From: Nostoc sp. UHCC 0870
GTDB lineage: Bacteria; Cyanobacteriota; Cyanobacteriia; Cyanobacteriales; Nostocaceae
Length of the DNA stretch: 64,000 nt
Direction of reading: 5' to 3'
Assembly (NCBI RefSeq): GCF_022063185.1
Contig: NZ_CP091913.1
Span: 3,794,001-3,858,000 of the forward strand
Positions within the stretch are counted from its first letter, which is position 1. Each line of letters opens with the position of its first letter. Under the pieces are notes generated by a model. That model saw only the letters and a program-made list of their open reading frames with translations. It did no database searches and was not told the DNA's origin. The position numbers and the translations under genes are program-made. This document shows positions 1 through 64,000 of the stretch, piece after piece.

Positions 1-569
1 GTCATGTTGCCCCCATAGTATAGGCTCATCACCAAAGCTTTTATTCCCGGACCGAATTCTCCTTCGTAACCGCAAGGCAGTTCTGCTAAATAGGTTTTTC
101 CCACTGAAGGTGAGTAGTATTTCTCTTTACGGAATAATACGTTGTCCGTTCCCAAGGTGATGTCTTGGATGATTACTTCTTGATAGCCTTTAAACTCTGC
201 GTCTGCTGGCAGTTTGTCCTGGGGATATTCCAATATTTGTTCTCTATTTATTTTAACTGTCGCTTTCTTACTGCCTTTGTTGTGCTTTTTTAGAGTCTGT
301 CGTTCTTTTTCTGATGAGTGATTGTTGGCAAATCCTTTCTTGCTGCTTTTGATGTCTGGTTGACCTTTTTCTCCTTTCAGGCGGTTGTTTTCATCTTTTA
401 ACTGTTGATTTTCATCTCGTAATTCTTTGACTTCTGCTTGCAATTGCTCTATTAGGTTCAGTAATATTTCTACTGTCCGACGCATTGATTCATCTGCAAT
501 TCCTTTTGGCTCGATGGTTTGCAGTATCTCTTCTCCCAATTTTTTACTCGAATCTAGCTTTTGCGTCAT
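1..569 (-). CDS. Transposase, N-terminal part (runs off the left edge), IS66-like
   Basis: An open frame starts at an ATG whose complement lies at 567-569 and stays open for 189 codons to the window edge. The N-terminus is a Glu/Lys/Gln-rich coiled coil (residues about 30-75), followed by a basic Ser/Lys stretch and a segment ending in FGPGIKALVMSLYYGGNMT. This layout of leader coiled coil, linker and FGPG..ALV segment resembles IS66-type transposases. No catalytic DDE residues fall inside the window, so the family call is tentative. The gene points away from the WD40 ATPase, whose 5' end is missing next to it, so this insertion sequence probably truncated that gene. The element boundary must lie between about 580 and 655; I could not identify its terminal inverted repeat. 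Confidence 0.6.
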   Translation of the reverse strand, partial: MTQKLDSSKKLGEEILQTIEPKGIADESMRRTVEILLNLIEQLQAEVKELRDENQQLKDENNRLKGEKGQPDIKSSKKGFANNHSSEKERQTLKKHNKGSKKATVKINREQILEYPQDKLPADAEFKGYQEVIIQDITLGTDNVLFRKEKYYSPSVGKTYLAELPCGYEGEFGPGIKALVMSLYYGGNM

Positions 570-708
570 GTGTCATATTTTATGATATTGCTTGTCCCTC
601 GCTGACTTTATTTTTTCTACTACCCCTACTTATTGAGCCGATACTTTTAATTTATATAGTGATTTTGATTTAGATGGTTGGTGGAATGAGAACGGTTTAA
701 TTTCACCA

Positions 709-3700
709 GTGCTGCGTTTTAGTAAGTTTATTGAAACGGTTTTATTAAAAAAAGTTAGCGAAAATATTGTTATTTTTATTGATGAAATTGATAGTGTTTT
801 AAGTCTGGCTTTTAATCTGGATGACTTTTTTGCAGTGATTCGGGATTGTTATAACCGACGGGCAGATCATCCTGAATATCATCGCATCACTTTTGCATTG
901 ATTGGGGTGTCTACTCCCTCAGATTTGATTCAAGATAAAGGACGCACGCCTTTTAATATTGGGAAAGCAATTGATTTAACAGGTTTTGAGTTAGATGAGG
1001 CTGAACCTTTGGCGCAGGGTTTGGCGGCGTTGGGGAATCCCCAAGAATTGATGGCGGCGGTGTTGGCGTGGACTGGTGGACAGCCGTTTTTAACCCAAAA
1101 AGTTTGTAATTTGTTGGTTGGGGATTGGGGACTGGGGATTGGGGAAGATGATGAGGGTGTAGAGGATGTTAAACAATCCAAAATCCAAAATCTAAAATCT
1201 AAAATTGCGGGGTTGGTGGAAGGTGTTGTCAGAAACCGAATTATTGAAAATTGGGAAGGACAAGATGAACCGGAGCATTTAAAGACAATTCGTGACAGAA
1301 TCATGCGGAGTGGGGAACAGCGCACGGGGCGGCTTTTGGGGTTGTGTCAGCAAATTGTGCAGCAGGGTGAAATAGTTGCTGATGATAGTTATGACCAGAT
1401 GACGCTGCGGTTGACTGGGTTGGTGGTCAGGCGGGATGGGAAGTTGCGAATTTATAACCGCATCTATGCAGAGGTGTTTCAGGAGGAATGGTGTAACAAT
1501 CTTTTAGCTAAGTTGCGTCCATATTCTGTTGCTTTTAATGCTTGGGTGGCTGCTGATTATCAAGATGAATCGCGGTTGTTACGGGGACAAGCTTTGCAAG
1601 AGGCTTTGGCTTGGCGCATTGGTAAAGGTTTGACTGATGTTGATGACCGATTTTTAGATGCTAGTCAGGAATTAGCAAGAAAAGAATTTGAGCGAGATTT
1701 AGAACTAGCTAAGAAAGAACAAGCGATATTAGCCGCAGCGAATAAAACAGCTAGGCAAAGAGTGCAAATTGCCTCGGTGTTGTTGTGCGTTTCGGTGGTG
1801 GCTACGGTGGGGTTGGGAGTTTTGGCGGGGAGAAGTAATCAACAATTGGCTACGGCGAGAAGTGAACGGGATAAAATTGATAGTGAGAAACAACAAAAAG
1901 AGCAAGAACTAACAACGGCACAGCAGCGAATTGTCAATGCTAATCAGAAGGTGACTGATGCAGAGAAAAAGGTCAGAGATGCTGAGGCTAATTTAAAAAA
2001 GCAACAGCTAACTGCCAAGCAAAGACTAGATGCCACAAATCGACAACTGGCACAAGCACAAGACAAAGAAAAGCAAGCGCGGGGACAAGTAGACAAGGCA
2101 CAAAACGACCTGCGAGAAGCGAAAGCACAACAGCAACAGGCTTTGGTGGGGTTAAAAACTGCGGAAGCACAGCAAAAACTGGCGCAAGATGATCTGAAAA
2201 AGACAGAAGCAGGGCGACAAGTTGCCTTGACAGGTACACGGCTGGAACGGTCAGGAGTCGCAAATATTAACCGCTTTGAATTTAATCAAATAGGGGCTTT
2301 GCTGGCAGCGATGCGGGATGGTCGAGAGCTAAAAAGTTTAATAGACAAGCAGGGAATTAAAAAACTCAAAGACTATCCTGCTGCTAGTCCTGTATTGGCT
2401 TTACAGACGATTTTAGATAGGGTGCGGGGCATGACAGTCATGGCTGGGCATGAGAGTATAGTCAATACTGCCAGTTTTAGCCCGGATGGGCAGCGCATCC
2501 TCACCGCCTCTTATGACAAGACAGCGCGGCTGTGGGACTTACAGGGCAGGGAAATTGCCAAGTTCCAGGGGCATGAGGGTCTAGTCAATACTGCCAGTTT
2601 TAGCCCGGATGGGCAGCGCATCCTCACCGCCTCAGATGACAACACAGCGCGGCTGTGGGACTTACAGGGCAGGGAAATTGCCAAGTTCCAGGGGCATGAG
2701 AGTGATGTCAATACTGCCAGTTTTAGCCCGGATGGGCAGCGCATCCTCACCGCCTCTTATGACAAGACAGCGCGGCTGTGGGACTTACAGGGCAGGGAAA
2801 TTGCCAAGTTCCAGGGGCATGAGGGTGTAGTCATAACTGCCAGTTTTAGCCCGGATGGGCAGCGCATCCTCACCGCCTCAGATGACAAGACAGCGCGGCT
2901 GTGGGACTTACAGGGCAGGGAAATTGCCAAGTTCCAGGGGCATGAGGGTGTAGTCATAACTGCCAGTTTTAGCCCGGATGGGCAGCGCATCCTCACCGCC
3001 TCAGATGACAAGACAGCGCGGCTGTGGGACTTACAGGGCAGGGAAATTGCCAAGTTCCAGGGGCATGAGGGTGTAGTCATAACTGCCAGTTTTAGCCCGG
3101 ATGGGCAGCGCATCCTCACCGCCTCAGATGACAAGACAGCGCGGCTGTGGGACTTACAGGGCAGGGAAATTGCCAAGTTCCAGGGGCATGAGAGTCTAGT
3201 CATAACTGCCAGTTTTAGCCCGGATGGGCAGCGCATCCTCACCGCCTCATCTGACAACACAGCGCGGCTGTGGGACTTACAGGGCAGGGAAATTGCCAAG
3301 TTCCAGGGGCATGAGAGTCTAGTCATAACTGCCAGTTTTAGCCCGGATGGGCAGCGCATCCTCACCGCCTCATCTGACAAGACAGCGCGGCTGTGGGACT
3401 TACAGGGCAGGGAAATTGCCAAGTTCCAGGGGCATGAGAGTACAGTCATAACTGCCAGTTTTAGCCCGGATGGGCAGCGCATCCTCACCGCCTCATCTGA
3501 CAAGACAGCGCGGCTGTGGGACTTACAGGGCAGGGAAATTGCCAAGTTCCAGGGGCATGAGAGTCTAGTCATAACTGCCAGTTTTAGCCCGGATGGGCAG
3601 CGCATCCTCACCGCCTCATCTGACAAGACAGCGCGGCTGTGGGACTTACAGGGCAGGGAAATTGCCAAGTTCCAGGGGCATGAGAGTACAGTCATAACTG

Positions 3701-4617
3701 CCAGTTTTAGCCCGGATGGGCAGCGCATCCTCACCGCCTCATCTGACAACACAGCGCGGCTGTGGGACTTACAGGGCAGGGAAATTGCCAAGTTCCAGGG
3801 GCATGAGAGTACAGTCATAACTGCCAGTTTTAGCCCGGATGGGCAGCGCATCCTCACCGCCTCATCTGACAACACAGCGCGGCTGTGGGACTTACAGGGC
3901 AGGGAAATTGCCAAGTTCCAGGGGCATGAGAGTACAGTCATAACTGCCAGTTTTAGCCCGGATGGGCAGCGCATCCTCACCGCCTCAGATGACAACACAG
4001 CGCGGCTGTGGGACTTACAGGGCAGGGAAATTGCCAAGTTCCAGGGGCATGAGAGTACAGTCATAACTGCCAGTTTTAGCCCGGATGGGCAGCGCATCCT
4101 CACCGCCTCAGATGACAACACAGCGCGGCTGTGGGACTTACAGGGCAGGGAAATTGCCAAGTTCCAGGGGCATGAGAGTACAGTCATAACTGCCAGTTTT
4201 AGCCCGGATGGGCAGCGCATCCTCACCGCCTCATCTGACAACACAGCGCGGCTGTGGGACTTACAGGGCAGGGAAATTGCCAAGTTCCAGGGGCATGAGG
4301 GTCTAGTCAATACTGCCAGTTTTAGCCCGGATGGGCAGCGCATCCTCACCGCCTCATCTGACAACACAGCGCGGCTGTGGGACTTACAGGGCAGGGAAAT
4401 TGCCAAGTTCCAGGGGCATGAGGGTCTAGTCAATACTGCCAGTTTTAGCCCGGATGGGCAGCGCATCCTCACCGCCTCAGATGACAAGACAGCGCGGCTG
4501 TGGCAGGTGGAAGGCTTGGAGAAATTACTGGCGCGGGGTTGTGGGTGGTTGCGTAACTATTTAACTTACGCGCCGAATTTAAGTGATGGTGATAAGCAGG
4601 TTTGCGAAAAGGAGTGA
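709..4617 (+). CDS. AAA-like ATPase with C-terminal WD40 repeats, 5'-truncated
   Basis: The frame belongs to the cyanobacterial AAA-like/WD40 family. It begins inside the ATPase domain: Walker B (IVIFIDEIDSVL, residues about 21-32) is present but the Walker A P-loop that should precede it is absent. Homologous codons continue upstream of the GTG at 709 (SDFDLDGWWNEN, 658-693) to a stop at 634-636, so the real N-terminus was lost, most likely through the adjacent insertion sequence. Order: residual ATPase (1-110), winged-helix-like region (about 180-270), one hydrophobic membrane span (about 355-375), long coiled coil (380-500), then 17 WD40 repeats (580-1265). An in-frame run of STRR-type sequence (1118-1210) lies in the ATPase part. 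Loss of the P-loop should abolish nucleotide binding, so it is either a pseudogene or only a WD40 platform. The long antisense frame over the repeats is a shadow. Confidence 0.8.
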   Translation: MLRFSKFIETVLLKKVSENIVIFIDEIDSVLSLAFNLDDFFAVIRDCYNRRADHPEYHRITFALIGVSTPSDLIQDKGRTPFNIGKAIDLTGFELDEAEPLAQGLAALGNPQELMAAVLAWTGGQPFLTQKVCNLLVGDWGLGIGEDDEGVEDVKQSKIQNLKSKIAGLVEGVVRNRIIENWEGQDEPEHLKTIRDRIMRSGEQRTGRLLGLCQQIVQQGEIVADDSYDQMTLRLTGLVVRRDGKLRIYNRIYAEVFQEEWCNNLLAKLRPYSVAFNAWVAADYQDESRLLRGQALQEALAWRIGKGLTDVDDRFLDASQELARKEFERDLELAKKEQAILAAANKTARQRVQIASVLLCVSVVATVGLGVLAGRSNQQLATARSERDKIDSEKQQKEQELTTAQQRIVNANQKVTDAEKKVRDAEANLKKQQLTAKQRLDATNRQLAQAQDKEKQARGQVDKAQNDLREAKAQQQQALVGLKTAEAQQKLAQDDLKKTEAGRQVALTGTRLERSGVANINRFEFNQIGALLAAMRDGRELKSLIDKQGIKKLKDYPAASPVLALQTILDRVRGMTVMAGHESIVNTASFSPDGQRILTASYDKTARLWDLQGREIAKFQGHEGLVNTASFSPDGQRILTASDDNTARLWDLQGREIAKFQGHESDVNTASFSPDGQRILTASYDKTARLWDLQGREIAKFQGHEGVVITASFSPDGQRILTASDDKTARLWDLQGREIAKFQGHEGVVITASFSPDGQRILTASDDKTARLWDLQGREIAKFQGHEGVVITASFSPDGQRILTASDDKTARLWDLQGREIAKFQGHESLVITASFSPDGQRILTASSDNTARLWDLQGREIAKFQGHESLVITASFSPDGQRILTASSDKTARLWDLQGREIAKFQGHESTVITASFSPDGQRILTASSDKTARLWDLQGREIAKFQGHESLVITASFSPDGQRILTASSDKTARLWDLQGREIAKFQGHESTVITASFSPDGQRILTASSDNTARLWDLQGREIAKFQGHESTVITASFSPDGQRILTASSDNTARLWDLQGREIAKFQGHESTVITASFSPDGQRILTASDDNTARLWDLQGREIAKFQGHESTVITASFSPDGQRILTASDDNTARLWDLQGREIAKFQGHESTVITASFSPDGQRILTASSDNTARLWDLQGREIAKFQGHEGLVNTASFSPDGQRILTASSDNTARLWDLQGREIAKFQGHEGLVNTASFSPDGQRILTASDDKTARLWQVEGLEKLLARGCGWLRNYLTYAPNLSDGDKQVCEKE
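2446..4503 (+). repeat. 17 near-identical 123-bp WD40-encoding tandem repeats
   Basis: The period is exactly 123 bp (41 codons): GHE first occurs at 2446 and the last GHE at 4414, which is 16 x 123 bp later. The 17th unit is partial and ends at TARLWQ. The units are almost identical at DNA level, including silent positions. Variation is confined to codons 4-7 of the unit (SI, GL, SD, GV, SL, ST, then VN or VI) and to the Y/D/S and K/N codons before TARLWD. This implies recent amplification or ongoing homogenisation. Confidence 0.95.
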
Positions 4618-5107
4618 TGAGGGGGATGGAATTTTGGGTAAGAATGCGATCAACCCAACGTGAGTTCGCTAAATTCGGAAGAACCCCTCTCCAAAGACGC
4701 GGAGCGGCTTCTCGCTAGAGTACCTCTCCCCGACGCGGGGAGAGGCTTAAAACCCTTATTTTCTCGTGCTAAGTTGTATATTTTTAGCCCCTTCCCTACA
4801 AGGGAAGGGGTTGGGGTTAGGTTCTGTCGAACGATGGAAGGCGATCGCTCAAAAAATAAACAACATTGTTCTCGGCGGTTGAAGTTTCGAGTGCTGATGG
4901 CGATCGCTCTACAGTAAAAGTAGACACGAAACCTAACCCTCTAACCCCCTTCCCTTGTAGGCTATCCATGACCCGGATCTTTCTTAACAAACAGAAAAAA
5001 TACTTATTAGATCGAAACCGTTGATGGGTATAGTTTGAAAAGTGAGGACAATATAACTGCACACATCCTTGCACAGTTAGTTTATTCACCGCATCAGCGA
5101 TTAATCA
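4618..5107. repeat. Non-coding spacer with a MITE-like inverted repeat
   Basis: No convincing gene. A hairpin with 9-bp arms lies at 4723-4745 (CCTCTCCCC / GGGGAGAGG). A larger imperfect inverted repeat has arms at 4795-4828 and 4923-4961 (left begins CCTACAAGGGAAGGGG, right ends CCCCTTCCCTTGTAGG). The arms enclose about 95 bp with two GCGATCGC sites, giving an element of about 167 bp. An 85-codon frame across it has no recognisable product. Confidence 0.5.
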
Positions 5108-7414
5108 ATGGCAAAAACAACCATCTCACTAGCGTCACCTCCTGTTCATAAGTCTTTAGAAGTTTTAGAGATACAGAGTGAAGAAGTATCCATAACTCAA
5201 ATAGCTACCTATCAGACATTAGAAAAAACCCCTAGTAAGGTGGTTAAATTTCATCAGCAGATGGCTCAAGTTAGCTATAGTATTGTCCATGCAGTTCCAG
5301 GTAGGTTACGCTGGCGTGTACCTCGGTTACGCTACGATACAGATTATGCAAAACGTCTATTAGCTTTATTAGAAGCTGATCCCCTCGTCACGCAGACTAG
5401 AATCAAAGTAGCTGCCGCATCTGTGGTTGTTATATATAAAAATAGTAAGATTACTGATATAAAAATGCGATCGCGCCTCATCTGTCTAATTGTGGCTGCT
5501 AGCGATCCGGGAATCGTCCCCCTCAATACTAAACAGTCATTAGCTGCACAGGAAGACAAAGAAGAAACACCCTGGCCAGGATTGCAACTTTCTGCATTAG
5601 CCACTGGTTTAGCCTTTCTGGGTGGGCCTTTGGGGGTATCAATTCCCCCCATCTTGACGGCGGGAACTATTGCTTTAGCCACATTACCCGTATTTCAAAG
5701 AGCGTTTGCAGGTATTACAACCCAACGTAAATTCACTATCGACTTCTTGGATTTTATCGCGATCGCCATTACTACAGTCCAAGGTCAGTTTCTCACACCA
5801 TCCCTGATGTTGAGTTTAATTGAGATTGGCGAAAATATCCGCGATCGCACCGCTCGTTCCTCCAAAATGCAAACCCTAGATTTGCTCAACTCTCTAGGAC
5901 AGTTTGTTTGGGTAGAACGTGATGGTGAGAAGGTGCAAATCCCCATTCAACAGGTACAAGCAGGAGATACAGTCATCGTTTATCCCGGCGAACAAGTCCC
6001 CGTAGATGGCAGCATTATTAAAGGTAAAGCACTCCTAGATGAGCAAAAGTTAACTGGTGAATCTGTACCTATTTTGAAAACCAAAGGACAGCCAGTATTT
6101 GCGTCCACTTTGGTACGGGAAGGACGGGTTTACATACTCGTGGAAAGGGTAGGTAACGACACCCGCGCCGGACAGAGTATCAAATTAATGCAGGAAGCAC
6201 CTGTCCATGATACCCGCATGGAAAACTACGCCATCAAATTTGCCGAAAAAGCCGTTGTGCCAACTCTCTTCTTAGGAGCAGTTGTATTTGCTGCTACCCG
6301 TAACCCTGCACGGGCAGCGAGTATTTTAACCCTTGATTTTGCCACAGGCATTAGAGTATCTGTACCCACAACCGTACTAGCTGCACTTTCCTATGCAGCC
6401 CGCCAAGGAATACTCATTCGCAGTGGTCGAGCCTTAGAACAACTAGCAGAAGTTGATACCATCGCCTTTGATAAAACAGGCACACTCACCCAAGGAGAAG
6501 TATCGGTAATTGCGGTTGAGAGTTACAATTCGGAAATATCTAGCGATCGCATCTTAGCACTAGCCGCCGCCGCCGAACAACGTTTAACTCATCCTGTCGC
6601 CGAGGCCGTGATTCGCTATGCCGAAGCCGAAAAAGTCCGTATTCCCAGCCGCAGCAAGTGGGATTACCAACTGGGATTAGGTGTAAAAGCTGAGATTGAT
6701 GGTGAGACTGTGTACGTTGGTAGCGAACGATTTTTGCGCCAACAAAACATTGATATGGAGGTAATTAACAGCAACGGACAAAAAGCCACATCGGTAATTT
6801 ATGTCGCCAGTAATGGACAACTTCAAGGTAGAATAAAGTATAGTGATGTTCTCCGCCCAGAGAGTCGGGAAGTCATCTCCCAACTGATGAATATAGAAGG
6901 TGTGGAGGTGCATATGCTGACTGGTGACAACAAGCGCACAGCACAAGCTGTAGCAACTGAATTGGGCATTGCGCCCAGCCATACTCACGCAGAAGCTTTT
7001 CCAGAACAAAAAGCAACAGTAGTCCGTCAACTGCACGAACAAGGTAAAACAGTAGCATTTGTGGGGGATGGAATCAACGACTCCCCAGCTTTAGCCTACG
7101 CCGATGTATCTGTATCCTTTGCCCACGGTTCAGAAATCGCCCGTGAAACAGCAGACTTGGTGTTAATGCAGAATGACTTACATGGATTATTAGCAGCGAT
7201 CGCGATCGCTCGTCAAGCCAAGCACTTAATTCATCAAAACACTGGTATTGTTGCTGTACCTAACTTGGGAGCATTAATCATCGCTGTGTTGTTTGGTTTG
7301 AACCCCCTAACAGCAACAGTAGTTAACAACGGCTCAACCATAGTTGCTGGAGTCAACGGCTTACGCCCAATTCTTAAACATTCATCTCAAAAAGCTCTGC
7401 CATTAGGAAGATGA
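5108..7414 (+). CDS. Heavy-metal P1B-type ATPase lacking the CPC motif
   Basis: A membrane ion pump of 768 residues. An HMA2-like N-terminal domain (about 55-125) carries VPGRLRWRV instead of the metal-binding GMTCxxC. Membrane helices follow (about 160-230). The actuator motif TGES is at 316-319, the phosphorylated Asp at 455 (DKTGTLT), a THP motif near 500, and the hinge GDGINDSP at 653-660. All catalytic P-type ATPase motifs are therefore intact. At the ion site in the sixth helix, where P1B pumps carry CPC, the sequence is F411-A-T413 (context DFATGIRVSVPTT), so neither Cys nor the kink Pro is present. The transported ion cannot be assigned. The two small genes downstream (DUF5132-like and HMA2-like) lie on the same strand and probably act with it. 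One alternative is a non-transporting or non-copper pump of a divergent cyanobacterial subgroup. Confidence 0.88.
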   Translation: MAKTTISLASPPVHKSLEVLEIQSEEVSITQIATYQTLEKTPSKVVKFHQQMAQVSYSIVHAVPGRLRWRVPRLRYDTDYAKRLLALLEADPLVTQTRIKVAAASVVVIYKNSKITDIKMRSRLICLIVAASDPGIVPLNTKQSLAAQEDKEETPWPGLQLSALATGLAFLGGPLGVSIPPILTAGTIALATLPVFQRAFAGITTQRKFTIDFLDFIAIAITTVQGQFLTPSLMLSLIEIGENIRDRTARSSKMQTLDLLNSLGQFVWVERDGEKVQIPIQQVQAGDTVIVYPGEQVPVDGSIIKGKALLDEQKLTGESVPILKTKGQPVFASTLVREGRVYILVERVGNDTRAGQSIKLMQEAPVHDTRMENYAIKFAEKAVVPTLFLGAVVFAATRNPARAASILTLDFATGIRVSVPTTVLAALSYAARQGILIRSGRALEQLAEVDTIAFDKTGTLTQGEVSVIAVESYNSEISSDRILALAAAAEQRLTHPVAEAVIRYAEAEKVRIPSRSKWDYQLGLGVKAEIDGETVYVGSERFLRQQNIDMEVINSNGQKATSVIYVASNGQLQGRIKYSDVLRPESREVISQLMNIEGVEVHMLTGDNKRTAQAVATELGIAPSHTHAEAFPEQKATVVRQLHEQGKTVAFVGDGINDSPALAYADVSVSFAHGSEIARETADLVLMQNDLHGLLAAIAIARQAKHLIHQNTGIVAVPNLGALIIAVLFGLNPLTATVVNNGSTIVAGVNGLRPILKHSSQKALPLGR

Positions 7415-7490
7415 GATGACAAATCTAGCAAGATTAGGCTAGAAAGCTTTCATACAAGTTTTTCAATTTAAATTATCGGAGGAATGAATC

Positions 7491-7799
7491 ATGTCCCCTA
7501 AAATCACCGACTTTGTTGAAGACGCTGGCGCACCTGGACTCATCGCTGGTATCGGTGCAGTCTTACTAGCTCCCGTACTTCTCCCTGTTTTCGCAGGTAT
7601 TGGTAAACCCATAGCCAAGTCAATCATCAAAGGTGGAATCGTTGCTTATGAAAAAAGCAAAGGTGCTTTTGCTGAACTAGGCGAAACTTGGGAAGATATC
7701 ATTGCTGAAGCCAAAGCTGAACTAGCAGAAGACAACGAAACACCAGCTTTTGAATCTGCTACTAATACAATTGATACTTCTGCTGATAATGGAATCTAG
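7491..7799 (+). CDS. DUF5132-like small protein beside P-type ATPase
   Basis: 102 residues. A hydrophobic, Gly/Pro-rich segment (about 14-45, APGLIAGIGAVLLAPVLLPV) could lie in or across a membrane, followed by an amphipathic helix and an acidic tail. A strong Shine-Dalgarno GGAGGAATG lies a few bases before the ATG. The gene starts 76 bp after the P-type ATPase. From memory, DUF5132 proteins commonly accompany this class of ATPase and HMA2-domain proteins in cyanobacteria. The function is unknown; the association suggests an accessory or regulatory subunit. Confidence 0.7.
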   Translation: MSPKITDFVEDAGAPGLIAGIGAVLLAPVLLPVFAGIGKPIAKSIIKGGIVAYEKSKGAFAELGETWEDIIAEAKAELAEDNETPAFESATNTIDTSADNGI

Positions 7800-8228
7800 T
7801 ACCGCTACGCAGAAGTCAAGTCGCTACGCTCCAATTCAAAATTCAAAATTCAAAATTAAAGACAATTAGTGGAGGGTTCAAGCCCCCATTAATTGTATTC
7901 CTGCGGGATATATATCGGTTCTCGCTGTAGTGAGGTACAAGAACCCCACCCCCAACCCCCTCCCCGCCAGCGAGGAGGGGGCTATGATATACCTCATGTG
8001 ATTAGGAAACGCTATAGTCAGATTTAGTCTGGCTTTCCAGCTTTGCATCTGTTGATTGATTTTAGATAATAGATATTACCCATTTCTATAATCTTGTTAA
8101 TTCAATAAGCATGATATTTGTAAAATAATATTAATTGAATTTATTATTAATTACGAATTACGAATTACGAATTACGTTAGCGGAGCGGGGCGTTAGCCCA
8201 TTACGAATTAACTTAGGAGGGTGAGTTG
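7800..8228. repeat. Repeat-rich spacer with dispersed element and ATTACGA heptamers
   Basis: 7815-7900 holds AAGTCAAGTCGCTACGCTCC followed by TTCAAAA-type repeats. Nearly the same opening appears in the insertion that breaks xisH (46786-46820). A C-rich/G-rich hairpin remnant is at 7945-7982. 8150-8176 and 8200-8211 are ATTACGA-type heptamer repeats, with a palindromic GTTAGCGGAGCGGGGCGTTAG block between. No gene seen. AGGAGGG at 8215-8221 is the ribosome site of the next gene. Confidence 0.6.
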
Positions 8229-8816
8229 ATGTTAACAAATAGCCATACGAAGCTGACTGCAATGCAAACAGTCAAAAAGCGCATCAATTTTCATACGCCA
8301 TCCCAACCGATATCTACTATATCTACCAAAATTGTTAGTGACACTCCAGGCAGACTCAGGTTGAGAATTGCCCATGCTCACCGTCAAGTTGACACCATGC
8401 AACACATTGCTAATACCCTAGAAGCCAAGCCTAAAATTCAACAAGTGCGGACTAATATTGATCATGGCAGTATTGTGATTAAGCATGATGGTACAGATAG
8501 CAGCTTGGAAGAGTTATTAGTAACACTACGAGATTTAGGGATAATTTTCGCAGAGATTACAGAGGGTAATACCGAAGCTGCCACGACTGTAGCAAGTACA
8601 GTTGTAGATTTGAATAAACGAGTCAAACAAGCAACTGATGGCGTTGTAGATATCCGCTTTCTTTTTCCCTTGGGACTGAGTATTTTGGCGGTAAGACAGT
8701 TAATAATTAAAGGCTTGCAGTTTGAAATTATTCCTTGGTATGTGTTGGCTTGGTATTCCTTTGATAGTTTTATTAAACTGCATAGTGTTACCGCTCAAAA
8801 CTCTACTGGGGATTGA
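8229..8816 (+). CDS. HMA2-domain-like protein
   Basis: 195 residues from the ATG at 8229, chosen over the TTG three bases earlier because AGGAGGG is well spaced for it. Residues about 30-115 resemble the N-terminal domain of the upstream P-type ATPase: both contain PGRLR (here DTPGRLRLRIAHAH) and an alternating beta-alpha-beta pattern, and neither has metal-binding cysteines. The C-terminal part has two hydrophobic segments (about 140-160 and 165-185), probably membrane-anchored. Together with the ATPase and the DUF5132-like protein it forms a three-gene cluster. A role as partner or regulator of the pump is inferred, not shown. Confidence 0.65.
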   Translation: MLTNSHTKLTAMQTVKKRINFHTPSQPISTISTKIVSDTPGRLRLRIAHAHRQVDTMQHIANTLEAKPKIQQVRTNIDHGSIVIKHDGTDSSLEELLVTLRDLGIIFAEITEGNTEAATTVASTVVDLNKRVKQATDGVVDIRFLFPLGLSILAVRQLIIKGLQFEIIPWYVLAWYSFDSFIKLHSVTAQNSTGD

Positions 8817-8878
8817 CGTACTCCCCGCGATGAATCAACGGGGATTCTAGTTCATTTGTTTTCCGGCGGGATAAATCC

Positions 8879-8995
8879 CCACTCAGCACTCAGCACTCAG
8901 CACTCCCAACTCCCCACTCAGCACTCCCAACTCCCCACTCAGCACTCCCCACTCAGCACTCAGCACTCAGCACTCCCCACTCAGCACTCCCTAAC
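8879..8995. repeat. STRR heptamer array (CTCAGCA / CTCCCCA type)
   Basis: About 115 bp of heptamer units such as CACTCAG, CACTCCC and CAACTCC. It separates the HMA2-like gene from the 3' end of the nitrilase-family gene. It overlaps a 62-codon frame that I regard as non-coding. Confidence 0.8.
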
Positions 8996-9806
8996 TAAAT
9001 ACTCGGTGTTGCAGAGAAGGCATTTGACGGCGGACTTGTTCTAAACGTGAGGGATTAATTTCGGCGATCGCCACTCCCGGTTTATCTCCAGCATCAGCTA
9101 AAATTGTTCCCCAAGGGTCAATAATTACCGCGTGTCCGTGGGTGAGACGACGACCGTAGTTATTGCCTGTTTGGGCTGGAGCAATTACGTAGGCTGTATT
9201 TTCAATTGCTCTAGCTTGTAGTAATACTTGCCAGTGGTCTTTACCTGTAAACGCAGTAAAAGCGGCAGGTATAAAAATCACATCTACACCCTTGGTTGAC
9301 AGATGGCGATAGAGTTCAGGGAAGCGGACATCATAGCAAATAGACACACCGATATTTCCCAAAGTTTCCGAGAAATAGACGGGGGGTAGTTGCTCACCGG
9401 CTACCACTGTACTAGATTCGCGGTAGGTATTACCATCAGGAACATTCACATCAAACAGATGAACTTTATTGTAATGGGCGAGTTCTTCACCACTAGGGTC
9501 AAGCAAAATCGTAGTGTTATAGACCTTACCCGTATCTCCGACAGGCACAGGAAAGCTACCGCCTAAGATCGTAATTTGGTAGCGTTGCGCCATTTTTTTG
9601 ATGAAAATTTCACTTTCATGGGCGATCGCTTCTGCTTGTGCCAGTTTATCTTTTTCCTCTCCCATAAAAGAAAAATTTTCTGGCAACCCCACCAACTCTG
9701 CACCTCGGCGCACAGCCAGATCAATTAATTCTTCAGCTTGTACCAAATTCTTTTGTAAATCTGGCACACTGGTCATTTGAATAGCGGCGGCTAAATAAGA
9801 CTTCAT
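8991..9806 (-). CDS. Carbon-nitrogen hydrolase (nitrilase superfamily, Nit-like)
   Basis: 271 residues from the ATG at 9806 (MKSYLAAAIQMTS), preferred over an ATG 15 bp upstream because family members begin at this strand. The Glu-Lys-Cys catalytic triad is recognisable: Glu in LVGLPENFSF, Lys in HYNKVHLFDV and Cys in ISICYDVRFPEL (written VSICYDVRFPEL here). The motifs resemble the Nit1/Nit2 group, whose members hydrolyse omega-amides or deaminated glutathione, but the substrate is not provable from sequence. A soluble cytosolic enzyme is expected. The 3' end runs into an STRR array. Confidence 0.88.
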   Translation of the reverse strand: MKSYLAAAIQMTSVPDLQKNLVQAEELIDLAVRRGAELVGLPENFSFMGEEKDKLAQAEAIAHESEIFIKKMAQRYQITILGGSFPVPVGDTGKVYNTTILLDPSGEELAHYNKVHLFDVNVPDGNTYRESSTVVAGEQLPPVYFSETLGNIGVSICYDVRFPELYRHLSTKGVDVIFIPAAFTAFTGKDHWQVLLQARAIENTAYVIAPAQTGNNYGRRLTHGHAVIIDPWGTILADAGDKPGVAIAEINPSRLEQVRRQMPSLQHRVFS

Positions 9807-9979
9807 AGACTTAGCAAGCAATGTAGTTGTGTGCGATAGATAATCAAATATACCGTTAGTTCAATATCCAACAAAGGGGAAATCAATTCAAAATTCAAAA
9901 TTAGGAACTTTTCTTGACTGCTGACTGCTAACTGCTGACTAAATGACGACTATTATCAAATCTTGATAAATTGGGCGTG

Positions 9980-10576
9980 ATGGTTGATACTTCTATTCTG
10001 ACTCAAACTTTTATTGCGGTGTTTGTCTTGGCGGATGCTATAGGCAATATACCAGTAGTTTTAGCTTTAACTAAGGGTATAACACCCGAAGACAGAAATA
10101 AAGTCATTGATAAGGCGATTATTGTAGCGATCGCAGTTCTGCTAATATTTGCCTTTGCTGGTCAATATATTTTGACCTATTTAGAAATTAGCATGGGGTC
10201 GTTGCGGGTAGCTGGGGGTTTATTGCTGCTGTTAATCGCCTTGCAAATGCTCAGGGGAGAATTAGATACACCGATTCATGAACAAGGACGGGATATCTCA
10301 ATTACGCCTTTAGCTTTGCCTTTATTAGCAGGGCCAGGTACGCTAACAACCGTGATGTTATTTATGTCTAAATCCCAGAGTCCCCATCTGGCTGTAGTTT
10401 TGGGTATTTTGGGAGCAATGTTTGTTTCTTGGTTGATTTTGCGTTTAGCCAACCAGATTAATAGTTTGATAGGTGTTGAGGGTGCAGTGATTGTCACGCA
10501 ACTATTAGGTTTTCTCTTAGCGGCTTTAGCGGTGGAGATTGGTAGCACCGGGATTAGAGAATTGTTTTTGCGGTAG
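9980..10576 (+). CDS. MarC family integral membrane protein
   Basis: About 198 residues with six hydrophobic helices and the pattern of MarC/NAAT-type proteins: DAIGNIPVVLALT near the N-terminus, ALPLLAGPGTLTTVMLF in the middle and LLGFLLAALAVEIGSTGIRE at the end. I chose the ATG at 9980; the frame also opens at a TTG at 9971 and no clear ribosome site decides between them. Family function is unsettled; members were once linked to multiple antibiotic resistance. It stands alone between the divergent nitrilase-family gene and a PEP-CTERM gene. Confidence 0.85.
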   Translation: MVDTSILTQTFIAVFVLADAIGNIPVVLALTKGITPEDRNKVIDKAIIVAIAVLLIFAFAGQYILTYLEISMGSLRVAGGLLLLLIALQMLRGELDTPIHEQGRDISITPLALPLLAGPGTLTTVMLFMSKSQSPHLAVVLGILGAMFVSWLILRLANQINSLIGVEGAVIVTQLLGFLLAALAVEIGSTGIRELFLR

Positions 10577-10722
10577 CAACCGCAGTCATAGCCGTAATTT
10601 TACGGTCAAGCCATTACTACTTAACCTCTTATTTGAGATTCCTTAACCTTGAGTAATTGATTGAAGGTTTATTAAGTGTAATTGCGGAACGATTCACTTA
10701 TTTAGCCTGGGAGTATTCTCTA

Positions 10723-11253
10723 ATGAAATTAGCTCAAAGCTTAAGCATTGCTACTTTTGCTGCTATCTCTGTCGCTGCGATCGCACCTAAAGCAGCACAA
10801 GCTGCCATAGTTAATTACAATTTTACTGTTGATGCTAGTCCTGATCAGTATTTCGGCTCTTTGAAATATGATGATTCATTCTTAACTGGCTTAGGTCTGG
10901 AAACTTTAGGGGTTGAGAATGGTTTAAAAGTTGCGTTCAACTACCTAGGCACTACCTATACAGAGGCAGATGATATTGATTTCGACCTTTTCCCTATAGT
11001 TACCTTTAACGATGGCAATCTTCAAGGACTCAGCTATTTTGTTGCTGATCAGTTTATCATCGGTAGTGATGTTAATACTCCAGAGAGAGGAGGAAACATC
11101 TTCTACACAATTAGCGAATCAGTAAATACAACGCAAGTAGGTACAGTCAGCTATGCGAAAGTACCAGAACCATTTGCTGTTGGTGGAACTGCGATCGCTG
11201 CTACTCTGGGTCTGTGGATAAATCGTAAGAAGAAAGCCGCAGTAGCAGGCTAG
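10723..11253 (+). CDS. PEP-CTERM sorting-signal protein, exported
   Basis: 176 residues from the ATG at 10723, where a typical Sec signal peptide begins (MKLAQSLSIATFAAISVAAI, cleavage near APKAAQA). The mature part is acidic, beta-rich and cysteine-free. The C-terminus has the PEP-CTERM signature: VPEPFAVGGT, a hydrophobic helix, then NRKKK. PEP-CTERM proteins are processed by exosortase and go to the cell surface or matrix. No catalytic domain is visible. The frame is open 66 bp further upstream, but that leader has no signal-peptide character. Confidence 0.85.
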   Translation: MKLAQSLSIATFAAISVAAIAPKAAQAAIVNYNFTVDASPDQYFGSLKYDDSFLTGLGLETLGVENGLKVAFNYLGTTYTEADDIDFDLFPIVTFNDGNLQGLSYFVADQFIIGSDVNTPERGGNIFYTISESVNTTQVGTVSYAKVPEPFAVGGTAIAATLGLWINRKKKAAVAG

Positions 11254-11298
11254 ACGATTTCATCTTATGTCCACTTGACTACTGATAAAACCCGAATA

Positions 11299-11362
11299 AC
11301 CCCACCCCGCCACAGCTACGCTTTGTCTCCCCGTTAACGGGGAGGGGGTTGGGGGTGGGGTT
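11299..11362. terminator. Large hairpin between convergent genes
   Basis: Outer arms AACCCCACCCC (11299-11309) and GGGGTGGGGTT (11352-11362) are perfect complements. Inside is the perfect palindrome CTCCCCGTTAACGGGGAG (11327-11344). It lies between the ends of the PEP-CTERM gene and the convergent phoX gene and could end transcription from both sides. It also resembles a dispersed cyanobacterial repeat. Confidence 0.5.
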
Positions 11363-11383
11363 TAATGTTGGCAGCTAAAAAAA

Positions 11384-11410
11384 TAGAGACGTTGCAGTGC
11401 AACGTCTCTA
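11384..11410. repeat. 13-bp perfect inverted repeat
   Basis: TAGAGACGTTGCA and its exact complement TGCAACGTCTCTA are separated by one base. It lies just past the phoX stop codon, so it may act as a transcript end. I recall this GACGTTGCA palindrome as a dispersed repeat in related genomes. Confidence 0.6.
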
Positions 11411-11438
11411 CATAGATTATGAATTTGAAAATTTCAAA

Positions 11439-13631
11439 TTACAAACCACCGATAACGCCACCATCATTGCGGGTAATTACTACCGTTGCAGAACGGGGAC
11501 GACCAGGCAAACCATAACCTTGACTGTAAGGCCAGTTGCTGGTTTGTGTGGGATTCGAGGTAGTTCCACTATCACCAGGGTGTTGGATATTGATGAACAT
11601 CGCTTTACCGTCAGGTGTAGTGATTACACCAGTCACCTCACAATCTGTAGGGCTGGTTAAGAAGCGTCTCACCTGTTTGGTGTTGGGATCAGCACAAAAC
11701 ATACCGTTGCTACCGATGTTTATTAGCTCAGGAACACCATTGATTGTGCTACCAAGACCATCACCTGCTTGATCTGTCTGAATCCAAAGACGACCAAAAT
11801 CATCGAACCAGAGACCATCCGGTGAACTGAAGTCATCACCTTTAGTATTGCCTTTGAGATTGTCTTCAGGTCTGGTTTTATCGCCAGCTTCAACGAAAAT
11901 ATCCCATTTGAAAGTTGTAGCTGCAACACTCCGTCCATCTTCGCGCCAGCGAATAATATGACCGTAGCGGTTATCAGGACGGGGGTTAGCCGCATCTACG
12001 GCAGGACGCGCACTACCTGCATTTGTTGAACCATCTATTTGGTTAACAATGGGTGGGTTGGCTGTGCCACGACGGGTATTGTTGGTCAATGTGCAGTAGA
12101 CCTCAATTTCCTTATATCCACCAATCCGAGGACGCACTGCTACCCACTCTGGTCTATCCATCATAGTTGCGCCAACTCGGTCTCCAGCCTGACGTGTCTT
12201 AATTAGGACTTCAGCTTGGCTATTGAAACCGTTTTCTGGTGTCAAACCGTTTTGACCATAAACTAGAGGAATCCACTGACCAGTACCATTGTCATTAAAT
12301 TTGGCAACGTACAGAATACCAGAGTCAAGCAAATCGCGGTTAGCTGCACGATTACCAGGATTATAGGGTTGGGCGCAAACAAACTTGTAGATATACTCGT
12401 TGCGTTCGTCGTCACCTTGATAGAAAGCAACACGGTTATTGTCATCTACAACAACCTGTGCGCTTTCATGCTTGAATCGACCTAGAGCCGTCCGCTTCAC
12501 TGGCTTGCTTTGAGGATCATAGGGATCAATTTCTACTACCCAACCGAATAAGTGGGGTTCAAGTGGGTTGGTACGGTTGTTGAAGCGTGGGTCAACTTCA
12601 TGCCAACGATAGCCGAAACCGTTAGCAGAAAGACCGTAACGATTCTGTCCTGCCAGAATTTCTGAATCTTCAATCCCTGAAGTAGAGACTATAGCTTCAC
12701 CCAGATTTCCAAAGTAACCGTTCCAGTTTTCTTCACAAGTTAAATAAGTACCCCAAGGTGTGTAACCGTGGGCGCAGTTGTTGACTGTACCGTATGCGGT
12801 GAAACCGTCGTTTGTGCCAATTTCACTAAAGCCTGTGGGAGTAATGTTAAACTCCTTCGACTTCATCAGCGCATTGCCAGCCGCAGGCCCAGAAACCCGC
12901 ATTTCAGTGTTAGAAGTAATGCGGCGACCATAAGGCGAATTGCGATTGTAAGTCCACTCATTACCGTTGTTGGAAATTTCGATTACAGCAACGCCATGAG
13001 CAGCTTGAGACTTACGTACTTTCTCAATAGTGACGTTTGGAGTCAGACCTTCAGAACCATGCAGGATATTTTCCTGGGTATACTCATGGTTCACACACAA
13101 CAAACCGCTATTAATAGACTGATTTAAAAATCCTCTTAATGATCTGGCTTGTGAACTTACTGTCCGACCAACAACATTTCCTCTTGATAGTGGGAAGTAG
13201 TGCATACCATCATGGTGCATCCCCACCTGCATTGCTTGCGCTGCCGCATTTTGGGAAGCATCTGGTAGCCAGTCAGGTGCGCCAGGCATGATTGGGTCTC
13301 CCCAAGCAAGCAATACTTTGGCTGTGTAACCTTCAGGAACACTGACAAGATCCTTTTCTAAGACTCCTGTAGCTGGATTGAGTAGATTTGGCGGAATACT
13401 CTTGAAGCCAATACCAGCAAATCCTTTTCCCTTGGGAATTGGTGCTGCTTCCACACTGTGGAGAAAGCCACCAAGAGAAACATCGCCTAGGACGGTTAAT
13501 ACTGAAGTACCCACAGCTGTCATGATGAACCGCCGACGACTCACACTCACACGATCAATCACGTCACGGATTGATTCGTTTTTGGATGGGTTGAGCGTTG
13601 CATTGTTTTTCGGGTGAAAGCGTCCTTTCAT
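11439..13631 (-). CDS. PhoX-type (DUF839) alkaline phosphatase-like protein, Tat-exported
   Basis: 730 residues. The N-terminus holds a twin-arginine signal (SRRRFIMTAVGTSVLTVLG, residues about 31-50), so the folded protein should be exported. The body matches PhoX/DUF839 proteins: an early LPDASQNAAAQAMQVGMHHDGMHYF region, CVNHEYTQ, YLTCEENWNGYFG, the acidic SPDGLWFDDFGRLWIQTDQAG and GVITTPDGKAMFINIQHPG near the end. PhoX enzymes are calcium/iron-dependent periplasmic or extracellular phosphatases used under phosphate limitation. I looked for direct CTTAACCT-type Pho boxes upstream and saw none convincing. The gene is convergent with the PEP-CTERM gene. Confidence 0.85.
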   Translation of the reverse strand: MKGRFHPKNNATLNPSKNESIRDVIDRVSVSRRRFIMTAVGTSVLTVLGDVSLGGFLHSVEAAPIPKGKGFAGIGFKSIPPNLLNPATGVLEKDLVSVPEGYTAKVLLAWGDPIMPGAPDWLPDASQNAAAQAMQVGMHHDGMHYFPLSRGNVVGRTVSSQARSLRGFLNQSINSGLLCVNHEYTQENILHGSEGLTPNVTIEKVRKSQAAHGVAVIEISNNGNEWTYNRNSPYGRRITSNTEMRVSGPAAGNALMKSKEFNITPTGFSEIGTNDGFTAYGTVNNCAHGYTPWGTYLTCEENWNGYFGNLGEAIVSTSGIEDSEILAGQNRYGLSANGFGYRWHEVDPRFNNRTNPLEPHLFGWVVEIDPYDPQSKPVKRTALGRFKHESAQVVVDDNNRVAFYQGDDERNEYIYKFVCAQPYNPGNRAANRDLLDSGILYVAKFNDNGTGQWIPLVYGQNGLTPENGFNSQAEVLIKTRQAGDRVGATMMDRPEWVAVRPRIGGYKEIEVYCTLTNNTRRGTANPPIVNQIDGSTNAGSARPAVDAANPRPDNRYGHIIRWREDGRSVAATTFKWDIFVEAGDKTRPEDNLKGNTKGDDFSSPDGLWFDDFGRLWIQTDQAGDGLGSTINGVPELINIGSNGMFCADPNTKQVRRFLTSPTDCEVTGVITTPDGKAMFINIQHPGDSGTTSNPTQTSNWPYSQGYGLPGRPRSATVVITRNDGGVIGGL

Positions 13632-14176
13632 TCTCTGTTCTCCATTTTGGGATTGACGGCTTTAATGTTCAGTTCATTCTTGAAAGGAAAGAGCAATATT
13701 GATTCTCAACAAACGCTCTATAAAATCACATAAGATATTCAATTTTCTGGTTTTTCAATAGTGAATGAGCCGCATAAATTACAACTTTAGAAAATATTTG
13801 ATTAAATTAGATAGCCTTACTGCTTTACCAGATTCATATTGAAGCAATCATGGTAATAACAGACTCACAAAGCCTACCAATAGGGTGTTATTGTGTCGGT
13901 TCTAATTAAATCTTTGTATTACAACATACTTTTTAAATATTTTCTAACTGTGTTCATGCTGCTCACACTGGCAACAACTATTGAAATTTAGTCAATAATT
14001 GTTAACTTGAGGTTATATATTCATTAATTAGAGTTTATTAACAGATATTTTTTGAGAGAAAATACTGCGTTGTTGCAAGTATTTATAGTCAAGACTTCAG
14101 TTTTTATTTTCCCAGGACTAAAGTTCTGACTACGAACTAGGAACTGTGTTGAGTGTCGGAGTGTCCTATTCTGGAT
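13632..14176. other. AT-rich intergenic region, divergent promoters expected
   Basis: About 545 bp between the divergent phoX and glycosyltransferase genes. It is AT-rich with no frame of interest. At 14113-14137 is one arm (AGGACTAAAGTTCTGACTAC) related to the hairpin element seen whole at 25768 and 47626. No regulatory site could be supported. Confidence 0.4.
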
Positions 14177-15142
14177 ATGGGTAGTTCTGTTGTGGGTGAG
14201 ACTGTGTTTATCAGCGTTGTAATACCAACTTATAATCGCCAGCCAATTTTAGAAAAATGCCTGCGTGCCTTGGAGATGCAGCAACTGAGTGCATCAACTG
14301 TTTTAGGTGATTATGAAGTTGTCTTAGTAGATGATGGTTCTACTGACGGTACATTAGATTGGTTAGCCGCACACAAAGAAGAGTTTTCCCGTGTGCGCTG
14401 GTTTGAGCAAGACCATGCAGGGCCTGCGGCGGCTCGTAATTTGGGTGTAGAACAGGCACAAGGGGACATCATTATATTTATAGATAGTGATTTAGTCGTC
14501 CTGGAAAATTTCCTGCAAGCTCATGCAGACGCTTTAGTGCAGGGTCAAGAGAAATTAGCAAGCGATCGCTTTTTTACCTACGGTGCTGTCATTAATACTT
14601 GCAATTTCGACAATCCCACCGCCGAACCCTATAAAATCACAGATTTCTCCGCCGCGTTTTTCGCTACAGGGAACGTCGCCATCCCTAAGCATTGGTTAAA
14701 AGAAGCCGGATTGTTTGACACTGGTTTTAAACTCTACGGCTGGGAAGACTTAGAACTCGGTGTCAGACTGAAAAATCTCGGATTAAAACTCATTAAATGT
14801 CCAGCCGCCGTTGGTTATCACTGGCATCCGGCATTTAACTTAGATCAAATTCCCAACTTAATCGATAAAGAAATTCAACGCGGTCGCATGGGCGTTTTAT
14901 TTTATCAAAAACACCCCACATGGGAAGTCAAAATGATGATTCAAATGACTTGGTTTCATCGTTTGCTGTGGGGAATCCTTTCACTCAACGGCGCATTAAA
15001 TGAACGGACAATGACCCCGTTTTTACAATGGTTGATTAATTTAGGTAAGCCACAGCTAGCTTTAGAAATTGCCCGAATTTTTCTCAACTGGTACAACGTC
15101 AAGGGTGTATATGAGGCTTATGGTCAATTGAGTGGGCAGTAG
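14177..15142 (+). CDS. Glycosyltransferase family 2
   Basis: About 321 residues from the ATG at 14177; the frame also opens at a GTG at 14153. The GT-A fold is clear: VVIPTYNRQPILEKCL at the start, VLVDDGSTDGTLDWL with the nucleotide-sugar Asp residues, GPAAARNLGVEQAQGDIIIFIDSD with the metal-binding DSD, and YGWEDLELGVRL, the usual acceptor/catalytic-base region. It is likely a cytoplasmic or membrane-associated transferase acting in polysaccharide or glycolipid synthesis. The acceptor is unknown and no partner genes lie beside it. Confidence 0.88.
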   Translation: MGSSVVGETVFISVVIPTYNRQPILEKCLRALEMQQLSASTVLGDYEVVLVDDGSTDGTLDWLAAHKEEFSRVRWFEQDHAGPAAARNLGVEQAQGDIIIFIDSDLVVLENFLQAHADALVQGQEKLASDRFFTYGAVINTCNFDNPTAEPYKITDFSAAFFATGNVAIPKHWLKEAGLFDTGFKLYGWEDLELGVRLKNLGLKLIKCPAAVGYHWHPAFNLDQIPNLIDKEIQRGRMGVLFYQKHPTWEVKMMIQMTWFHRLLWGILSLNGALNERTMTPFLQWLINLGKPQLALEIARIFLNWYNVKGVYEAYGQLSGQ

Positions 15143-15226
15143 GAAGTCTTAGTAGGTTGGGTTACTCTCCGAGACGCTACGCGAACGCTGTAGGGTTATA
15201 GGATCAAATTTTTCTGCGATCGCGAT

Positions 15227-15565
15227 TTATGATTCTAATTTAGAAACTCGCGCCTCTAAGTTATTAACTTGTTGCTTTAATTCGACTACTAAAGTTGCTA
15301 GCCTATCAAACATCTGCTCTCGTTCTGTTTGTGATACCGTTCTTCTAGAACCTGGAGGTATTGTAATTGGTGTTCTTGGGGATGGAGACTGTCGATTTTG
15401 ATTCAGTTTTGATTCTATTTGATTTAACCGCAACTCAACACGATTTAAATCTACTTGTAAATTATTCAGGCGAGATTCAACTTGCTGTGATGCAGCCGGG
15501 TTTGATAGTAATCCCAGCCAGATAATAATTACTAACAACACAGCAAGGAACAATCTGCGAAACAT
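15227..15565 (-). CDS. Small exported coiled-coil protein
   Basis: 112 residues from the ATG at 15565, chosen because GGAG lies about 10 bases upstream and a signal peptide starts there (MFRRLFLAVLLVIIIWLGLL, ending near NPAAS). The mature part has two heptad-rich helices (SRLNNLQVDLNRVELRLNQ and a C-terminal LVVELKQQVNNLEARVSKLE) joined by a Pro/Ser-rich linker, so it should form a short coiled coil in the periplasm. I do not recognise the family. Confidence 0.7.
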   Translation of the reverse strand: MFRRLFLAVLLVIIIWLGLLSNPAASQQVESRLNNLQVDLNRVELRLNQIESKLNQNRQSPSPRTPITIPPGSRRTVSQTEREQMFDRLATLVVELKQQVNNLEARVSKLES

Positions 15566-15749
15566 TTTATTAACTCCAGAGGGAGATAAGTAGTTAGGCA
15601 TAATTTAATCTGTAAAAAATCCTAGTTTGTAGTTAGCAATTTTATCACCTATAAAAACAGATTATTAGGACTTAAATCATAACTACAAACTTATTTAAGC
15701 CTAGCTACTTAGTTATGTACATTCATTATTTTAGCAATTTTCTCATATG

Positions 15750-17267
15750 TCATCGATCAGGTTTTAAATTAGAGAATAAATCTTGCCAATTAATATTTTG
15801 AGCAATATTTGTTCCTTCTTTAACCTCAAAGGTTAAATTACAAGCATTATGTTCTTTTAAAGCTTGTACACACAGTTCGGCTATATCTTCACGGCTGATT
15901 TTACCTCTGATATTGTCACCTTGCTCAAAAATTAACTCTTTACCTCCTACTTCTTCTGTTAATGCACAAGGTCTAATAATTGTGTAGGGAATTCCACTGG
16001 CTCTTAAACTATCTTCCCCTTTCAATTTCCAAGTTAAAATACCTCCTAGTTGGTCATTTAACCTCACTGCTGGCGGTTCTTCATCTAAATTAATTCCCGG
16101 TCTTCCAGGACGAGTTACACCTGCGGAACTAACGTGAACAAATTGTGGTGTAGTTGTTCCACCATAAGCTTTCATCGATTCCAACTGCAATGCAAAGTTA
16201 CCTGCTGAAAAATGGGGATTTAATGCACCGTCATATTCAAACTTGCTCAACATCAATTGAAAAGAACTAATTGTACTTTGATCAATTGCTGGAGCATCTT
16301 TAACTATTTTGGCTCGAAATACAGGTACAAAATCAGTAAAGGGAATGCGGACATTAATCCAAGTGTTAGCTACAGTATCAAATGAATAGCTATAACCTAA
16401 ACCATCCCATTTGCTATCAGTCCGTAGGAAGAGTTTATAACGCTGTCCATCACCTTTGACACGCAACTCCACACCTGTATAACCAGATAAATTAAAAGGT
16501 GGCTCAAAATTTTTCGTTCTCACAGATGCAAATCCGCCAGAGTTTGCTGTGGAAACATTACCAGTAAACACAGCAGTATTATCTAACCACTGCATATTAC
16601 TAGAACTTACGCCTCCCATCACCACATCATCTAACGCACCCCAGATATTTCTTAATTCTGTAGAGGGATTTGTAAAATCAAATATGAGTTTTTCATTGAC
16701 TGAGGATAGATATTTTGCAGCCGCATCAACTAAGTTTTTCACCCCTTGATATTCCACAGTTTCGGGAGTGTCGCCCACAATTTCCGGCTGGTAAAATTTC
16801 ACACCTTGATAATATTTAGCTCTATCTGCTGTGTCGCCTTCTACTGGTTGTACACGGACTGCTGTACAACAAATTACGGCTTGAATATTAGCCATAACCA
16901 TAGGAGTTAAAGTTTCGGGTTTAGTGATATCCGCAGCTACTAAGTCAACATCATTACTAAGAATTGACCGGGCTTTATCAATATCCCGCACTAGTGCGCG
17001 GACTTTATAGCCTCGTTCTAACAACCGCTTGACGACTCGTTTACCAACGCCACCCGTTGCACCTGCTACTAGTATTACACCCACGTTTTTTGCTCCATTA
17101 GGTAGATATTGATTATCCTGAGGACGACCTTGGATTAATCGCCGTATGCAGTTCAGGAAAGGAAATACCTCGAAGTAGGTCAAGGTTTCAATAAATCTGC
17201 CTAAGTCCCATTGAGAACGATTTTTATCAGCCACAGTTGCGTCTTCATAATTCTCTTCTTGATACAT
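15750..17267 (-). CDS. SDR (NAD(P)-binding) protein with inserted CIA30 domain, HCF173-like
   Basis: 505 residues. An atypical short-chain dehydrogenase Rossmann domain starts near residue 64 (VILVAGATGGVGKRVVKRLL). It is interrupted at about 195-360 by a CIA30-type beta-sandwich (LIFDFTNPSTELRNIWGALD, DVVMGGVSSS, SYSFDTVANTWINVRIPF) and then resumes (FVHVSSAGVTRPGRPG, SGIPYTIIRPCALTEEVGG). This architecture matches the plant chloroplast factor HCF173, which is needed for psbA mRNA translation, so a role in photosystem II biogenesis is a reasonable inference but not shown here. It lacks the classical YxxxK catalytic pair in an obvious place, in keeping with an RNA/protein-binding rather than enzymatic SDR. 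Confidence 0.82.
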   Translation of the reverse strand: MYQEENYEDATVADKNRSQWDLGRFIETLTYFEVFPFLNCIRRLIQGRPQDNQYLPNGAKNVGVILVAGATGGVGKRVVKRLLERGYKVRALVRDIDKARSILSNDVDLVAADITKPETLTPMVMANIQAVICCTAVRVQPVEGDTADRAKYYQGVKFYQPEIVGDTPETVEYQGVKNLVDAAAKYLSSVNEKLIFDFTNPSTELRNIWGALDDVVMGGVSSSNMQWLDNTAVFTGNVSTANSGGFASVRTKNFEPPFNLSGYTGVELRVKGDGQRYKLFLRTDSKWDGLGYSYSFDTVANTWINVRIPFTDFVPVFRAKIVKDAPAIDQSTISSFQLMLSKFEYDGALNPHFSAGNFALQLESMKAYGGTTTPQFVHVSSAGVTRPGRPGINLDEEPPAVRLNDQLGGILTWKLKGEDSLRASGIPYTIIRPCALTEEVGGKELIFEQGDNIRGKISREDIAELCVQALKEHNACNLTFEVKEGTNIAQNINWQDLFSNLKPDR

Positions 17268-17648
17268 GATAACGGAGTGGTGAGTTATGAGTGCTGAGTA
17301 GTGAGTGCTGTTAGCGGTAGCGCGGCGTTTAGCCGGTGCTGAGTGCTGAGTTATGAGTTATGAGTCTTGAGTTATGAGTCTTGAGTTATGTGTGCTGAGT
17401 TATCTGTTGTTTATTCTTAGCTTGAGTCACTAGTACAGAACGGCGGAAATAAACAGACCATTCCAAATCAATGAAACGCTTACGCTGTATTCATTTTGAA
17501 TTTTGTTAGCGCAGCGTTAGCGAGTCCGCGAGCGTCATTTTGAATTTTGAATTCCGCCTTGCGGTACTAGATGATTAGTTCAACATCTTATTGTTACAGC
17601 GCGTTAGGATAGTTAATTAGGTATGGCTAAATAAATAGAAATTTACCA
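17268..17648. repeat. Spacer of STRR heptamers and dispersed repeats
   Basis: 17275-17400 consists of GAGTGCT, GAGTTAT and GAGTCTT units plus one GCTGTTAGCGGTAGCGCGGC block (17308-17327) that recurs at 18319, 18356 and 23457. 17495-17560 has TTTTGAATTTTG repeats. No gene. The promoter of the PPOX-family gene should lie near 17580-17640. Confidence 0.7.
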
Positions 17649-18146
17649 ATGAGTCAACTAGAAAAAGCTCAAGCTGAGTATGAAGGTTTTACTCAAGATT
17701 TTGAGAGCGTGATTATTAGTACAGTCAATGAGCAGGGTATTCCTAATGGAAGCTATACACCCTTTGTCATGGATGATGCGAAGAATATATATATATATGT
17801 AAGTGGTTTATCAACGCACACTCAAAATATTTATACCAATCCTCATGTATGTGTTTTATTTATTGAGGATGAGACAAAGACTAATCAAATTTTTGCTCGT
17901 CGTCGGTTGAGTTTTGATTGTACCGCTACCCTGATTGAGCGAGAATCTGATATCTGGAATCAAGTAGTTGATCAATTTCAGCAACGTTTTGGTGAAATTA
18001 TCGAAGTTTTGCGCGGCTTGGCTGACTTTCGCATTTTCCGCCTGACTCCTACGCAGGGAAGATTTGTGATTGGGTTTGGAGCAGCATACCATATCAGTGG
18101 CGATCGCCTAAATCAACTCACCCAAATCACCAGCGACAAAGCATAA
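17649..18146 (+). CDS. Pyridoxamine 5'-phosphate oxidase-like / HugZ-type flavin or heme-binding protein
   Basis: 165 residues with the split-barrel FMN-binding fold pattern: SVIISTVNEQGIPNGSYTPF (first beta hairpin), IYIYVSGLSTHTQNIYTNPH, VCVLFIED and ARRRLSFDCTATLIER. The C-terminal FRIFRLTPTQGRFVIGFGAA followed by YHISGD resembles HugZ-like heme-degrading proteins. Whether it binds heme or flavin cannot be decided. A single gene flanked by repeat arrays. Confidence 0.8.
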   Translation: MSQLEKAQAEYEGFTQDFESVIISTVNEQGIPNGSYTPFVMDDAKNIYIYVSGLSTHTQNIYTNPHVCVLFIEDETKTNQIFARRRLSFDCTATLIERESDIWNQVVDQFQQRFGEIIEVLRGLADFRIFRLTPTQGRFVIGFGAAYHISGDRLNQLTQITSDKA

Positions 18147-18415
18147 AAGTGCTGAGTAATGAGTAATGAGTAACGAGTAATGGGTAAAAAGTTAATTCAG
18201 CACTTGAAGTATCCTTAACCTCAATCCACTAGATTTATCTATTGGAGTCACTGATCACTCTATATCACATCTCCACTCAGCACTCATCACTCACTACTCA
18301 CTACTTACTACTCAGCACTGGCTAAACGCCGCGCTACCGCTAACAGCACTCAGCACCGGCTAAACGCCGCGCTACCGCTAACAGCACTCACTACTCACTA
18401 CTCAGCACTAACCCT
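18147..18415. repeat. STRR array with two GCTAAACGCCGCGCTACCGC blocks
   Basis: 18150-18185 has GAGTAAT heptamers; 18270-18320 and 18383-18412 have CACTCAG/CACTACT heptamers. Between them the block GGCTAAACGCCGCGCTACCG occurs twice (18319 and 18356), the reverse complement of the block near 17308. Similar DNA with opposite orientation therefore flanks the PPOX-like gene. No gene seen. Confidence 0.75.
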
Positions 18416-19300
18416 ATGCTTCAGTTTCAACCGCCTGGTTTTGGGCATAAAGTTATCAATACATCTCTAGGGAAGACAGTTTACTATACTCAAACTGCTG
18501 CACCTTGGCTTAATAATGACACTGAAGACTTACCGCCATTACTATTTCTGCATAATTTTGGTGGTGGTGCATCTGCTTACGAATGGTCAAAAGTTTACCC
18601 GGCTTTTGCTTTTACTCATCGCATCCTTGCGCCAGATTTAATTGGTTGGGGAGAATCTGCTCACCCAGTTCGAGATTATCAGATTAAAGACTACCTGACA
18701 ACTATTGCTGAATTTATCACCCAAACTTGTCACCAACCCGTAACAGTAGTAGCTTCTTCCCTCACTGCGGCTTTGACTATACGCTTGGCTATTCAGCAAC
18801 CTGAGTTATTCAAAAACCTGTGTTTGGTATGTCCTTCTGGGTTTGATGACTTTGGCCAAGGTGCAGGACGCAGACTACCACTACCGATAATTAATACACC
18901 CTTATTAGATAATCTCATTTATGCCCTTGGGGCTGAAAATGAAATTGCAGTCAGAAATTTTCTGGAAAGTTTTCTCTTTGTTGAATCAAGACGCGTCACG
19001 CCAGAGATAGTGGAAGCTTATCTTACCTCAGCACAGCAGCCTAATGCTAAATTTGCGGCTTTAGCATTTTTACGTGGTGACTTGTACTTTGACCTGAGTT
19101 TGTATATTCAACAACTCAAAATTCCCACAGTATTCTTCTGGGGAGAGAAAGCACAATTCACCAGCATCAAGCTAGGACGGCGGTTGATGAGTTTAAACTT
19201 AAGTGCTATTCGAGAATTTTACGCGATCGCAGACGCAGGAGTCCTACCCCATTTAGAATTACCTGCTGTATTCACTGGTCTATTACAGCGTTTCGTGTGA
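18416..19300 (+). CDS. Alpha/beta hydrolase fold protein
   Basis: 294 residues. The oxyanion strand LLFLHNFGGGASAYEW, the APDLIGWGESAHP turn and a late acidic/histidine pair (FFWGEKAQFTS and DAGVLPHLELP) place it in the alpha/beta hydrolase superfamily. The nucleophile elbow reads VVASSLTAALTIR: a Ser is present but the usual Gly-X-Ser-X-Gly is replaced by Ala-Ser-Ser-Leu-Thr. The enzyme may have altered activity. The substrate is unknown. The start ATG lies directly after an STRR array, without a strong ribosome site. Confidence 0.8.
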   Translation: MLQFQPPGFGHKVINTSLGKTVYYTQTAAPWLNNDTEDLPPLLFLHNFGGGASAYEWSKVYPAFAFTHRILAPDLIGWGESAHPVRDYQIKDYLTTIAEFITQTCHQPVTVVASSLTAALTIRLAIQQPELFKNLCLVCPSGFDDFGQGAGRRLPLPIINTPLLDNLIYALGAENEIAVRNFLESFLFVESRRVTPEIVEAYLTSAQQPNAKFAALAFLRGDLYFDLSLYIQQLKIPTVFFWGEKAQFTSIKLGRRLMSLNLSAIREFYAIADAGVLPHLELPAVFTGLLQRFV

Positions 19301-19327
19301 AGACTTTACTCTGCGCCCCTCTGCGGT

Positions 19328-19352
19328 AAAAAAGGGTGGGAATTACCCACCC
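19328..19352 (-). terminator. Rho-independent terminator after glgB
   Basis: On the minus strand, GGGTGGG, a 5-nt loop and CCCACCC are followed by TTTTTT. It lies 9 bp past the glgB stop codon. Confidence 0.8.
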
Positions 19353-19360
19353 CTCCCAAA

Positions 19361-21655
19361 TTACGAATATAGAGCTTTAGCAGTTGTCTCTCTATCTAAC
19401 TTGAGCATCAACACACCCAAAGGTGGTAGACACAAATCCAGAGAATAAGGATGATTGTGCATTGACCAATCATCAGTCCACTTACCACCTAAATTACCCA
19501 TATTGCTACCGCCATACTGACGGGAATCACTATTGAATAACTCAGTGTAAAATCCTTTCTCTGGTACACCGACGCGATAGTGAGAATGGGGTTGTGGTGT
19601 AAAGTTACAAACCACTACCAGAAAATCCTCTGTATCTTTGTCACGGCGGATGAAGGAAACTACACTATGGCGGTTGTCGCTACAATCAATCCACTCAAAC
19701 CCTTCTTTCGCAAAATCCTGAGTGTACAAAGCCGGCTCAGAACGGTAGAGATGATTTAATTCTTTAAAAAACGTTTTTAATTGTTCGTGTGGTTCATGCT
19801 GTAACAAATTCCACTCCAAATCAGCCCAGACATTCCACTCACTCCACTGTCCGAACTCCATGCTCATAAACATGGTTTTCTTGCCTGGGTGAGCAAACAT
19901 ATAGGCAAATAAACTACGCACATTAGCACACTTTTGCCATGTATCACCCGGCATTTTACCAATAATATTGCTCTTACCATGCACGACTTCATCATGAGAC
20001 AAAGCCAGCATAAAGTTCTCGCTGTGGTTATACCACATACTAAAGGTGACATTGTTTTGATGGAACTGGCGAAACCAAGGGTCCATGCTGAAGTAGTCGA
20101 GCATATCGTGCATCCAGCCCATATTCCACTTCAGGTTGAAGCCCAAACCACCTGTATAGGTAGGCCAAGACACCATCGGCCAAGAAGTAGATTCTTCCGC
20201 AACGGAAACAACTCCTGGGAAGTAACTAAAAATTAGATGGTTTACCTGACGTAAGAAATCTGCTGCTTCTAAGTTTTCTCTCCCGCCGTATTGGTTGGGT
20301 AGCCATTCGCCATCTTTGCGGCAATAGTCAAGGTAGAGCATGGAAGCAACTGCATCCACCCGAATCCCGTCAATGTGGTATCTGTCAAACCAGAATAAGG
20401 CATTGGCTACTAAGAAATTGCGGACTTCGTTACGGTTGTAGTTGAAAACCAGAGTTCCCCACTCTTTATGTTCACCTTTGCGGGGGTCGGCGTGTTCGTA
20501 CAGGTGAGTACCATCAAAGAACGCTAAACCATGCCCATCTTTAGGGAAGTGACCAGGAACCCAATCTACAATTACACCGATTTCGTTTTGGTGACATTGG
20601 TCAACAAAATACATGAAGTCGTCCGGGCTACCAAAACGAGATGTAGGAGCGTAGTAACCAGTGACTTGATAACCCCAAGAGCCGTCAAAGGGATGCTCGG
20701 CAATGGGTAACAGTTCTATGTGGGTGTATCCTAAATCTTTAACGTAGGGAATTAGGCGAGCAGCTAATTCTCGATAGGTCAGAAAACGTGCGCCTGGATT
20801 TAATTCCGCAGCAATAACTACAGGTTCGGTTTCTCCATTAGGTAATCTAGCTGGCTCTGCACTAGAAGCTTGTAACCAAGAACCTAAGTGTACTTCATAA
20901 ACTGAAACCGGCTGCGTCAGAGGGTCTGTATGACGGCGTTTTTCTAGCCAGCTTTCATCCTGCCACTTGTAGGAATTTAAATCGGTGACAATAGATGCTG
21001 TTTTTGGGCGGGGTTCTTGTTGAAAACCATAGGGGTCAGACTTTTCGTAAATGTGTCCTTCCGCGTTTTTGATTTCGTATTTATAATGCGCGCCAATGGC
21101 TATTTCGGGAATAAATAATTCCCAAACCCCTGTCACCCCTTTACGCATCTGGTGTTTACGTCCGTCCCATTCGTTGAAGTCCCCTAGGACAGAGACATTG
21201 CGAGCGTTGGGGGACCAGACAGCAAAATAGACTCCTTTGACACCCTCGATTTCGGTGGGGTGCGCTCCTAGTTTTTCGTAGATGCGATGATGATTACCTT
21301 CGGAAAACAAATGTAAGTCAAAGTCTGTTAAGCGGGGAGAACGAAAGGAGTAGGGGTCGTAAGTAACTCGCTCGTGTTCTCCTTCTTTTATTTTTAATTG
21401 GTAGTTAGATAACTCGGAAGTTTCAATAGTACATTCAAAGAAATGCGGATGATGTACCGATTGCATGGGATATTCTAATCTTTGTTCAGGCAAGACTACC
21501 CATGCTGCACTGGCATTTGGTAGGTAGGCTCGCACAGCCCAAATGTTTTTGCCGTTTTGGTCTACTAAATGTGAGCCAAGTATTTCAAAAGGATCGTGAT
21601 GCTGATTCCAAACGATGCTGTTAACCTGCTCAGGGGCGATCGTGGTCATGGACAT
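19361..21655 (-). CDS. glgB: 1,4-alpha-glucan (glycogen) branching enzyme
   Basis: 764 residues, the usual size for GlgB, which makes alpha-1,6 branches in glycogen. An N-terminal carbohydrate-binding/CBM48 region (residues about 1-230, including [24 protein letters not shown]) precedes the GH13 barrel. The barrel has [20 protein letters not shown], the catalytic-nucleophile segment [16 protein letters not shown], the acid segment [11 protein letters not shown] and the [11 protein letters not shown] histidine region. A C-terminal beta domain ends in [12 protein letters not shown] second ATG lies two codons inside. Transcribed alone with its own terminator. Confidence 0.97.
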
Positions 21656-21883
21656 TAAGCTACCTACGTAGAATAAACTGATTGACTAAATCGGGTTTTG
21701 TATATATATATTCTTTACATTTATTTGCAATTTTGTCGCCATCGTTATCGTATCTCAGAATGAGTCACTGAGATGAGAGAAATGGGGAATACCGACAGGT
21801 CTACAGAATAATTGATCCTATGATAGGAGAAAGAACAATTCAGTGTGCAGTCTAGTTTATGTATCTAAAATCTATCATTAAAC

Positions 21884-22129
21884 TCAGCGATCACTTAAAA
21901 TCTCTGTATGAGAACGGTCAAAGCAGTAGTATAAGCAGCGATCGCCTTTTCGATATTCTCTGCCCTGTCTCCCAGCAATTCTATCGCAGTAAGCACTTGC
22001 GAGATTATTTTGCGTCATTGCCCAATCTTGAGGCAAAGCTTCCCTGGTTCTGACAGTTAAAGCAGCAGTTAAAGCCGCGATCGCTATATAAAACTCTGGG
22101 TCCACCTGTAGCAGAGCGACGGTAGCCAA
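21884..22129 (-). pseudogene. Frameshifted TPR-repeat gene remnant
   Basis: The minus strand encodes ALTVRTREALPQDWAMTQNNLASAYCDRI, the typical cyanobacterial TPR unit, then goes out of register. Shifting frame restores GDRAENIEKAIAAYTTALTV, the expected next helix pair, before a stop. Only about one and a half repeats survive and no start or downstream domain remains. The plus-strand frame at 21859-22053 is a shadow. Confidence 0.65.
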
Positions 22130-22334
22130 ATGCAGAGGTGTAGGCTTGAAAATTCTCTACAGGAAAAGATGCTGCTGACCAAGCATTACCCGTGGCTACT
22201 GTGTTTGATCTTATCCACGAGATAGTTGTAAATTGTGCAAAATATTGTTAACTTTTATGCTTAAAATTGCTGAATAAGTCGATTGTCGATGATATCAAGC
22301 ATCAATCGAATCATTTGCAGGACGCACCAAAGCC

Positions 22335-22718
22335 ATGCTGACTGAGATATTACCTTTCCGTTTTGAAATAAATACAGTTGCGATCGCTGGAGCAAGTTTG
22401 TGGTCTTTGGCGTTATACCTAGCTTTTTCCCCGTTGAGTGAATGGGTAATGACACAACTCAACCGTTGGTTTAATTTTGCCGAGCGATCGCTCTACACTA
22501 GCCAATCAGAATTTGAAAAAACGCGCAAAGCCAGGGAATCACAAAACGCCTTTTATGCTTCACTGTTTAGTATTGTGCCATTTTTGGTAACTGGTGCTTT
22601 ATGTAATTGGGGTGTAGAAATCAGTTTAGGCGGCAGTTGGGCAATTAGTACAGGTATACTTGCCTGTATGGGTTGTGGGATTTATGAGTTAGGGCGTAGG
22701 GATGGACAGTCTGATTAA
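22335..22718 (+). CDS. Small membrane protein, unknown function
   Basis: 127 residues with three hydrophobic helices (about 12-32, 70-90 and 95-117) and a charged, Arg/Lys/Glu-rich cytoplasmic loop between the first two. No recognised family. Its end overlaps by 4 bp the end of the convergent lpxB-like gene, so the two transcripts must meet. Confidence 0.6.
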   Translation: MLTEILPFRFEINTVAIAGASLWSLALYLAFSPLSEWVMTQLNRWFNFAERSLYTSQSEFEKTRKARESQNAFYASLFSIVPFLVTGALCNWGVEISLGGSWAISTGILACMGCGIYELGRRDGQSD

Positions 22719-24178
22719 TTACTCCATGTCCTCAATTCCTCACTCACAATCTGTGCTATTTTATCTGCTGCGCCGCTTTCGCCTCTAACGCTTTTTAGCT
22801 TATTTCGGATATCTGCCAATTTTTCTGGATGAGTCAAAAAGTCTAAAATCATTTCTCCAACTTCTTCTGGGTGCAGTTTACCTATTAATTCTGGGACTAT
22901 TTCTGCTTTAGCCCAGATATTCGGCCAAGCTAATAACCCTTTGCGTCTGAGAAATAACCAGTTAATGATTTTGGCGAAGGTAGAACCCAAACCTGGCAAA
23001 TTAGCTAACAATCCTGGTAAACCATCCCAAGAACGCATAGCATCGAGTTGTTGTGTGGGTAATAACACAACCATTGGTACACCTAAAGCACCCAACTCGG
23101 CTGTATTTGCTCCGACTGTAGTTAGGCAGATAGAACAATCAGATAATAAGTCATAGGCAGGATTTTCTTGGTGTAGCTCTACATTTAATCCCTTACCTGT
23201 TTTCAATATCGGTTTTTGATGACTTTGTTCTGGGACAACTAAGGAAGCACCAGAGAAGTTAAAAGTTTCTACAAAAGGGTTTTTTTGGGAATCGGCAAAA
23301 CTGGCTAGAGTTGGTAAATCCAAAGTTGGGGCGACGGGAATTACAAACTTTGTTTGGGGTGCTTTGCTGTGGATATATTCAGCGATCGCTAAAAATAACG
23401 GTACTCCTTGGGTTAATTTTGCAGCTTTTGACCCTGGTAAAATACCAATGAGTGCTGTTAGCGGTAGCGGGGCGTTTAGCCCGTGCTGAGTGCTGAGTGC
23501 TGAGTTAGGAGTGCTGAGTGCTGAGTTGTGAGTGCTGAGTACTGAGTTAGGAGTGCTGAGTGCTGAGTTAGGAGTGCTGAGTGCTGAGTTAGGAGTGCTG
23601 AGTGCTGAGTTAGGAGTGCTGAGTGCTGAGTTAGGAGTGCTGAGTGCTGAGTTAGGAGTGCTGAGTTGTGAGTTAGGAGTTTTGAGTTGTTTTTGGGCTT
23701 CTAGCATTAGGTCTCCCACGACTGTAAATTTGTGAATATATTTAGGGGAGACTTTGGCTGTTAATTCTGGGTTCATGACTGCGAAGCGGTCAATTAAGTT
23801 ATGCCATCTGGCTTCCCATTCGGCGTAAACTACTGTGCGATATCCGAGTTTTTTACTGATGACTACAGGGAAAAATTGGTCGCCACCTAAGAAAACAATT
23901 ACACCGCGATCGCGCCAATCCCAATTTTCAAAGGTTTTACCCCACAGCAAAAATTGCCAAAAATGCTCTGCTGCTTGCACTCGGTCTACTTCTGGATAAG
24001 AAAGTGCGATCGCGGCTTCTTTTCCACTAGCATTTGGACATGGTGACAAAACTACGGAAACACGTACCTCCTCACGGTTGTTCCCTAGCTGTTCTCGCAA
24101 TGCTTTGACTACTGGACGCACCCAGGTTGTCACTTCTCCTGGTCCATTGGAAAGAATGAGAATGTCTACTGGAGTCAT
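22715..24178 (-). CDS. Lipid-A-disaccharide synthase-related glycosyltransferase (LpxB-like), with in-frame STRR insertion
   Basis: 487 residues. The N-terminus (VDILILSNGPGEVTTWVRPVVKAL) and the GT-B type C-terminal half (YDLLSDCSICLTTVGANTAELGALGVPMVVLLP) match cyanobacterial LpxB-related proteins. Its reaction may be a glycosyl transfer in envelope glycolipid synthesis, but the substrate is unproven. Residues about 160-240 are made of nine copies of a seven-residue unit close to TPNSALS, followed by LNAPLPLTAL. This is pure intergenic-type repeat DNA (23457-23700) read in frame between the two Rossmann halves. The insertion is probably tolerated as a linker. The gene is followed, after a short gap, by the 5'-upstream murF on the same strand. 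Confidence 0.8.
   Translation of the reverse strand: MTPVDILILSNGPGEVTTWVRPVVKALREQLGNNREEVRVSVVLSPCPNASGKEAAIALSYPEVDRVQAAEHFWQFLLWGKTFENWDWRDRGVIVFLGGDQFFPVVISKKLGYRTVVYAEWEARWHNLIDRFAVMNPELTAKVSPKYIHKFTVVGDLMLEAQKQLKTPNSQLSTPNSALSTPNSALSTPNSALSTPNSALSTPNSALSTPNSVLSTHNSALSTPNSALSTQHGLNAPLPLTALIGILPGSKAAKLTQGVPLFLAIAEYIHSKAPQTKFVIPVAPTLDLPTLASFADSQKNPFVETFNFSGASLVVPEQSHQKPILKTGKGLNVELHQENPAYDLLSDCSICLTTVGANTAELGALGVPMVVLLPTQQLDAMRSWDGLPGLLANLPGLGSTFAKIINWLFLRRKGLLAWPNIWAKAEIVPELIGKLHPEEVGEMILDFLTHPEKLADIRNKLKSVRGESGAADKIAQIVSEELRTWSN
23457..23700 (-). repeat. 21-bp (3 x 7) STRR array inside the lpxB-like gene
   Basis: Nine 21-bp units read as TPNSALS variants, plus a GCTGTTAGCGGTAGCGGGGC block shared with the spacers near 17308, 18319 and 18356. 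Because 21 is a multiple of 3, copy number can change without shifting the frame. Confidence 0.9.
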
Positions 24179-24230
24179 GAGTTAATAGTGAGTAGTTATC
24201 AACCGATTACATAGGCATGGAGGACTTGCG

Positions 24231-25580
24231 CTATAACACCTTTTCTGGAAGCAATTGATTCACTACCCGATCTAGTCCTACAGAATGGGCGGCTTTGAAT
24301 AATACGCGATCGCCTGCTTGCATAAATGTCTTTAATCTTTCCACTAAATCGGCGTGGGTTGTAAAGCATTCTAATGCGATACCCTCGGCACTTTTGGCTA
24401 TTGTTTCGGCATCTTGTCCATCAACCAACACTAATAAACCGTCTAATTGTAAGTCTCGTACTGCTTCCCCGACGCGCTGATGAAGTTGCGGCGATCGCTC
24501 TCCCAATTCTTTCATCGCCCCTAACACGGCAATTTTGCGCTTTCCTGGAGTATCAGCTAATAACTGCAAAGCTGCTAACATAGCTTCTGGTGCAGCATTA
24601 TAGGTTTCATCTAAGATTAATACATCATTGGGTAAATGAAAACGCTGAGATCGGCCTGTGGGCATATTTACAGTTACACCGTTTTTCAGACTTGACCAAT
24701 CGATCCCCAAAACCTTAGCCACAGCTAAGGCTGCTAAAAAATTCGTCGCGTTGTGACGGCCAGGTAAAGGTAAGGGTAGCTGGATTCCTGCTACTTCTAT
24801 CGTGTCGTTATCAATTAGTAAGCCTTGAATATCTCCCCCAGACAAACCATAAGTCAAAACTTCCCCCTGCCAAACTTTCGCCGCCGTTGCTAGTAATAGG
24901 GGATTGTCATAATTAAGAATAGCGATACTATCCTTGGGCATTTCCGCTAATAACTCACATTTTGCTTCAGCGATCGCCTCTTCTGAACCCAGTAACTCAA
25001 TATGTGCTGTCCCGACATTGGTAATCACGCCAATTGTCGGACGCGCGACTTGTGCGAGTTCTGCAATTTGCCCTCTTCCCCGCATCGCCATTTCAATCAC
25101 GGCGTAGTCATGTTCAGAATTCAGTTCTAAAAGAGTTTTTGGTACGCCAATTTCGTTATTGAAGTTGCCAAAAGTTTTGTGAACCTGACCCTGTGTAGCC
25201 AAAACTGCGGCTATGAGTTCCTTCGTAGTGGTTTTACCGACAGAACCAGTCACCCCAATGACAGGTATATCAAAGCGATCGCGCCACCATCGCCCAATTT
25301 TTTGATATGCCTCTAGGGTATTTTTGACCTGTAATACTGGGAATGCCGGATTTTCGTAGTCAAAATCGACAATAGCAGCTATTGCACCTTGAGCGATCGC
25401 CGTTGGGACAAATTCATGTCCATCAAATTTCTCCCCACGTAAAGCCAAAAAGACTTCACCTGGTTTGATAATGCGGCTATCTGTTTGTATACCACTGCTG
25501 ACTTTTACTAAATCAGCCGTACTTAAATTTACAGGTTGGGCTAAAAGAACTTCAACTAGTTGGGTTATAGTAGCAGACAT
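24231..25580 (-). CDS. murF: UDP-N-acetylmuramoyl-tripeptide--D-alanyl-D-alanine ligase
   Basis: 449 residues. MurF adds D-Ala-D-Ala to the UDP-MurNAc tripeptide in the cytoplasm, the last soluble step of peptidoglycan precursor synthesis. The ATP loop GVTGSVGKTTTKELI is near residue 110, the FGNFNNEIGVPKTLLEL motif and the Mur ligase central Glu/His segment (YAVIEMAMRGRGQI) follow, and the C-terminal domain contains LDETYNAAPEAMLAAL. The N-terminal domain has SRIIKPGEVFLALRGEKFDGHEF, typical of MurF rather than MurE. The upstream spacer holds TTCAAAA-type repeats. Confidence 0.96.
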   Translation of the reverse strand: MSATITQLVEVLLAQPVNLSTADLVKVSSGIQTDSRIIKPGEVFLALRGEKFDGHEFVPTAIAQGAIAAIVDFDYENPAFPVLQVKNTLEAYQKIGRWWRDRFDIPVIGVTGSVGKTTTKELIAAVLATQGQVHKTFGNFNNEIGVPKTLLELNSEHDYAVIEMAMRGRGQIAELAQVARPTIGVITNVGTAHIELLGSEEAIAEAKCELLAEMPKDSIAILNYDNPLLLATAAKVWQGEVLTYGLSGGDIQGLLIDNDTIEVAGIQLPLPLPGRHNATNFLAALAVAKVLGIDWSSLKNGVTVNMPTGRSQRFHLPNDVLILDETYNAAPEAMLAALQLLADTPGKRKIAVLGAMKELGERSPQLHQRVGEAVRDLQLDGLLVLVDGQDAETIAKSAEGIALECFTTHADLVERLKTFMQAGDRVLFKAAHSVGLDRVVNQLLPEKVL

Positions 25581-25767
25581 AAAAATTCAAAATTCAAAAT
25601 GAGGGACTTGGAACTAGGCAGAAAAAAGTCAAAAGTCAAAAAATTATTTTTTGTCTCCTCTACCTCCTACCTTCTGACAAAAGTAGTGCCAAAGAAGCTC
25701 AACTCCTTTGGCACAATTAAGTATATATGCTAGTCATCAAATTTGAATTGAGGGATAAGCTTTGTTT

Positions 25768-25817
25768 GTAGTAAGGACTTTAGTCCTTAGAAAAATCAGG
25801 ACTAAAGTCCTTACTAC
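25768..25817. repeat. Dispersed hairpin element (GTAGTAAGGACTTTAGTCCT)
   Basis: Arms GTAGTAAGGACTTTAGTCCT (25768-25787) and the exact complement (25798-25817) enclose 10 bp. A close relative lies at 47626-47671 and one arm at 14113. It may serve as a transcript end for the TerB-like gene (stop at 25871), but its recurrence suggests a small mobile repeat. Confidence 0.7.
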
Positions 25818-25870
25818 GAACCGTCAAAATCAAGACAAAGTAAGGGTTTTGTTGATTTGGAATGGGTGGT

Positions 25871-26320
25871 TTATCCCTGATTTTTAATCAACATTGTTTG
25901 TAAAATAGGTGTTGCTATATCGAAAGAAATACCTAAAGCTTGATAAAAATCATTTAAAAAGTTTTTTTCTTCATCGGTGATTAAACCTTCACCCCAGACT
26001 AAATCAGCAGATAGCGCAAAAGCAGCTTCTCTTAATTCTAGGGGTAGAGATTCTTTAGCTAAATTAAATAAGGCATTGAAGCCATCCCGCCAGAGAATAT
26101 CTAGGGTTCTGTTCAATACCTTATGGATAGCATCCTGGGAATAATTTCTCAATAGCTTTGAGCGTGACAATGCAGAGAATAGAGAACGCTCTTGTTCCTC
26201 AGTCAAATAACTATCTGACACTGTGGCCAGTAAAACGATCGCGGTAAAAGCTTCTGGTAGGCTAAGTAATTCTGGGGTGGGGATTTCCGCGTCCAGAACG
26301 GTCTCTAGTAGATTCATCAA
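25871..26320 (-). CDS. TerB-like (tellurite-resistance-fold) helical protein
   Basis: 149 residues, all-helical. The pattern LPEAFTAIVLLATVSDSYLTEEQ, then ALSADLVWGEGLITDEEKNFLNDFYQALGIS, resembles the two acidic EF-hand-like helical pairs of the TerB fold. Family members are small metal-sensing or scaffold proteins; nothing here points to tellurite specifically. A second ATG follows immediately. No operon partners. Confidence 0.6.
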   Translation of the reverse strand: MMNLLETVLDAEIPTPELLSLPEAFTAIVLLATVSDSYLTEEQERSLFSALSRSKLLRNYSQDAIHKVLNRTLDILWRDGFNALFNLAKESLPLELREAAFALSADLVWGEGLITDEEKNFLNDFYQALGISFDIATPILQTMLIKNQG

Positions 26321-26498
26321 TAGTTGCTCCTGGATGGGTGTCTCATTAGCGTACAGTTACCTTTAAAGTTTTTAACCTTTCTTGCAACCTGCAACGCTGT
26401 GAGACTTTCATCATCTAGTGTTCCCAGGATTTTTGGACAGTGAACAGCTTTGCTCAATATGGTTCTAGCTAGATATACAGTGCCAAATACAGATTAAC

Positions 26499-26636
26499 TT
26501 ACCGTTGTTCTGTCTTTTCAATAGTTTCAATCACTGCTAATCCAATACCAGAAGCTGCAATTAACAGTATCGTTGACAGCAAGTAGGCGTTGGTTAAGAT
26601 CCGAAGGGCTTCATCGAAGAAAATATAGGTGGTCAT
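26499..26636 (-). CDS. 45-residue single-span membrane protein
   Basis: Too short to stand out but well supported: ATG at 26636, AGGTG seven bases upstream and a stop at 26499. The protein starts MTTYIFFDEALRILTNAYLL, has one hydrophobic helix (about 18-36) and a charged tail ETIEKTEQR. The size and layout resemble the small accessory subunits of photosynthetic complexes or NDH-1, but I cannot match it to a named subunit. Confidence 0.6.
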   Translation of the reverse strand: MTTYIFFDEALRILTNAYLLSTILLIAASGIGLAVIETIEKTEQR

Positions 26637-26855
26637 AGCTTCACCTTTTAAACTATGTGCTGCTAGTAGTATTTATTTCTCCACCTGCGGAGTTGGAAAT
26701 TCCGTTGAGAAACTGCTAGCACTTGCATCTTAACAAAACTTTAGCTCTTGTATGAGATCAATAAGATTTTTTATTTCTGAAGATTCGATGAAATTACCCT
26801 TGATTTAGTTACAGATAATAGTGAAAAAATTTAAAAGCGACAATTTTGCCAGACC

Positions 26856-27776
26856 CTAAACTAAACAGCGTTCAGTTGTGGCGATAACTGATTGAGCTAG
26901 GACATCAAGTTCATAACCACCTTCCAAGCCAAAGAGAACTTTACGTGTTAGCCCCAAACAATAATCTGTAAACAGAGCATAATCATTTGGTTGTAAATTG
27001 ATGCTAGCTAAAGGATCATCAGCCAGAGCATCATAGCCAGCACTAACAATCAGTAAATCTGGCTGAAACTCCGTAAAAAACGGTACTACCTTATTTTCCC
27101 AAAGCGGCTGATAGACAGCGATATCACTACCGGGAGGTACGGGTAAATTTAAGACATTATGATGAAAACCTCGTTCTGTAGCTCTCCCAGTACCGGGATA
27201 GCAGGGATACTGATGTAGAGAACAGTAGGCAATTTGGGGATTGATTTCGACGATCGCCTGCGTACCGTTGCCATGATGTACATCCCAATCGAGAATGGCT
27301 ACACGGTTAATTCCTGGTTGTTCTAAGGCATAAAAAGCCGCGATCGCTGCATTAGAAAATAAACAAAAGCCCATCCCCGCATCACTTTCAGCATGATGTC
27401 CCGGTGGACGCGCCAACACAAAAGCCGGATTTGCTGTACTTAAGACTGCATCTACACCATCCAACCAAGCACTCACCGCCAACAAAGCCACATCATAACT
27501 ACGGGGAGAAATGGGAGTATCGCCATCTAAATAACCACCACCAGTAGACGCGATTTCCCTGACTTTATTGATGTAATTTGGGCTATGGGCTTTTACCAAA
27601 CATGGCATCACAGATGTATTTTCTAGTGCTGGTGTAGGTTCACGCCAATCAATTTGGGTAGAAATTGCAGCATCTTTCAAAGCGTTAACAATCGCCGTCA
27701 AACGTTCTGGTTTTTCTGGATGATAGCTTCCAGTTTTGTGGTCTAGAAACTCATCGGAGTAGATGACTGGTAGCAT
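26856..27776 (-). CDS. Histone deacetylase-family (class II-like) zinc deacetylase
   Basis: 306 residues. Zinc- and substrate-binding motifs are intact: RPPGHHAESDAGMGFCLFSN with the tandem His, ILDWDVHHGNGTQAI with the Asp/His metal ligands, VSAGYDALADDPLAS with the second Asp, and the terminal GGYELDVLA. Bacterial members deacetylate polyamines, acetoin-related substrates or proteins; which one applies is unknown. Cytosolic enzyme, transcribed alone. Confidence 0.92.
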   Translation of the reverse strand: MLPVIYSDEFLDHKTGSYHPEKPERLTAIVNALKDAAISTQIDWREPTPALENTSVMPCLVKAHSPNYINKVREIASTGGGYLDGDTPISPRSYDVALLAVSAWLDGVDAVLSTANPAFVLARPPGHHAESDAGMGFCLFSNAAIAAFYALEQPGINRVAILDWDVHHGNGTQAIVEINPQIAYCSLHQYPCYPGTGRATERGFHHNVLNLPVPPGSDIAVYQPLWENKVVPFFTEFQPDLLIVSAGYDALADDPLASINLQPNDYALFTDYCLGLTRKVLFGLEGGYELDVLAQSVIATTERCLV

Positions 27777-27859
27777 AAGACATCACAGCAGCAGGATTAC
27801 GAATGCCATTCTACCCTTACTTATGGCTTGGGTTTTCGAGATACCCAATACCTCATAAC

Positions 27860-28078
27860 TCAATCTTCGGTAAAACCAATCATCTCATCAATGGGTTGAT
27901 CCAGCATTTCTGGTACTAAAGCTTGGTTTCCTCGGCGTTCTTCTGGCGATTGCTGACGAATCACATCGTCCATTTTAGGTGGGTGCTTGATTTTATCCCG
28001 CATTTCTGGGCTTAATTCTGAGGGATCTCCTTCTGGATTCATCTTTTCAGCTTGACTCGGAACAGTTTCCTTATTCAT
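27860..28078 (-). CDS. Small hydrophilic conserved-looking protein
   Basis: 72 residues from the ATG at 28078 (MNKETVPSQAEKMNPEGDPS); an earlier ATG at 28096 adds six residues. Pro/Glu/Asp-rich, no hydrophobic helix, probably disordered (SPEMRDKIKHPPKMDDVIRQ). No family recognised. Confidence 0.5.
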   Translation of the reverse strand: MNKETVPSQAEKMNPEGDPSELSPEMRDKIKHPPKMDDVIRQQSPEERRGNQALVPEMLDQPIDEMIGFTED

Positions 28079-28551
28079 GACTATGACCTCAAACATACAC
28101 CCACCAGCTTAAACTTAATGCTACTAGGGCAACACTGTCTGAGGACTCATAACACATACACCAATAAGTACAACTTTGTTACGACAAAATTGACTAATTT
28201 TTGTACTTTTACGCCAATTATTTGGGATAATTTAATTGTTTTTTTATCACCCCAAATATTCCCTTAATATCTTCTTGAATCAAGGTATAACAGACTTTTA
28301 GGCAAATTCAAATTTAAAAATTTACAGACAAAAAAGTCTTTCAATTTTTAATTGAAATTAAACACCGCTAATTAACTTCATCCCAACAACATTTTTGGCA
28401 CGAAAGACGGGTTAGCACCCTCGGCAGATGCACACAAGATTGTGTTAGAATTGTACCAAAATATGGCAATTATTCAAGAGAAATTTGGCATAATTTTGCG
28501 CTTTGTCAAGTACGAAGGCTAAAATCTAAGTTTTTTGGAGTTTTTTAGTTT
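28079..28551. other. AT-rich region upstream of gyrA
   Basis: About 470 bp containing the gyrA promoter region. There is a short plus-strand frame without homology. No operator or riboswitch could be supported. The gyrA ATG at 28552 has GGAG about ten bases upstream (TTTTTTGGAGTTTTTTAG). Confidence 0.4.
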
Positions 28552-31188
28552 ATGACAACCTCACAGGAGAGGATTATCCCGACGGATCTGCGGAATGAAA
28601 TGTCCCGGTCTTATCTGGAATACGCCATGAGTGTGATCGTGGGCAGGGCGTTACCAGATGCCAGGGATGGTCTCAAACCTGTGCATCGCCGCATCCTCTT
28701 TGCTATGCACGAGTTAGGGCTAACCCACGATCGCCCATTTAGAAAGTGCGCCCGTGTAGTCGGGGAAGTGTTGGGTAAATATCACCCCCACGGCGATACG
28801 GCAGTATATGATGCGTTGGTGCGGATGGCGCAGGATTTTTCCATGCGATCGCCATTAATTAACGGACATGGTAACTTTGGTTCAGTAGATAACGACCCGC
28901 CGGCGGCAATGCGTTACACTGAATGCCGCTTGCAAGCTTTAACCAGTGCTTCCCTGCTGCAAGATATTGAATCAGAAACCGTTGATTTTATTGATACCTT
29001 TGACGGTTCTCAACAAGAACCCACAGTTTTACCTTCACGGATTCCCCAATTACTTCTCAATGGTTCTTCGGGGATTGCGGTGGGGATGGCTACCAACATT
29101 CCCCCCCACAATTTAGGCGAACTGATTGATGGGTTGGTGGAAGTGATTCATAATCCCGAAATCACTGATTTGGAGTTAATGCAGTTTGTCCCAGGGCCAG
29201 ACTTTCCCACTGGGGCGCAAATTCTGGGGACAGCCGCGATTAAAGAGGCTTACACCACAGGCCGCGGTTCAATCACCATGCGCGGTGTCGCCAACATTGA
29301 AACCATTGAACAGAGAGGCCGTCCCGACAGGGAAGCCATCATCATCACCGAATTACCCTATCAAACCAACAAAGCGGCATTAATTGAAAAAATTGCCGAG
29401 TTGGTGAATGACAAGCGGATTGACGGAATTGCAGATATCCGGGATGAAAGCGATCGCGACGGGATGCGAATCGTGATCGAACTCAAGCGTGATGCTTATC
29501 CCCGCGTGGTTTTAAATAACCTCTACAAACAAACACCACTGCAAGCCAACTTTGGCGCGAATATGTTGGCGTTGGTGAATGGCGAACCCCAAATTCTCAG
29601 CCTGAAGCAGTTCTTTCATGTCTTCCTAGATTTCCGTATAGACGCAATTACAAGACGCACCCGTTACGAATTGCGAAAAGCGGAAGAACGTGATCACCTT
29701 TTACAAGGTTTATTAATTGCTCTATCCCAATTAGATGCAATTATTAACTTAATTCGTCACGCGCCCGATGCACCCACCGCTAAAGGTGAGTTAATCACCA
29801 CCTATGGACTTTCGGAAGTGCAAGCCGATGCGATTTTACAAATGCAGCTACGGCGGTTAACTGCTCTAGAAGCCGATAAAATCCGTCTAGAACATGAGGA
29901 CTTACAGACACGGATTGCCGACTTACAGGATATTTTGGCACGGCGGGAACGGATTTTAGAAATCATTGAAACCGAAATCAGCCAAATCAAAACCAGCTTT
30001 GCTACACCCCGGCGCACCGTGATTACCCACGCCGAAGGGGAAATAGACGAACGCGACTTGATTGCTAATGAAAAAGCTCTAATTCTGGTGACAGAACAAG
30101 GCTACATCAAACGGATGCCAGTTAACACCTTTGAGGCGCAAAGCCGTGCTACCAGAGGTAAAGCCGGCGCGAAGGTGAAAGACGATGACAACATTGAGCA
30201 TTTCTTAACTTGCTGTGATCATGACAGCATTTTATTCTTTAGCGATCGCGGTGTCGTCTACTGTCTCAAAGCCTATCAAATCCCCGTGGGTTCTCGCACC
30301 AGTCGCGGTACACCCATTGTGCAGTTGCTACCCATCCCCAGAGAAGAAAAAATTACTTCGATTGTCCCTGTGGATGAGTTTAGCAGTGAAGAATATCTAG
30401 TAATGCTGACCAAAGGCGGCAATATTAAGAAAACCGTATTAGCAGCCTTCAGTCATATTCGCGCCAATGGTTTGATTGCAATTTCCTTAGAAGAAGGCGA
30501 TCAACTGCGCTGGGTACGTCGCGCCAGAGTCGAAGATAGCGTCATCATCGGTTCTCGTCATGGGATGGCAATTCATTTTAGATGTAACCATGAACAACTG
30601 CGTCCTTTAGGTAGAGCAACTCGTGGAGTAAAATCCATGAAACTCAAAAAAGGTGATGAACTCGTCGGGATGGATATTCTACCGGCGGCGATTCTAGAGA
30701 CTTTAGATACAGAGGAAGTGGATACCGAAGAAATCGAAACCATTGAAGAAGTAGAAACCACCGAAGAAATCGAAAACACTGAAGTTACAGGTAACGTCAG
30801 CGTTGGCCCTTGGGTGTTAGTCATCACAATGGGAGGATACGGTAAGCGCGTTCCAGTCGCCCAATTCCGCCTACAAAATCGGGCTGGACAAGGCTTGATG
30901 GCGACTAAATTCAAAAACCGCAAAACCAAAGACAAGTTAGCCACTCTAGGTATTGTCAACAGTGACAATGAAATCATGATGGTAACAAGTCGCGGTATCA
31001 TCATTCGGCAAGCGGTGAATGCAATTTCTATCCAATCCCGTTCTGCAACTGGGGTGAGAGTGCAACGCCTCGACGAAGATGACGTAATTAATGGAGTAGC
31101 GATCGTTCCTCCTGATACAGCTGATACAGCCGATACAAGCGATGCAGCCGACGCAGGCGACACAGCCGACATAGAAGAGGTGGAATGA
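28552..31188 (+). CDS. gyrA: DNA gyrase subunit A
   Basis: 878 residues. Gyrase A cuts and rejoins DNA for negative supercoiling. The winged-helix/tower N-terminus is typical ([20 protein letters not shown], then the quinolone region [20 protein letters not shown] and the active-site Tyr in [10 protein letters not shown]). At the E. coli Ser83 position there is Thr and at Asp87 there is Asp. The C-terminal beta-pinwheel follows, with a GyrA-box-like [10 protein letters not shown] instead of the enterobacterial QRRGGKG. An acidic insert (about 722-750, repeated TEE/IEE) interrupts the pinwheel, and the last residues are a run of DTAD/DAAD repeats. It overlaps lnt by 4 bp. A ParC assignment is possible, but the box and length favour GyrA. 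Confidence 0.93.
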
Positions 31189-32915
31189 AGTCAAAAGTCA
31201 AAAGTCAAAAGGCAAAAGAAATTTTCCCTTTTGTACTCTACCTTTTACTTGCTCTTACCAGTGGGGTTCTGATGGGGTTAACCGTCGCCCCTGTGGGTGC
31301 ATGGTTCTTGGCTTGGGTAGCCCTCGCCCCCCTCTGGGTAATGGTTGTAGAAAAAAGTCAAAATTTAGAGGGTAGAAGAAACAAGTTATTTCTTTTACCT
31401 TTTTCCTTTTACCTTGTGCCTTTACTCTGGGGTATTGGTTATCACGGTGTCGCCTTATTCTGGATTACCGGCATTCATCCGATGGATTGGTTGGGTGTAC
31501 CTTGGTGGCCGAGTTTAGCCATTACCTTTTTTTGCTTATCATTCATTAGCCTCTGGGGGGGAATTTTTGCAGCAATTTGGGCAGGTGCGATCGCCTGTTT
31601 CAATCTGCAAAAATCGCTACCACGTATCCTAATTGGTACAGCAATTTGGTGCGGCTTAGAAAGCCTGTGGAGTGCCGGCCCCTTGTGGTGGAGTTCTCTA
31701 GCTTACACCCAGAGTCCGCATAATCTCGTAATTTTACACCTGGGGCAACTATCGGGGCCAAATACTGTCACTGCTGCTATTGTCGCCATCAATGGCTTAA
31801 TTGCTGAAGCATGGATTAATTACCAGCAAGCTAGCAATAAACGTGATGAATCACACAATAAAGATTTATTCCCTTACACCCCTACACCCCCACACCCCTA
31901 CACCCCTACACCCCTACACCCCTACACCCCCACACCCCTACACCCCTACACCCCTACACCCCTACACCCCTACACCCCTACACCTTTCAAATATTTAGCG
32001 ATCGCCACAGGTTTATTAATTACCCTACACCTGATTGGTTTTTTATTATACACTCGCCCCATCGCCCAACCTCCAGCCGCCACCTTGAAGGTGGGGATTA
32101 TTCAGGGAAATATTCCCAACAAAATTAAACTGCTTCCCGAAGGAGTCCAACGCGCCATTAGAGGTTACACCGAGGGATATTTAACCTTAGTTAATCAAGG
32201 CGTTGATGCTGTTCTGACTCCAGAAGGGGCAATGCCTTTTTTTGACAAAGATTTAGCAGTTACTCCCCTAGTTGCAGCCATAGAAGACAAAGGTGTAATT
32301 GCTTGGGTTGGGGCTTTTGGGAGAAAGGGACGGAGTTACACCAACAGTTTATTTACAGTCAACGGCCAAGGTGAACTTACCAGCCGCTACGATAAATCTA
32401 AGTTAGTACCCTTGGGTGAATACATTCCTTTTGAGGAAATTTTGGGTGCAATTATTCAGCGTTTATCGCCACTAGATGAACATCAAGTACATGGTTCACC
32501 CAACCAAATTTTTGATACTCCCTTCGGTCGGGCAATTGTCGGGATTTGTTACGAATCGGCATTTCCCGAAGTATTTCGCCGTCAAGCAGCAGAAGGTGGA
32601 GAATTTATCCTCAGTGCTTCCAACGATGCCCATTACAGTGCTGCTATGCCATTCCAGCACCATGCTCAGGATATCATGCGAGCAATTGAGACTGATAGAT
32701 GGTCAGTCAGAGCGACCAACACCGGATATTCAGCCTTTGTTGATCCCCACGGTAAAACCCTGTGGATGTCTGGATATAATACCTACGAAACCCAAGCCGC
32801 AACTATCTACCGACGACAGAGCAAAACTTTATATGTGCGTTGGGGTGATTGGTTGACACCATTGTTATTAGGGTTGGGGTTGATAGCATTTGCCAACTGG
32901 TGGAGATCCAGTTAA
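31185..32915 (+). CDS. lnt: Apolipoprotein N-acyltransferase with in-frame repeat insertion
   Basis: 576 residues, longer than the usual 500-530. Lnt puts the third acyl chain on lipoproteins at the outer face of the inner membrane. Several hydrophobic helices fill the first 200 residues, and the nitrilase-type domain has Glu (LTPEGAMPF), Lys ([12 protein letters not shown]) and Cys ([13 protein letters not shown]). The ATG overlaps the gyrA stop as ATGA, so translation is probably coupled. The N-terminus ([11 protein letters not shown]) is itself encoded by CAAAAGT-type repeat DNA. Between the fifth helix and the last helix before the catalytic domain lies a Pro/Thr/Tyr/His segment of about 40 residues, encoded by an octamer repeat. 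Confidence 0.92.
31867..31985 (+). repeat. ACCCCTAC octamer array inside lnt
   Basis: About fifteen 8-bp units. An 8-bp unit cycles through all three frames, so the peptide repeats every 24 bp as PYTPTPLH. Only changes of three units keep the frame. All three frames are free of stops, which is why a shadow frame also runs through it. Confidence 0.9.
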
Positions 32916-32953
32916 ATGAGTAATGAGTAATGAGTAATGAGTAATGAGTAAAT
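32914..32953. repeat. GAGTAAT STRR array
   Basis: Five to six GAGTAAT heptamers directly after the lnt stop codon. Confidence 0.8.
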
Positions 32954-33022
32954 ACCCATACTTGTTACTCAATAATTCAGTAGAAACGCGATTTAATCTG
33001 ACAGACCATTTTTCTACCCAAC

Positions 33023-33049
33023 AAAAAACCCCGGCGAAACTAACCGAGG
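33023..33049 (-). terminator. Rho-independent terminator after psb34
   Basis: Minus strand: CCTCGG, nine-base loop, CCGGGG (one G-T pair), then TTTTTT. It lies about 60 bp past the psb34-like stop. Confidence 0.7.
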
Positions 33050-33111
33050 TAAAAAGAGAAATCGAAATGACGATAAATGATAAGTGATAGCGATATAGAA
33101 GTCTAAAAATA

Positions 33112-33282
33112 TTAGCTAACGCTGAAAGCGACCAAAATTAGACTAGAGACAATTAATGTAGCGAATACACTTTGTATCGCGTATTTGCGTTGTTCCCAAA
33201 TTGCAGGGTACTCGGCACAATATACCTGGGGTTCAGTTGCGTAGTTGTTGAGAACGCCATCTTCATTAACAGTAGTGTACAT
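33112..33282 (-). CDS. Psb34-like (Ssl1498 family) light-harvesting-like small membrane protein
   Basis: 56 residues, ATG at 33282. The N-terminus (MYTTVNEDGVLNNYATEP, then QVYCAEYPA) and the single C-terminal span ending LVAFSVS match the Ssl1498/Psb34 family. From the literature, Psb34 binds CP47-containing photosystem II assembly intermediates near the one-helix HliP proteins. The cytosolic N-terminal arm and the lone helix are both visible here. It has its own terminator and stands alone. Confidence 0.78.
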   Translation of the reverse strand: MYTTVNEDGVLNNYATEPQVYCAEYPAIWEQRKYAIQSVFATLIVSSLILVAFSVS

Positions 33283-33356
33283 AGTTTTTTTCCTTATTTA
33301 TTAACTTATGTAAATAATATTAACAATAATATTACAAAGTGTCAACACAACTTGAC

Positions 33357-33397
33357 AAAAAAATGCTGATAACGGTATATAAGACCGCTTATCAGCA
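33357..33397 (-). terminator. Rho-independent terminator after arfB
   Basis: Minus strand: TTGCTGATAAGCGGT, a short loop and ACCGTTATCAGCA (one bulge), followed by TTTTTTT. It lies about 80 bp past the arfB stop. Confidence 0.75.
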
Positions 33398-33478
33398 ATA
33401 CAGGAGGGGTAAGTAGTTTTTTCTCTTGCAGAGAATAATTCTGACGAGCCACCGTTGCTTTTTCAATTTTGGTGACAA

Positions 33479-33892
33479 TTAATCAATAGCTTGCCTTCTC
33501 ATAGACTTAATCTGTCCTCGCTTAGTTTTACTGTCGATACGTTTTCGTTGAGAACTGCGAGATGGTTTAGTGGGTTTGCGTATTTGAGGGAGTGTGACCG
33601 CGCCTAGTATGAGTTGTTTGAGTCGTTGCAAAGCTTCCTCGCGGTTTTTCTCCTGACTGCGGTATTCTTGAGCCTTGATGACAATAACCCCCTCCTGGGT
33701 AATGCGTCGGTCATTTAGCTTCAGAAGTTGTTCTTTGTAGAAAGCGGGTAATGACGAAGCCTCAATGTCAAAGCGTAAGTGAATAGCAGTAGAGACCTTG
33801 TTGACGTTTTGGCCTCCTGCACCTTGAGAACGAATCGCGCTAATTTCGAGTTCGCTATCGGAGATGATGATTTTATTAGAAATTTGCAGCAT
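33479..33892 (-). CDS. arfB: Alternative ribosome-rescue factor / peptidyl-tRNA hydrolase ArfB
   Basis: 137 residues. It carries the class-I release-factor catalytic GGQ motif (SQGAGGQNVNK, residues about 22-32) without codon-recognition domains, and a basic C-terminal tail (RKPTKPSRSSQRKRIDSKTK) that in ArfB/YaeJ enters the empty mRNA channel. It therefore frees ribosomes stalled on truncated mRNA. Length fits the family. It is preceded by the histidine kinase on the same strand, 67 bp away, but has its own terminator. Confidence 0.92.
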   Translation of the reverse strand: MLQISNKIIISDSELEISAIRSQGAGGQNVNKVSTAIHLRFDIEASSLPAFYKEQLLKLNDRRITQEGVIVIKAQEYRSQEKNREEALQRLKQLILGAVTLPQIRKPTKPSRSSQRKRIDSKTKRGQIKSMRRQAID

Positions 33893-33959
33893 AACTTACA
33901 TATAACCTTGTTAGGGCGATCGCGACTACCCCCGCTATAGTTTAGAAACGCCTACTTTA

Positions 33960-36686
33960 TTATGCGGCAATTTGAATAGGAATCTCAATCCAAAACTCAG
34001 TACCCTTGCCAACTTCTGAGACACAATCTATAGTTCCACCATGCTTTTCAACAACAATCTGGTAGCTGATGGCTAGTCCTAATCCTGTACCCTTACCTAC
34101 TGATTTAGTAGTAAAAAATGGGTCAAAGATACGATTTTTAACTTCCTGGGTCATACCTAGTCCATTGTCTGCAATGCGAATCAAAAGACGGGATTCATTA
34201 GGAGATATTTGAGTAGAAATACAAATTTCTGGTTTAATTGACTTATTTTTTGACTCTTGTTCCTCTAAGGCATCAATGGCATTAGACAGAATATTCATAA
34301 ACACTTGATTCATCTGTCCGGCGTAGCATTCTACTAATGGTAAATCGCCATAATCTTTGATGATTTGAATCCCAGAGAAATTAGCATTGGCTTTGAATCG
34401 ATGTTGCAATATTAATAAAGTATTATTTAACCCTTCATGGATATCAACTAACTTATTTTCAGATTCATCTAAGCGGGAAAAATTGCGTAATGACAAAACT
34501 ATAGATCGGATACGGTCTGCACCAACTTTCATCGAAGAGATAATTTTAGGCAAGTCTTCTATAACAAAATCTAAATCTATACTTTCTAGTGCTTGATAAA
34601 TTTCACTATGCGGTTGAGGATAGTATGTCTGATAAAGTGTTAAAAGTTCTAATAATTGTTGAGTGTATTCCTGAGCATGGCAGAGGTTGCCGTGAATAAA
34701 GTTGACAGGGTTGTTAATTTCGTGGGCTACCCCTGCTACTAATTGTCCCAAACTAGACATTTTTTCATTTTGAATCAATTTTGTTTGGGTTTCTTGCAGT
34801 TCTATCAAAGTTTTTTCTAACTGTGCAGTTTGGGCTTTAGCTGCATTTTCCGCCAGACAACTTTGTTCGTAAAGTTCAGCTTGATAAATAGCGATCGCAG
34901 CTTGATCTGCTAACTGTTGTAATAAATCTATTTCCGCCTCTTGCCAATCTCTGGGCGCATCACATTGATGAGCAATAAGTAATCCCCAAAGTTTTTGACC
35001 CATATTAATGGGAACAATTAAGTTAGCTTGTACTTGCAAGCTCTGCAAAAATTCTTGATGACAAGCACTCAAAGAAGCGGTGGCAATATTATTCATTGCT
35101 CTGACCCTACCTCGACCATAAAGATGGGTATATTCTTCAGGTAAGCACCCCAAAGGCATTTTGCATCCTAAAACTGAATCCCAATTACCATTTACTTCTT
35201 CAACAATTACCTCACCCTTAGATTCACTCAAAATTTGATAAATCAATAGTCGATCTGAATTGAGTAGGGAACGGACTTGCTCAACAATAGTTTGTAGGGT
35301 GGTATCTAAATCTAAGCTACGGCGGATTTGTTCGGTAACTTGTTTAATTACCTTGGTAATTAAGAATGATTTCTCCAATTCGGCGGTTTGCTCGTTGACC
35401 CGACATTCTAAGTCAATGTTAAGTGTCTGTAGCTGTTGATTGGTGTGCTGCTGTTGAATAGCAACAGCAAAATCAGCAGCCAAGCTTTGTCCTAGAGAAA
35501 TTTCTGCTGCACTCCATTGGGGTGCTTGGCTTTTTTTTTGCTCACACCACATCTCAAAGGAAAGCTCTGGTAGTCGTTGGCGTTGATTCTGCTCACACCG
35601 TCCAGCCCATAAAATTTGTGTGTCCCATTCAGGACGGAAAATACTCATGACTCCGATCAAACGTTGGCGATAGTGTAGAGGCATCACCAATATGCCTCGA
35701 ATGGGAGTAGACTCAAACGCAAAAGCTAAAATCTGCAAATGCGTTTCCTTGTAAAGGTCAGGAATAGCCCACACATCACCCGGTTGAGATTGATTGATCC
35801 AAAATTGCCATACGGGATGTTGTTCAATCAAACTGTTGGTTGATTCGGAGGTGGGACGGGGCTGTTCACCCCACATATATAGTTTTTGAGTTTTATTAAT
35901 ATAAAGCCTGCCACCTGTACCACCTAAAATATTGATAGTTGCTTCTAGGGCTGTCTGCAATTCTATATGGGTTTGCTGATGTAAAAGTGTATTGACATGG
36001 TTAATAATGGCTTCTCGTCGTTGTTGGGCGCGAGTTTCAGCCAATAGGTTACTTTGAGCGATCGCGATCGCTACTTGATCAGTAATTTGCTGAACTATTT
36101 TCAGTTCCCGCTTTAAAATCGTGCGTGGTTGACTGTGATGTGATACCAACAATCCCCATAGTTCTGGCTGTGTGGATGGTTTTTGCAGGTCAGATAATAG
36201 AATTGGCACGACGAAGGAAGACTGTACACCCATCGCCTGTAAGTATTCTAAATGGCATTGATCTACTTGGCGATAGTAGATATTTTGATTTAACTGAGCG
36301 GGTATTGAGTCTTGTGATGGTAATGACGATAGCCCAATTGTGCCATTAACTACATCAACAATTGAGCGTTGTTTTGCCAAGAGAAACATCCGTCTCGCTT
36401 CTTCGGGGATATCACCTGCGGGAAAATGTAACCCCAATAGAGATGGTAAACGTTGTTCATGAATAGATTCAGCAATGACTTCGCCACTACTATCAGGAGC
36501 AAACCGATACACCATTACCCGGTCTGTAGCTAAAAATTCGCGAATTTCCACAACTGTAGCGGTTAATATTTCTTCCAGTTCTAGCGATCGCCTGATTCGG
36601 TTGGTGATCCGATATAATAGATTCTCTTGCTCTAAATTTGGCGAAAAACTACTTACTTTATCCGTAAATGTCATTACTTGGTACAC
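33960..36686 (-). CDS. Phytochrome-like multi-GAF sensor histidine kinase
   Basis: 908 residues, soluble. GAF1 (about 36-210) has the phytochrome signature [14 protein letters not shown] and a Cys-His pair at C144-H145 ([14 protein letters not shown]), the position of the bilin-binding Cys in Cph1 and cyanobacteriochromes. A second, degenerate GAF spans about 220-410 and a third about 445-610, also with a Cys-His pair at C542 ([11 protein letters not shown]). A coiled coil leads to the HisKA box with phospho-acceptor H655 ([12 protein letters not shown]), then HATPase motifs [24 protein letters not shown] and [11 protein letters not shown]. It probably senses light through a linear tetrapyrrole and phosphorylates an unlinked response regulator. 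No receiver domain or regulator gene lies nearby. Confidence 0.85.
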
Positions 36687-36902
36687 CTAAACAAGATAAA
36701 ATTTTTGCCTCATCTTACCCAACATGAAACTAAAATATTTTTACCCTGACTGACTACTGATATAAAGGTAAAAACTTCAATAATCATTCATCTGATTTTA
36801 TCTTGTTTATTGGGCTATGAATCCCGTGAAAATATGTAAATAATACAATTTAAATGTTTTTATATTTACCAATGTATAAACCAAAAATAGAGGTTGTTTA
36901 AT

Positions 36903-36951
36903 TTTTGCCAAAACAGCTTCACGCCTGAGCGTGCTTTACTGTTAGGCAAAA
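36903..36951. other. Nested three-part hairpin in intergenic DNA
   Basis: TTTTGCC/GGCAAAA, then AACAG/CTGTT, then CACGC/GCGTG around a CTGA loop form one 49-nt stem with small internal loops. It lies between the NADAR gene and the histidine kinase, both on the minus strand. No long U-run follows, so it is not a classic terminator. Confidence 0.5.
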
Positions 36952-37015
36952 TATCAAACCCTATTCCGACAAGAGAAGAAAGTATAAATTTCTTCTCCAA
37001 AATTCGGTCATGAAA

Positions 37016-37507
37016 TTAACCTTTTTCTCCCAAGCAATCAACGGAAAATACGGTTAATAGCTGTAGCTGGCGGAGGTCTTCACGCACACTCATGAGAACT
37101 TTACCGAGATGATTTTGACCAGTGTTATCTGCACCACAACCCCAAAAATAATCAGTGGGTGAATTTTCTACTAAAACTTCATTCCCAGTATTCAAAAGAA
37201 TTTCTCGAATATCCGTATGGGTGAAAAACTTTTTGAACACTGCTTCTCGCATAACTTGGGTTTTGACTAAATCCCAATCTGAGCGTAGTTTGCGGCTACT
37301 ACATCGACCCAAAGCGGCGGCCTCTTCGGGGGTTGTGGCTGCACGAATGACGGGGATGATGACTGCATCGACACTACCAACAAACTTTTGTGCTTGATAG
37401 TAATGCTCTACCGTTGACCAGTAAATACCGTGAATTTCAATACCGTGAGGAGAAAAGTTAGAAAAACAACCGAAAGGTTGCCAAACTTTATAAAAGTAAA
37501 TGGTCAT
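37016..37507 (-). CDS. NADAR family protein (YbiA-like)
   Basis: 163 residues. Hallmarks of the NADAR fold are present: FSNFSPHGIEIHGIYWSTVEHYYQAQKF near the start, ALGRCSSRKLRSDWD in the middle and DYFWGCGADNTGQNHLGKVLM near the end. Known members hydrolyse N-glycosidic bonds of riboflavin-pathway intermediates or remove ADP-ribose from guanine in DNA. Which activity applies here is open. The gene sits beside an IS200/IS605-type element. The DNA ADP-ribose role would fit a defence or toxin-immunity context, but no DarT-like partner is visible. Confidence 0.88.
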   Translation of the reverse strand: MTIYFYKVWQPFGCFSNFSPHGIEIHGIYWSTVEHYYQAQKFVGSVDAVIIPVIRAATTPEEAAALGRCSSRKLRSDWDLVKTQVMREAVFKKFFTHTDIREILLNTGNEVLVENSPTDYFWGCGADNTGQNHLGKVLMSVREDLRQLQLLTVFSVDCLGEKG

Positions 37508-37551
37508 TTGAAAATTTTTCTTTTATTAATATATCAATTTCTATCTTGAAT

Positions 37552-37609
37552 GTCGCAATTCATCATCCCGTTACAGTCGTAAGACTGTAACGGGATGATG
37601 AATTGCGAC
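37552..37609. repeat. 27-bp perfect inverted repeat with 4-nt loop
   Basis: The arm begins GTCGCAATTCATCATCCCGT and its exact complement ends GATGAATTGCGAC, with loop GTAA. The outer GTCGCAATTCATC recurs at 39423, where it is again followed by a hairpin. The two occurrences bracket the tnpB/tnpA unit, so they may mark element ends or related dispersed repeats. Confidence 0.75.
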
Positions 37610-37724
37610 CAGTATAAAAGCAATTCGCAATGGACTAACGTCCTGCTCCGCTAACGCAATGGACTAACGTCCCGCTCCGCTCTAAGCGCAGCTATGCCGC
37701 AGGCTTTACGCAATTAATTCAGCC

Positions 37725-37860
37725 ACCCACAAGGGGTGAGGTTTGTATATGTTAGCCGTCAGTTATCTACTTGAGGCTGAAAGCTAGTATTCACCTAACG
37801 TTGACACTCCCCCGCTAACCGCTTGCACGGTGTAGCGGGAGATTCTTGCTTCTCAGAAAC
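37725..37860 (-). ncRNA. Candidate omega RNA overlapping the tnpB 3' end
   Basis: In IS605 elements TnpB nucleases use an RNA from the 3' end of tnpB through the right end. Here the minus-strand transcript would run from the last tnpB codons through the CCTCACCCC-TTGT-GGGTGG hairpin. Extent and guide start are guesses based on ISDra2-type organisation. Confidence 0.3.
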
Positions 37861-39027
37861 ACGCTTTTTGGCACAAGTACCAACGAGTCTTACTGCTTCT
37901 CCACAAGCTTGGATTTCTGCGTGTCCCGCAGTATTTGTTGACAATATTCTTATCCCTTCTGCCCTCAAGTTCCGTGACGCATTTTCATCTCTGTCATGAG
38001 TTGTTTGACAATTTAGACAAGTCCACTCACGGATACTTAAATTCAGGAAATCATTCTTATAACCGCAGCATGAACAAAGCTTTGTACTAGGAAAGAATCT
38101 GTCAACTTGGATGAATTTACCTCCCTCTCTCTCTAGTTTGTAGCCGATAAAATTAAGCAGCATACCAAACCCAGCATCATATATTGACTTGGCTAACTTG
38201 GTACGGGCTAATCCTTTAACGCAAAGGTTTTCAGCTACTATGACTTGGTTATCATCACATAACTTTCGTGAGAGTTTATGGAGAAAATCTTGTCTGGTAT
38301 TGGATATTTTTTCGTGAACTTTGGCAACTACTTTAACTGCTTTACGCCTATTGTTAGACCCTTTCACTTTACGAGATAAAGCTTTCTGTCTAATTCGTAG
38401 TCGTTGAGCATATTTTCTAGTAGGTTTGATTGGGTCAACTTTGTAACAGGTTTCACCATCAAACACAGTTACTAGACTGTTTAATCCTAAATCAATTCCT
38501 GATATCTTACCTTGCGCCTTTGTTATTAAATCTTTAGTCTCAAATAAGATCGCAGCAAAATATTTATCTGTACTTGTCTTAGAAACGGTTACAGATTTAA
38601 TCTTGCTATTAATATTTTTTGAAAGACTAGCTTTAACGATGCCAAGCTTAGGTAGCTTTAATCCACCATCCTTAATTGAACAACTTTCAGGAAATCGGAT
38701 TGACTGCTGAGAATGCTTACTTTTGAATTTTGGGAATCCAGTACGTTTAGAGAAAAAGTTTTTAAACGCAGATTCTAAATTTTTGAGTGATTGTTGTAGA
38801 ACAGCAGCAGTGGGGAAAAGCAGCCATTCATAATCAGCTAGTTTCTTCAATTGGGTAAGGTCTTTAGCCATCTGGCAGTAAGTCATACCTTTACCCGTTT
38901 CCTTGTATTGAGTATTAGTTTTATTGAGGTAGAAATTCCAAACAAAGCGGGAACATCCAAAGCTTTTAGCTAAGGATATTTCTTGTTTTTTGTTTGGATA
39001 AATTCTGACCTTTAATACATCTAACAT
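37795..39027 (-). CDS. tnpB: TnpB RNA-guided nuclease (IS200/IS605 OrfB)
   Basis: 410 residues from the ATG at 39027; a TTG three bases earlier is also in frame. The RuvC-like catalytic triad looks complete: Asp about 179 (GIDLGLNS), Glu about 265 (VIVAENLCVKGL) and Asp about 347 (HDRDENASRN). The zinc ribbon has CSCCGYKN and CLNC pairs. The N-terminal helix-turn-helix (LAKSFGCSRFVWNFYLNKTN) is the usual TnpB start. It should cut DNA next to the element's own target motif, guided by its omega RNA, which favours retention of the element. The gene is full length although its partner tnpA is broken. Confidence 0.92.
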   Translation of the reverse strand: MLDVLKVRIYPNKKQEISLAKSFGCSRFVWNFYLNKTNTQYKETGKGMTYCQMAKDLTQLKKLADYEWLLFPTAAVLQQSLKNLESAFKNFFSKRTGFPKFKSKHSQQSIRFPESCSIKDGGLKLPKLGIVKASLSKNINSKIKSVTVSKTSTDKYFAAILFETKDLITKAQGKISGIDLGLNSLVTVFDGETCYKVDPIKPTRKYAQRLRIRQKALSRKVKGSNNRRKAVKVVAKVHEKISNTRQDFLHKLSRKLCDDNQVIVAENLCVKGLARTKLAKSIYDAGFGMLLNFIGYKLEREGGKFIQVDRFFPSTKLCSCCGYKNDFLNLSIREWTCLNCQTTHDRDENASRNLRAEGIRILSTNTAGHAEIQACGEAVRLVGTCAKKRVSEKQESPATPCKRLAGECQR

Positions 39028-39063
39028 CAATATAATTTCGAGAAACTTATGGTAATATACTAT

Positions 39064-39398
39064 TTATCGCTACCCCTTGTCAAAGCAAGTCCAATCATGG
39101 TTTAAGGTCTGTTTACAGACTTAACGCTCATATTGTTTTAGTCGTGAAATACCGCCGAAAAGCTATTAATGCAGAAATACTAAACAGGTTAAAAGAAATC
39201 ATCACAGCCACCCTGAAAAAATGGGATTGTAAATTACTGGAGTTCAATAATCCGCAAAGAGTTCCCTTGGTGGCTAAAAAATACTTCTACAACAAGCCTT
39301 ACTTTTGGACTGGTGCGTATTTTGTCGCTAGTTGTGGTGGTGTTACGGTTGAACAATTAAAAAATTACGTTGAGAACCAAGCACAACCAAAACATTGA
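39064..39398 (+). pseudogene. tnpA: IS200-type Y1 transposase TnpA, internally deleted and start-less
   Basis: Conserved TnpA words appear in one frame: SNHGLRSVYRLNAHIVLVV, KYRRKAINAEILNRLKEI and KKWDCKLLEFN, then directly KKYFYNKPYFWTGAYF and VASCGGVTVEQLKNYVENQ. The middle, which should hold the HUH metal-binding motif (usually xDHVHLLI), is missing. The catalytic Tyr normally lies in the last helix, where YVENQ remains. No in-frame ATG/GTG/TTG precedes the conserved start. Transposase activity should be lost. Confidence 0.8.
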
Positions 39399-39470
39399 TT
39401 CGCTGCGCTCAGTTTTATATTGGTCGCAATTCATCTCTCCGGCAAGCTAACGCTGTGCCGGGAGTCCTCT

Positions 39471-39733
39471 TGCTCCATTAAGATAGAAGCTATTGTCAGC
39501 CTCACAAATCAATTAGCTTGGGATGTGGGGTTTTTGGCGTTGGGTGCGCTGCTGGTTATTTTTGGGTGGATAATGGTACAAAAGAATTAAATGACAATCA
39601 AGCAAAAGTAAACAGGTAAAGTAAAGAATTATATGACCCCCCTGGTAAAGGGAGACAAGATAGAAATTTTGACTCCCATGACCAATTTTCCATTCCCCAT
39701 GTGCAATTTTAAATTTTGAATTTTGAATTAATT
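39471..39733. other. Spacer with a 35-codon membrane-helix frame lacking a start codon
   Basis: From an ATA at about 39484 to TAA at 39588, one frame reads EAIVSLTNQLAWDVGFLALG, then ALLVIFGWIMVQKN: a good single membrane helix. No ATG/GTG/TTG lies ahead of it. It could be a small gene whose start was lost by mutation or by the neighbouring mobile element, or chance. 39700-39730 carries TTTTGAATT repeats before psb28. Confidence 0.3.
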
Positions 39734-40105
39734 ATGTCCTCAACCACCCCCTCAATTCAGTTTTTTGCAGGCATTTATGAAGAACTTAGTAACGTCAGTT
39801 TAAGGCGTGAAGTCCGTACTGGTAAACGCATCGTCATGATGACGTTTGAGCAATTGCAAGCATTGGAAGGATTCAACAGTTTTACAAAACAATCATTAAA
39901 CGCCTTACTTTTAACTGATGAAGAAGGTGAAATTAGTCTTACCCCGTCTTCGACTCGATTCATTTTTGGGGGTGATGAAGGCGACGAACTCAGGGGGGTA
40001 GAGTGTAAAGTTGAAGTTGAGCGCGATGATCATTGGGAACGATTCATGCGTTTTATGCACCGTTATGCTGAGGCTAATGGTATGGAATATGGTGAAAAGT
40101 CTTAA
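39734..40105 (+). CDS. psb28: Photosystem II assembly protein Psb28
   Basis: 123 residues from the ATG at 39734 ([18 protein letters not shown]); the frame is open six codons earlier but through repeat DNA. The sequence matches Psb28 throughout: [40 protein letters not shown] and [19 protein letters not shown]. Psb28 binds transiently to the CP47 side of photosystem II assembly intermediates on the cytosolic face and protects them from light damage. Convergent with dprA across an STRR array. Confidence 0.95.
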
Positions 40106-40106
40106 T

Positions 40107-40184
40107 GGGGATTGGGGACTGGGGATTGGGGATTGGGGACTGGGGATTGGGGACTGGGGATTGGGGACTGGGGATTGGAGTAAA
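40107..40184. repeat. GGGGATT/GGGGACT STRR array
   Basis: About eleven heptamers of GGGGATT or GGGGACT type between the convergent psb28 and dprA genes. Similar units occur in frame inside the WD40 ATPase (1118-1145) and cobN. Confidence 0.85.
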
Positions 40185-40212
40185 ATTTCTACCTTGTCTC
40201 CCTTGTACATTC

Positions 40213-41331
40213 CTACGCCTTTTGATAACGCATTCCTGGTAACTGTGAAACTAAACCCATTAGTTCTAACTGTAATAAAGCACTAGAAACAGAACCGATA
40301 TTCATACCTGTTTTCTGCACAAGTAAATCAAAGGGTATCGTATCTACTGTAATCGCATCCATTACTTGTTGTAGTTCTGGTGGTAGGATGGGCAAAATCA
40401 ACTGTTCAGGGACTGGGGATGTATCAACAGTATCAATTTGTGGTATTGCTCCCAGCATTTTGAGTAATTCATCTAGTTCTTTGAGAATTAAAGATGCTCC
40501 TTGACTGATTAATTTTAAACAGCCTTGGGATGGGTAATCATCTATTCTTCCAGGTAGTGCATATACATCTCTACCGAAATCATTTGCATAGGTGGCTGTA
40601 ATTAAAGCACCAGATTTTAAAGGTGCTTCTATAACTAATATGGCGCGACTTAAACCTGCAATAATTCTATTACGGCGCGGAAAATGAGTGCGATCGGGTG
40701 GCGTTTTGGCTGGATATTCACTGACAACTAATCCAGCATTCAAAATCTGTTTGTATAAGTCCCGATTTTTGTGAGGATAAATCACATCTACACCAGTACC
40801 AACAACGGCGATTGTCCGTCCTCCAGCTTTCATTGCTGCACTATGACTTTCCGTGTCGATTCCCTCCGCCATCCCAGACACTACTGTAAAGCCATTTTTT
40901 GCTAAAGCTGTACTAATTTGGCGAGTCCAACGAATGCCATAATCTGATGGTTGTCTAGTTCCCACAATCCCCACTAGGGGTTTTTGTCCCAGATTTTCTG
41001 ATAATTCCACCTCACCCCGATAGTACAAAATTGGTGGTGGGCTAGGGGTTTCTAGGAGTAACCGGGGATACTCAGCATCGGCTGGTGTCCAGAAATGGGT
41101 ATTTTCTTGTTGGTGCTGGATGAGTAATTTTTGTGGATTGAGACGCGATCGCTGTTCTACCACTTTTGCTAATGTTTGTAAACCAAAACCCTCAACTTCC
41201 CCCAATTGAAATTTATTAGCATTCCAAGCTGTCGCTAACGTCCCAAAATGCTGCTGTAGTCGTCGCAGCAACACAGGCCCAATCCCCGAAATTTGCGCCC
41301 AAGCTAGCCAATATGCGCGTTCTTCTAACAC
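40213..41331 (-). CDS. dprA: DNA processing protein DprA (Smf)
   Basis: 372 residues. DprA binds incoming single-stranded DNA during natural transformation and loads RecA. The N-terminal SAM/helix-hairpin part ([19 protein letters not shown]) is followed by the Rossmann core: [58 protein letters not shown] and [22 protein letters not shown]-terminal winged helix ([20 protein letters not shown]) completes it. Transcribed alone. Confidence 0.95.
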
Positions 41332-41359
41332 CTTTATCTCCTCGCACCCACTAAGTTAA

Positions 41360-41806
41360 TTGTTCCCAAATTTGGGTATTAGATCAATTCTTGATGTTGG
41401 AATGGGGATGATTAAAAAATCCCTCAAAGCTAAGTTAGATGATGTCGATGGTGTCTTTATTGAAGCACCAACCAAGAAGATAAAACCATCTCAAACTTGC
41501 CCCAAATGTGGGAATCAGGAAAAGAAATCTTTAGACCAGAGAGTGCATATTTGCAGCAATTGAGTGCATATTTGCAGCAATTGTGGATACACTCAACAGC
41601 GTGATATCGCATCATCTGAAGTCTTTTTACTTTGGCACTCAAATCAACTACCTGGGTTTGGAACGAACCTAGTAGGCGCAGATGATTCTAGCTCTACTTC
41701 ACGTACCCGCAAAACTGCGGGAAGCATGAAGAAACTGGGGGCAAAGAAGCGTCAAAAATCTGGCTCTACTGGTGGGGATGTAGAAACCCCACCCTCAACG
41801 AAGTAG
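41360..41806 (+). pseudogene. TnpB C-terminal remnant broken by a 21-bp tandem duplication
   Basis: The frame holds the TnpB zinc ribbon (PSQTCPKCGNQEKKSLDQRV, HICSNCGYTQQRDIASSEV) and the Lys-rich tail [18 protein letters not shown] of cyanobacterial TnpB proteins. The 21-bp sequence GAGTGCATATTTGCAGCAAT(T) is present twice in tandem (about 41540-41581). The second copy keeps frame but its junction creates an in-frame TGA. The N-terminal three quarters are absent. Confidence 0.8.
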
Positions 41807-41813
41807 GGTGGGG
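41787..41813. terminator. Hairpin at the 3' end of the tnpB remnant
   Basis: CCCCACCCT (41787-41795) and AGGGTGGGG (41805-41813) form a 9-bp stem overlapping the last codons of the remnant. It probably corresponds to the right-end/omega RNA hairpin of the lost element; it could also stop transcription ahead of rpiA. Confidence 0.55.
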
Positions 41814-41892
41814 TAGTTCATGTGTTAAGGAATATAGTATAGTCGGCCGTGATAAAGCCTTATATTTAGTCGAAATTTCAGGAGTTTTGGGA

Positions 41893-42603
41893 ATGACAGG
41901 AACAACAGACCCCGTTACTTTGATGAAGCAAGAAGTCGGCAAAGCTGCGGCTGCTTTGGTTAAATCAGGTTCAATTGTGGGATTGGGTACAGGTTCAACG
42001 ACAGCTTACACAATTCAATATTTAGGCGATCGCCTCAAGTCTGGTGAACTGACAGATATTGTCGGTATCCCTACCTCATTTCAGTCTGAGGTATTGGCGA
42101 AAAAATACGGCGTTCCTCTCACAACGCTGGACGCTGTAGACCACATTGATATTGCCATTGATGGGGCTGATGAAGTTGACCCCAAAAAAAACTTAATTAA
42201 AGGTGGTGGCGCAGCCCATACCCGTGAGAAAGTGGTTGATTACTTGGCTAGTCAATTTATTGTTGTGGTAGACAGTGGAAAGTTAGTAGACCGTTTAGGT
42301 TCAGTGTTTGCTGTACCAGTAGAAGTTATCCCAATGGCAATTACCCCTGTCACTAATGCTATTAAGCAACTCGGCGGTAAACCAGAACTGCGTATGGGTG
42401 TGAAAAAAGCCGGGCCAGTCATCACCGACCAAGGTAATTTTGTCTTAGATGTGAGATTTGACTCTATTGAAGACCCAGTTAATCTAGAAAAAGTCCTGAA
42501 TAACATCCCAGGTGTTCTAGAAAATGGTATTTTTGTCAACTGTGCGGATGTAGTTTTAGTTGGCGAAGTTATTGATGGTCAGCCAGTGGTGAGACAACTT
42601 TAG
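41893..42603 (+). CDS. rpiA: Ribose-5-phosphate isomerase A
   Basis: 236 residues from the ATG at 41893, with AGGAG eight bases upstream; a TTG six bases earlier is in frame but badly spaced. RpiA interconverts ribose-5-P and ribulose-5-P in the Calvin and pentose phosphate cycles. Motifs: [17 protein letters not shown] (phosphate loop), [20 protein letters not shown] with catalytic Asp, and [16 protein letters not shown] with the Glu/Lys. Transcribed alone; an STRR array follows. Confidence 0.96.
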
Positions 42604-42610
42604 GCTAGAA

Positions 42611-42682
42611 GCAAGAAAGAGACAAGGGAGACAAGGGAGACAAGGGAGAAGTTTTCCCCAGTTTTCCCCAGTCCCCAATCCC
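42611..42682. repeat. GACAAGGGA repeats and STRR tract
   Basis: Three to four GACAAGGGA units then CCCCAGT/CCCCAAT heptamers between the convergent rpiA and LexA-box gene ends. Confidence 0.7.
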
Positions 42683-42686
42683 CAAA

Positions 42687-42950
42687 TTACGCTGCTTCTC
42701 TGAGTTGAGTTGGGACATTCACCTCAGATATTGATAGTGAAAGTTGCTCACATTGAGGTGCGGCGGCTTGTTCTAACACTTGAACTTCAATATTTACGCT
42801 GACCAAATAACTGCCGGTATCAGCACCAACTGCTTCAGCAATTAATTTGGCAATATCTGGACGCTTTGCAGTCAGAGGATCTCTTAAGATGCACCGATCC
42901 CATTCGTGTTTGGCTGTGGGGTTGAGATTGAGAATGTAATGCTTCATCAT
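42687..42950 (-). CDS. Small protein of unknown function behind a LexA box
   Basis: 87 residues from the ATG at 42950, chosen because GGAAGAGGG lies about nine bases upstream; a 5' extension to 42983 is open. The sequence starts MMKHYILNLNPTAKHEWDRC and contains PDIAKLIAEAVGADTGSYLV, mixed alpha/beta with no membrane helix. No family recognised. Its promoter carries a canonical cyanobacterial LexA operator between -35 and -10, so it is probably part of the LexA regulon (DNA damage or redox/carbon responses in cyanobacteria). Confidence 0.65.
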   Translation of the reverse strand: MMKHYILNLNPTAKHEWDRCILRDPLTAKRPDIAKLIAEAVGADTGSYLVSVNIEVQVLEQAAAPQCEQLSLSISEVNVPTQLREAA

Positions 42951-43022
42951 TTGACTAGACCCTCTTCCAGAAGACCGTGACATAACCGCTTGGCTGTACT
43001 AGGCTTTGTGAATGCTGTACTT

Positions 43023-43052
43023 ATTTTAGTACATTTGTACTAAAATATCCAA
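43023..43052 (-). promoter_or_regulatory. Promoter with LexA operator
   Basis: Minus-strand -35 TTGGAT (complement at 43047-43052) and -10 TAAAAT (complement at 43023-43028) are 18 bp apart. In the spacer lies AGTACATTTGTACT (43028-43041), which fits the published Anabaena LexA box RGTACNNNDGTWCB on both strands and sits in a larger palindrome with 9-bp arms (43024-43045). Two further GTAC half-sites occur downstream near 42996 and 43015. Confidence 0.7.
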
Positions 43053-43078
43053 TAAATTATCCGCAATTGATGGCTGGT

Positions 43079-43141
43079 TAGGGTGCGTCAGTATGAATAA
43101 TTTCTGAGTATAGCTAGGTTCTATCACACTGACGCACCCTA
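43079..43141. repeat. 63-bp element with 14-bp perfect inverted repeats
   Basis: TAGGGTGCGTCAGT (43079-43092) and ACTGACGCACCCTA (43128-43141) are exact complements around 35 bp. It lies between the LexA-box promoter and the mscS 3' end and looks like a small dispersed repeat or a terminator for mscS. Confidence 0.65.
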
Positions 43142-43188
43142 CAGTTTGGATATTTTTTTATCTTTTCCACATAACCGGAAAAGTCAGC

Positions 43189-44805
43189 TTAACTAACTTG
43201 CCCATTTTCGTGAGAGTTGAGTAACTGCAAGTCATTTACCCAGATTGCTTGTTGTGGTACAGGAATCTGCACTCCGGCTTTATCGAAGGCAATTTTCAGA
43301 CGACGGCGGTATTCTCGTGCGACATCCCATTGCTTGAGGGGTTGGGTTTTAATCCATACCCGAATCATTAAACCGCGATCGCCAAAATGATCTATACCTA
43401 ATACTTGGGGTGTTTCGATAATTTGGCGTTTCCATAGTAGGTCTTGATCCATCTCCAAAGCTACGTTTTTAATTATCTGCAAAGCTTCTTCAATATCGGT
43501 GTTATAGCCCACGGGAATCGTTAAATCGGCTCTTGACCAACGGCTAGAAAGATTAGCCACTATTTTAACTTCACTATTGGGAATAGTGATCAAGCGTCCT
43601 TCTGCATCGCGCAGTTGAGTCATTCGCAAATTGAGATTTTCTACTAAGCCTCCCACATCTCCAACAGCAATCACATCGCCTAGAGCATATTGGTCTTCGA
43701 TAATAATCAAAAAGCCGTTAATCGCATCTTTAATTAAGTTTTGGGAAGCTAACGACACCGCCACACCCACTAAACCAGCACCGGCTAGCAAGGGAACAAT
43801 ATCTATTCCAAACAAAATCAGCCCCATTAAGATGCCAACTCCTACCCAGATAATGGTGACAATACTTTTAGTCACCCCAGAAAATGTAGAAACTCGTAGT
43901 TGTATACGTTCAGAGGTTTCTGAATTAAGTAAAGCACCACTACTAATTAACGTAGAAGTAAACCGGTCAATCAGGGCATAACTCAAACGGATAACTACAT
44001 AAGTTCCTAGTAACACGACACCGAACTTCAGAGGAATTTGAGCGGCTGCGACAATCCCCACTTGTAGTATGCGTGTATAGGGAAATAAACCCAAAATCGT
44101 AAAACTTCCACCGCCCCAAATCCCCGCTTGAGTGAACTGAAACAAGCGTTTCTTGACTTCTTGCAGATGCTGGTGCTGCTGTTGATTTAGTTGAGTTGTA
44201 ATATTCTGAGCCTTGCGTGTAGTTCGCGGGGCGGGACTCGCTGGATCTTTTTGGGAACGTCGCTGCCAAGTATATACCCCCCAACTAGCTACAATTATGG
44301 CTAGTCCAATCCCAGCAGCGATTTTACCTTGGTCGATGAGAAATTCGGTTTGGCGTTCTTGTTTAGCCCGTTCTAAGGCTGTCTTTAAATCTTCAGCGAT
44401 TTGATCTGCCAAGATTGATGGATCTAACTGTTGTAGTCTGGCATCTGTGGTAGTGACAGTCATCAAGTATTTACCGTTGACTTCAATGATTGGTAATCCG
44501 TTGACTGTTCGGGTACTTACCTCAATTTGTTGCTCATCTGATTGAAAAAAGATTTGACTTATATCCGCTAAATTCTTCTGGATATTCTCTAAACGATCAG
44601 AGAAATTGCTCTTTGATGCTGCGATCTGGAACAATCGGCGACCATCTAAATATACCCAGTCCGAAATAGTTCTGTTACTAGCATCATTGCCCGTATTGCT
44701 AGCAGCTGGTAATTGAGGTAAAAGAGGAATCTGGGCTGTAGCTTTTGGTACAGAAGCAACGGCAACAACCATTGAACCTGCGATCGCCAAAAATTTAACG
44801 CGCAC
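43189..44805 (-). CDS. MscS-family mechanosensitive ion channel
   Basis: 538 residues. A signal peptide (MRVKFLAIAGSMVVAVASVP, then KATAQ) and a periplasmic domain of about 130 residues precede membrane helices at about 165-185, 225-250, 260-285 and 310-350. The pore helix and MscS beta domain are clear: GAGLVGVAVSLASQNLIKDAINGFLIII, YALGDVIAVGDVGGLVENLN and ITIPNSEVKIVANLSSRWSR. It should release solutes on osmotic downshock. The extra N-terminal exported domain is typical of larger MscS proteins. No operon partner. Confidence 0.92.
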   Translation of the reverse strand: MRVKFLAIAGSMVVAVASVPKATAQIPLLPQLPAASNTGNDASNRTISDWVYLDGRRLFQIAASKSNFSDRLENIQKNLADISQIFFQSDEQQIEVSTRTVNGLPIIEVNGKYLMTVTTTDARLQQLDPSILADQIAEDLKTALERAKQERQTEFLIDQGKIAAGIGLAIIVASWGVYTWQRRSQKDPASPAPRTTRKAQNITTQLNQQQHQHLQEVKKRLFQFTQAGIWGGGSFTILGLFPYTRILQVGIVAAAQIPLKFGVVLLGTYVVIRLSYALIDRFTSTLISSGALLNSETSERIQLRVSTFSGVTKSIVTIIWVGVGILMGLILFGIDIVPLLAGAGLVGVAVSLASQNLIKDAINGFLIIIEDQYALGDVIAVGDVGGLVENLNLRMTQLRDAEGRLITIPNSEVKIVANLSSRWSRADLTIPVGYNTDIEEALQIIKNVALEMDQDLLWKRQIIETPQVLGIDHFGDRGLMIRVWIKTQPLKQWDVAREYRRRLKIAFDKAGVQIPVPQQAIWVNDLQLLNSHENGQVS

Positions 44806-46475
<1,670 letters not shown>

Positions 46476-46499
46476 TACATTGATTAGTTGATTTTTTTG

Positions 46500-46532
46500 G
46501 GGATAGGCTTTCGGGCTTATCCCTTTTTTTTT
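46500..46532 (+). terminator. Rho-independent terminator of ahcY
   Basis: GGGATAGGC, loop TTTCGG, GCTTATCCC (one G-T pair), then nine T. It lies 25 bp past the ahcY stop. Confidence 0.9.
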
Positions 46533-46607
46533 CTCACGCAGAGGCGCAGAGGCGCGGAGGTGAAGAGAGAGGATATAATAGGACGAAGGCTGTTATTGTA
46601 ACTTTGT

Positions 46608-47160
46608 ATGTCAGCAAAAGATTTTTTTCACAATGCAGTTCGTTTAGCTTTAGAGAAAGATGGTTGGTTAATTACTGATGATCCGTTATATTTTCGGCTG
46701 ACAGCATTAGTTAAAATCAGGATAGATTTAGGAGCAGAAAAGTTAATTGGTGCTGAAAAAGATAATCAAAAGATAGCTGTAGAGGTCAAGTCGCTTCGCT
46801 CCAATTCAAAATTCAAAATTAAATACCCCACGGATAAATCCGGGGGCTTGAATTAATGCTATTTCACTTTTTTCTTCTCCATAAATAAATTTAGGGGCTT
46901 GTATCCTTTTTTCTTTGGTCAAAAGTTTTATAGGACTTTCAGCAATTTCTGAATTTCATACAGCTATTGGTCAATTCTTAAATTATAGGATAGCTTTAGA
47001 AACGCAAGACTCTGAAAGAGTATTATATTTAGCCATATCTAAAGATATATATCAAGAATTTTTTACTGATATCTTTATTCAAACTGTTTTAGAAAGATAC
47101 AATATCAAATTATTAGTTTTTGATATTCAGAAGGAGGAAATAGTGTTATGGAAACATTAG
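46608..47160 (+). pseudogene. xisH-like gene split by a 133-bp insertion
   Basis: The first part (MSAKDFFHNAVRLALEKDGW to IAVEVKS) and the second part (FIGLSAISEFHTAIGQFLNY to IVLWKH) together form one XisH protein. XisH has a PD-(D/E)xK nuclease-like fold; Asp (KIRIDLGAEK) and the Glu-x-Lys pair (VEVKS) sit in the first half. Removing the 133 bp between the two GGTCAA copies (46784 and 46917) restores the reading frame exactly as VEVKSFIGLS. The insertion adds a stop after 20 foreign codons. The second half has a GTG/ATG-type start only by chance. The end overlaps xisI by 13 bp, as in intact xisHI pairs. Confidence 0.88.
46784..46922. mobile_element. Small insertion with 6-bp flanking direct repeats
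   Basis: GGTCAA occurs at both ends (46784-46789 and 46917-46922), consistent with a target duplication. The insert opens AAGTCGCTTCGCTCC then TTCAAAATTCAAAATT, matching the repeat at 7819-7860, and contains a CCCCACGGATAAATCCGGGG block (46823-46842). It carries no gene. I see no obvious terminal inverted repeat. Confidence 0.7.
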
Positions 47161-47480
47161 ATTATCGGGAGATAGTAAAAAGTATCATCTATAAATATGC
47201 AAATGAACAACCAGCAGAAGATTTAGAAAATACTGAAATTGTTTTTGATACAGAACGGGATATTTATTTATTATTGTATGCCGGATGGCGTGATGAAAAC
47301 AGAATTTACGGTTGTCCCATTCATATGAGTATTAAAGATGGGAAAATTTGGATTCAAAAAGATTTTACAGAAGAAGGAATTGCTAATCAGTTAGTAGATT
47401 TAGGTGTGCCGAAATCAGATATTGTTTTAGGTTTTAGATCACCTTATGTTAGGCAATTTACTGGGTTTGCATCGGTTTAA
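47148..47480 (+). CDS. XisI-like protein (fdxN-element excision controlling factor family)
   Basis: 110 residues, full length for the family. Recognisable words are YREIVKSIIYKYANEQPAED, DTERDIYLLLYAGWRDENRI and VDLGVPKSDIVLGFRSPYVR. XisI was first named as one of the proteins controlling excision of the nif fdxN element in heterocysts, but xisHI pairs are scattered widely in cyanobacteria, often far from any such element. The partner xisH is broken here, so this XisI may be orphaned. GGAGG lies about ten bases before the ATG. Confidence 0.9.
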   Translation: METLDYREIVKSIIYKYANEQPAEDLENTEIVFDTERDIYLLLYAGWRDENRIYGCPIHMSIKDGKIWIQKDFTEEGIANQLVDLGVPKSDIVLGFRSPYVRQFTGFASV

Positions 47481-47535
47481 ATTTTTAATTCATTATTTTA
47501 ATCGAAAAATATGCACTCACTTTTGAGGATGAGCA

Positions 47536-47905
47536 ATGAAGCCGTATCACATTAATATTTTCTACAGTAAAGAAGATGAAGTTTATATTGCTGACAAGTA
47601 GAACGGCGTAAATAATTAAAGGTTTGTAGTAAGGACTTTAGTCCTAAAATAAGGACTGAAGTCCTTACTACGAACTCTGTCACAATAACTTTATATTACT
47701 CAGCAAGCCCTACTTAACATAGTTAGGTTTATTCCCACCGACTTACTTCTTCCTGATTTAAAATATTGCTCAGGATTTGGTTTAACTGAAGAAGAAGCGA
47801 AGCACTGCAAGAAGTTCTGAAAGCTAAAGCTACTTAATTAGAAGCGGCGGAAATAGAAGGTAAACCGATTCCAATCGCAGTATTAAGTCTCAAAGAAAGC
47901 AGCCA
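47536..47905 (+). pseudogene. HicB-like antitoxin remnant interrupted by repeat DNA
   Basis: ATG at 47536 opens MKPYHINIFYSKEDEVYIAD, the start of a HicB-like antitoxin, and stops at once in foreign sequence. About 170 bp later the missing part resumes: PDLKYCSGFGLTEEEA, then a frameshift, EVLKAKAT, a stop, and LEAAEIEGKPIPIAVLS. The gap contains the hairpin element at 47626-47671. At least three lesions are present. No HicA toxin partner was found. Confidence 0.65.
47626..47671. repeat. Dispersed hairpin element, second copy
   Basis: GTAGTAAGGACTTTAGTCCT and its near complement ending CCTTACTAC fold into a hairpin, closely related to the copy at 25768-25817. It lies inside the broken HicB-like gene. 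Confidence 0.75.
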
Positions 47906-48009
47906 GTTGCAGATACCCTCGAAGTGACTACTCGCCAGGTGGAACGTTTCCTCAAGCAATACTATGATGACCAATTATCAGAATCAGCAGAGGAAGAAAT
48001 TTACAGCAA
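47906..48009 (+). pseudogene. Helix-turn-helix fragment, possible transposase remnant
   Basis: One plus-strand frame reads KQPVADTLEVTTRQVERFLK, then QYYDDQLSESAEEE, the pattern of an N-terminal helix-turn-helix in Mu/IS-type transposases. It has no start and runs into the 3' end of the convergent NTPase gene. Low support. Confidence 0.3.
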
Positions 48010-50856
48010 TCAGCTTTTTAATGCCCTCTCTTTCACCCATTGCTTTAACAGAGGAACTTCAAAATCATATTTTCCATTGATTTCTTGTAAGATATGATAA
48101 CGTACCAGGCGTTTTAATACCTTTTTCGCAATTGGGGTATTAATAGAAATTAAATTATCTCTCTTGGCAACTTGTAATAATAATTCTTGACCAATTGCTA
48201 TTTCTTCTGGGTTTGTGCCTGTAAATTCTGTCCAAATATTTGTAAAATAAGGTTCACCAGAAGTAAATGCCTCATTAACAGCAGCTTGCAGGAGTTCAGG
48301 AGTAATTAAATCAGTACGGTTAAAGTTAGCTTGATTCACCATTGATGCACCTAATAATTGCAAGCAGTACGGGTGACAATTGGTAAGCTTTAATAGTTCT
48401 TCTACAATACCTGTATCGTAACGCATTTTAAAAGCTGGGTCTGGATTCAGCAGTAATTCCTCAGCTTCATTAGGTTCAAGATAGACCATTTCTATCGGCA
48501 CAACACTAATAAAATAACTACTCCAATTTGGACCTAGTTCTTCTAAAGTTTGCACACCCGAAAAAAGAAAGCCGAGTTGTGCATAATGTTGAATTAAGTG
48601 GCGCAGTTGGTCAAATAAACGTAGAGTTAGCTGTCCATTGCAAATGGCAGTGCCTATTTTTTCAAATTCATCAAGGTTGAGAAGGATGCGCCGTTCTCCA
48701 ATTTGCTCAAGTGCTTCATCTAACCAATCTTCTAAGGTGGTGTAGGGACTAGCTTGAAATTGGGGACGTTTGGGAATATTGGGTAATTGAATGCCTTGAC
48801 TTTTGCAGTCTTTATGAATTGCACGGACTAAGCCATAACAAAAATCTGATTCTTTGGTAGTGATGGCAGCACTTTGCATATCCAAAAACACGGGGAGGAT
48901 ATCACTAGGAAGCAGGCGAGGTAAGTTATACAAAAATGAAGTTTTGCCACAGCGACGGGGGCCATGTAACACAAGAGTGGGACGATCTCGGTCTAAAACT
49001 CGACGGACAACTTTATCAGCAAATCGCTGACGACCTTTAAATAAATCTCTTTGCTCAAGGCGTACCGGATTACCGAATTGAAAGGGATTGATTAGTTCGC
49101 CTTGAGAGAGTGTGCGTTGTTTTCTTTGTTCCCCTTTAATAACTATTTGCCAACGTTCTAGTACAGGTTTCCAGCATTTAATTGCTTCGTTGTTCAGTCC
49201 CAGTGAAGGTAATTGAAATTGTAACTGAACAAGATTATTATTGATTCGTTCTAATCCTCTTTCTCGTAAGGCTATATTTTTATTTTCGAGAGCAGATTGA
49301 ATATCTCTAATAATAGTTTGTAACCGAGGAAGTAGGATAGAAAGTTCGGGTTTTACTTTTGGTGAGGGTGTTTCTGTAGTGGAGATATCACTGTCAGAAT
49401 CAAGGTGATAGAAGGGGGAAATCAGGAAGGGTAAGATAGGATGATCTGAGTCAGCAGTAAAAAGTAGTTTTGGGATATTTTGAATTGGCTGGAGTTGGTC
49501 AGCGACAATTTGCGGTAAGGCATTTTGCAACGTTATTTGTAATCCTGGTAAGGAAAAATTTTGGGTATATTGAAAGATGTTTAAAGCTTGTTGCGGATTG
49601 CTACGAAAAGCGGAAATGAAAAGTTGCTCGTGATTAGGTAATGGTAAAGGTAGTTGGAGGAGTTCACTGGTATAGGGAGGTAAGCATTGAAGTAATTGCA
49701 ATGCTTGAGGACGGAGGCGATTAATAATTGATGTGAAAAAACTGAAAGGAACGAAGAAAAAATATTCGATGATTCTGTAATAGCTAACTAAGGTTACGGG
49801 TATAACTAATGCTGATAGCCATCCTAAATTTTGGGCAGAAAGAGCTATTAATATCACTGTAGCAGTGACAAAAATTATATTGTTTTTTGTTGATGTAAGA
49901 GCAAAGGCTATTAAAGCTGCAAAAGCTAAAAACCAAGGAAGTGGTAAAGTAGCTCCTCCCGCCACGACGAACGCCACGACTCCCGCCACGACTCCCGCCA
50001 CGATTCCCGCCACGACGACCGCCACGACTCCCGCCACGACTCTCGCCACGACTCTCGCCACTCTTCCCGCCACGACGACCGCCACGATTCCCGCCACGAC
50101 TCCCGCCACTCTTCCCGCCACGACGACCGCCACGACGACCGCCACGACGACCGCCACGACTCCCGTCACGACTCCCGCCACGACGACCGCCACTCCGGCC
50201 TCATCATCACTATCTACAATATTTCCTCTCAATAAAAATAGAAAAAAGCCTATGATTATAGTTAAGAACAGTGGAAACAACCAGTTTTGAGCAGCTAACC
50301 ATCCTCCTAACATCACACTGATTGTTCCTCCTAGCACCATCGCATTACGAGCCTGGGAAAGATTTTTTTGTTTGAAAAAAAATAAAACTAACCAAGTAGT
50401 TAATGATAAGGATATTCCTAAAACTGCAAGAGATATGTCAATTTGAGGTAAAGGAGGTAAAAGTTTGATAGCTTCGGTTAATCCATCTAACCAGCTATTA
50501 GGTGGTTGCAATATGACTATCCACCACAACCAAGGGATGACAAGTCCTACAGGCAGAAAAAAAACTGCTATTACATAAGCAATTAAGATTACACAAGGTA
50601 ACTGCAACCAATCTAGCAATTGATTACTTGTAATTAGTCTAAAAATCAGAGGAATATTAAAAATAAATATTATTGATAGATACTGACTAATAAATCGAAA
50701 ATGTCCAAAACCTAAAATATTTGCAAAACTTGTATCTGGTTTGTGTCCGTTTTCTTTCTTTTGAGGACACCATTCATTCATGCGTTGCTGAAGTCTGGAA
50801 GGACAAAACATTGCCCACCAAAACAATTCCCAAGTTTCCCTTAAAAACAGTAACAT
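48010..50856 (-). CDS. Multi-span membrane STAND/AAA-type NTPase with Val/Ala/Gly repeat segment
   Basis: 948 residues. Residues about 40-380 hold many hydrophobic helices (about 55-75, 85-118, 140-160, 172-210, 305-360). Inside them, 221-301, lies a stretch made almost only of Val, Ala and Gly (VVAG, VVAV units with a few Arg). From 590 a second part begins with INPFQFGNPV, then a P-loop at 632-640 (GPRRCGKTS), Walker B at about 724-731 (ILLNLDEFE) and a winged-helix-like C-terminus. The lead-in NPF..G.PV and the P-loop type match those of the protease-NTPase encoded just upstream (40 bp apart, same strand), so both belong to one operon. No DNase, TIR or other classic effector is seen; the membrane part could be the effector (pore) or an anchor. 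Ribosome site weak. Confidence 0.75.
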   Translation of the reverse strand: MLLFLRETWELFWWAMFCPSRLQQRMNEWCPQKKENGHKPDTSFANILGFGHFRFISQYLSIIFIFNIPLIFRLITSNQLLDWLQLPCVILIAYVIAVFFLPVGLVIPWLWWIVILQPPNSWLDGLTEAIKLLPPLPQIDISLAVLGISLSLTTWLVLFFFKQKNLSQARNAMVLGGTISVMLGGWLAAQNWLFPLFLTIIIGFFLFLLRGNIVDSDDEAGVAVVVAGVVTGVVAVVVAVVVAVVVAGRVAGVVAGIVAVVVAGRVARVVARVVAGVVAVVVAGIVAGVVAGVVAFVVAGGATLPLPWFLAFAALIAFALTSTKNNIIFVTATVILIALSAQNLGWLSALVIPVTLVSYYRIIEYFFFVPFSFFTSIINRLRPQALQLLQCLPPYTSELLQLPLPLPNHEQLFISAFRSNPQQALNIFQYTQNFSLPGLQITLQNALPQIVADQLQPIQNIPKLLFTADSDHPILPFLISPFYHLDSDSDISTTETPSPKVKPELSILLPRLQTIIRDIQSALENKNIALRERGLERINNNLVQLQFQLPSLGLNNEAIKCWKPVLERWQIVIKGEQRKQRTLSQGELINPFQFGNPVRLEQRDLFKGRQRFADKVVRRVLDRDRPTLVLHGPRRCGKTSFLYNLPRLLPSDILPVFLDMQSAAITTKESDFCYGLVRAIHKDCKSQGIQLPNIPKRPQFQASPYTTLEDWLDEALEQIGERRILLNLDEFEKIGTAICNGQLTLRLFDQLRHLIQHYAQLGFLFSGVQTLEELGPNWSSYFISVVPIEMVYLEPNEAEELLLNPDPAFKMRYDTGIVEELLKLTNCHPYCLQLLGASMVNQANFNRTDLITPELLQAAVNEAFTSGEPYFTNIWTEFTGTNPEEIAIGQELLLQVAKRDNLISINTPIAKKVLKRLVRYHILQEINGKYDFEVPLLKQWVKERALKS
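49955..50200 (-). repeat. 12-bp tandem repeats coding Val-Val-Ala-Gly
   Basis: About twenty units of CCCGCCACGACT or CCCGCCACGACG type on the plus strand; read on the minus strand they give VVAG, VVAV and occasional RVAG. Third positions vary little, so the array is young. The complementary frame is open too but is a shadow. Confidence 0.88.
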
Positions 50857-50896
50857 TTTATTTTAAATTTGATAGTAAAATTGTTGATTTTTTGCT

Positions 50897-52471
50897 TTAT
50901 CTTTGAGCTTTCACAAATTCTGCAAACACACTACTAAATAAACCCCCATCCTCCCTTAATAAACCATGACGCTGAAGCCTATCTACAATTGCTGGAGTAG
51001 GAAAAGGTAAATTACCTCCTCCTAATTGATAACGCAATGCTAAACGTTCAACTTCAGTTAAATCTTTCCACAGTTCCTCAAAACGAGGCTGTGCCTGAAA
51101 AATAAACTCATTTTTAGCGTTTTCTTGATTCTCATATTGCCAAAACATCGCCCCTGCCATCTGCACATAGTAGGGCAATCCCCCTGCCATATTATCTACC
51201 CATTCTAAAAGAGCAGAGTTAGGCGTAAATCCTTTCTGGATGATACTTTGCCAAGCTTCATCCTCTAATGTTCCTAAAATAGTTGTACTGAAAATATTGG
51301 CGAAAGGAGAACCCAGACTTAAAGTTTCGTAAACCTCAGTCAGAGGGCGTTTGCTGGCAATAACCATTGTTAATAACCCCGCAGAAGCTTTAGAACGCCA
51401 ATCTTCACCCCAATCCTGAAACAATTCTAATCTTTCTTTTTTACTAGCAATGGCTTCAAATTCATCTAATAAAATAATTAAACGATACCCTTCATCTACT
51501 AACACCTGTAAGCCATCTTCTACTGCAAAGCCATCTTCATTATCTTCCTTTGACCAAGGAAAACTTCCTGTTAGTTTCTGAATTCCTCGCCTTAAACCTT
51601 CAATAATCCCCTCTGGAGTATGAAAATTTCGATTTGTTAAATCTAAGGCAACAACTAAAGGCTTTTGTGCTGGGGAACAAAATTCGTTGATTCTTTCTTT
51701 GATATATCGCAGTAGAGAAGATTTTCCATTGCGTCGCAATCCTACCAAGTTGAGACATTGAGGACTAATAGCACCAATACGATTTTTAATCTCTAAAATC
51801 TCTCTCTTCCTGCCGTAAAACCTTTGTGGAGGAACAGGAGAACCATATTCAAAGGGATTTTCACCTTTGGATTTTTGTTGATGAAATTCTTTATTCTGTT
51901 GGAAAATCTCTGGAAATTTTTCTTTAATAAGTTGAGCCGAAACAGCCCTTCCCCCTAAGTCATTATCTTCATCACGAGAAAGATGCACAACACCACATAC
52001 CTTTCCTGTTCGCAAATTTAGCAAAGGCGAACCACTAAAGCCAGAAATAACTTGCCCTTGCTTTAATTTATAGAGAGTAATATCCTGTTTAAAACTTATT
52101 CCTTCATATTTAAAACTTGCCGAATCTCCTTGAGAATAATCAACTTCGCTATTCTTGGGATAACCAAAAATATATAAATCATCGTTGAGATTAGGTTCTG
52201 CACTATCCAATTCAACGCAGGGATGAAGCAAACTATCTTCTTGTAATTTCAGTAAAGCTAAATCAATAGGATATTTGCAGAATTGTGTAACTTTAGCTGT
52301 GTAATTCTGGTTTTCTGCTTTCCAGAATACCTGCATTGGGTTATCTTTCGCAGATTCAACGACATGGGCGCAGGTGAGTATCCAATTTGGCGCAATAAAA
52401 AAACCTGTTCCTTGACTACCAGCTACATTCAAGCGCACTGTACAGCATTGCAATTCATCTTTATTGGTCAT
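50897..52471 (-). CDS. Trypsin-like serine protease fused to STAND-type NTPase
   Basis: 524 residues. Residues 1-190 are a chymotrypsin-fold protease with full triad: His36 (LTCAHVVES), Asp70 (YPIDLALLKL) and Ser146 (SGFSGSPLLN). There is no signal peptide, so it is intracellular. From about 204 the NPFEYGSPV lead-in and FYGRKREI precede a P-loop NTPase (Walker A 244-251, GLRRNGKS; Walker B at 333-338, LLDEFE, with Asp336 and Glu337), ending in a winged-helix-like C-terminus. This is the architecture of NTP-controlled conflict systems, where nucleotide-driven assembly would switch on the protease. AGGTGAG is well placed before the ATG. Middle gene of three; 61 bp behind the Trypco1-like gene and 40 bp ahead of the membrane NTPase. 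Confidence 0.85.
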   Translation of the reverse strand: MTNKDELQCCTVRLNVAGSQGTGFFIAPNWILTCAHVVESAKDNPMQVFWKAENQNYTAKVTQFCKYPIDLALLKLQEDSLLHPCVELDSAEPNLNDDLYIFGYPKNSEVDYSQGDSASFKYEGISFKQDITLYKLKQGQVISGFSGSPLLNLRTGKVCGVVHLSRDEDNDLGGRAVSAQLIKEKFPEIFQQNKEFHQQKSKGENPFEYGSPVPPQRFYGRKREILEIKNRIGAISPQCLNLVGLRRNGKSSLLRYIKERINEFCSPAQKPLVVALDLTNRNFHTPEGIIEGLRRGIQKLTGSFPWSKEDNEDGFAVEDGLQVLVDEGYRLIILLDEFEAIASKKERLELFQDWGEDWRSKASAGLLTMVIASKRPLTEVYETLSLGSPFANIFSTTILGTLEDEAWQSIIQKGFTPNSALLEWVDNMAGGLPYYVQMAGAMFWQYENQENAKNEFIFQAQPRFEELWKDLTEVERLALRYQLGGGNLPFPTPAIVDRLQRHGLLREDGGLFSSVFAEFVKAQR

Positions 52472-52532
52472 TAATTGCTCTCACCTAGCATCTTTATAAA
52501 AAAGATTACAATAACTGTGAGGTAATTAAATG

Positions 52533-52844
52533 TTATTTACCCCATTCCATCGTAATTTCTAGGTTAGCTGTGCCTGTTCCTTTGACAATTAAAGCAGTTA
52601 GTTGTCCTGACTCAACTCCAATTTGTAAACCTAGTTTGACACTAAATTTATCTGGTTTGACTGTCTCACCAATATCTTTTAATGTACCGGCAACATCTTC
52701 AGCAATGGATTTAATTATTTCTGTTGCTTGTTGAAAGACTCTGATTTCAGCAGAAACAGGTTGTTCCCCTATAGGTGTAACCTCTACGTTAATTATTCTG
52801 CCGTCAGAAAGTTTAAGGGGGACAATTTTGGTTTTCTCCGCCAT
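52533..52844 (-). CDS. Trypsin-co-occurring domain 1 (Trypco1 / CU044_2847-like) protein
   Basis: 103 residues, beta-rich. Pattern: MAEKTKIVPLKLSDGRIINV EVTP, a helix (QQATEIIKSIAEDVAGTLKD) and a final strand pair with FSVKLGLQIGVESGQLTALI and the ending ANLEITMEW. This fits the Trypco1 domain, which computational work from the Aravind group found linked to trypsin-like proteases in NTP-dependent conflict systems. Here it is the first gene of the operon with exactly such a protease, which supports the call. Its biochemical role is unknown; a protease regulator, substrate or sensor adaptor are options. Confidence 0.78.
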   Translation of the reverse strand: MAEKTKIVPLKLSDGRIINVEVTPIGEQPVSAEIRVFQQATEIIKSIAEDVAGTLKDIGETVKPDKFSVKLGLQIGVESGQLTALIVKGTGTANLEITMEWGK

Positions 52845-52994
52845 ACTTAATTTTTCCTGTTAATTTTTATGCTGTAGTTTTTGTAAAAAGATAGACTGAG
52901 TATAATAAGTAACGCATATTCGTTCTAGTAATACAGACGCAGGTTCATCATCAATTTGCGAATTGCGACGAATAATGTGCGAATGTACAACAAA

Positions 52995-53068
52995 TCGGGA
53001 TGACTGGATTCGAACCAGCGGCCCCTTCGTCCCGAACGAAGTGCGCTACCAAGCTGCGCCACATCCCG
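52995..53068 (-). tRNA. tRNA-Pro (anticodon CGG)
   Basis: The minus strand gives the 7-bp acceptor stem CGGGATG/CATCCCG, the D-loop AGCTTGGTAGC, the anticodon stem-loop ACTTCG-TTCGGGA-CGAAGG with anticodon CGG, and the T-arm GGTTCGAATCC. The discriminator is A and CCA is not encoded. The 3' end faces the accessory island. Confidence 0.95.
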
Positions 53069-53253
53069 TAAATTTAGACATATGCCTAAACATAGCACAA
53101 ATTAGGACTAATACTAAAAATTTGATTAGCCCAAGTCTTTAGCTCAAAGTAGATGTGGTCTTTAGGTTTGCTGCTTCTGAAAGCTGATGAATTCAGCGAA
53201 GGATTTGCTTGCTAGGATTAGATTTATAAAACTTTTAGTGGTAAGAGTGGATT

Positions 53254-54147
53254 GTGACTGTTAAACCAGACTGGTTACGAGTTAAAGCACCCCAATGGGA
53301 GCGCGTTGGCAATGTTAAAGAGATTTTACGCGATTTAGCACTGAATACAGTTTGTGAGGAAGCTTCTTGTCCAAATATTGGCGAATGCTTCCAAGCAGGT
53401 ACAGCTACATTTTTGATTATGGGGCCGGCTTGCACTCGTGCTTGTCCTTACTGTGATATTGACTTTGACAAAAAACCCAAAGCTTTAGACCCCACAGAAC
53501 CATCACGGTTAGCAGAAGCTGTACGCCGGATGAAACTTAATCATGTGGTGATTACCTCTGTTAACAGAGATGACTTAGCAGATGGTGGTGCTACTCAATT
53601 TGTGCGGTGCATTGAAGCAGTGCGGACAGTTTCACCACACACCACAATAGAGGTACTGATTCCTGATTTATGTGGTAACTGGGATGCTTTAAAGATAATT
53701 CTGCAAGCTGCACCAGAGGTATTAAATCACAATACCGAAACAGTACCAAGTTTATATCGACGGGTGCGACCCCAAGGGAACTACGATCGCAGTATAGAAT
53801 TACTCAAACTAAGCCGCCAAATAGCCCCTTGGGTGTACACTAAATCTGGGATTATGGTTGGACTTGGTGAAACCGATGCCGAAATTCGGCAAGTTATGCA
53901 AGACCTACGCTCTGTAGATTGTGATATCTTGACCATTGGACAATACTTGCAACCCAGTCAAAAACACTTGCAAGTACAAGGTTTTATCACTCCAGAACAA
54001 TTTGCTTCATGGCAAGCTTACGGTGAAGAGTTAGGATTTTTACAAGTTGTATCATCCCCATTGACCAGAAGTTCTTACCATGCTGAACAAGTGCGAGAAC
54101 TTATGAAGCTTCACCCACGAAAGAGAGTGCTGAGTATTGAGTCGTGA
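53254..54147 (+). CDS. lipA: Lipoyl synthase
   Basis: 297 residues from a GTG start at 53254. LipA inserts two sulfur atoms into octanoyl chains on lipoyl domains. The radical-SAM cluster motif [11 protein letters not shown] is clear, and the auxiliary-cluster motif [12 protein letters not shown] lies before it. Other family words: [36 protein letters not shown] and [20 protein letters not shown], and the C-terminal [13 protein letters not shown] with the conserved RSSYHA. Followed closely by gpsA on the same strand with a TTTTGAATT repeat in the gap. Confidence 0.96.
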
Positions 54148-54181
54148 GTATTTTGAATTTTGAATTTTGAATTTTGAATTC
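54148..54181. repeat. TTTTGAATTTTGAATT repeat between lipA and gpsA
   Basis: Four TTTTGAA-type heptamers fill the 40-bp gap and run over the possible TTG start of gpsA. Confidence 0.8.
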
Positions 54182-54190
54182 CTAAGAGTA

Positions 54191-55114
54191 GTGCAAGGAA
54201 ATACAGTAGCAATTTTGGGTGCAGGTGCTTGGGGTGCAGCTTTGGCGAAGCTAGCAGCAGAAAACGGTCATAGGGTGCGTGTGTGGTCACGCCACGGATC
54301 TGCAACATTGGCAGATGTTCTACAAGATGCTCAAATAGTTCTGTCTGCTATCTCCATGAAAGGGGTGAGAGAAGTTGCATCTCAAGTACATTCTTTCACC
54401 CCTTCACTAGAAACTATATTTGTGACGGCGACAAAAGGACTAGAACCAGAAACGATCTGTACGCCTTCACAAATTTGGCAATCAACATTTCCTGAAAATC
54501 CCGTAGTTGTGCTGTCGGGGCCGAATTTATCTAAAGAAATTGAACAGTCATTACCAGCCGCCACGGTGGTAGCCAGTCGTGAACCTACAGCCGCCGAAAC
54601 GGTGCAGCTGGTATTTTCTTCCTCTCGGTTTCGAGTTTATACCAATCCTGATCCGGTGGGAGTGGAACTAGGTGGGACACTCAAGAATGTGATGGCGATC
54701 GCAGCTGGGGTTTGTGATGGCTTACATTTAGGAACTAATGCCAAAGCCGCTTTAGTGACTCGCGGACTCACAGAAATGGTTCGCATTGGCAACTGCTGGG
54801 GTGCGAAAATGGAAACCTTTTATGGTTTATCTGGTCTAGGAGACCTGTTAGCTACCTGTAATAGTCCTTTAAGTCGTAATTACCAAGTTGGCTATCAGCT
54901 AGCTGGTGGTAATTCACTTGCAGAAATTCTCGCTAAGTTACCAGGAACTGCCGAAGGGGTTAATACTTGTCAGGTGTTAGTACAACTAGCTAGGCAAAAA
55001 AATATAGTTATCCCGATTACCGAGCAAGTTTATCGATTATTACAAGGTGAAGTCACTCCCGAACAAGCCCTTGATGAACTTATGTTGAGAGATATTAAAG
55101 CAGAGTACGAGTAG
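54191..55114 (+). CDS. gpsA: Glycerol-3-phosphate dehydrogenase [NAD(P)+]
   Basis: 307 residues from the GTG at 54191; the frame also opens at a TTG at 54167, but that stretch is repeat DNA. GpsA reduces dihydroxyacetone phosphate to sn-glycerol-3-phosphate for phospholipid synthesis. The NAD-binding loop VAILGAGAWGAALAKLAAE, the substrate region VVLSGPNLSKEIEQSLPAAT, the catalytic Lys in LGGTLKNVMAIAAGVCDGL and YGLSGLGDLLATCNSPLSRN are present. Probable operon with lipA. Confidence 0.94.
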   Translation: MQGNTVAILGAGAWGAALAKLAAENGHRVRVWSRHGSATLADVLQDAQIVLSAISMKGVREVASQVHSFTPSLETIFVTATKGLEPETICTPSQIWQSTFPENPVVVLSGPNLSKEIEQSLPAATVVASREPTAAETVQLVFSSSRFRVYTNPDPVGVELGGTLKNVMAIAAGVCDGLHLGTNAKAALVTRGLTEMVRIGNCWGAKMETFYGLSGLGDLLATCNSPLSRNYQVGYQLAGGNSLAEILAKLPGTAEGVNTCQVLVQLARQKNIVIPITEQVYRLLQGEVTPEQALDELMLRDIKAEYE

Positions 55115-55118
55115 ATAG

Positions 55119-55181
55119 GGGACAGGGGACAGGGGACAGGTGACAGGTGACAGGGGACAGGTGACAGGTGACAGGGGGACA
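55119..55181. repeat. GGGACAG/GTGACAG STRR array
   Basis: About nine heptamers of GGGACAG or GTGACAG type just after gpsA. The same heptamers occur in frame in cobN (62505-62595 and 59870-59910). Confidence 0.85.
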
Positions 55182-55763
55182 GCTTATATATTTTTAAGCT
55201 AAACCTATACATTGCTAGGAGGAAATATGAAGACAGGTTGAGTGAATGCTAACTAAGTGTGAAGTGTTGATGAAAAAGTGCTAACTGTGAACAATTTAAT
55301 AATTGAAAGTATCACTTGTAACAGACTACTCAAGCACCTATGATCATCTATATACCTTGATTTATTCCCAAAAAATCCCTAGAAAAAATTAGAAAATCGT
55401 CAGGAAATCACTTTCATATCCATGTAGATGTGACTATACCGATGAGGAATATGATTTCCACTGAAATATGTTTATACAAAATACCAAAGTAGCAATTAAT
55501 ATCTATCAATGTTGAAATGCTGACTCGGTAGTTCGGAATTTAAAGCCTGATTGTGTACTTGAATAGCTATTGGTTCAATCAAAAGTTCAGCAGCCGAGTC
55601 TAGTTCGGTTTTCATGCTTGACAGAGAACCAGTAAATTGTTTCGCAAAAAAAACATTACTGGAATTCTCAACCGTGTTAGTTAATCTAAAATCACGGGAA
55701 CAATAGCAACAGTTAAATAGCTGACCGCAATCTATTGTTACCTGGAGCCATAGAGACGATTTT
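55182..55763. other. Long leader region upstream of sigC
   Basis: About 580 bp, AT-rich, no gene. It must hold the sigC promoter(s) and a leader; no box could be supported by reading alone. Confidence 0.4.
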
Positions 55764-57014
55764 ATGCCAGCAACATCTTTTTACGCAGATGCCGCCTACA
55801 ACACCCAAAAATCCCGCCAGGCTTTAGATCCTGATCTTACGGCTGATGACGGTGAATTTTCGGTGGACGATCTCCAAGAGTTGGAAATCGCTGCTGCTGA
55901 TCCCAATAACTTTGCTGCTAACGGTAACCGCCGCAGTACAGACTTAGTACGTCTATATCTTCAAGAGATAGGCCGAGTTCGGTTGTTAGGACGCGATGAA
56001 GAGGTTTCCGAAGCCCAAAAAGTCCAGCGTTACTTAAGATTGCGGATAGTGCTAGCCAATGCAGCCAAACAAGGAGATGCAGTAGTTACCCCTTATCTCA
56101 ACTTAATTGAAGTTCAGGAACGTTTAACATCAGAGTTAGGACACCGCCCTTCTTTGGAACGGTGGGCTAGTACGGCTGGTGTTCAGGTATCTGACCTTAA
56201 GCCGATTTTGTCAGAAGGTAAGCGTCGTTGGGCAGAAATTGCCAAATTGACTGTAGAAGAATTAGAGAAGGTTCAATCTAACGGTCTACACGCAAAAGAA
56301 CACATGATCAAGGCTAATTTGCGCTTGGTTGTGTCCGTTGCTAAGAAGTATCAAAATCGCGGTTTGGAATTATTGGATTTAGTCCAAGAAGGAACTCTTG
56401 GTTTAGAACGGGCTGTAGAAAAATTTGACCCTACCAAGGGATACCGCTTTAGTACCTATGCTTACTGGTGGATTCGTCAAGGAATTACGAGAGCGATCGC
56501 AACTTCTAGCCGCACGATTCGCCTTCCAGTTCACATCACAGAAAAACTTAACAAAATTAAAAAAGCTCAACGCAAAATTGCTCAAGAAAAAGGTCGCACT
56601 CCTACTTTAGAAGACCTAGCAATTGAGTTAGAAATGACACCGACTCAAGTGCGGGAAGTTTTGTTGAGAGTACCTCGTTCTGTTTCTTTAGAAACTAAAG
56701 TCGGTAAAGATAAAGATACCGAGTTAGGCGAATTATTAGAGACCGACGGTGTTACCCCTGAAGAAATGTTAATGCGAGAATCTTTACAAAGAGACTTGCA
56801 AAATTTGTTAGCAGATTTAACCACCCGTGAACGGGATGTGATTCTGATGCGGTTTGGTTTGGCTGATGGTCATCCTTACTCATTAGCAGAAATTGGCCGC
56901 GCCCTTGATTTATCACGGGAACGAGTCCGCCAAATTGAATCTAAGGCTTTACAGAAGCTGCGCCAACCCAAGCGTCGCAACCTCATCCGCGACTATTTAG
57001 AGTCGTTGAGTTAG
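55764..57014 (+). CDS. sigC: Group 2 sigma-70 factor, SigC-like
   Basis: 416 residues. Region 1.2 (STDLVRLYLQEIGRVRLLGR), the core-binding region 2.1-2.2 (ANLRLVVSVAKKYQNRGLEL, LDLVQEGTLGLERAVEKFDP), 2.3-2.4 (GYRFSTYAYWWIRQGITRAI), region 3 and the 4.2 helix-turn-helix (YSLAEIGRALDLSRERVRQI) are intact. The long linker between 1.2 and 2.1 (about 90-170) and the length separate it from SigA (about 390) and SigB (about 335) and fit SigC. Its position ahead of furA also matches sigC of PCC 7120. Group 2 factors act in nutrient and stress responses, so SigC rather than SigA is likely, though not certain. Confidence 0.75.
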   Translation: MPATSFYADAAYNTQKSRQALDPDLTADDGEFSVDDLQELEIAAADPNNFAANGNRRSTDLVRLYLQEIGRVRLLGRDEEVSEAQKVQRYLRLRIVLANAAKQGDAVVTPYLNLIEVQERLTSELGHRPSLERWASTAGVQVSDLKPILSEGKRRWAEIAKLTVEELEKVQSNGLHAKEHMIKANLRLVVSVAKKYQNRGLELLDLVQEGTLGLERAVEKFDPTKGYRFSTYAYWWIRQGITRAIATSSRTIRLPVHITEKLNKIKKAQRKIAQEKGRTPTLEDLAIELEMTPTQVREVLLRVPRSVSLETKVGKDKDTELGELLETDGVTPEEMLMRESLQRDLQNLLADLTTRERDVILMRFGLADGHPYSLAEIGRALDLSRERVRQIESKALQKLRQPKRRNLIRDYLESLS

Positions 57015-57392
57015 TTGAAATAGTCAATAGTCAACAGTCAATAGTTAATGCTTAATAGTAAACAAAATCTCAACTATAGATTGTTGACTCTGGACTATTT
57101 ATCAGCTAGGAAGAAAAGTGCAAAACTCCGTATTTTTAAATCAGAGATGTAGCGTAAACGGTAAATTTATTTGCCGTTTTAAGAAAGTTTGGCAATTAGT
57201 GATAACATTATCTCATCAGCCATTTTGGCAGATATCCTAACAGTAGGGATCATAAATTATTAGATCCATCTTCTCAAACTCATCAATTATTTTTAAAATT
57301 TAATAAATATTCGCAATAAGCAACAGTTGTTGCCAATGACTCCAAATATTTGCTATATTCTCAATTAATAAGCTTTGTTGAGAAAAATTAGT
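57015..57392. other. furA upstream region
   Basis: About 380 bp. 57015-57060 has AGTCAATAGT-type repeats. The last 150 bp are very AT-rich (for example AAATATTTGCTATATTC and AATTAATAAGC), as expected for a self-regulated furA promoter with iron boxes, but no exact box can be proven by eye. Confidence 0.4.
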
Positions 57393-57848
57393 ATGACTGT
57401 CTACACAAATACGTCACTCAAGGCTGAATTAAACGAACGTGGTTGGCGTTTAACTCCCCAAAGAGAAACTATATTACACATTTTTCAAGAACTCCCTCAA
57501 GGCGAACATTTGAGTGCTGAGGATTTATATCACCGCTTAGAAGGTGAAGGTGAAGGGATTAGCCTTTCAACTATCTACCGGACTTTGAAGTTGATGGCGC
57601 GGATGGGCATCTTAAGGGAACTTGAACTCGGAGAAGGGCATAAGCACTACGAAATCAACCAACCTTATCCCCATCATCATCATCACTTGATTTGTGTGCG
57701 TTGCAACTCAACCATTGAGTTCAAAAATGACTCAATTTTAAAAATTGGGGCTAAAACTGCTCAAAAGGAAGGTTTCCACCTACTTGACTGTCAAATGACA
57801 ATCCATGCAGTATGCCCCAAGTGCCAACGGGCGTTGATGCCGCTTTAG
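57393..57848 (+). CDS. furA: Ferric uptake regulator FurA
   Basis: 151 residues from the ATG at 57393 (MTVYTNTSLKAELNERGWRL); six codons further upstream are open but not conserved. The DNA-binding winged helix contains LTPQRETILHIFQELPQGEH and ISLSTIYRTLKLMARMGIL. The HHHHH stretch (94-98) is the Fur metal-site region. Two CxxC motifs, C101-VR-C104 and C141-PK-C144, are exactly those described for Anabaena FurA, whose Cys101 binds heme and reacts to redox state. FurA is the main iron repressor and also controls redox, nitrogen and photosynthesis genes. Convergent with the peptidoglycan-binding gene, 129 bp away. Confidence 0.95.
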   Translation: MTVYTNTSLKAELNERGWRLTPQRETILHIFQELPQGEHLSAEDLYHRLEGEGEGISLSTIYRTLKLMARMGILRELELGEGHKHYEINQPYPHHHHHLICVRCNSTIEFKNDSILKIGAKTAQKEGFHLLDCQMTIHAVCPKCQRALMPL

Positions 57849-57977
57849 CCCCAAGTACCGCTACGCGGAAGTCAAAAAGCTTATAGCATAGGCTGTTCAG
57901 TTATTTAGAATTGTTGCTGCTATTCGGAGGTAAATTACCTGTTACTGACTTACACTGAGCAAATGCTGAAGCGGGTG
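57393..57977 (-). ncRNA. Probable antisense furA RNA (alpha-furA type read-through)
   Basis: In PCC 7120 the convergent neighbour alr1690 is co-transcribed with a long RNA antisense to furA. The same gene arrangement is present here and I see no strong terminator between the two stop codons (57849-57977). Inferred by synteny only; end points are nominal. Confidence 0.4.
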
Positions 57978-59225
57978 CTAAAAGCGTCCGCTTCTAACAT
58001 CAGTGAGGCTGATACCATAAAATTCCTGTGCTTGCTTGATAGCTTTTTTGGTATCTTCTGCCATTAAGCCATTTAATTGGCCTTTATAAAATCCTCTTGC
58101 TTGCAGTCGTCTTTGGATCTCTAAAACACTAAAATCACTTTTCGGTGTTTTAGTAACTAAGTTATGTAATTTAGCTCTGGTAGTAGGCCCAGCAATCCCA
58201 CTGACAGCTAAATAATTACCGGCTTGAAATCTTTTTACTGCATCTGCGGTGTAAGAACCAAAGTAGCCGTTGGGTTGTCCTTGTAAATACCCGGCTTGAA
58301 TTAACTGTTCTTGCAGCACTCGGACTCCTTCGCCGCGATCGCCTAGACGGAGTTGATCTTTATTCGCCGCTTGCGGAGGCTGAGAAGTTCTACCACCTAC
58401 ACCCAGTGGGGGTAATTTTGCCGTTGTTGCGGGGCCAACAATGCCGTCACTATCCAATTTATAAGCTGATTGAAACCTTTTTACAGATTCTTCAGTGATC
58501 GGCCCAAAAATGCCGGTAGCGTTACCGTAATAAAATCCTGCTACTCGCAAACGTTCTTGCAAAACTCTCACCTCTTCACCTTCATCGCCTTTACCTAAAT
58601 AGTTGGGGCTTTGACGCTTCTTAGTGACTGAATTAGCGACTACAGTTTGTTTTGGTTTTGTACTGGTAGTAGCATTGCTGCGAGTTTGTGTATTAGCAGT
58701 GCTAGTTTGTTTTGGTTTTGTACTGGTAGTAGCGTTGCTGCGAGTTTGTGTATTAGCAGTGCTAGTTTGTCTCAGTGTCGTTTGATTACTGACAAAAGTA
58801 GCTGTTGGCGGTTGGCTAATTACAGTAGCTCCACGCCAACTATCTAATTTTTCTAAGGTGCTAGCCCCGACAATACCATCAACAGGCAAACCTGCGGCTT
58901 GTTGAAAACGCCGCACAGCGTCTTCTGTGGGAAAGTCATAGACTTGAGTAATGGGTGCTTGATAAAAACCTGCGTTTTGCAGTTTTTGTTGGATATTTCT
59001 GACAGAAGGGCCTTGATCTCCTCTTTCTAATGCCCAGACACTACTAACGCTACCAAGAACTGATAGTGTCAGAGCAAGGGGTAGCATATACTTCCAAGCC
59101 TTACTAGACAAACGTTTCCAGTCGGGTAGAGTCGCTTTATCTAGTAATGGGTCAAAAGAAACTAACTCATTGGCTTCGTTACCTTCGTAGGCGAAAGCTA
59201 GATGTAAATACGCGATGTTGTCCAT
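57978..59225 (-). CDS. Peptidoglycan-binding (PG_binding_1) repeat protein, alr1690-like
   Basis: 415 residues. After about 45 cytosolic residues a single hydrophobic segment (MLPLALTLSVLGSVSSVWAL) acts as anchor or signal. Four PG_binding_1-type modules follow (about 70-125, 205-265, 290-345, 365-410), each with the pattern LQ..L..AGFY....G.F...T..AV.RFQ...L..DGI.GP.T...L. A Thr/Asn/Gln-rich linker contains an exact 20-residue duplication (TSTANTQTRSNATTSTKPKQ twice). The protein should bind the cell wall. In PCC 7120 loss of alr1690 affects wall shape and furA levels. The gene lies 14 bp after the cobN start region on the same strand, probably co-transcribed. Confidence 0.85.
   Translation of the reverse strand: MDNIAYLHLAFAYEGNEANELVSFDPLLDKATLPDWKRLSSKAWKYMLPLALTLSVLGSVSSVWALERGDQGPSVRNIQQKLQNAGFYQAPITQVYDFPTEDAVRRFQQAAGLPVDGIVGASTLEKLDSWRGATVISQPPTATFVSNQTTLRQTSTANTQTRSNATTSTKPKQTSTANTQTRSNATTSTKPKQTVVANSVTKKRQSPNYLGKGDEGEEVRVLQERLRVAGFYYGNATGIFGPITEESVKRFQSAYKLDSDGIVGPATTAKLPPLGVGGRTSQPPQAANKDQLRLGDRGEGVRVLQEQLIQAGYLQGQPNGYFGSYTADAVKRFQAGNYLAVSGIAGPTTRAKLHNLVTKTPKSDFSVLEIQRRLQARGFYKGQLNGLMAEDTKKAIKQAQEFYGISLTDVRSGRF
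58632..58765 (-). repeat. 60-bp tandem duplication in the linker
   Basis: Two adjacent 60-bp copies differ at one base (CATTGCTGCG versus CGTTGCTGCG). In frame; it duplicates 20 linker residues. Confidence 0.9.
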
Positions 59226-59239
59226 AATTCCTACACCAC

Positions 59240-62200
59240 TTACTTTTCTTCAATAGCTGCTTCAGCTTGATGTACTAAGTTGCGTAAAGTATCTAATGTT
59301 TGTATATTTACATCCTGCCATAAACCGCGCTTGTGTGCCTCTAATAATTTTTCCGCAATATCACGTAGAGCATGGGGATTTTTCTCCTGAATAAAGTCAC
59401 AAACTACGGAATCAAGCAAATAAGCCTGCATGACACCCTGATACATATAGTTTTCGACACATCTGGCCGTAGCATCATAGGCGAATACAAAATCTACAGT
59501 TGCTGACATTTCAAATGCACCTTTGTAGCCGTGGCGCATCACACCCTCAATCCATTTAGGATTCACCACACGAGAACGATACACCCGCGCAATTTCTGAT
59601 TTAAGTTGGCGGACGCGTGGTTGAGATGGAATGGAATTATCACCAAAATAAGTTTCAGGGTTTTTCCCTTGGATAGACCGCACCGCCGCCGTTAATCCAC
59701 CCTGAAATTGATAATAATCATCAGAATCGAGCAAATCATGTTCGCGGTTGTCTTGGTTTTGCAGGACAATTTGCATTTGCCCTAATCGCTGGGTGAAGGC
59801 TTCGGGATTGGGGACTGGGGACTGGGTATTAGGTTGGATTTCTCCCCCTGCTTCCCCTACACTCCCTCCTGTTCTGTCACCTGTCACCTGTAACCTGTCA
59901 CCTGAAGAATAGGCGTAACAACTCCAATTAATATAGGCTTGGGCTAAATCTTGGTCATCTTGCCAGTTTTGTGATTCCATTAAGCCTTGGAGTCCCGCAC
60001 CGTAAGCACCTGGTTTTGAGCCAAAGATACGATAAAGCGATCGCGCTAAGGCCGTTTCTGAAGTTAAACCTTGTTGCAACCAAAAATCAGTATCTTGCTT
60101 AACTTGCGCTGCTATGGGGTTTTGGTCTGGTGGTTCATCTAGTGCAGCGACTGCGTTGACGGCTTGCTCAAATAAATCCATTAAGTTGGGAAAAGCATCA
60201 CGGAAAAATCCCGAAATGCGTAAGGTGACATCTACACGGGGTCTTGCCAAAATGCTCAAGGGCAAAATTTCTAAATCGATGACGCGCCGCGCTGCGCCAT
60301 CCCACACGGGTCTTACACCCAGTAAAGCTAAAGCCTCGGCGATGTCGTCTCCCCCTGTCCGCATTGTCGCCGTTCCCCAGACGGATAAGCCTAGGGTCTT
60401 GGGATACTCGCCGTGTTCTTGGGTATAGCATTCAATCAGGTTTTCGGCTGCTTTTCTACCCACATCCCAAGCTGTTTCTGTGGGAATGGCGCGAATATCT
60501 ACTGAGTAAAAATTCCTCCCTGTGGGTAAAACTTCTGGTCTTCCCCGTGTGGGTGCGCCTGATGGTGCGCTGGGGATGTATTTCCCATCCAGTCCCCGCA
60601 ACAGATGGGTGATTTCCATCTGTGTTTGTTGCAGCGCAGGGAGAAGTTTGGCGTTAATCCAGTTGAGGGAATTAGGGACTGGGGAACTTAATTTTAAATT
60701 TGTAATGAGTTGTTCTACTAGTGAGGCGGCGTGTTCTTCCAGGGTGGTGACGGCATCGCCTGCGGTGTGACAGGGATTTTGAGTTTTTTGGGCTAAAATT
60801 TGCTTGTCGCTTAGTGATAATTCACTGCTGAAATCGGCGGTGAGGGGGTCGAGGTCTAAACCCCAATCATCGGCTAAGGATCTGGTAATCCCTGGAGAAT
60901 AGCGGTTGGGAATGCGAGCGATCGCTACAATTAAGTCCCGTAATTGTCTACCTTGGGGACATTGCCCAAAAATGTGCAATCCATCTCGAATTTGTGCTTC
61001 TTTTAGTTCGCATAGATAGCCATCTAAGGAATTTAAAATTAAAGACTCAAAATTTAAAATTTCTTTTTCATCTTGAATCCCTAAGTCTTTATAAAGATTT
61101 TCTTGGATGACTAGTTCTCGGATGCGATCGCGCAAGGCTGGTAAGCGGGAAGGATCTAAACTTTCCGCTTCATAATATTCATCAATTAAATTTTCTAGCT
61201 TTTGTAAAGCCCCATAGAGTTCTGCGCGAGTCATTGGGGGCGTAAGATGGTCTATGATCACCGCTTGGGCGCGACGCTTGGCTTGCGAACCTTCACCGGG
61301 GTCATTGACAATAAATGGGTATAAGTGGGGCATTGCACCAAAGGCTACTTCGGGATAGCAAGTGCTAGATAAAGCTAAACTCTTACCGGGAAGCCATTCC
61401 AAATTTCCATGTTTCCCCACGTGAACAATCGCATTAGATCCAAAACATTCCCGCACCCAATAATAAAAAGCTAAATAGTTATGGGTTGGCTCTAAATCCG
61501 GTGCATGATAATTCAAACTAGGGTCAAGATCATAACCCCGTGATGGTTGAATACCTACAAATACATTACCTAGTTGAATACCGGGAATTGGGAATTGGGA
61601 ATTGCTTTGTTGTCCCTCCAGTCCCCAGTCCTCAGTCCCCCACCTCTCCCCAATACCTTGCTGTACTATTTCTGGTAAAGAGGCAAAATATTCTTGATAT
61701 TCAGCAGTTGATAAACTTTGCTGTACTGGTCGCCAGTCTCTACCTTCTGGATCGTTGGTAACACCAGCCGTTAAACGTGCGATTAATTCATCACTATTAG
61801 TGGGGGGATTTTCTACTAAATACCCTTCTGCTTGTAATGCTTTGAGGATTTCTATACAACTAGCTGGGGTATCTAATCCCACACCGTTGGCTAAACGTCC
61901 ATCGCGGTTGGGGTAATTAGCTAAAATCAGGGCTATTTTGCGCTCTTGGGGTGGTTTGGCGCGTAGTTTAACCCAATTCGCTGCCAGTTCAGCAACAAAC
62001 TCAATGCGATCGCTCACTGGTTCATAAACTACCACATCTGTTTCTAAGTCAGGATGATGTGTTTGTACCGCCTTAAAGGACACAGCACGACTAATAATTC
62101 TGCCATCCACTTCTGGTAGAGCAACATTCATCGCAATGTCGCGGGGAGAAAGTCCTTGTGATAGTGCTTCCCACTGCTCTAAAAATCCGCCACTGAGGAT

Positions 62201-63133
62201 AACTTGCAATACAGGAACATCTAATTTTTCCCACAGTTCAGTCTGGGGTGTTTCTGTATCTAACCGTGCCAAGGAAAAGCTAGTGGTATTGAGTAATACT
62301 GAAACTTGCTCTGAGTTCTGACCTTGAAAAAACTGCATTAACTCTGTTTGCACATCAGGGTCACGCAAAGAAGAAACAAACACAGGCAAAGGTTGTAAGT
62401 TTCTTTGCGCCAAAGCCGCACACAACGCATCAATAACTTTAGTATTTCCCGCCAAATAGTGAGCGCGGTAAAACAATATACCGACTTTAGGAATTGAGCA
62501 TGGCACATTGGGGTAAAATCTCCCCTGCTCCCCTGCTCCCCTCTCACCTGTCACCTGTAACCTGTCACCTGTAACCTGTAACCTGTCCCCTAAATACACC
62601 CCCACACGGGGAACTCGTTGCGGTGGTGCTGGATTATATACAGTGGCTAAACATTTATCACTGATAAACTGGAGAGCGTTAACAAAATTTTCTACGCCGC
62701 CTTCATTGAAATACTGCCATATTTGGTTAACAGTAGTCGCAGGCAAGGTAGACTGAGAAAACAATTCAGGATCGAGCGCATCGTCTCCTGGCATTACAAT
62801 TAGGTGTACACCATTACGTTGCACAATTTCCTGCACTATTTCTAAACCGTAAGCCCAATAGGAACGTCCTCCTATCAGGCGCAAAATGATTACTTGGGCA
62901 AGTTCTAAAACTTGTTCTGCGTAAGTATCAATGCTTATTTGTTGCTGCAACAGTAATAAATTCGCTACTCTCAATGCAGGAAATGTTGTAGGTAATTGGG
63001 GAACTGTAGCAGCCAGGGTTTGAATGTCGGTATCAGCAGCCGTAATAAATACAAAGCTAGCTGGGGTTTGTTCTAGAAAAATAACACCTTCTGACTGGTT
63101 CAATCCTACCGATGTTGTACTTAAACGATGCAT
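59240..63133 (-). CDS. cobN: Cobaltochelatase subunit CobN (CobN/Mg-chelatase H family)
   Basis: 1297 residues. The large chelatase subunit that binds the corrin (or related tetrapyrrole) for cobalt insertion. Family words: ILRLIGGRSYWAYGLEIVQE near the start, ANYPNRDGRLANGVGLDTPA, VHVGKHGNLEWLPGKSLALS (conserved metal-site region), IFGQCPQGRQLRDLIVAIAR, LGLSVWGTATMRTGGDDIAE and VMRHGYKGAFEMSATVDFVF. Cyanobacteria generally lack CobST and may use the ChlI/ChlD ATPases. Three segments are foreign repeat DNA read in frame (62505-62595, 61580-61660, 59795-59910), apparently in surface loops, since the flanking family motifs remain. Confidence 0.9.
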   Translation of the reverse strand: MHRLSTTSVGLNQSEGVIFLEQTPASFVFITAADTDIQTLAATVPQLPTTFPALRVANLLLLQQQISIDTYAEQVLELAQVIILRLIGGRSYWAYGLEIVQEIVQRNGVHLIVMPGDDALDPELFSQSTLPATTVNQIWQYFNEGGVENFVNALQFISDKCLATVYNPAPPQRVPRVGVYLGDRLQVTGDRLQVTGERGAGEQGRFYPNVPCSIPKVGILFYRAHYLAGNTKVIDALCAALAQRNLQPLPVFVSSLRDPDVQTELMQFFQGQNSEQVSVLLNTTSFSLARLDTETPQTELWEKLDVPVLQVILSGGFLEQWEALSQGLSPRDIAMNVALPEVDGRIISRAVSFKAVQTHHPDLETDVVVYEPVSDRIEFVAELAANWVKLRAKPPQERKIALILANYPNRDGRLANGVGLDTPASCIEILKALQAEGYLVENPPTNSDELIARLTAGVTNDPEGRDWRPVQQSLSTAEYQEYFASLPEIVQQGIGERWGTEDWGLEGQQSNSQFPIPGIQLGNVFVGIQPSRGYDLDPSLNYHAPDLEPTHNYLAFYYWVRECFGSNAIVHVGKHGNLEWLPGKSLALSSTCYPEVAFGAMPHLYPFIVNDPGEGSQAKRRAQAVIIDHLTPPMTRAELYGALQKLENLIDEYYEAESLDPSRLPALRDRIRELVIQENLYKDLGIQDEKEILNFESLILNSLDGYLCELKEAQIRDGLHIFGQCPQGRQLRDLIVAIARIPNRYSPGITRSLADDWGLDLDPLTADFSSELSLSDKQILAQKTQNPCHTAGDAVTTLEEHAASLVEQLITNLKLSSPVPNSLNWINAKLLPALQQTQMEITHLLRGLDGKYIPSAPSGAPTRGRPEVLPTGRNFYSVDIRAIPTETAWDVGRKAAENLIECYTQEHGEYPKTLGLSVWGTATMRTGGDDIAEALALLGVRPVWDGAARRVIDLEILPLSILARPRVDVTLRISGFFRDAFPNLMDLFEQAVNAVAALDEPPDQNPIAAQVKQDTDFWLQQGLTSETALARSLYRIFGSKPGAYGAGLQGLMESQNWQDDQDLAQAYINWSCYAYSSGDRLQVTGDRTGGSVGEAGGEIQPNTQSPVPNPEAFTQRLGQMQIVLQNQDNREHDLLDSDDYYQFQGGLTAAVRSIQGKNPETYFGDNSIPSQPRVRQLKSEIARVYRSRVVNPKWIEGVMRHGYKGAFEMSATVDFVFAYDATARCVENYMYQGVMQAYLLDSVVCDFIQEKNPHALRDIAEKLLEAHKRGLWQDVNIQTLDTLRNLVHQAEAAIEEK
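59795..59910 (-). repeat. In-frame repeat tract in cobN (C-terminal)
   Basis: Codes for SSGDRLQVTGDRTGGSVGEA followed by NTQSPVPNPEA. It contains CACCTGT/AACCTGT heptamers and GGGGACT units. Confidence 0.8.
61580..61660 (-). repeat. In-frame repeat tract in cobN (middle)
   Basis: Codes for RWGTEDWGLEGQQSNSQFPI and contains GGGAATT and CCCCAGT-type units. Confidence 0.7.
62505..62595 (-). repeat. In-frame repeat tract in cobN (N-terminal)
   Basis: CACCTGT/AACCTGT heptamers, read as GDRLQVT repeats, then CTCCCCTG units read as GERGAGEQG. Confidence 0.85.
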
Positions 63134-63224
63134 AATCCTGTATTACCGCTTTAAACTGTTGGTTAGAACATAATCAAACAATATTTCAGCCCAGAACCCT
63201 ATCCTTCTTAGAAAACCATTGAAA

Positions 63225-64000
63225 ATGCTTAGTTCTCCTGATTTGAGCTTTTCTCGAAATTTACCTTTAGTTGTATTTAGTCAGCTTGGGGAATTGTTGC
63301 AGCAGATGGCTCATGCAGTAGAAACTGCTGCTTTGGTACTCACAGAAGCTATTTTGTCTAGGATTCGTGTACCTGTGGAGTGGGAAAGACAGAGATTTAC
63401 ATTGGTGGTTTCTGAGCGATTTAGTGCGCTGATGGTGGGTGAGCAAGAACAAGAGAATCGGTTGTGGGAAGAAATTATTCCTTTAAACCAGGTGGTAGAT
63501 AATTATACAGACTCATCACTTCATACTAGGTTGACATTTGATGCAGAGGCGATCGCCTCTTTTATCTCAAAATTGCGAGATTTGTTTGGTTGTGATTCTG
63601 ATACCTACCAACATTTGGAACACTATCGCCAAATTCTCAAACCTAATGATGCTACACTACAAAGTCAATTTTCTTTATTATTATTAGAATATCTTTTACC
63701 ACAGCCAGGCGGGGAACTAGCAACACCTACACTTGCTAATGTGCCGGAAATTTATAGCTGTCAACCAGTAGAAGATGCTTTAAAAAAACAAATTTCCCAA
63801 GAGCGACTACTGAATCAGGTGACAACCAAAATTCGCAAAAGCCTAGATTTGTCGGTAATTATGACTACGGCAATTGCACAAGTAAGGGAGTTTTTGGAAT
63901 TAGACAGATTAGTAATATATAAATTTGAGAGTTCACGAGTCAATAATTACAATCCCCTCTACCCCCGAATGCAAGACTTGCAAAAATATGGGGGTTGTAT
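63225..64000 (+). CDS. GAF-domain sensor protein, N-terminal part (runs off the right edge)
   Basis: ATG at 63225; open for 258 codons to the window end. The first 200 residues are helical with no recognised domain (MLSSPDLSFSRNLPLVVFSQ...). A GAF domain starts near 215 (QVTTKIRKSLDLSVIMTTAI, VREFLELDRLVIYKFE), the same lead-in as in cyanobacterial multi-GAF histidine kinases. It is divergent from cobN, about 90 bp apart. Likely a sensor kinase or chemotaxis-like protein; the output domain is outside the window. Confidence 0.75.
   Translation, partial: MLSSPDLSFSRNLPLVVFSQLGELLQQMAHAVETAALVLTEAILSRIRVPVEWERQRFTLVVSERFSALMVGEQEQENRLWEEIIPLNQVVDNYTDSSLHTRLTFDAEAIASFISKLRDLFGCDSDTYQHLEHYRQILKPNDATLQSQFSLLLLEYLLPQPGGELATPTLANVPEIYSCQPVEDALKKQISQERLLNQVTTKIRKSLDLSVIMTTAIAQVREFLELDRLVIYKFESSRVNNYNPLYPRMQDLQKYGGC

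What the first reader, a model, noticed from the sequence alone, without database searches (positions are those of the whole stretch)
2446..4503. Seventeen WD40 units nearly identical in DNA, variable only at a few codons
The 123-bp units keep even silent sites, but codons 4-7 and the two before TARLWD differ between units. Such patterned variation on a homogenised background resembles hypervariable WD40 arrays of fungal NLR-like proteins, where the variable residues line the propeller surface and decide recognition. Seventeen units do not divide into seven-blade propellers, so copy number may be in flux.
Basis: partly seen in the sequence, partly recalled or inferred. Interest (0 to 1): 0.6.

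Follow-up and report, generated by a model that had tools for sequence, protein, structure and literature searches.

The report
Hypervariable WD40 sensor, gene now broken
A cyanobacterium carries a gene with seventeen nearly identical propeller blades that differ only at and beside predicted partner-binding residues, much like fungal self/non-self receptors; it belongs to a kind already described in Nostoc, and in this strain an inserted mobile element has cut the gene in two.

Summary
Window 2446-4503 holds 16 full 123-bp WD40 units and a 90-bp 17th; all amino-acid variation falls in codons 4, 5, 7, 23 and 25. Codons 5, 7 and 23 fit R1-2, R1 and D-1, the published top-face binding positions. 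In 12 other highly repetitive arrays the same five positions rank highest in mean entropy. This gene and three relatives carry 17, 16, 11 and 15 units and share no 30-residue unit. Best reading: tandem amplification and homogenisation, with diversifying selection on one face.

A CHAT-AAA_35 gene lies upstream, as in five relatives. The kind is known: Nostoc WRAP and other highly repetitive prokaryotic WD40 proteins; fungal HNWD receptors are analogues. A transmembrane helix before cysteine-poor arrays ending in a cysteine pair suggests a sensor outside the cytoplasm. Function is inferred.

The parts
1..644 (-). Right-hand part of an IS66-family element (1793 bp, L009:8852-10644; the rest lies left of the window). 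Transposase ORF: window 3-569 and beyond.
   Evidence: PF03050 hit of the 569-aa ORF; element ends, 18 of 25 outer bases matching as inverted repeat, eight identical copies in the genome.
645..652 (.). Right copy of the 8-bp target-site duplication; the left copy is L009:8844-8851
   Evidence: the flanks printed for the seven other copies also show 8-bp duplications. Insert plus one duplication = 1801 bp, frame remainder 0.
645..4617 (+). 3' part of the interrupted AAA_35-TM-linker-WD40 gene, open to the stop at 4615-4617 (the ORF caller's start is GTG 709)
   Evidence: intact relatives have P-loop motif and array in one frame; the P-loop segment here is L009:8563-8851.
667..1104 (+). Remainder of the AAA_35 domain, without the P-loop
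   Evidence: PF14516, 71.9 bits (cut-off 27), profile positions 98-239 of 331. The separated N-terminal fragment matches positions 4-71 with 22.6 bits, below the cut-off.
1768..1824 (+). Predicted transmembrane helix IASVLLCVSVVATVGLGVL
   Evidence: Kyte-Doolittle mean 2.52 over 19 residues; similar helix in relatives. Hydropathy only; no topology program was run.
1825..2445 (+). K/E/Q-rich linker (coiled-coil-like by eye, not tested) and lead-in to the array; its last residues would give the velcro strand
   Evidence: Translation; velcro role is inference.
2446..4503 (+). Array of 17 WD40 units of 41 residues (30 in the last), variable at codons 4, 5, 7, 23, 25
4540..4605 (+). C-terminal tail with a conserved cysteine pair, CGWLRNYLTYAPNLSDGDKQVC

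Best explanation
The array is the sensor domain of a two-gene CHAT/AAA_35 conflict-type system of cyanobacteria. Shown by sequence: near-identical blades, variation confined to predicted top-face binding residues and two neighbours, different blade numbers and different binding residues in relatives, an adjacent CHAT-AAA_35 gene, and an IS66 element splitting this copy. Inferred: unequal exchange, slippage or gene conversion amplifies and homogenises the blades, while selection for changed recognition keeps new residues at positions 4, 5, 7, 23 and 25. In an intact protein the propellers would bind a changing partner, alter the state of the AAA_35 NTPase and thereby the CHAT caspase-like partner. 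In this strain the IS separated the P-loop-bearing N-terminus from the rest, so the array is probably an inactive remnant.
For: Window array: N 10, S 1 in five codons against N 0, S 1 in 25. In 13 arrays of at least 0.7 identity, from 12 loci, hot codons show N/S 214/35 against 93/153 elsewhere (Fisher 1e-29); ranked by mean entropy in the 12 other than the window, positions 23, 5, 4, 7, 25 come first. Window plus three relatives: 58/6 against 15/27, p 3e-9. R1-2, R1 and D-1 are the top-face binding positions. Homogenisation: mean backbone silent difference is 0.012 within the window array, 0.214 to G012's and 0.175 to G004's. Turnover: no identical 30-residue unit in any of six pairs of four arrays, one shared triplet in each of two pairs. 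Partner: CHAT plus AAA_35 beside this gene and beside five of five genus relatives scanned. IS66 with duplication, phase kept.
Against: No ligand, phenotype or expression data. Within G012 the backbone silent difference (0.264) is as large as between species, so homogenisation is not continuous everywhere. Silent difference between species is smaller in the array (0.175-0.214) than in the non-repeat part (0.350 and 0.410 from the window gene), which I cannot explain with certainty. The window array has the poorest repertoire of the three rarefied, which may be drift. In 4 of the 13 arrays not all five positions are among the six most variable. Step counts treat related changes as independent, so p-values are descriptive; the hot codons were chosen on the window array, so only the other arrays test them.
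Confidence: 0.62

Rival explanations
1. Neutral tandem amplification: a young array of a stable blade, with variation tolerated on the surface and no diversifying selection.
For: Silent identity fits very recent amplification; the blocky order fits simple duplication. For Nostoc WRAP, recent amplification is the published reading of absent synonymous changes (PMC9218822, section 12). The gene is interrupted here.
Against: Surface tolerance should admit many exposed positions, yet the same five lead in the other arrays, with N/S about 6:1 there against about 0.6:1 elsewhere.
Confidence: 0.2
2. Non-immune multivalent scaffold or adhesin: the propellers hold other proteins, or polymers outside the membrane, and the variable residues tune partners.
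For: Helix and cysteine pair suggest an extracytoplasmic domain; WD40 proteins are often scaffolds (general knowledge).
Against: The CHAT-AAA_35 neighbour and the turnover of binding residues between relatives fit recognition of a changing partner better.
Confidence: 0.15
3. Targeted hypermutation by a diversity-generating retroelement acting on the hot codons.
For: In the window array codons 4 and 23 vary at bases 1 and 2 with a fixed third base; such elements diversify putative conflict sensors in multicellular bacteria (PMC10907252, passages).
Against: All 8 matches of a 246-bp two-unit query in the 7.17-Mb assembly lie in the array itself, so no template repeat was seen. Codons 5 and 25 do not keep a fixed third base. 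A reverse transcriptase was not searched for.
Confidence: 0.02
4. Assembly artefact: wrong copy number or collapsed repeats.
For: Contigs of other strains end inside such arrays (L058, L060, L069) or hold an N run there (L059).
Against: The window lies in a 6.42-Mb contig of a 12-contig assembly; G012 and G004 have 5 and 3 contigs, G018 has 5. No reads were seen, so the exact number 17 is unverified.
Confidence: 0.05

Closest known systems
WRAP (Npun_R6612, Nostoc punctiforme; PDB 2YMU)
   Same: 41-residue period (gapless match over 569 residues), near-identical blades C-terminal to an NTPase, two-gene arrangement with a second NTPase that carries an effector domain, almost no silent change; best PDB match by sequence and by Foldseek (PMC9218822 and PMC6805158 passages and one section)
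   Different: WRAP has 14 blades and 10 point changes, six of them Trp to Arg at one position; here 17 units vary at five codons. WRAP's partner carries TIR; here CHAT. Orthology of the whole proteins was not tested. This copy is split by an IS.
Highly-Repetitive (HR) WD40 proteins (Hu et al. 2017, PMC5587647)
   Same: Internal identity above 0.7; conserved backbone with diversity at predicted hotspot sites (section 11 read, passages elsewhere)
   Different: Hu et al. report the class in bulk, in what I read; the codon-level N/S contrast and unit-by-unit comparison with relatives are added here.
Fungal HNWD receptors HET-D, HET-E, HET-R (Podospora)
   Same: Concerted, length-variable WD40 arrays with a few codons under diversifying selection on the interaction surface (PMC12222747, passages). 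Their positions 10, 11, 12, 14, 30, 32, 39 would equal 3, 4, 5, 7, 23, 25, 32 here if their unit starts seven residues earlier; I could not confirm that offset
   Different: Those have a NACHT and a HET domain in the same protein; here AAA_35, a predicted membrane helix and a separate CHAT partner, in a bacterium.

Membership tests
Highly-Repetitive WD40 (Hu et al. 2017) | At least six of any eight contiguous repeats with pairwise identity of 0.7 or more | tested here: met
   Lowest pairwise identity of units 1-16 is 0.878 over 41 residues; definition from PMC5587647 passages.
WRAP-type system (Dunin-Horkawicz 2014, as described in PMC9218822) | Near-identical WD40 blades at the C-terminus of an NTPase protein | tested here: met
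   AAA_35 remainder in the window ORF, AAA_35 N-termini in intact relatives L038 and L039, array. Whether AAA_35 counts as STAND was not tested.
WRAP-type system (Dunin-Horkawicz 2014, as described in PMC9218822) | Adjacent second NTPase gene with a TIR, or TIR plus caspase, domain | tested here: not met
   Adjacent gene is CHAT plus AAA_35, the only two Pfam families at E of 0.001 or better. It works like WRAP; I do not file it as WRAP proper.
WRAP-type system (Dunin-Horkawicz 2014, as described in PMC9218822) | Whole-protein orthology to Npun_R6612 | not tested
   Only the blades were compared with 2YMU.
Fungal HNWD NLR | NACHT domain and HET-type effector in the same protein | tested here: not met
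   AAA_35 is the only Pfam family in the scanned part before the array, for the window ORF and for intact N-termini (460 residues each) of L038, L039, L010, L011.
Fungal HNWD NLR | Diversifying change at a few propeller-surface codons on a homogenised background | tested here: met
   an analogy of mode, not membership. No population-level dN/dS was possible.
IS66 family element | DDE_Tnp_IS66 transposase, terminal inverted repeats, 8-bp target duplication (8 bp recalled) | tested here: met
   accessory ORFs tnpA and tnpB were not looked for.
Diversity-generating retroelement target | Template repeat elsewhere in the genome | tested here: not met
   All 8 matches of the two-unit DNA at E of 0.001 or better lie within the array.

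The most novel reading that the evidence does not exclude
Cyanobacteria such as Nostoc carry a class of membrane-spanning, NLR-like receptors: a hypervariable WD40 propeller array displayed outside the cytoplasm (one helix, positive-inside, cysteine-poor array, terminal cysteine pair), joined to a cytoplasmic AAA_35 or other NTPase and, in trans, a CHAT protease, with the sensor exchangeable for a periplasmic-binding-protein domain. The blades turn over so fast that relatives share almost no binding residues, and copies can be switched off by insertion elements.
Probability: 0.3. Interest if true: 0.68.

Novelty: new member of a known kind. Interest (0 to 1): 0.42.

Why it matters
It is a clean bacterial case of the logic known from fungal non-self receptors: identical scaffold, changing contact residues, changing copy number. 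Amplification plus selection could make a diversifying sensor without a retroelement. This gene and its relatives, with 17, 16, 11 and 15 units, give a natural series. If the array faces outside the cytoplasm, its ligand should be sought among envelope, phage or neighbour-cell molecules rather than in the cytosol.

Tried and rejected
A retroelement source of the variation: the two-unit DNA has no copy in the own assembly outside the array; a reverse transcriptase was not searched for.

Burial of the variable residues could not be measured: the AlphaFold2 model of the array (767 aa, 3 rows; mean pLDDT 80.2, pTM 0.53) came without coordinates, and its blade-to-propeller partition is unreliable. 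2YMU matches with TM-score 0.34 (query) and 0.43 (target) over 615 columns at 22.7 A, while single propellers match more closely (5NNZ_A 4.4 A, target TM-score 0.79; 5MZH_B 3.5 A, 0.64). Exposure therefore rests on the published R1-2/R1/D-1 rule. How 17 blades divide was not settled.

A model that I built for the AAA_35 part served only to list ORFs; the column printed there as a score was an E-value and is not used. The first unit regex missed the 42-residue arrays and was widened. PADLOC names the intact relative's array protein 'HEAT-ARM_XIII' and NCBIfam 'TolB', below cut-off; I take these as repeat cross-hits.

Rows dropped: one search left out L009 (part of the same array), L067 (duplicate of L066) and ORFs with fewer than four usable units (from one search's list: L058, L063, L069, L071, L072). 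One search dropped five ORFs (four with fewer than 4 units, one duplicate); its 2x2 table used 40 of 47 ORFs, those with at least 12 residues after the array. Its four 'cysteine pair without helix' rows are L053 and L062, whose hydrophobic segment holds a charged residue (1.80 and 1.77), L064 (an ORF that starts at the array) and L078 (1.36). The cysteine-pair pattern was written after seeing sequences, the ORFs are related, and the mean of 1.02 Cys per 100 residues in the 14 helix-less arrays comes mainly from 5 of them (the other 9 have 0 to 0.36), so those p-values are descriptive.
Full report
Observation. The window lies at 3,794,001-3,858,000 of a 6.42-Mb contig of a 7.17-Mb genome in 12 contigs. 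Named relatives of the gene are cyanobacteria, among them Nostoc, Anabaena and Cylindrospermum. Bases 2446-4503 hold 16 full 123-bp units and a 17th of 90 bp, in frame. Among the 17 units, codons 1-30 vary only at 4, 5, 7, 22 (silent), 23 and 25.

Which positions vary. In WD40 blades R1 is the residue of the b-a bulge that follows a V/L/I, R1-2 lies two before it, and D-1 precedes the tetrad Asp; these are widely used for binding on the top face (PMC3419727, abstract and passages). In the unit G-H-E-4-5-V-7-T-A-S-F...S22-23-D24-25-T...W30, R1 is codon 7, R1-2 codon 5 and D-1 codon 23; codons 4 and 25 are neighbours. This assignment is mine from the published rule; the residue after R2 is Ala here where the rule expects V, L or I.

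Chance and selection. Of 28 arrays with at least four usable units, 13 (from 12 loci; L059 gives two pieces) have mean identity of 0.7 or more over 30 residues. Ranking the 30 positions by mean entropy in the 12 other than the window gives 23, 5, 4, 7, 25 first; in 9 of the 13 all five are among the six most variable, in 4 (L010, L040, L042, L060) they are not. Minimum-step counts in the 13 are N 214, S 35 at hot codons and N 93, S 153 elsewhere. For the window array and those of G012, G004 and G018 they are 58/6 and 15/27. This is the pattern expected of diversifying selection on a conserved frame; the tests treat steps as independent and are descriptive.

Relatives. In the genus, 10 of 13 genomes, the own one included, have a match at E of 1e-100 or better to the non-repeat part. 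Those that match it to residue 574 or beyond with at least 59% identity carry 16 (G012, 84%), 11 (G004, 77%), 4 (G009, 63%), 14 (G011, 61%) and 14 (G007, 59%) units; two shorter matches of 60-64% (L043, L044) carry 14 each. In the family, 4 of 118 genomes, the own one included, match at E of 1e-190 or better; of these G018 has 14 regular units and one divergent. L039, L040 and L041 appear to share a neighbouring ORF (similar N-terminal sequences, judged by eye), yet hold 11 units of the 41-residue type and 4 and 14 of a 42-residue type, so the array seems to have been replaced, not just edited. Between the window array, G012, G004 and G018 (14 units used), no 30-residue unit is shared in any of six pairs, and one R1-2/R1/D-1 triplet is shared in each of two pairs. 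Mean backbone silent difference is 0.012 within the window array, 0.095 within G004 and 0.264 within G012, and 0.175-0.214 between these arrays; in the non-repeat part it is 0.350 and 0.410 from the window gene to G012 and G004. The window array was homogenised or amplified very recently; G012's was not. No nucleotide of codons 1-30 is fixed differently between the window array and G012's, and four are between it and G004's, so independent amplification is only partly indicated. Blocks of identical neighbours in the window suggest several rounds, whereas the authors of PMC9218822 thought that recent WD40 arrays appear to arise in one event (section 12).

The gene is broken. The 1302-aa ORF lacks the P-loop: it matches AAA_35 profile positions 98-239. 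Outside the window, L009:8563-8851 encodes the N-terminus with GQFCYVLNSRQMGKSSL (AAA_35 positions 4-71, below the cut-off), and a 1793-bp element with an IS66 transposase lies between. It has imperfect terminal inverted repeats and an 8-bp duplication and is identical to seven other copies in the genome, whose printed flanks also show 8-bp duplications. Insert plus one duplication is 1801 bp, with frame remainder 0 between the two sides. Relatives G012 and G004 have P-loop motif and array in one frame. So the insertion looks recent and specific to this lineage. The array's repertoire is the poorest of three (8 triplets in 17 units; 6.6 when rarefied to 11, against 8.6 in G012 and 11 in G004; G018 has 10 in 14 units). 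Whether that came before or after the insertion cannot be told.

Partner and paralogues. The gene just upstream, L009:6797-8410, is CHAT plus AAA_35 by Pfam, as is the neighbour of the gene in all five genus relatives scanned (L038-L042); L009's and L038's also hit the PADLOC CHAT profile. The same genome has a pair L010 (an AAA_35 gene without CHAT hit and a 14-unit AAA_35-WD40 gene), an AAA_35-WD40 gene L011 for which I saw no such partner within the 8 kb fetched, and a pair L012 in which the C-terminal domain is Peripla_BP_6 instead of WD40, beside another CHAT-AAA_35 gene.

Topology. Between NTPase and array lies a hydrophobic helix (window 1768-1824). Of 47 WD40 ORFs with at least four units in the loci examined, 33 have such a helix upstream of the array. 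Among the 40 with a C-terminal tail, 28 have helix and terminal cysteine pair, 2 helix only, 4 pair only and 6 neither (Fisher 0.0012). Arrays behind a helix hold 0.08 Cys per 100 residues on average, arrays without one 1.02 (driven by 5 of 14), and the part before the helix 1.23. In 19 of 21 helix-bearing ORFs with the P-loop motif there are more K/R in the 15 residues before the helix than after it; in 2 the numbers are equal, and in the window ORF, not among the 21, they are 3 and 3. With the periplasmic-binding-protein paralogue this suggests that the array lies outside the cytoplasm. Extracellular receptor domains on cyanobacterial metacaspases have been predicted before (CHASE2; PMC3501461 passages). 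I saw no statement of this topology for WRAP-type arrays in the passages read of PMC9218822, PMC5587647, PMC3501461 and PMC2853523 or in the listings; the 2014 primary paper was not read.

Mechanism. Shown: repeat homogeneity, confined variation, turnover, gene neighbours, IS. Inferred: the propeller top faces bind a changing partner; binding alters the AAA_35 NTPase and the CHAT partner; recombination within the array supplies variants. The ligand, the membrane side and the response are unknown.

Comparison. The best sequence and Foldseek match in the PDB is 2YMU, the WRAP propeller of Npun_R6612: 14 blades forming two seven-bladed propellers. Hu et al. already noted hotspot diversity in highly repetitive WD40 proteins, and fungal HNWD receptors follow the same logic. 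The finding is therefore a new member of a known kind, with a CHAT partner, an unusual blade number and a natural insertion mutation.

Noticed in passing
L012:2573-5320 (-) and 5354-6943 (-): Paralogous pair in the same genome where a Peripla_BP_6 domain replaces the WD40 array behind AAA_35, beside a CHAT-AAA_35 gene: a sensor swap.
   Followed up: partly
Window 4540-4605 and the C-termini of related loci (e.g. L010, L011, L038, L076, L080, L084): A C-terminal cysteine pair (C..hhxxYL...C) ends most helix-bearing WD40 ORFs examined, including ORFs without the AAA_35 P-loop motif.
   Followed up: partly
Window 1-644, L009:8852-10644 and L030, L032-L037: Eight identical copies of a 1793-bp IS66 element with 8-bp target duplications, suggesting recent transposition in this genome.
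   Followed up: partly
Window 8876-8996, 17275-17403, 23488-23687, 40106-40178, 55117-55182, 62540-62591: Short tandem tracts with 7-, 14- or 21-bp periods in several places.
   Followed up: no
Window 49956-50193 and 31871-31984: 12-bp tandem repeat (about 20 copies) within ORF 48010-50856, and an 8-bp repeat (about 14 copies) within ORF 31185-32915.
   Followed up: no
L058, L059, L060, L069: Contigs of other strains end inside such WD40 arrays (L058, L060, L069) or hold an N run there (L059), so their true unit numbers are not readable from these records.
   Followed up: no
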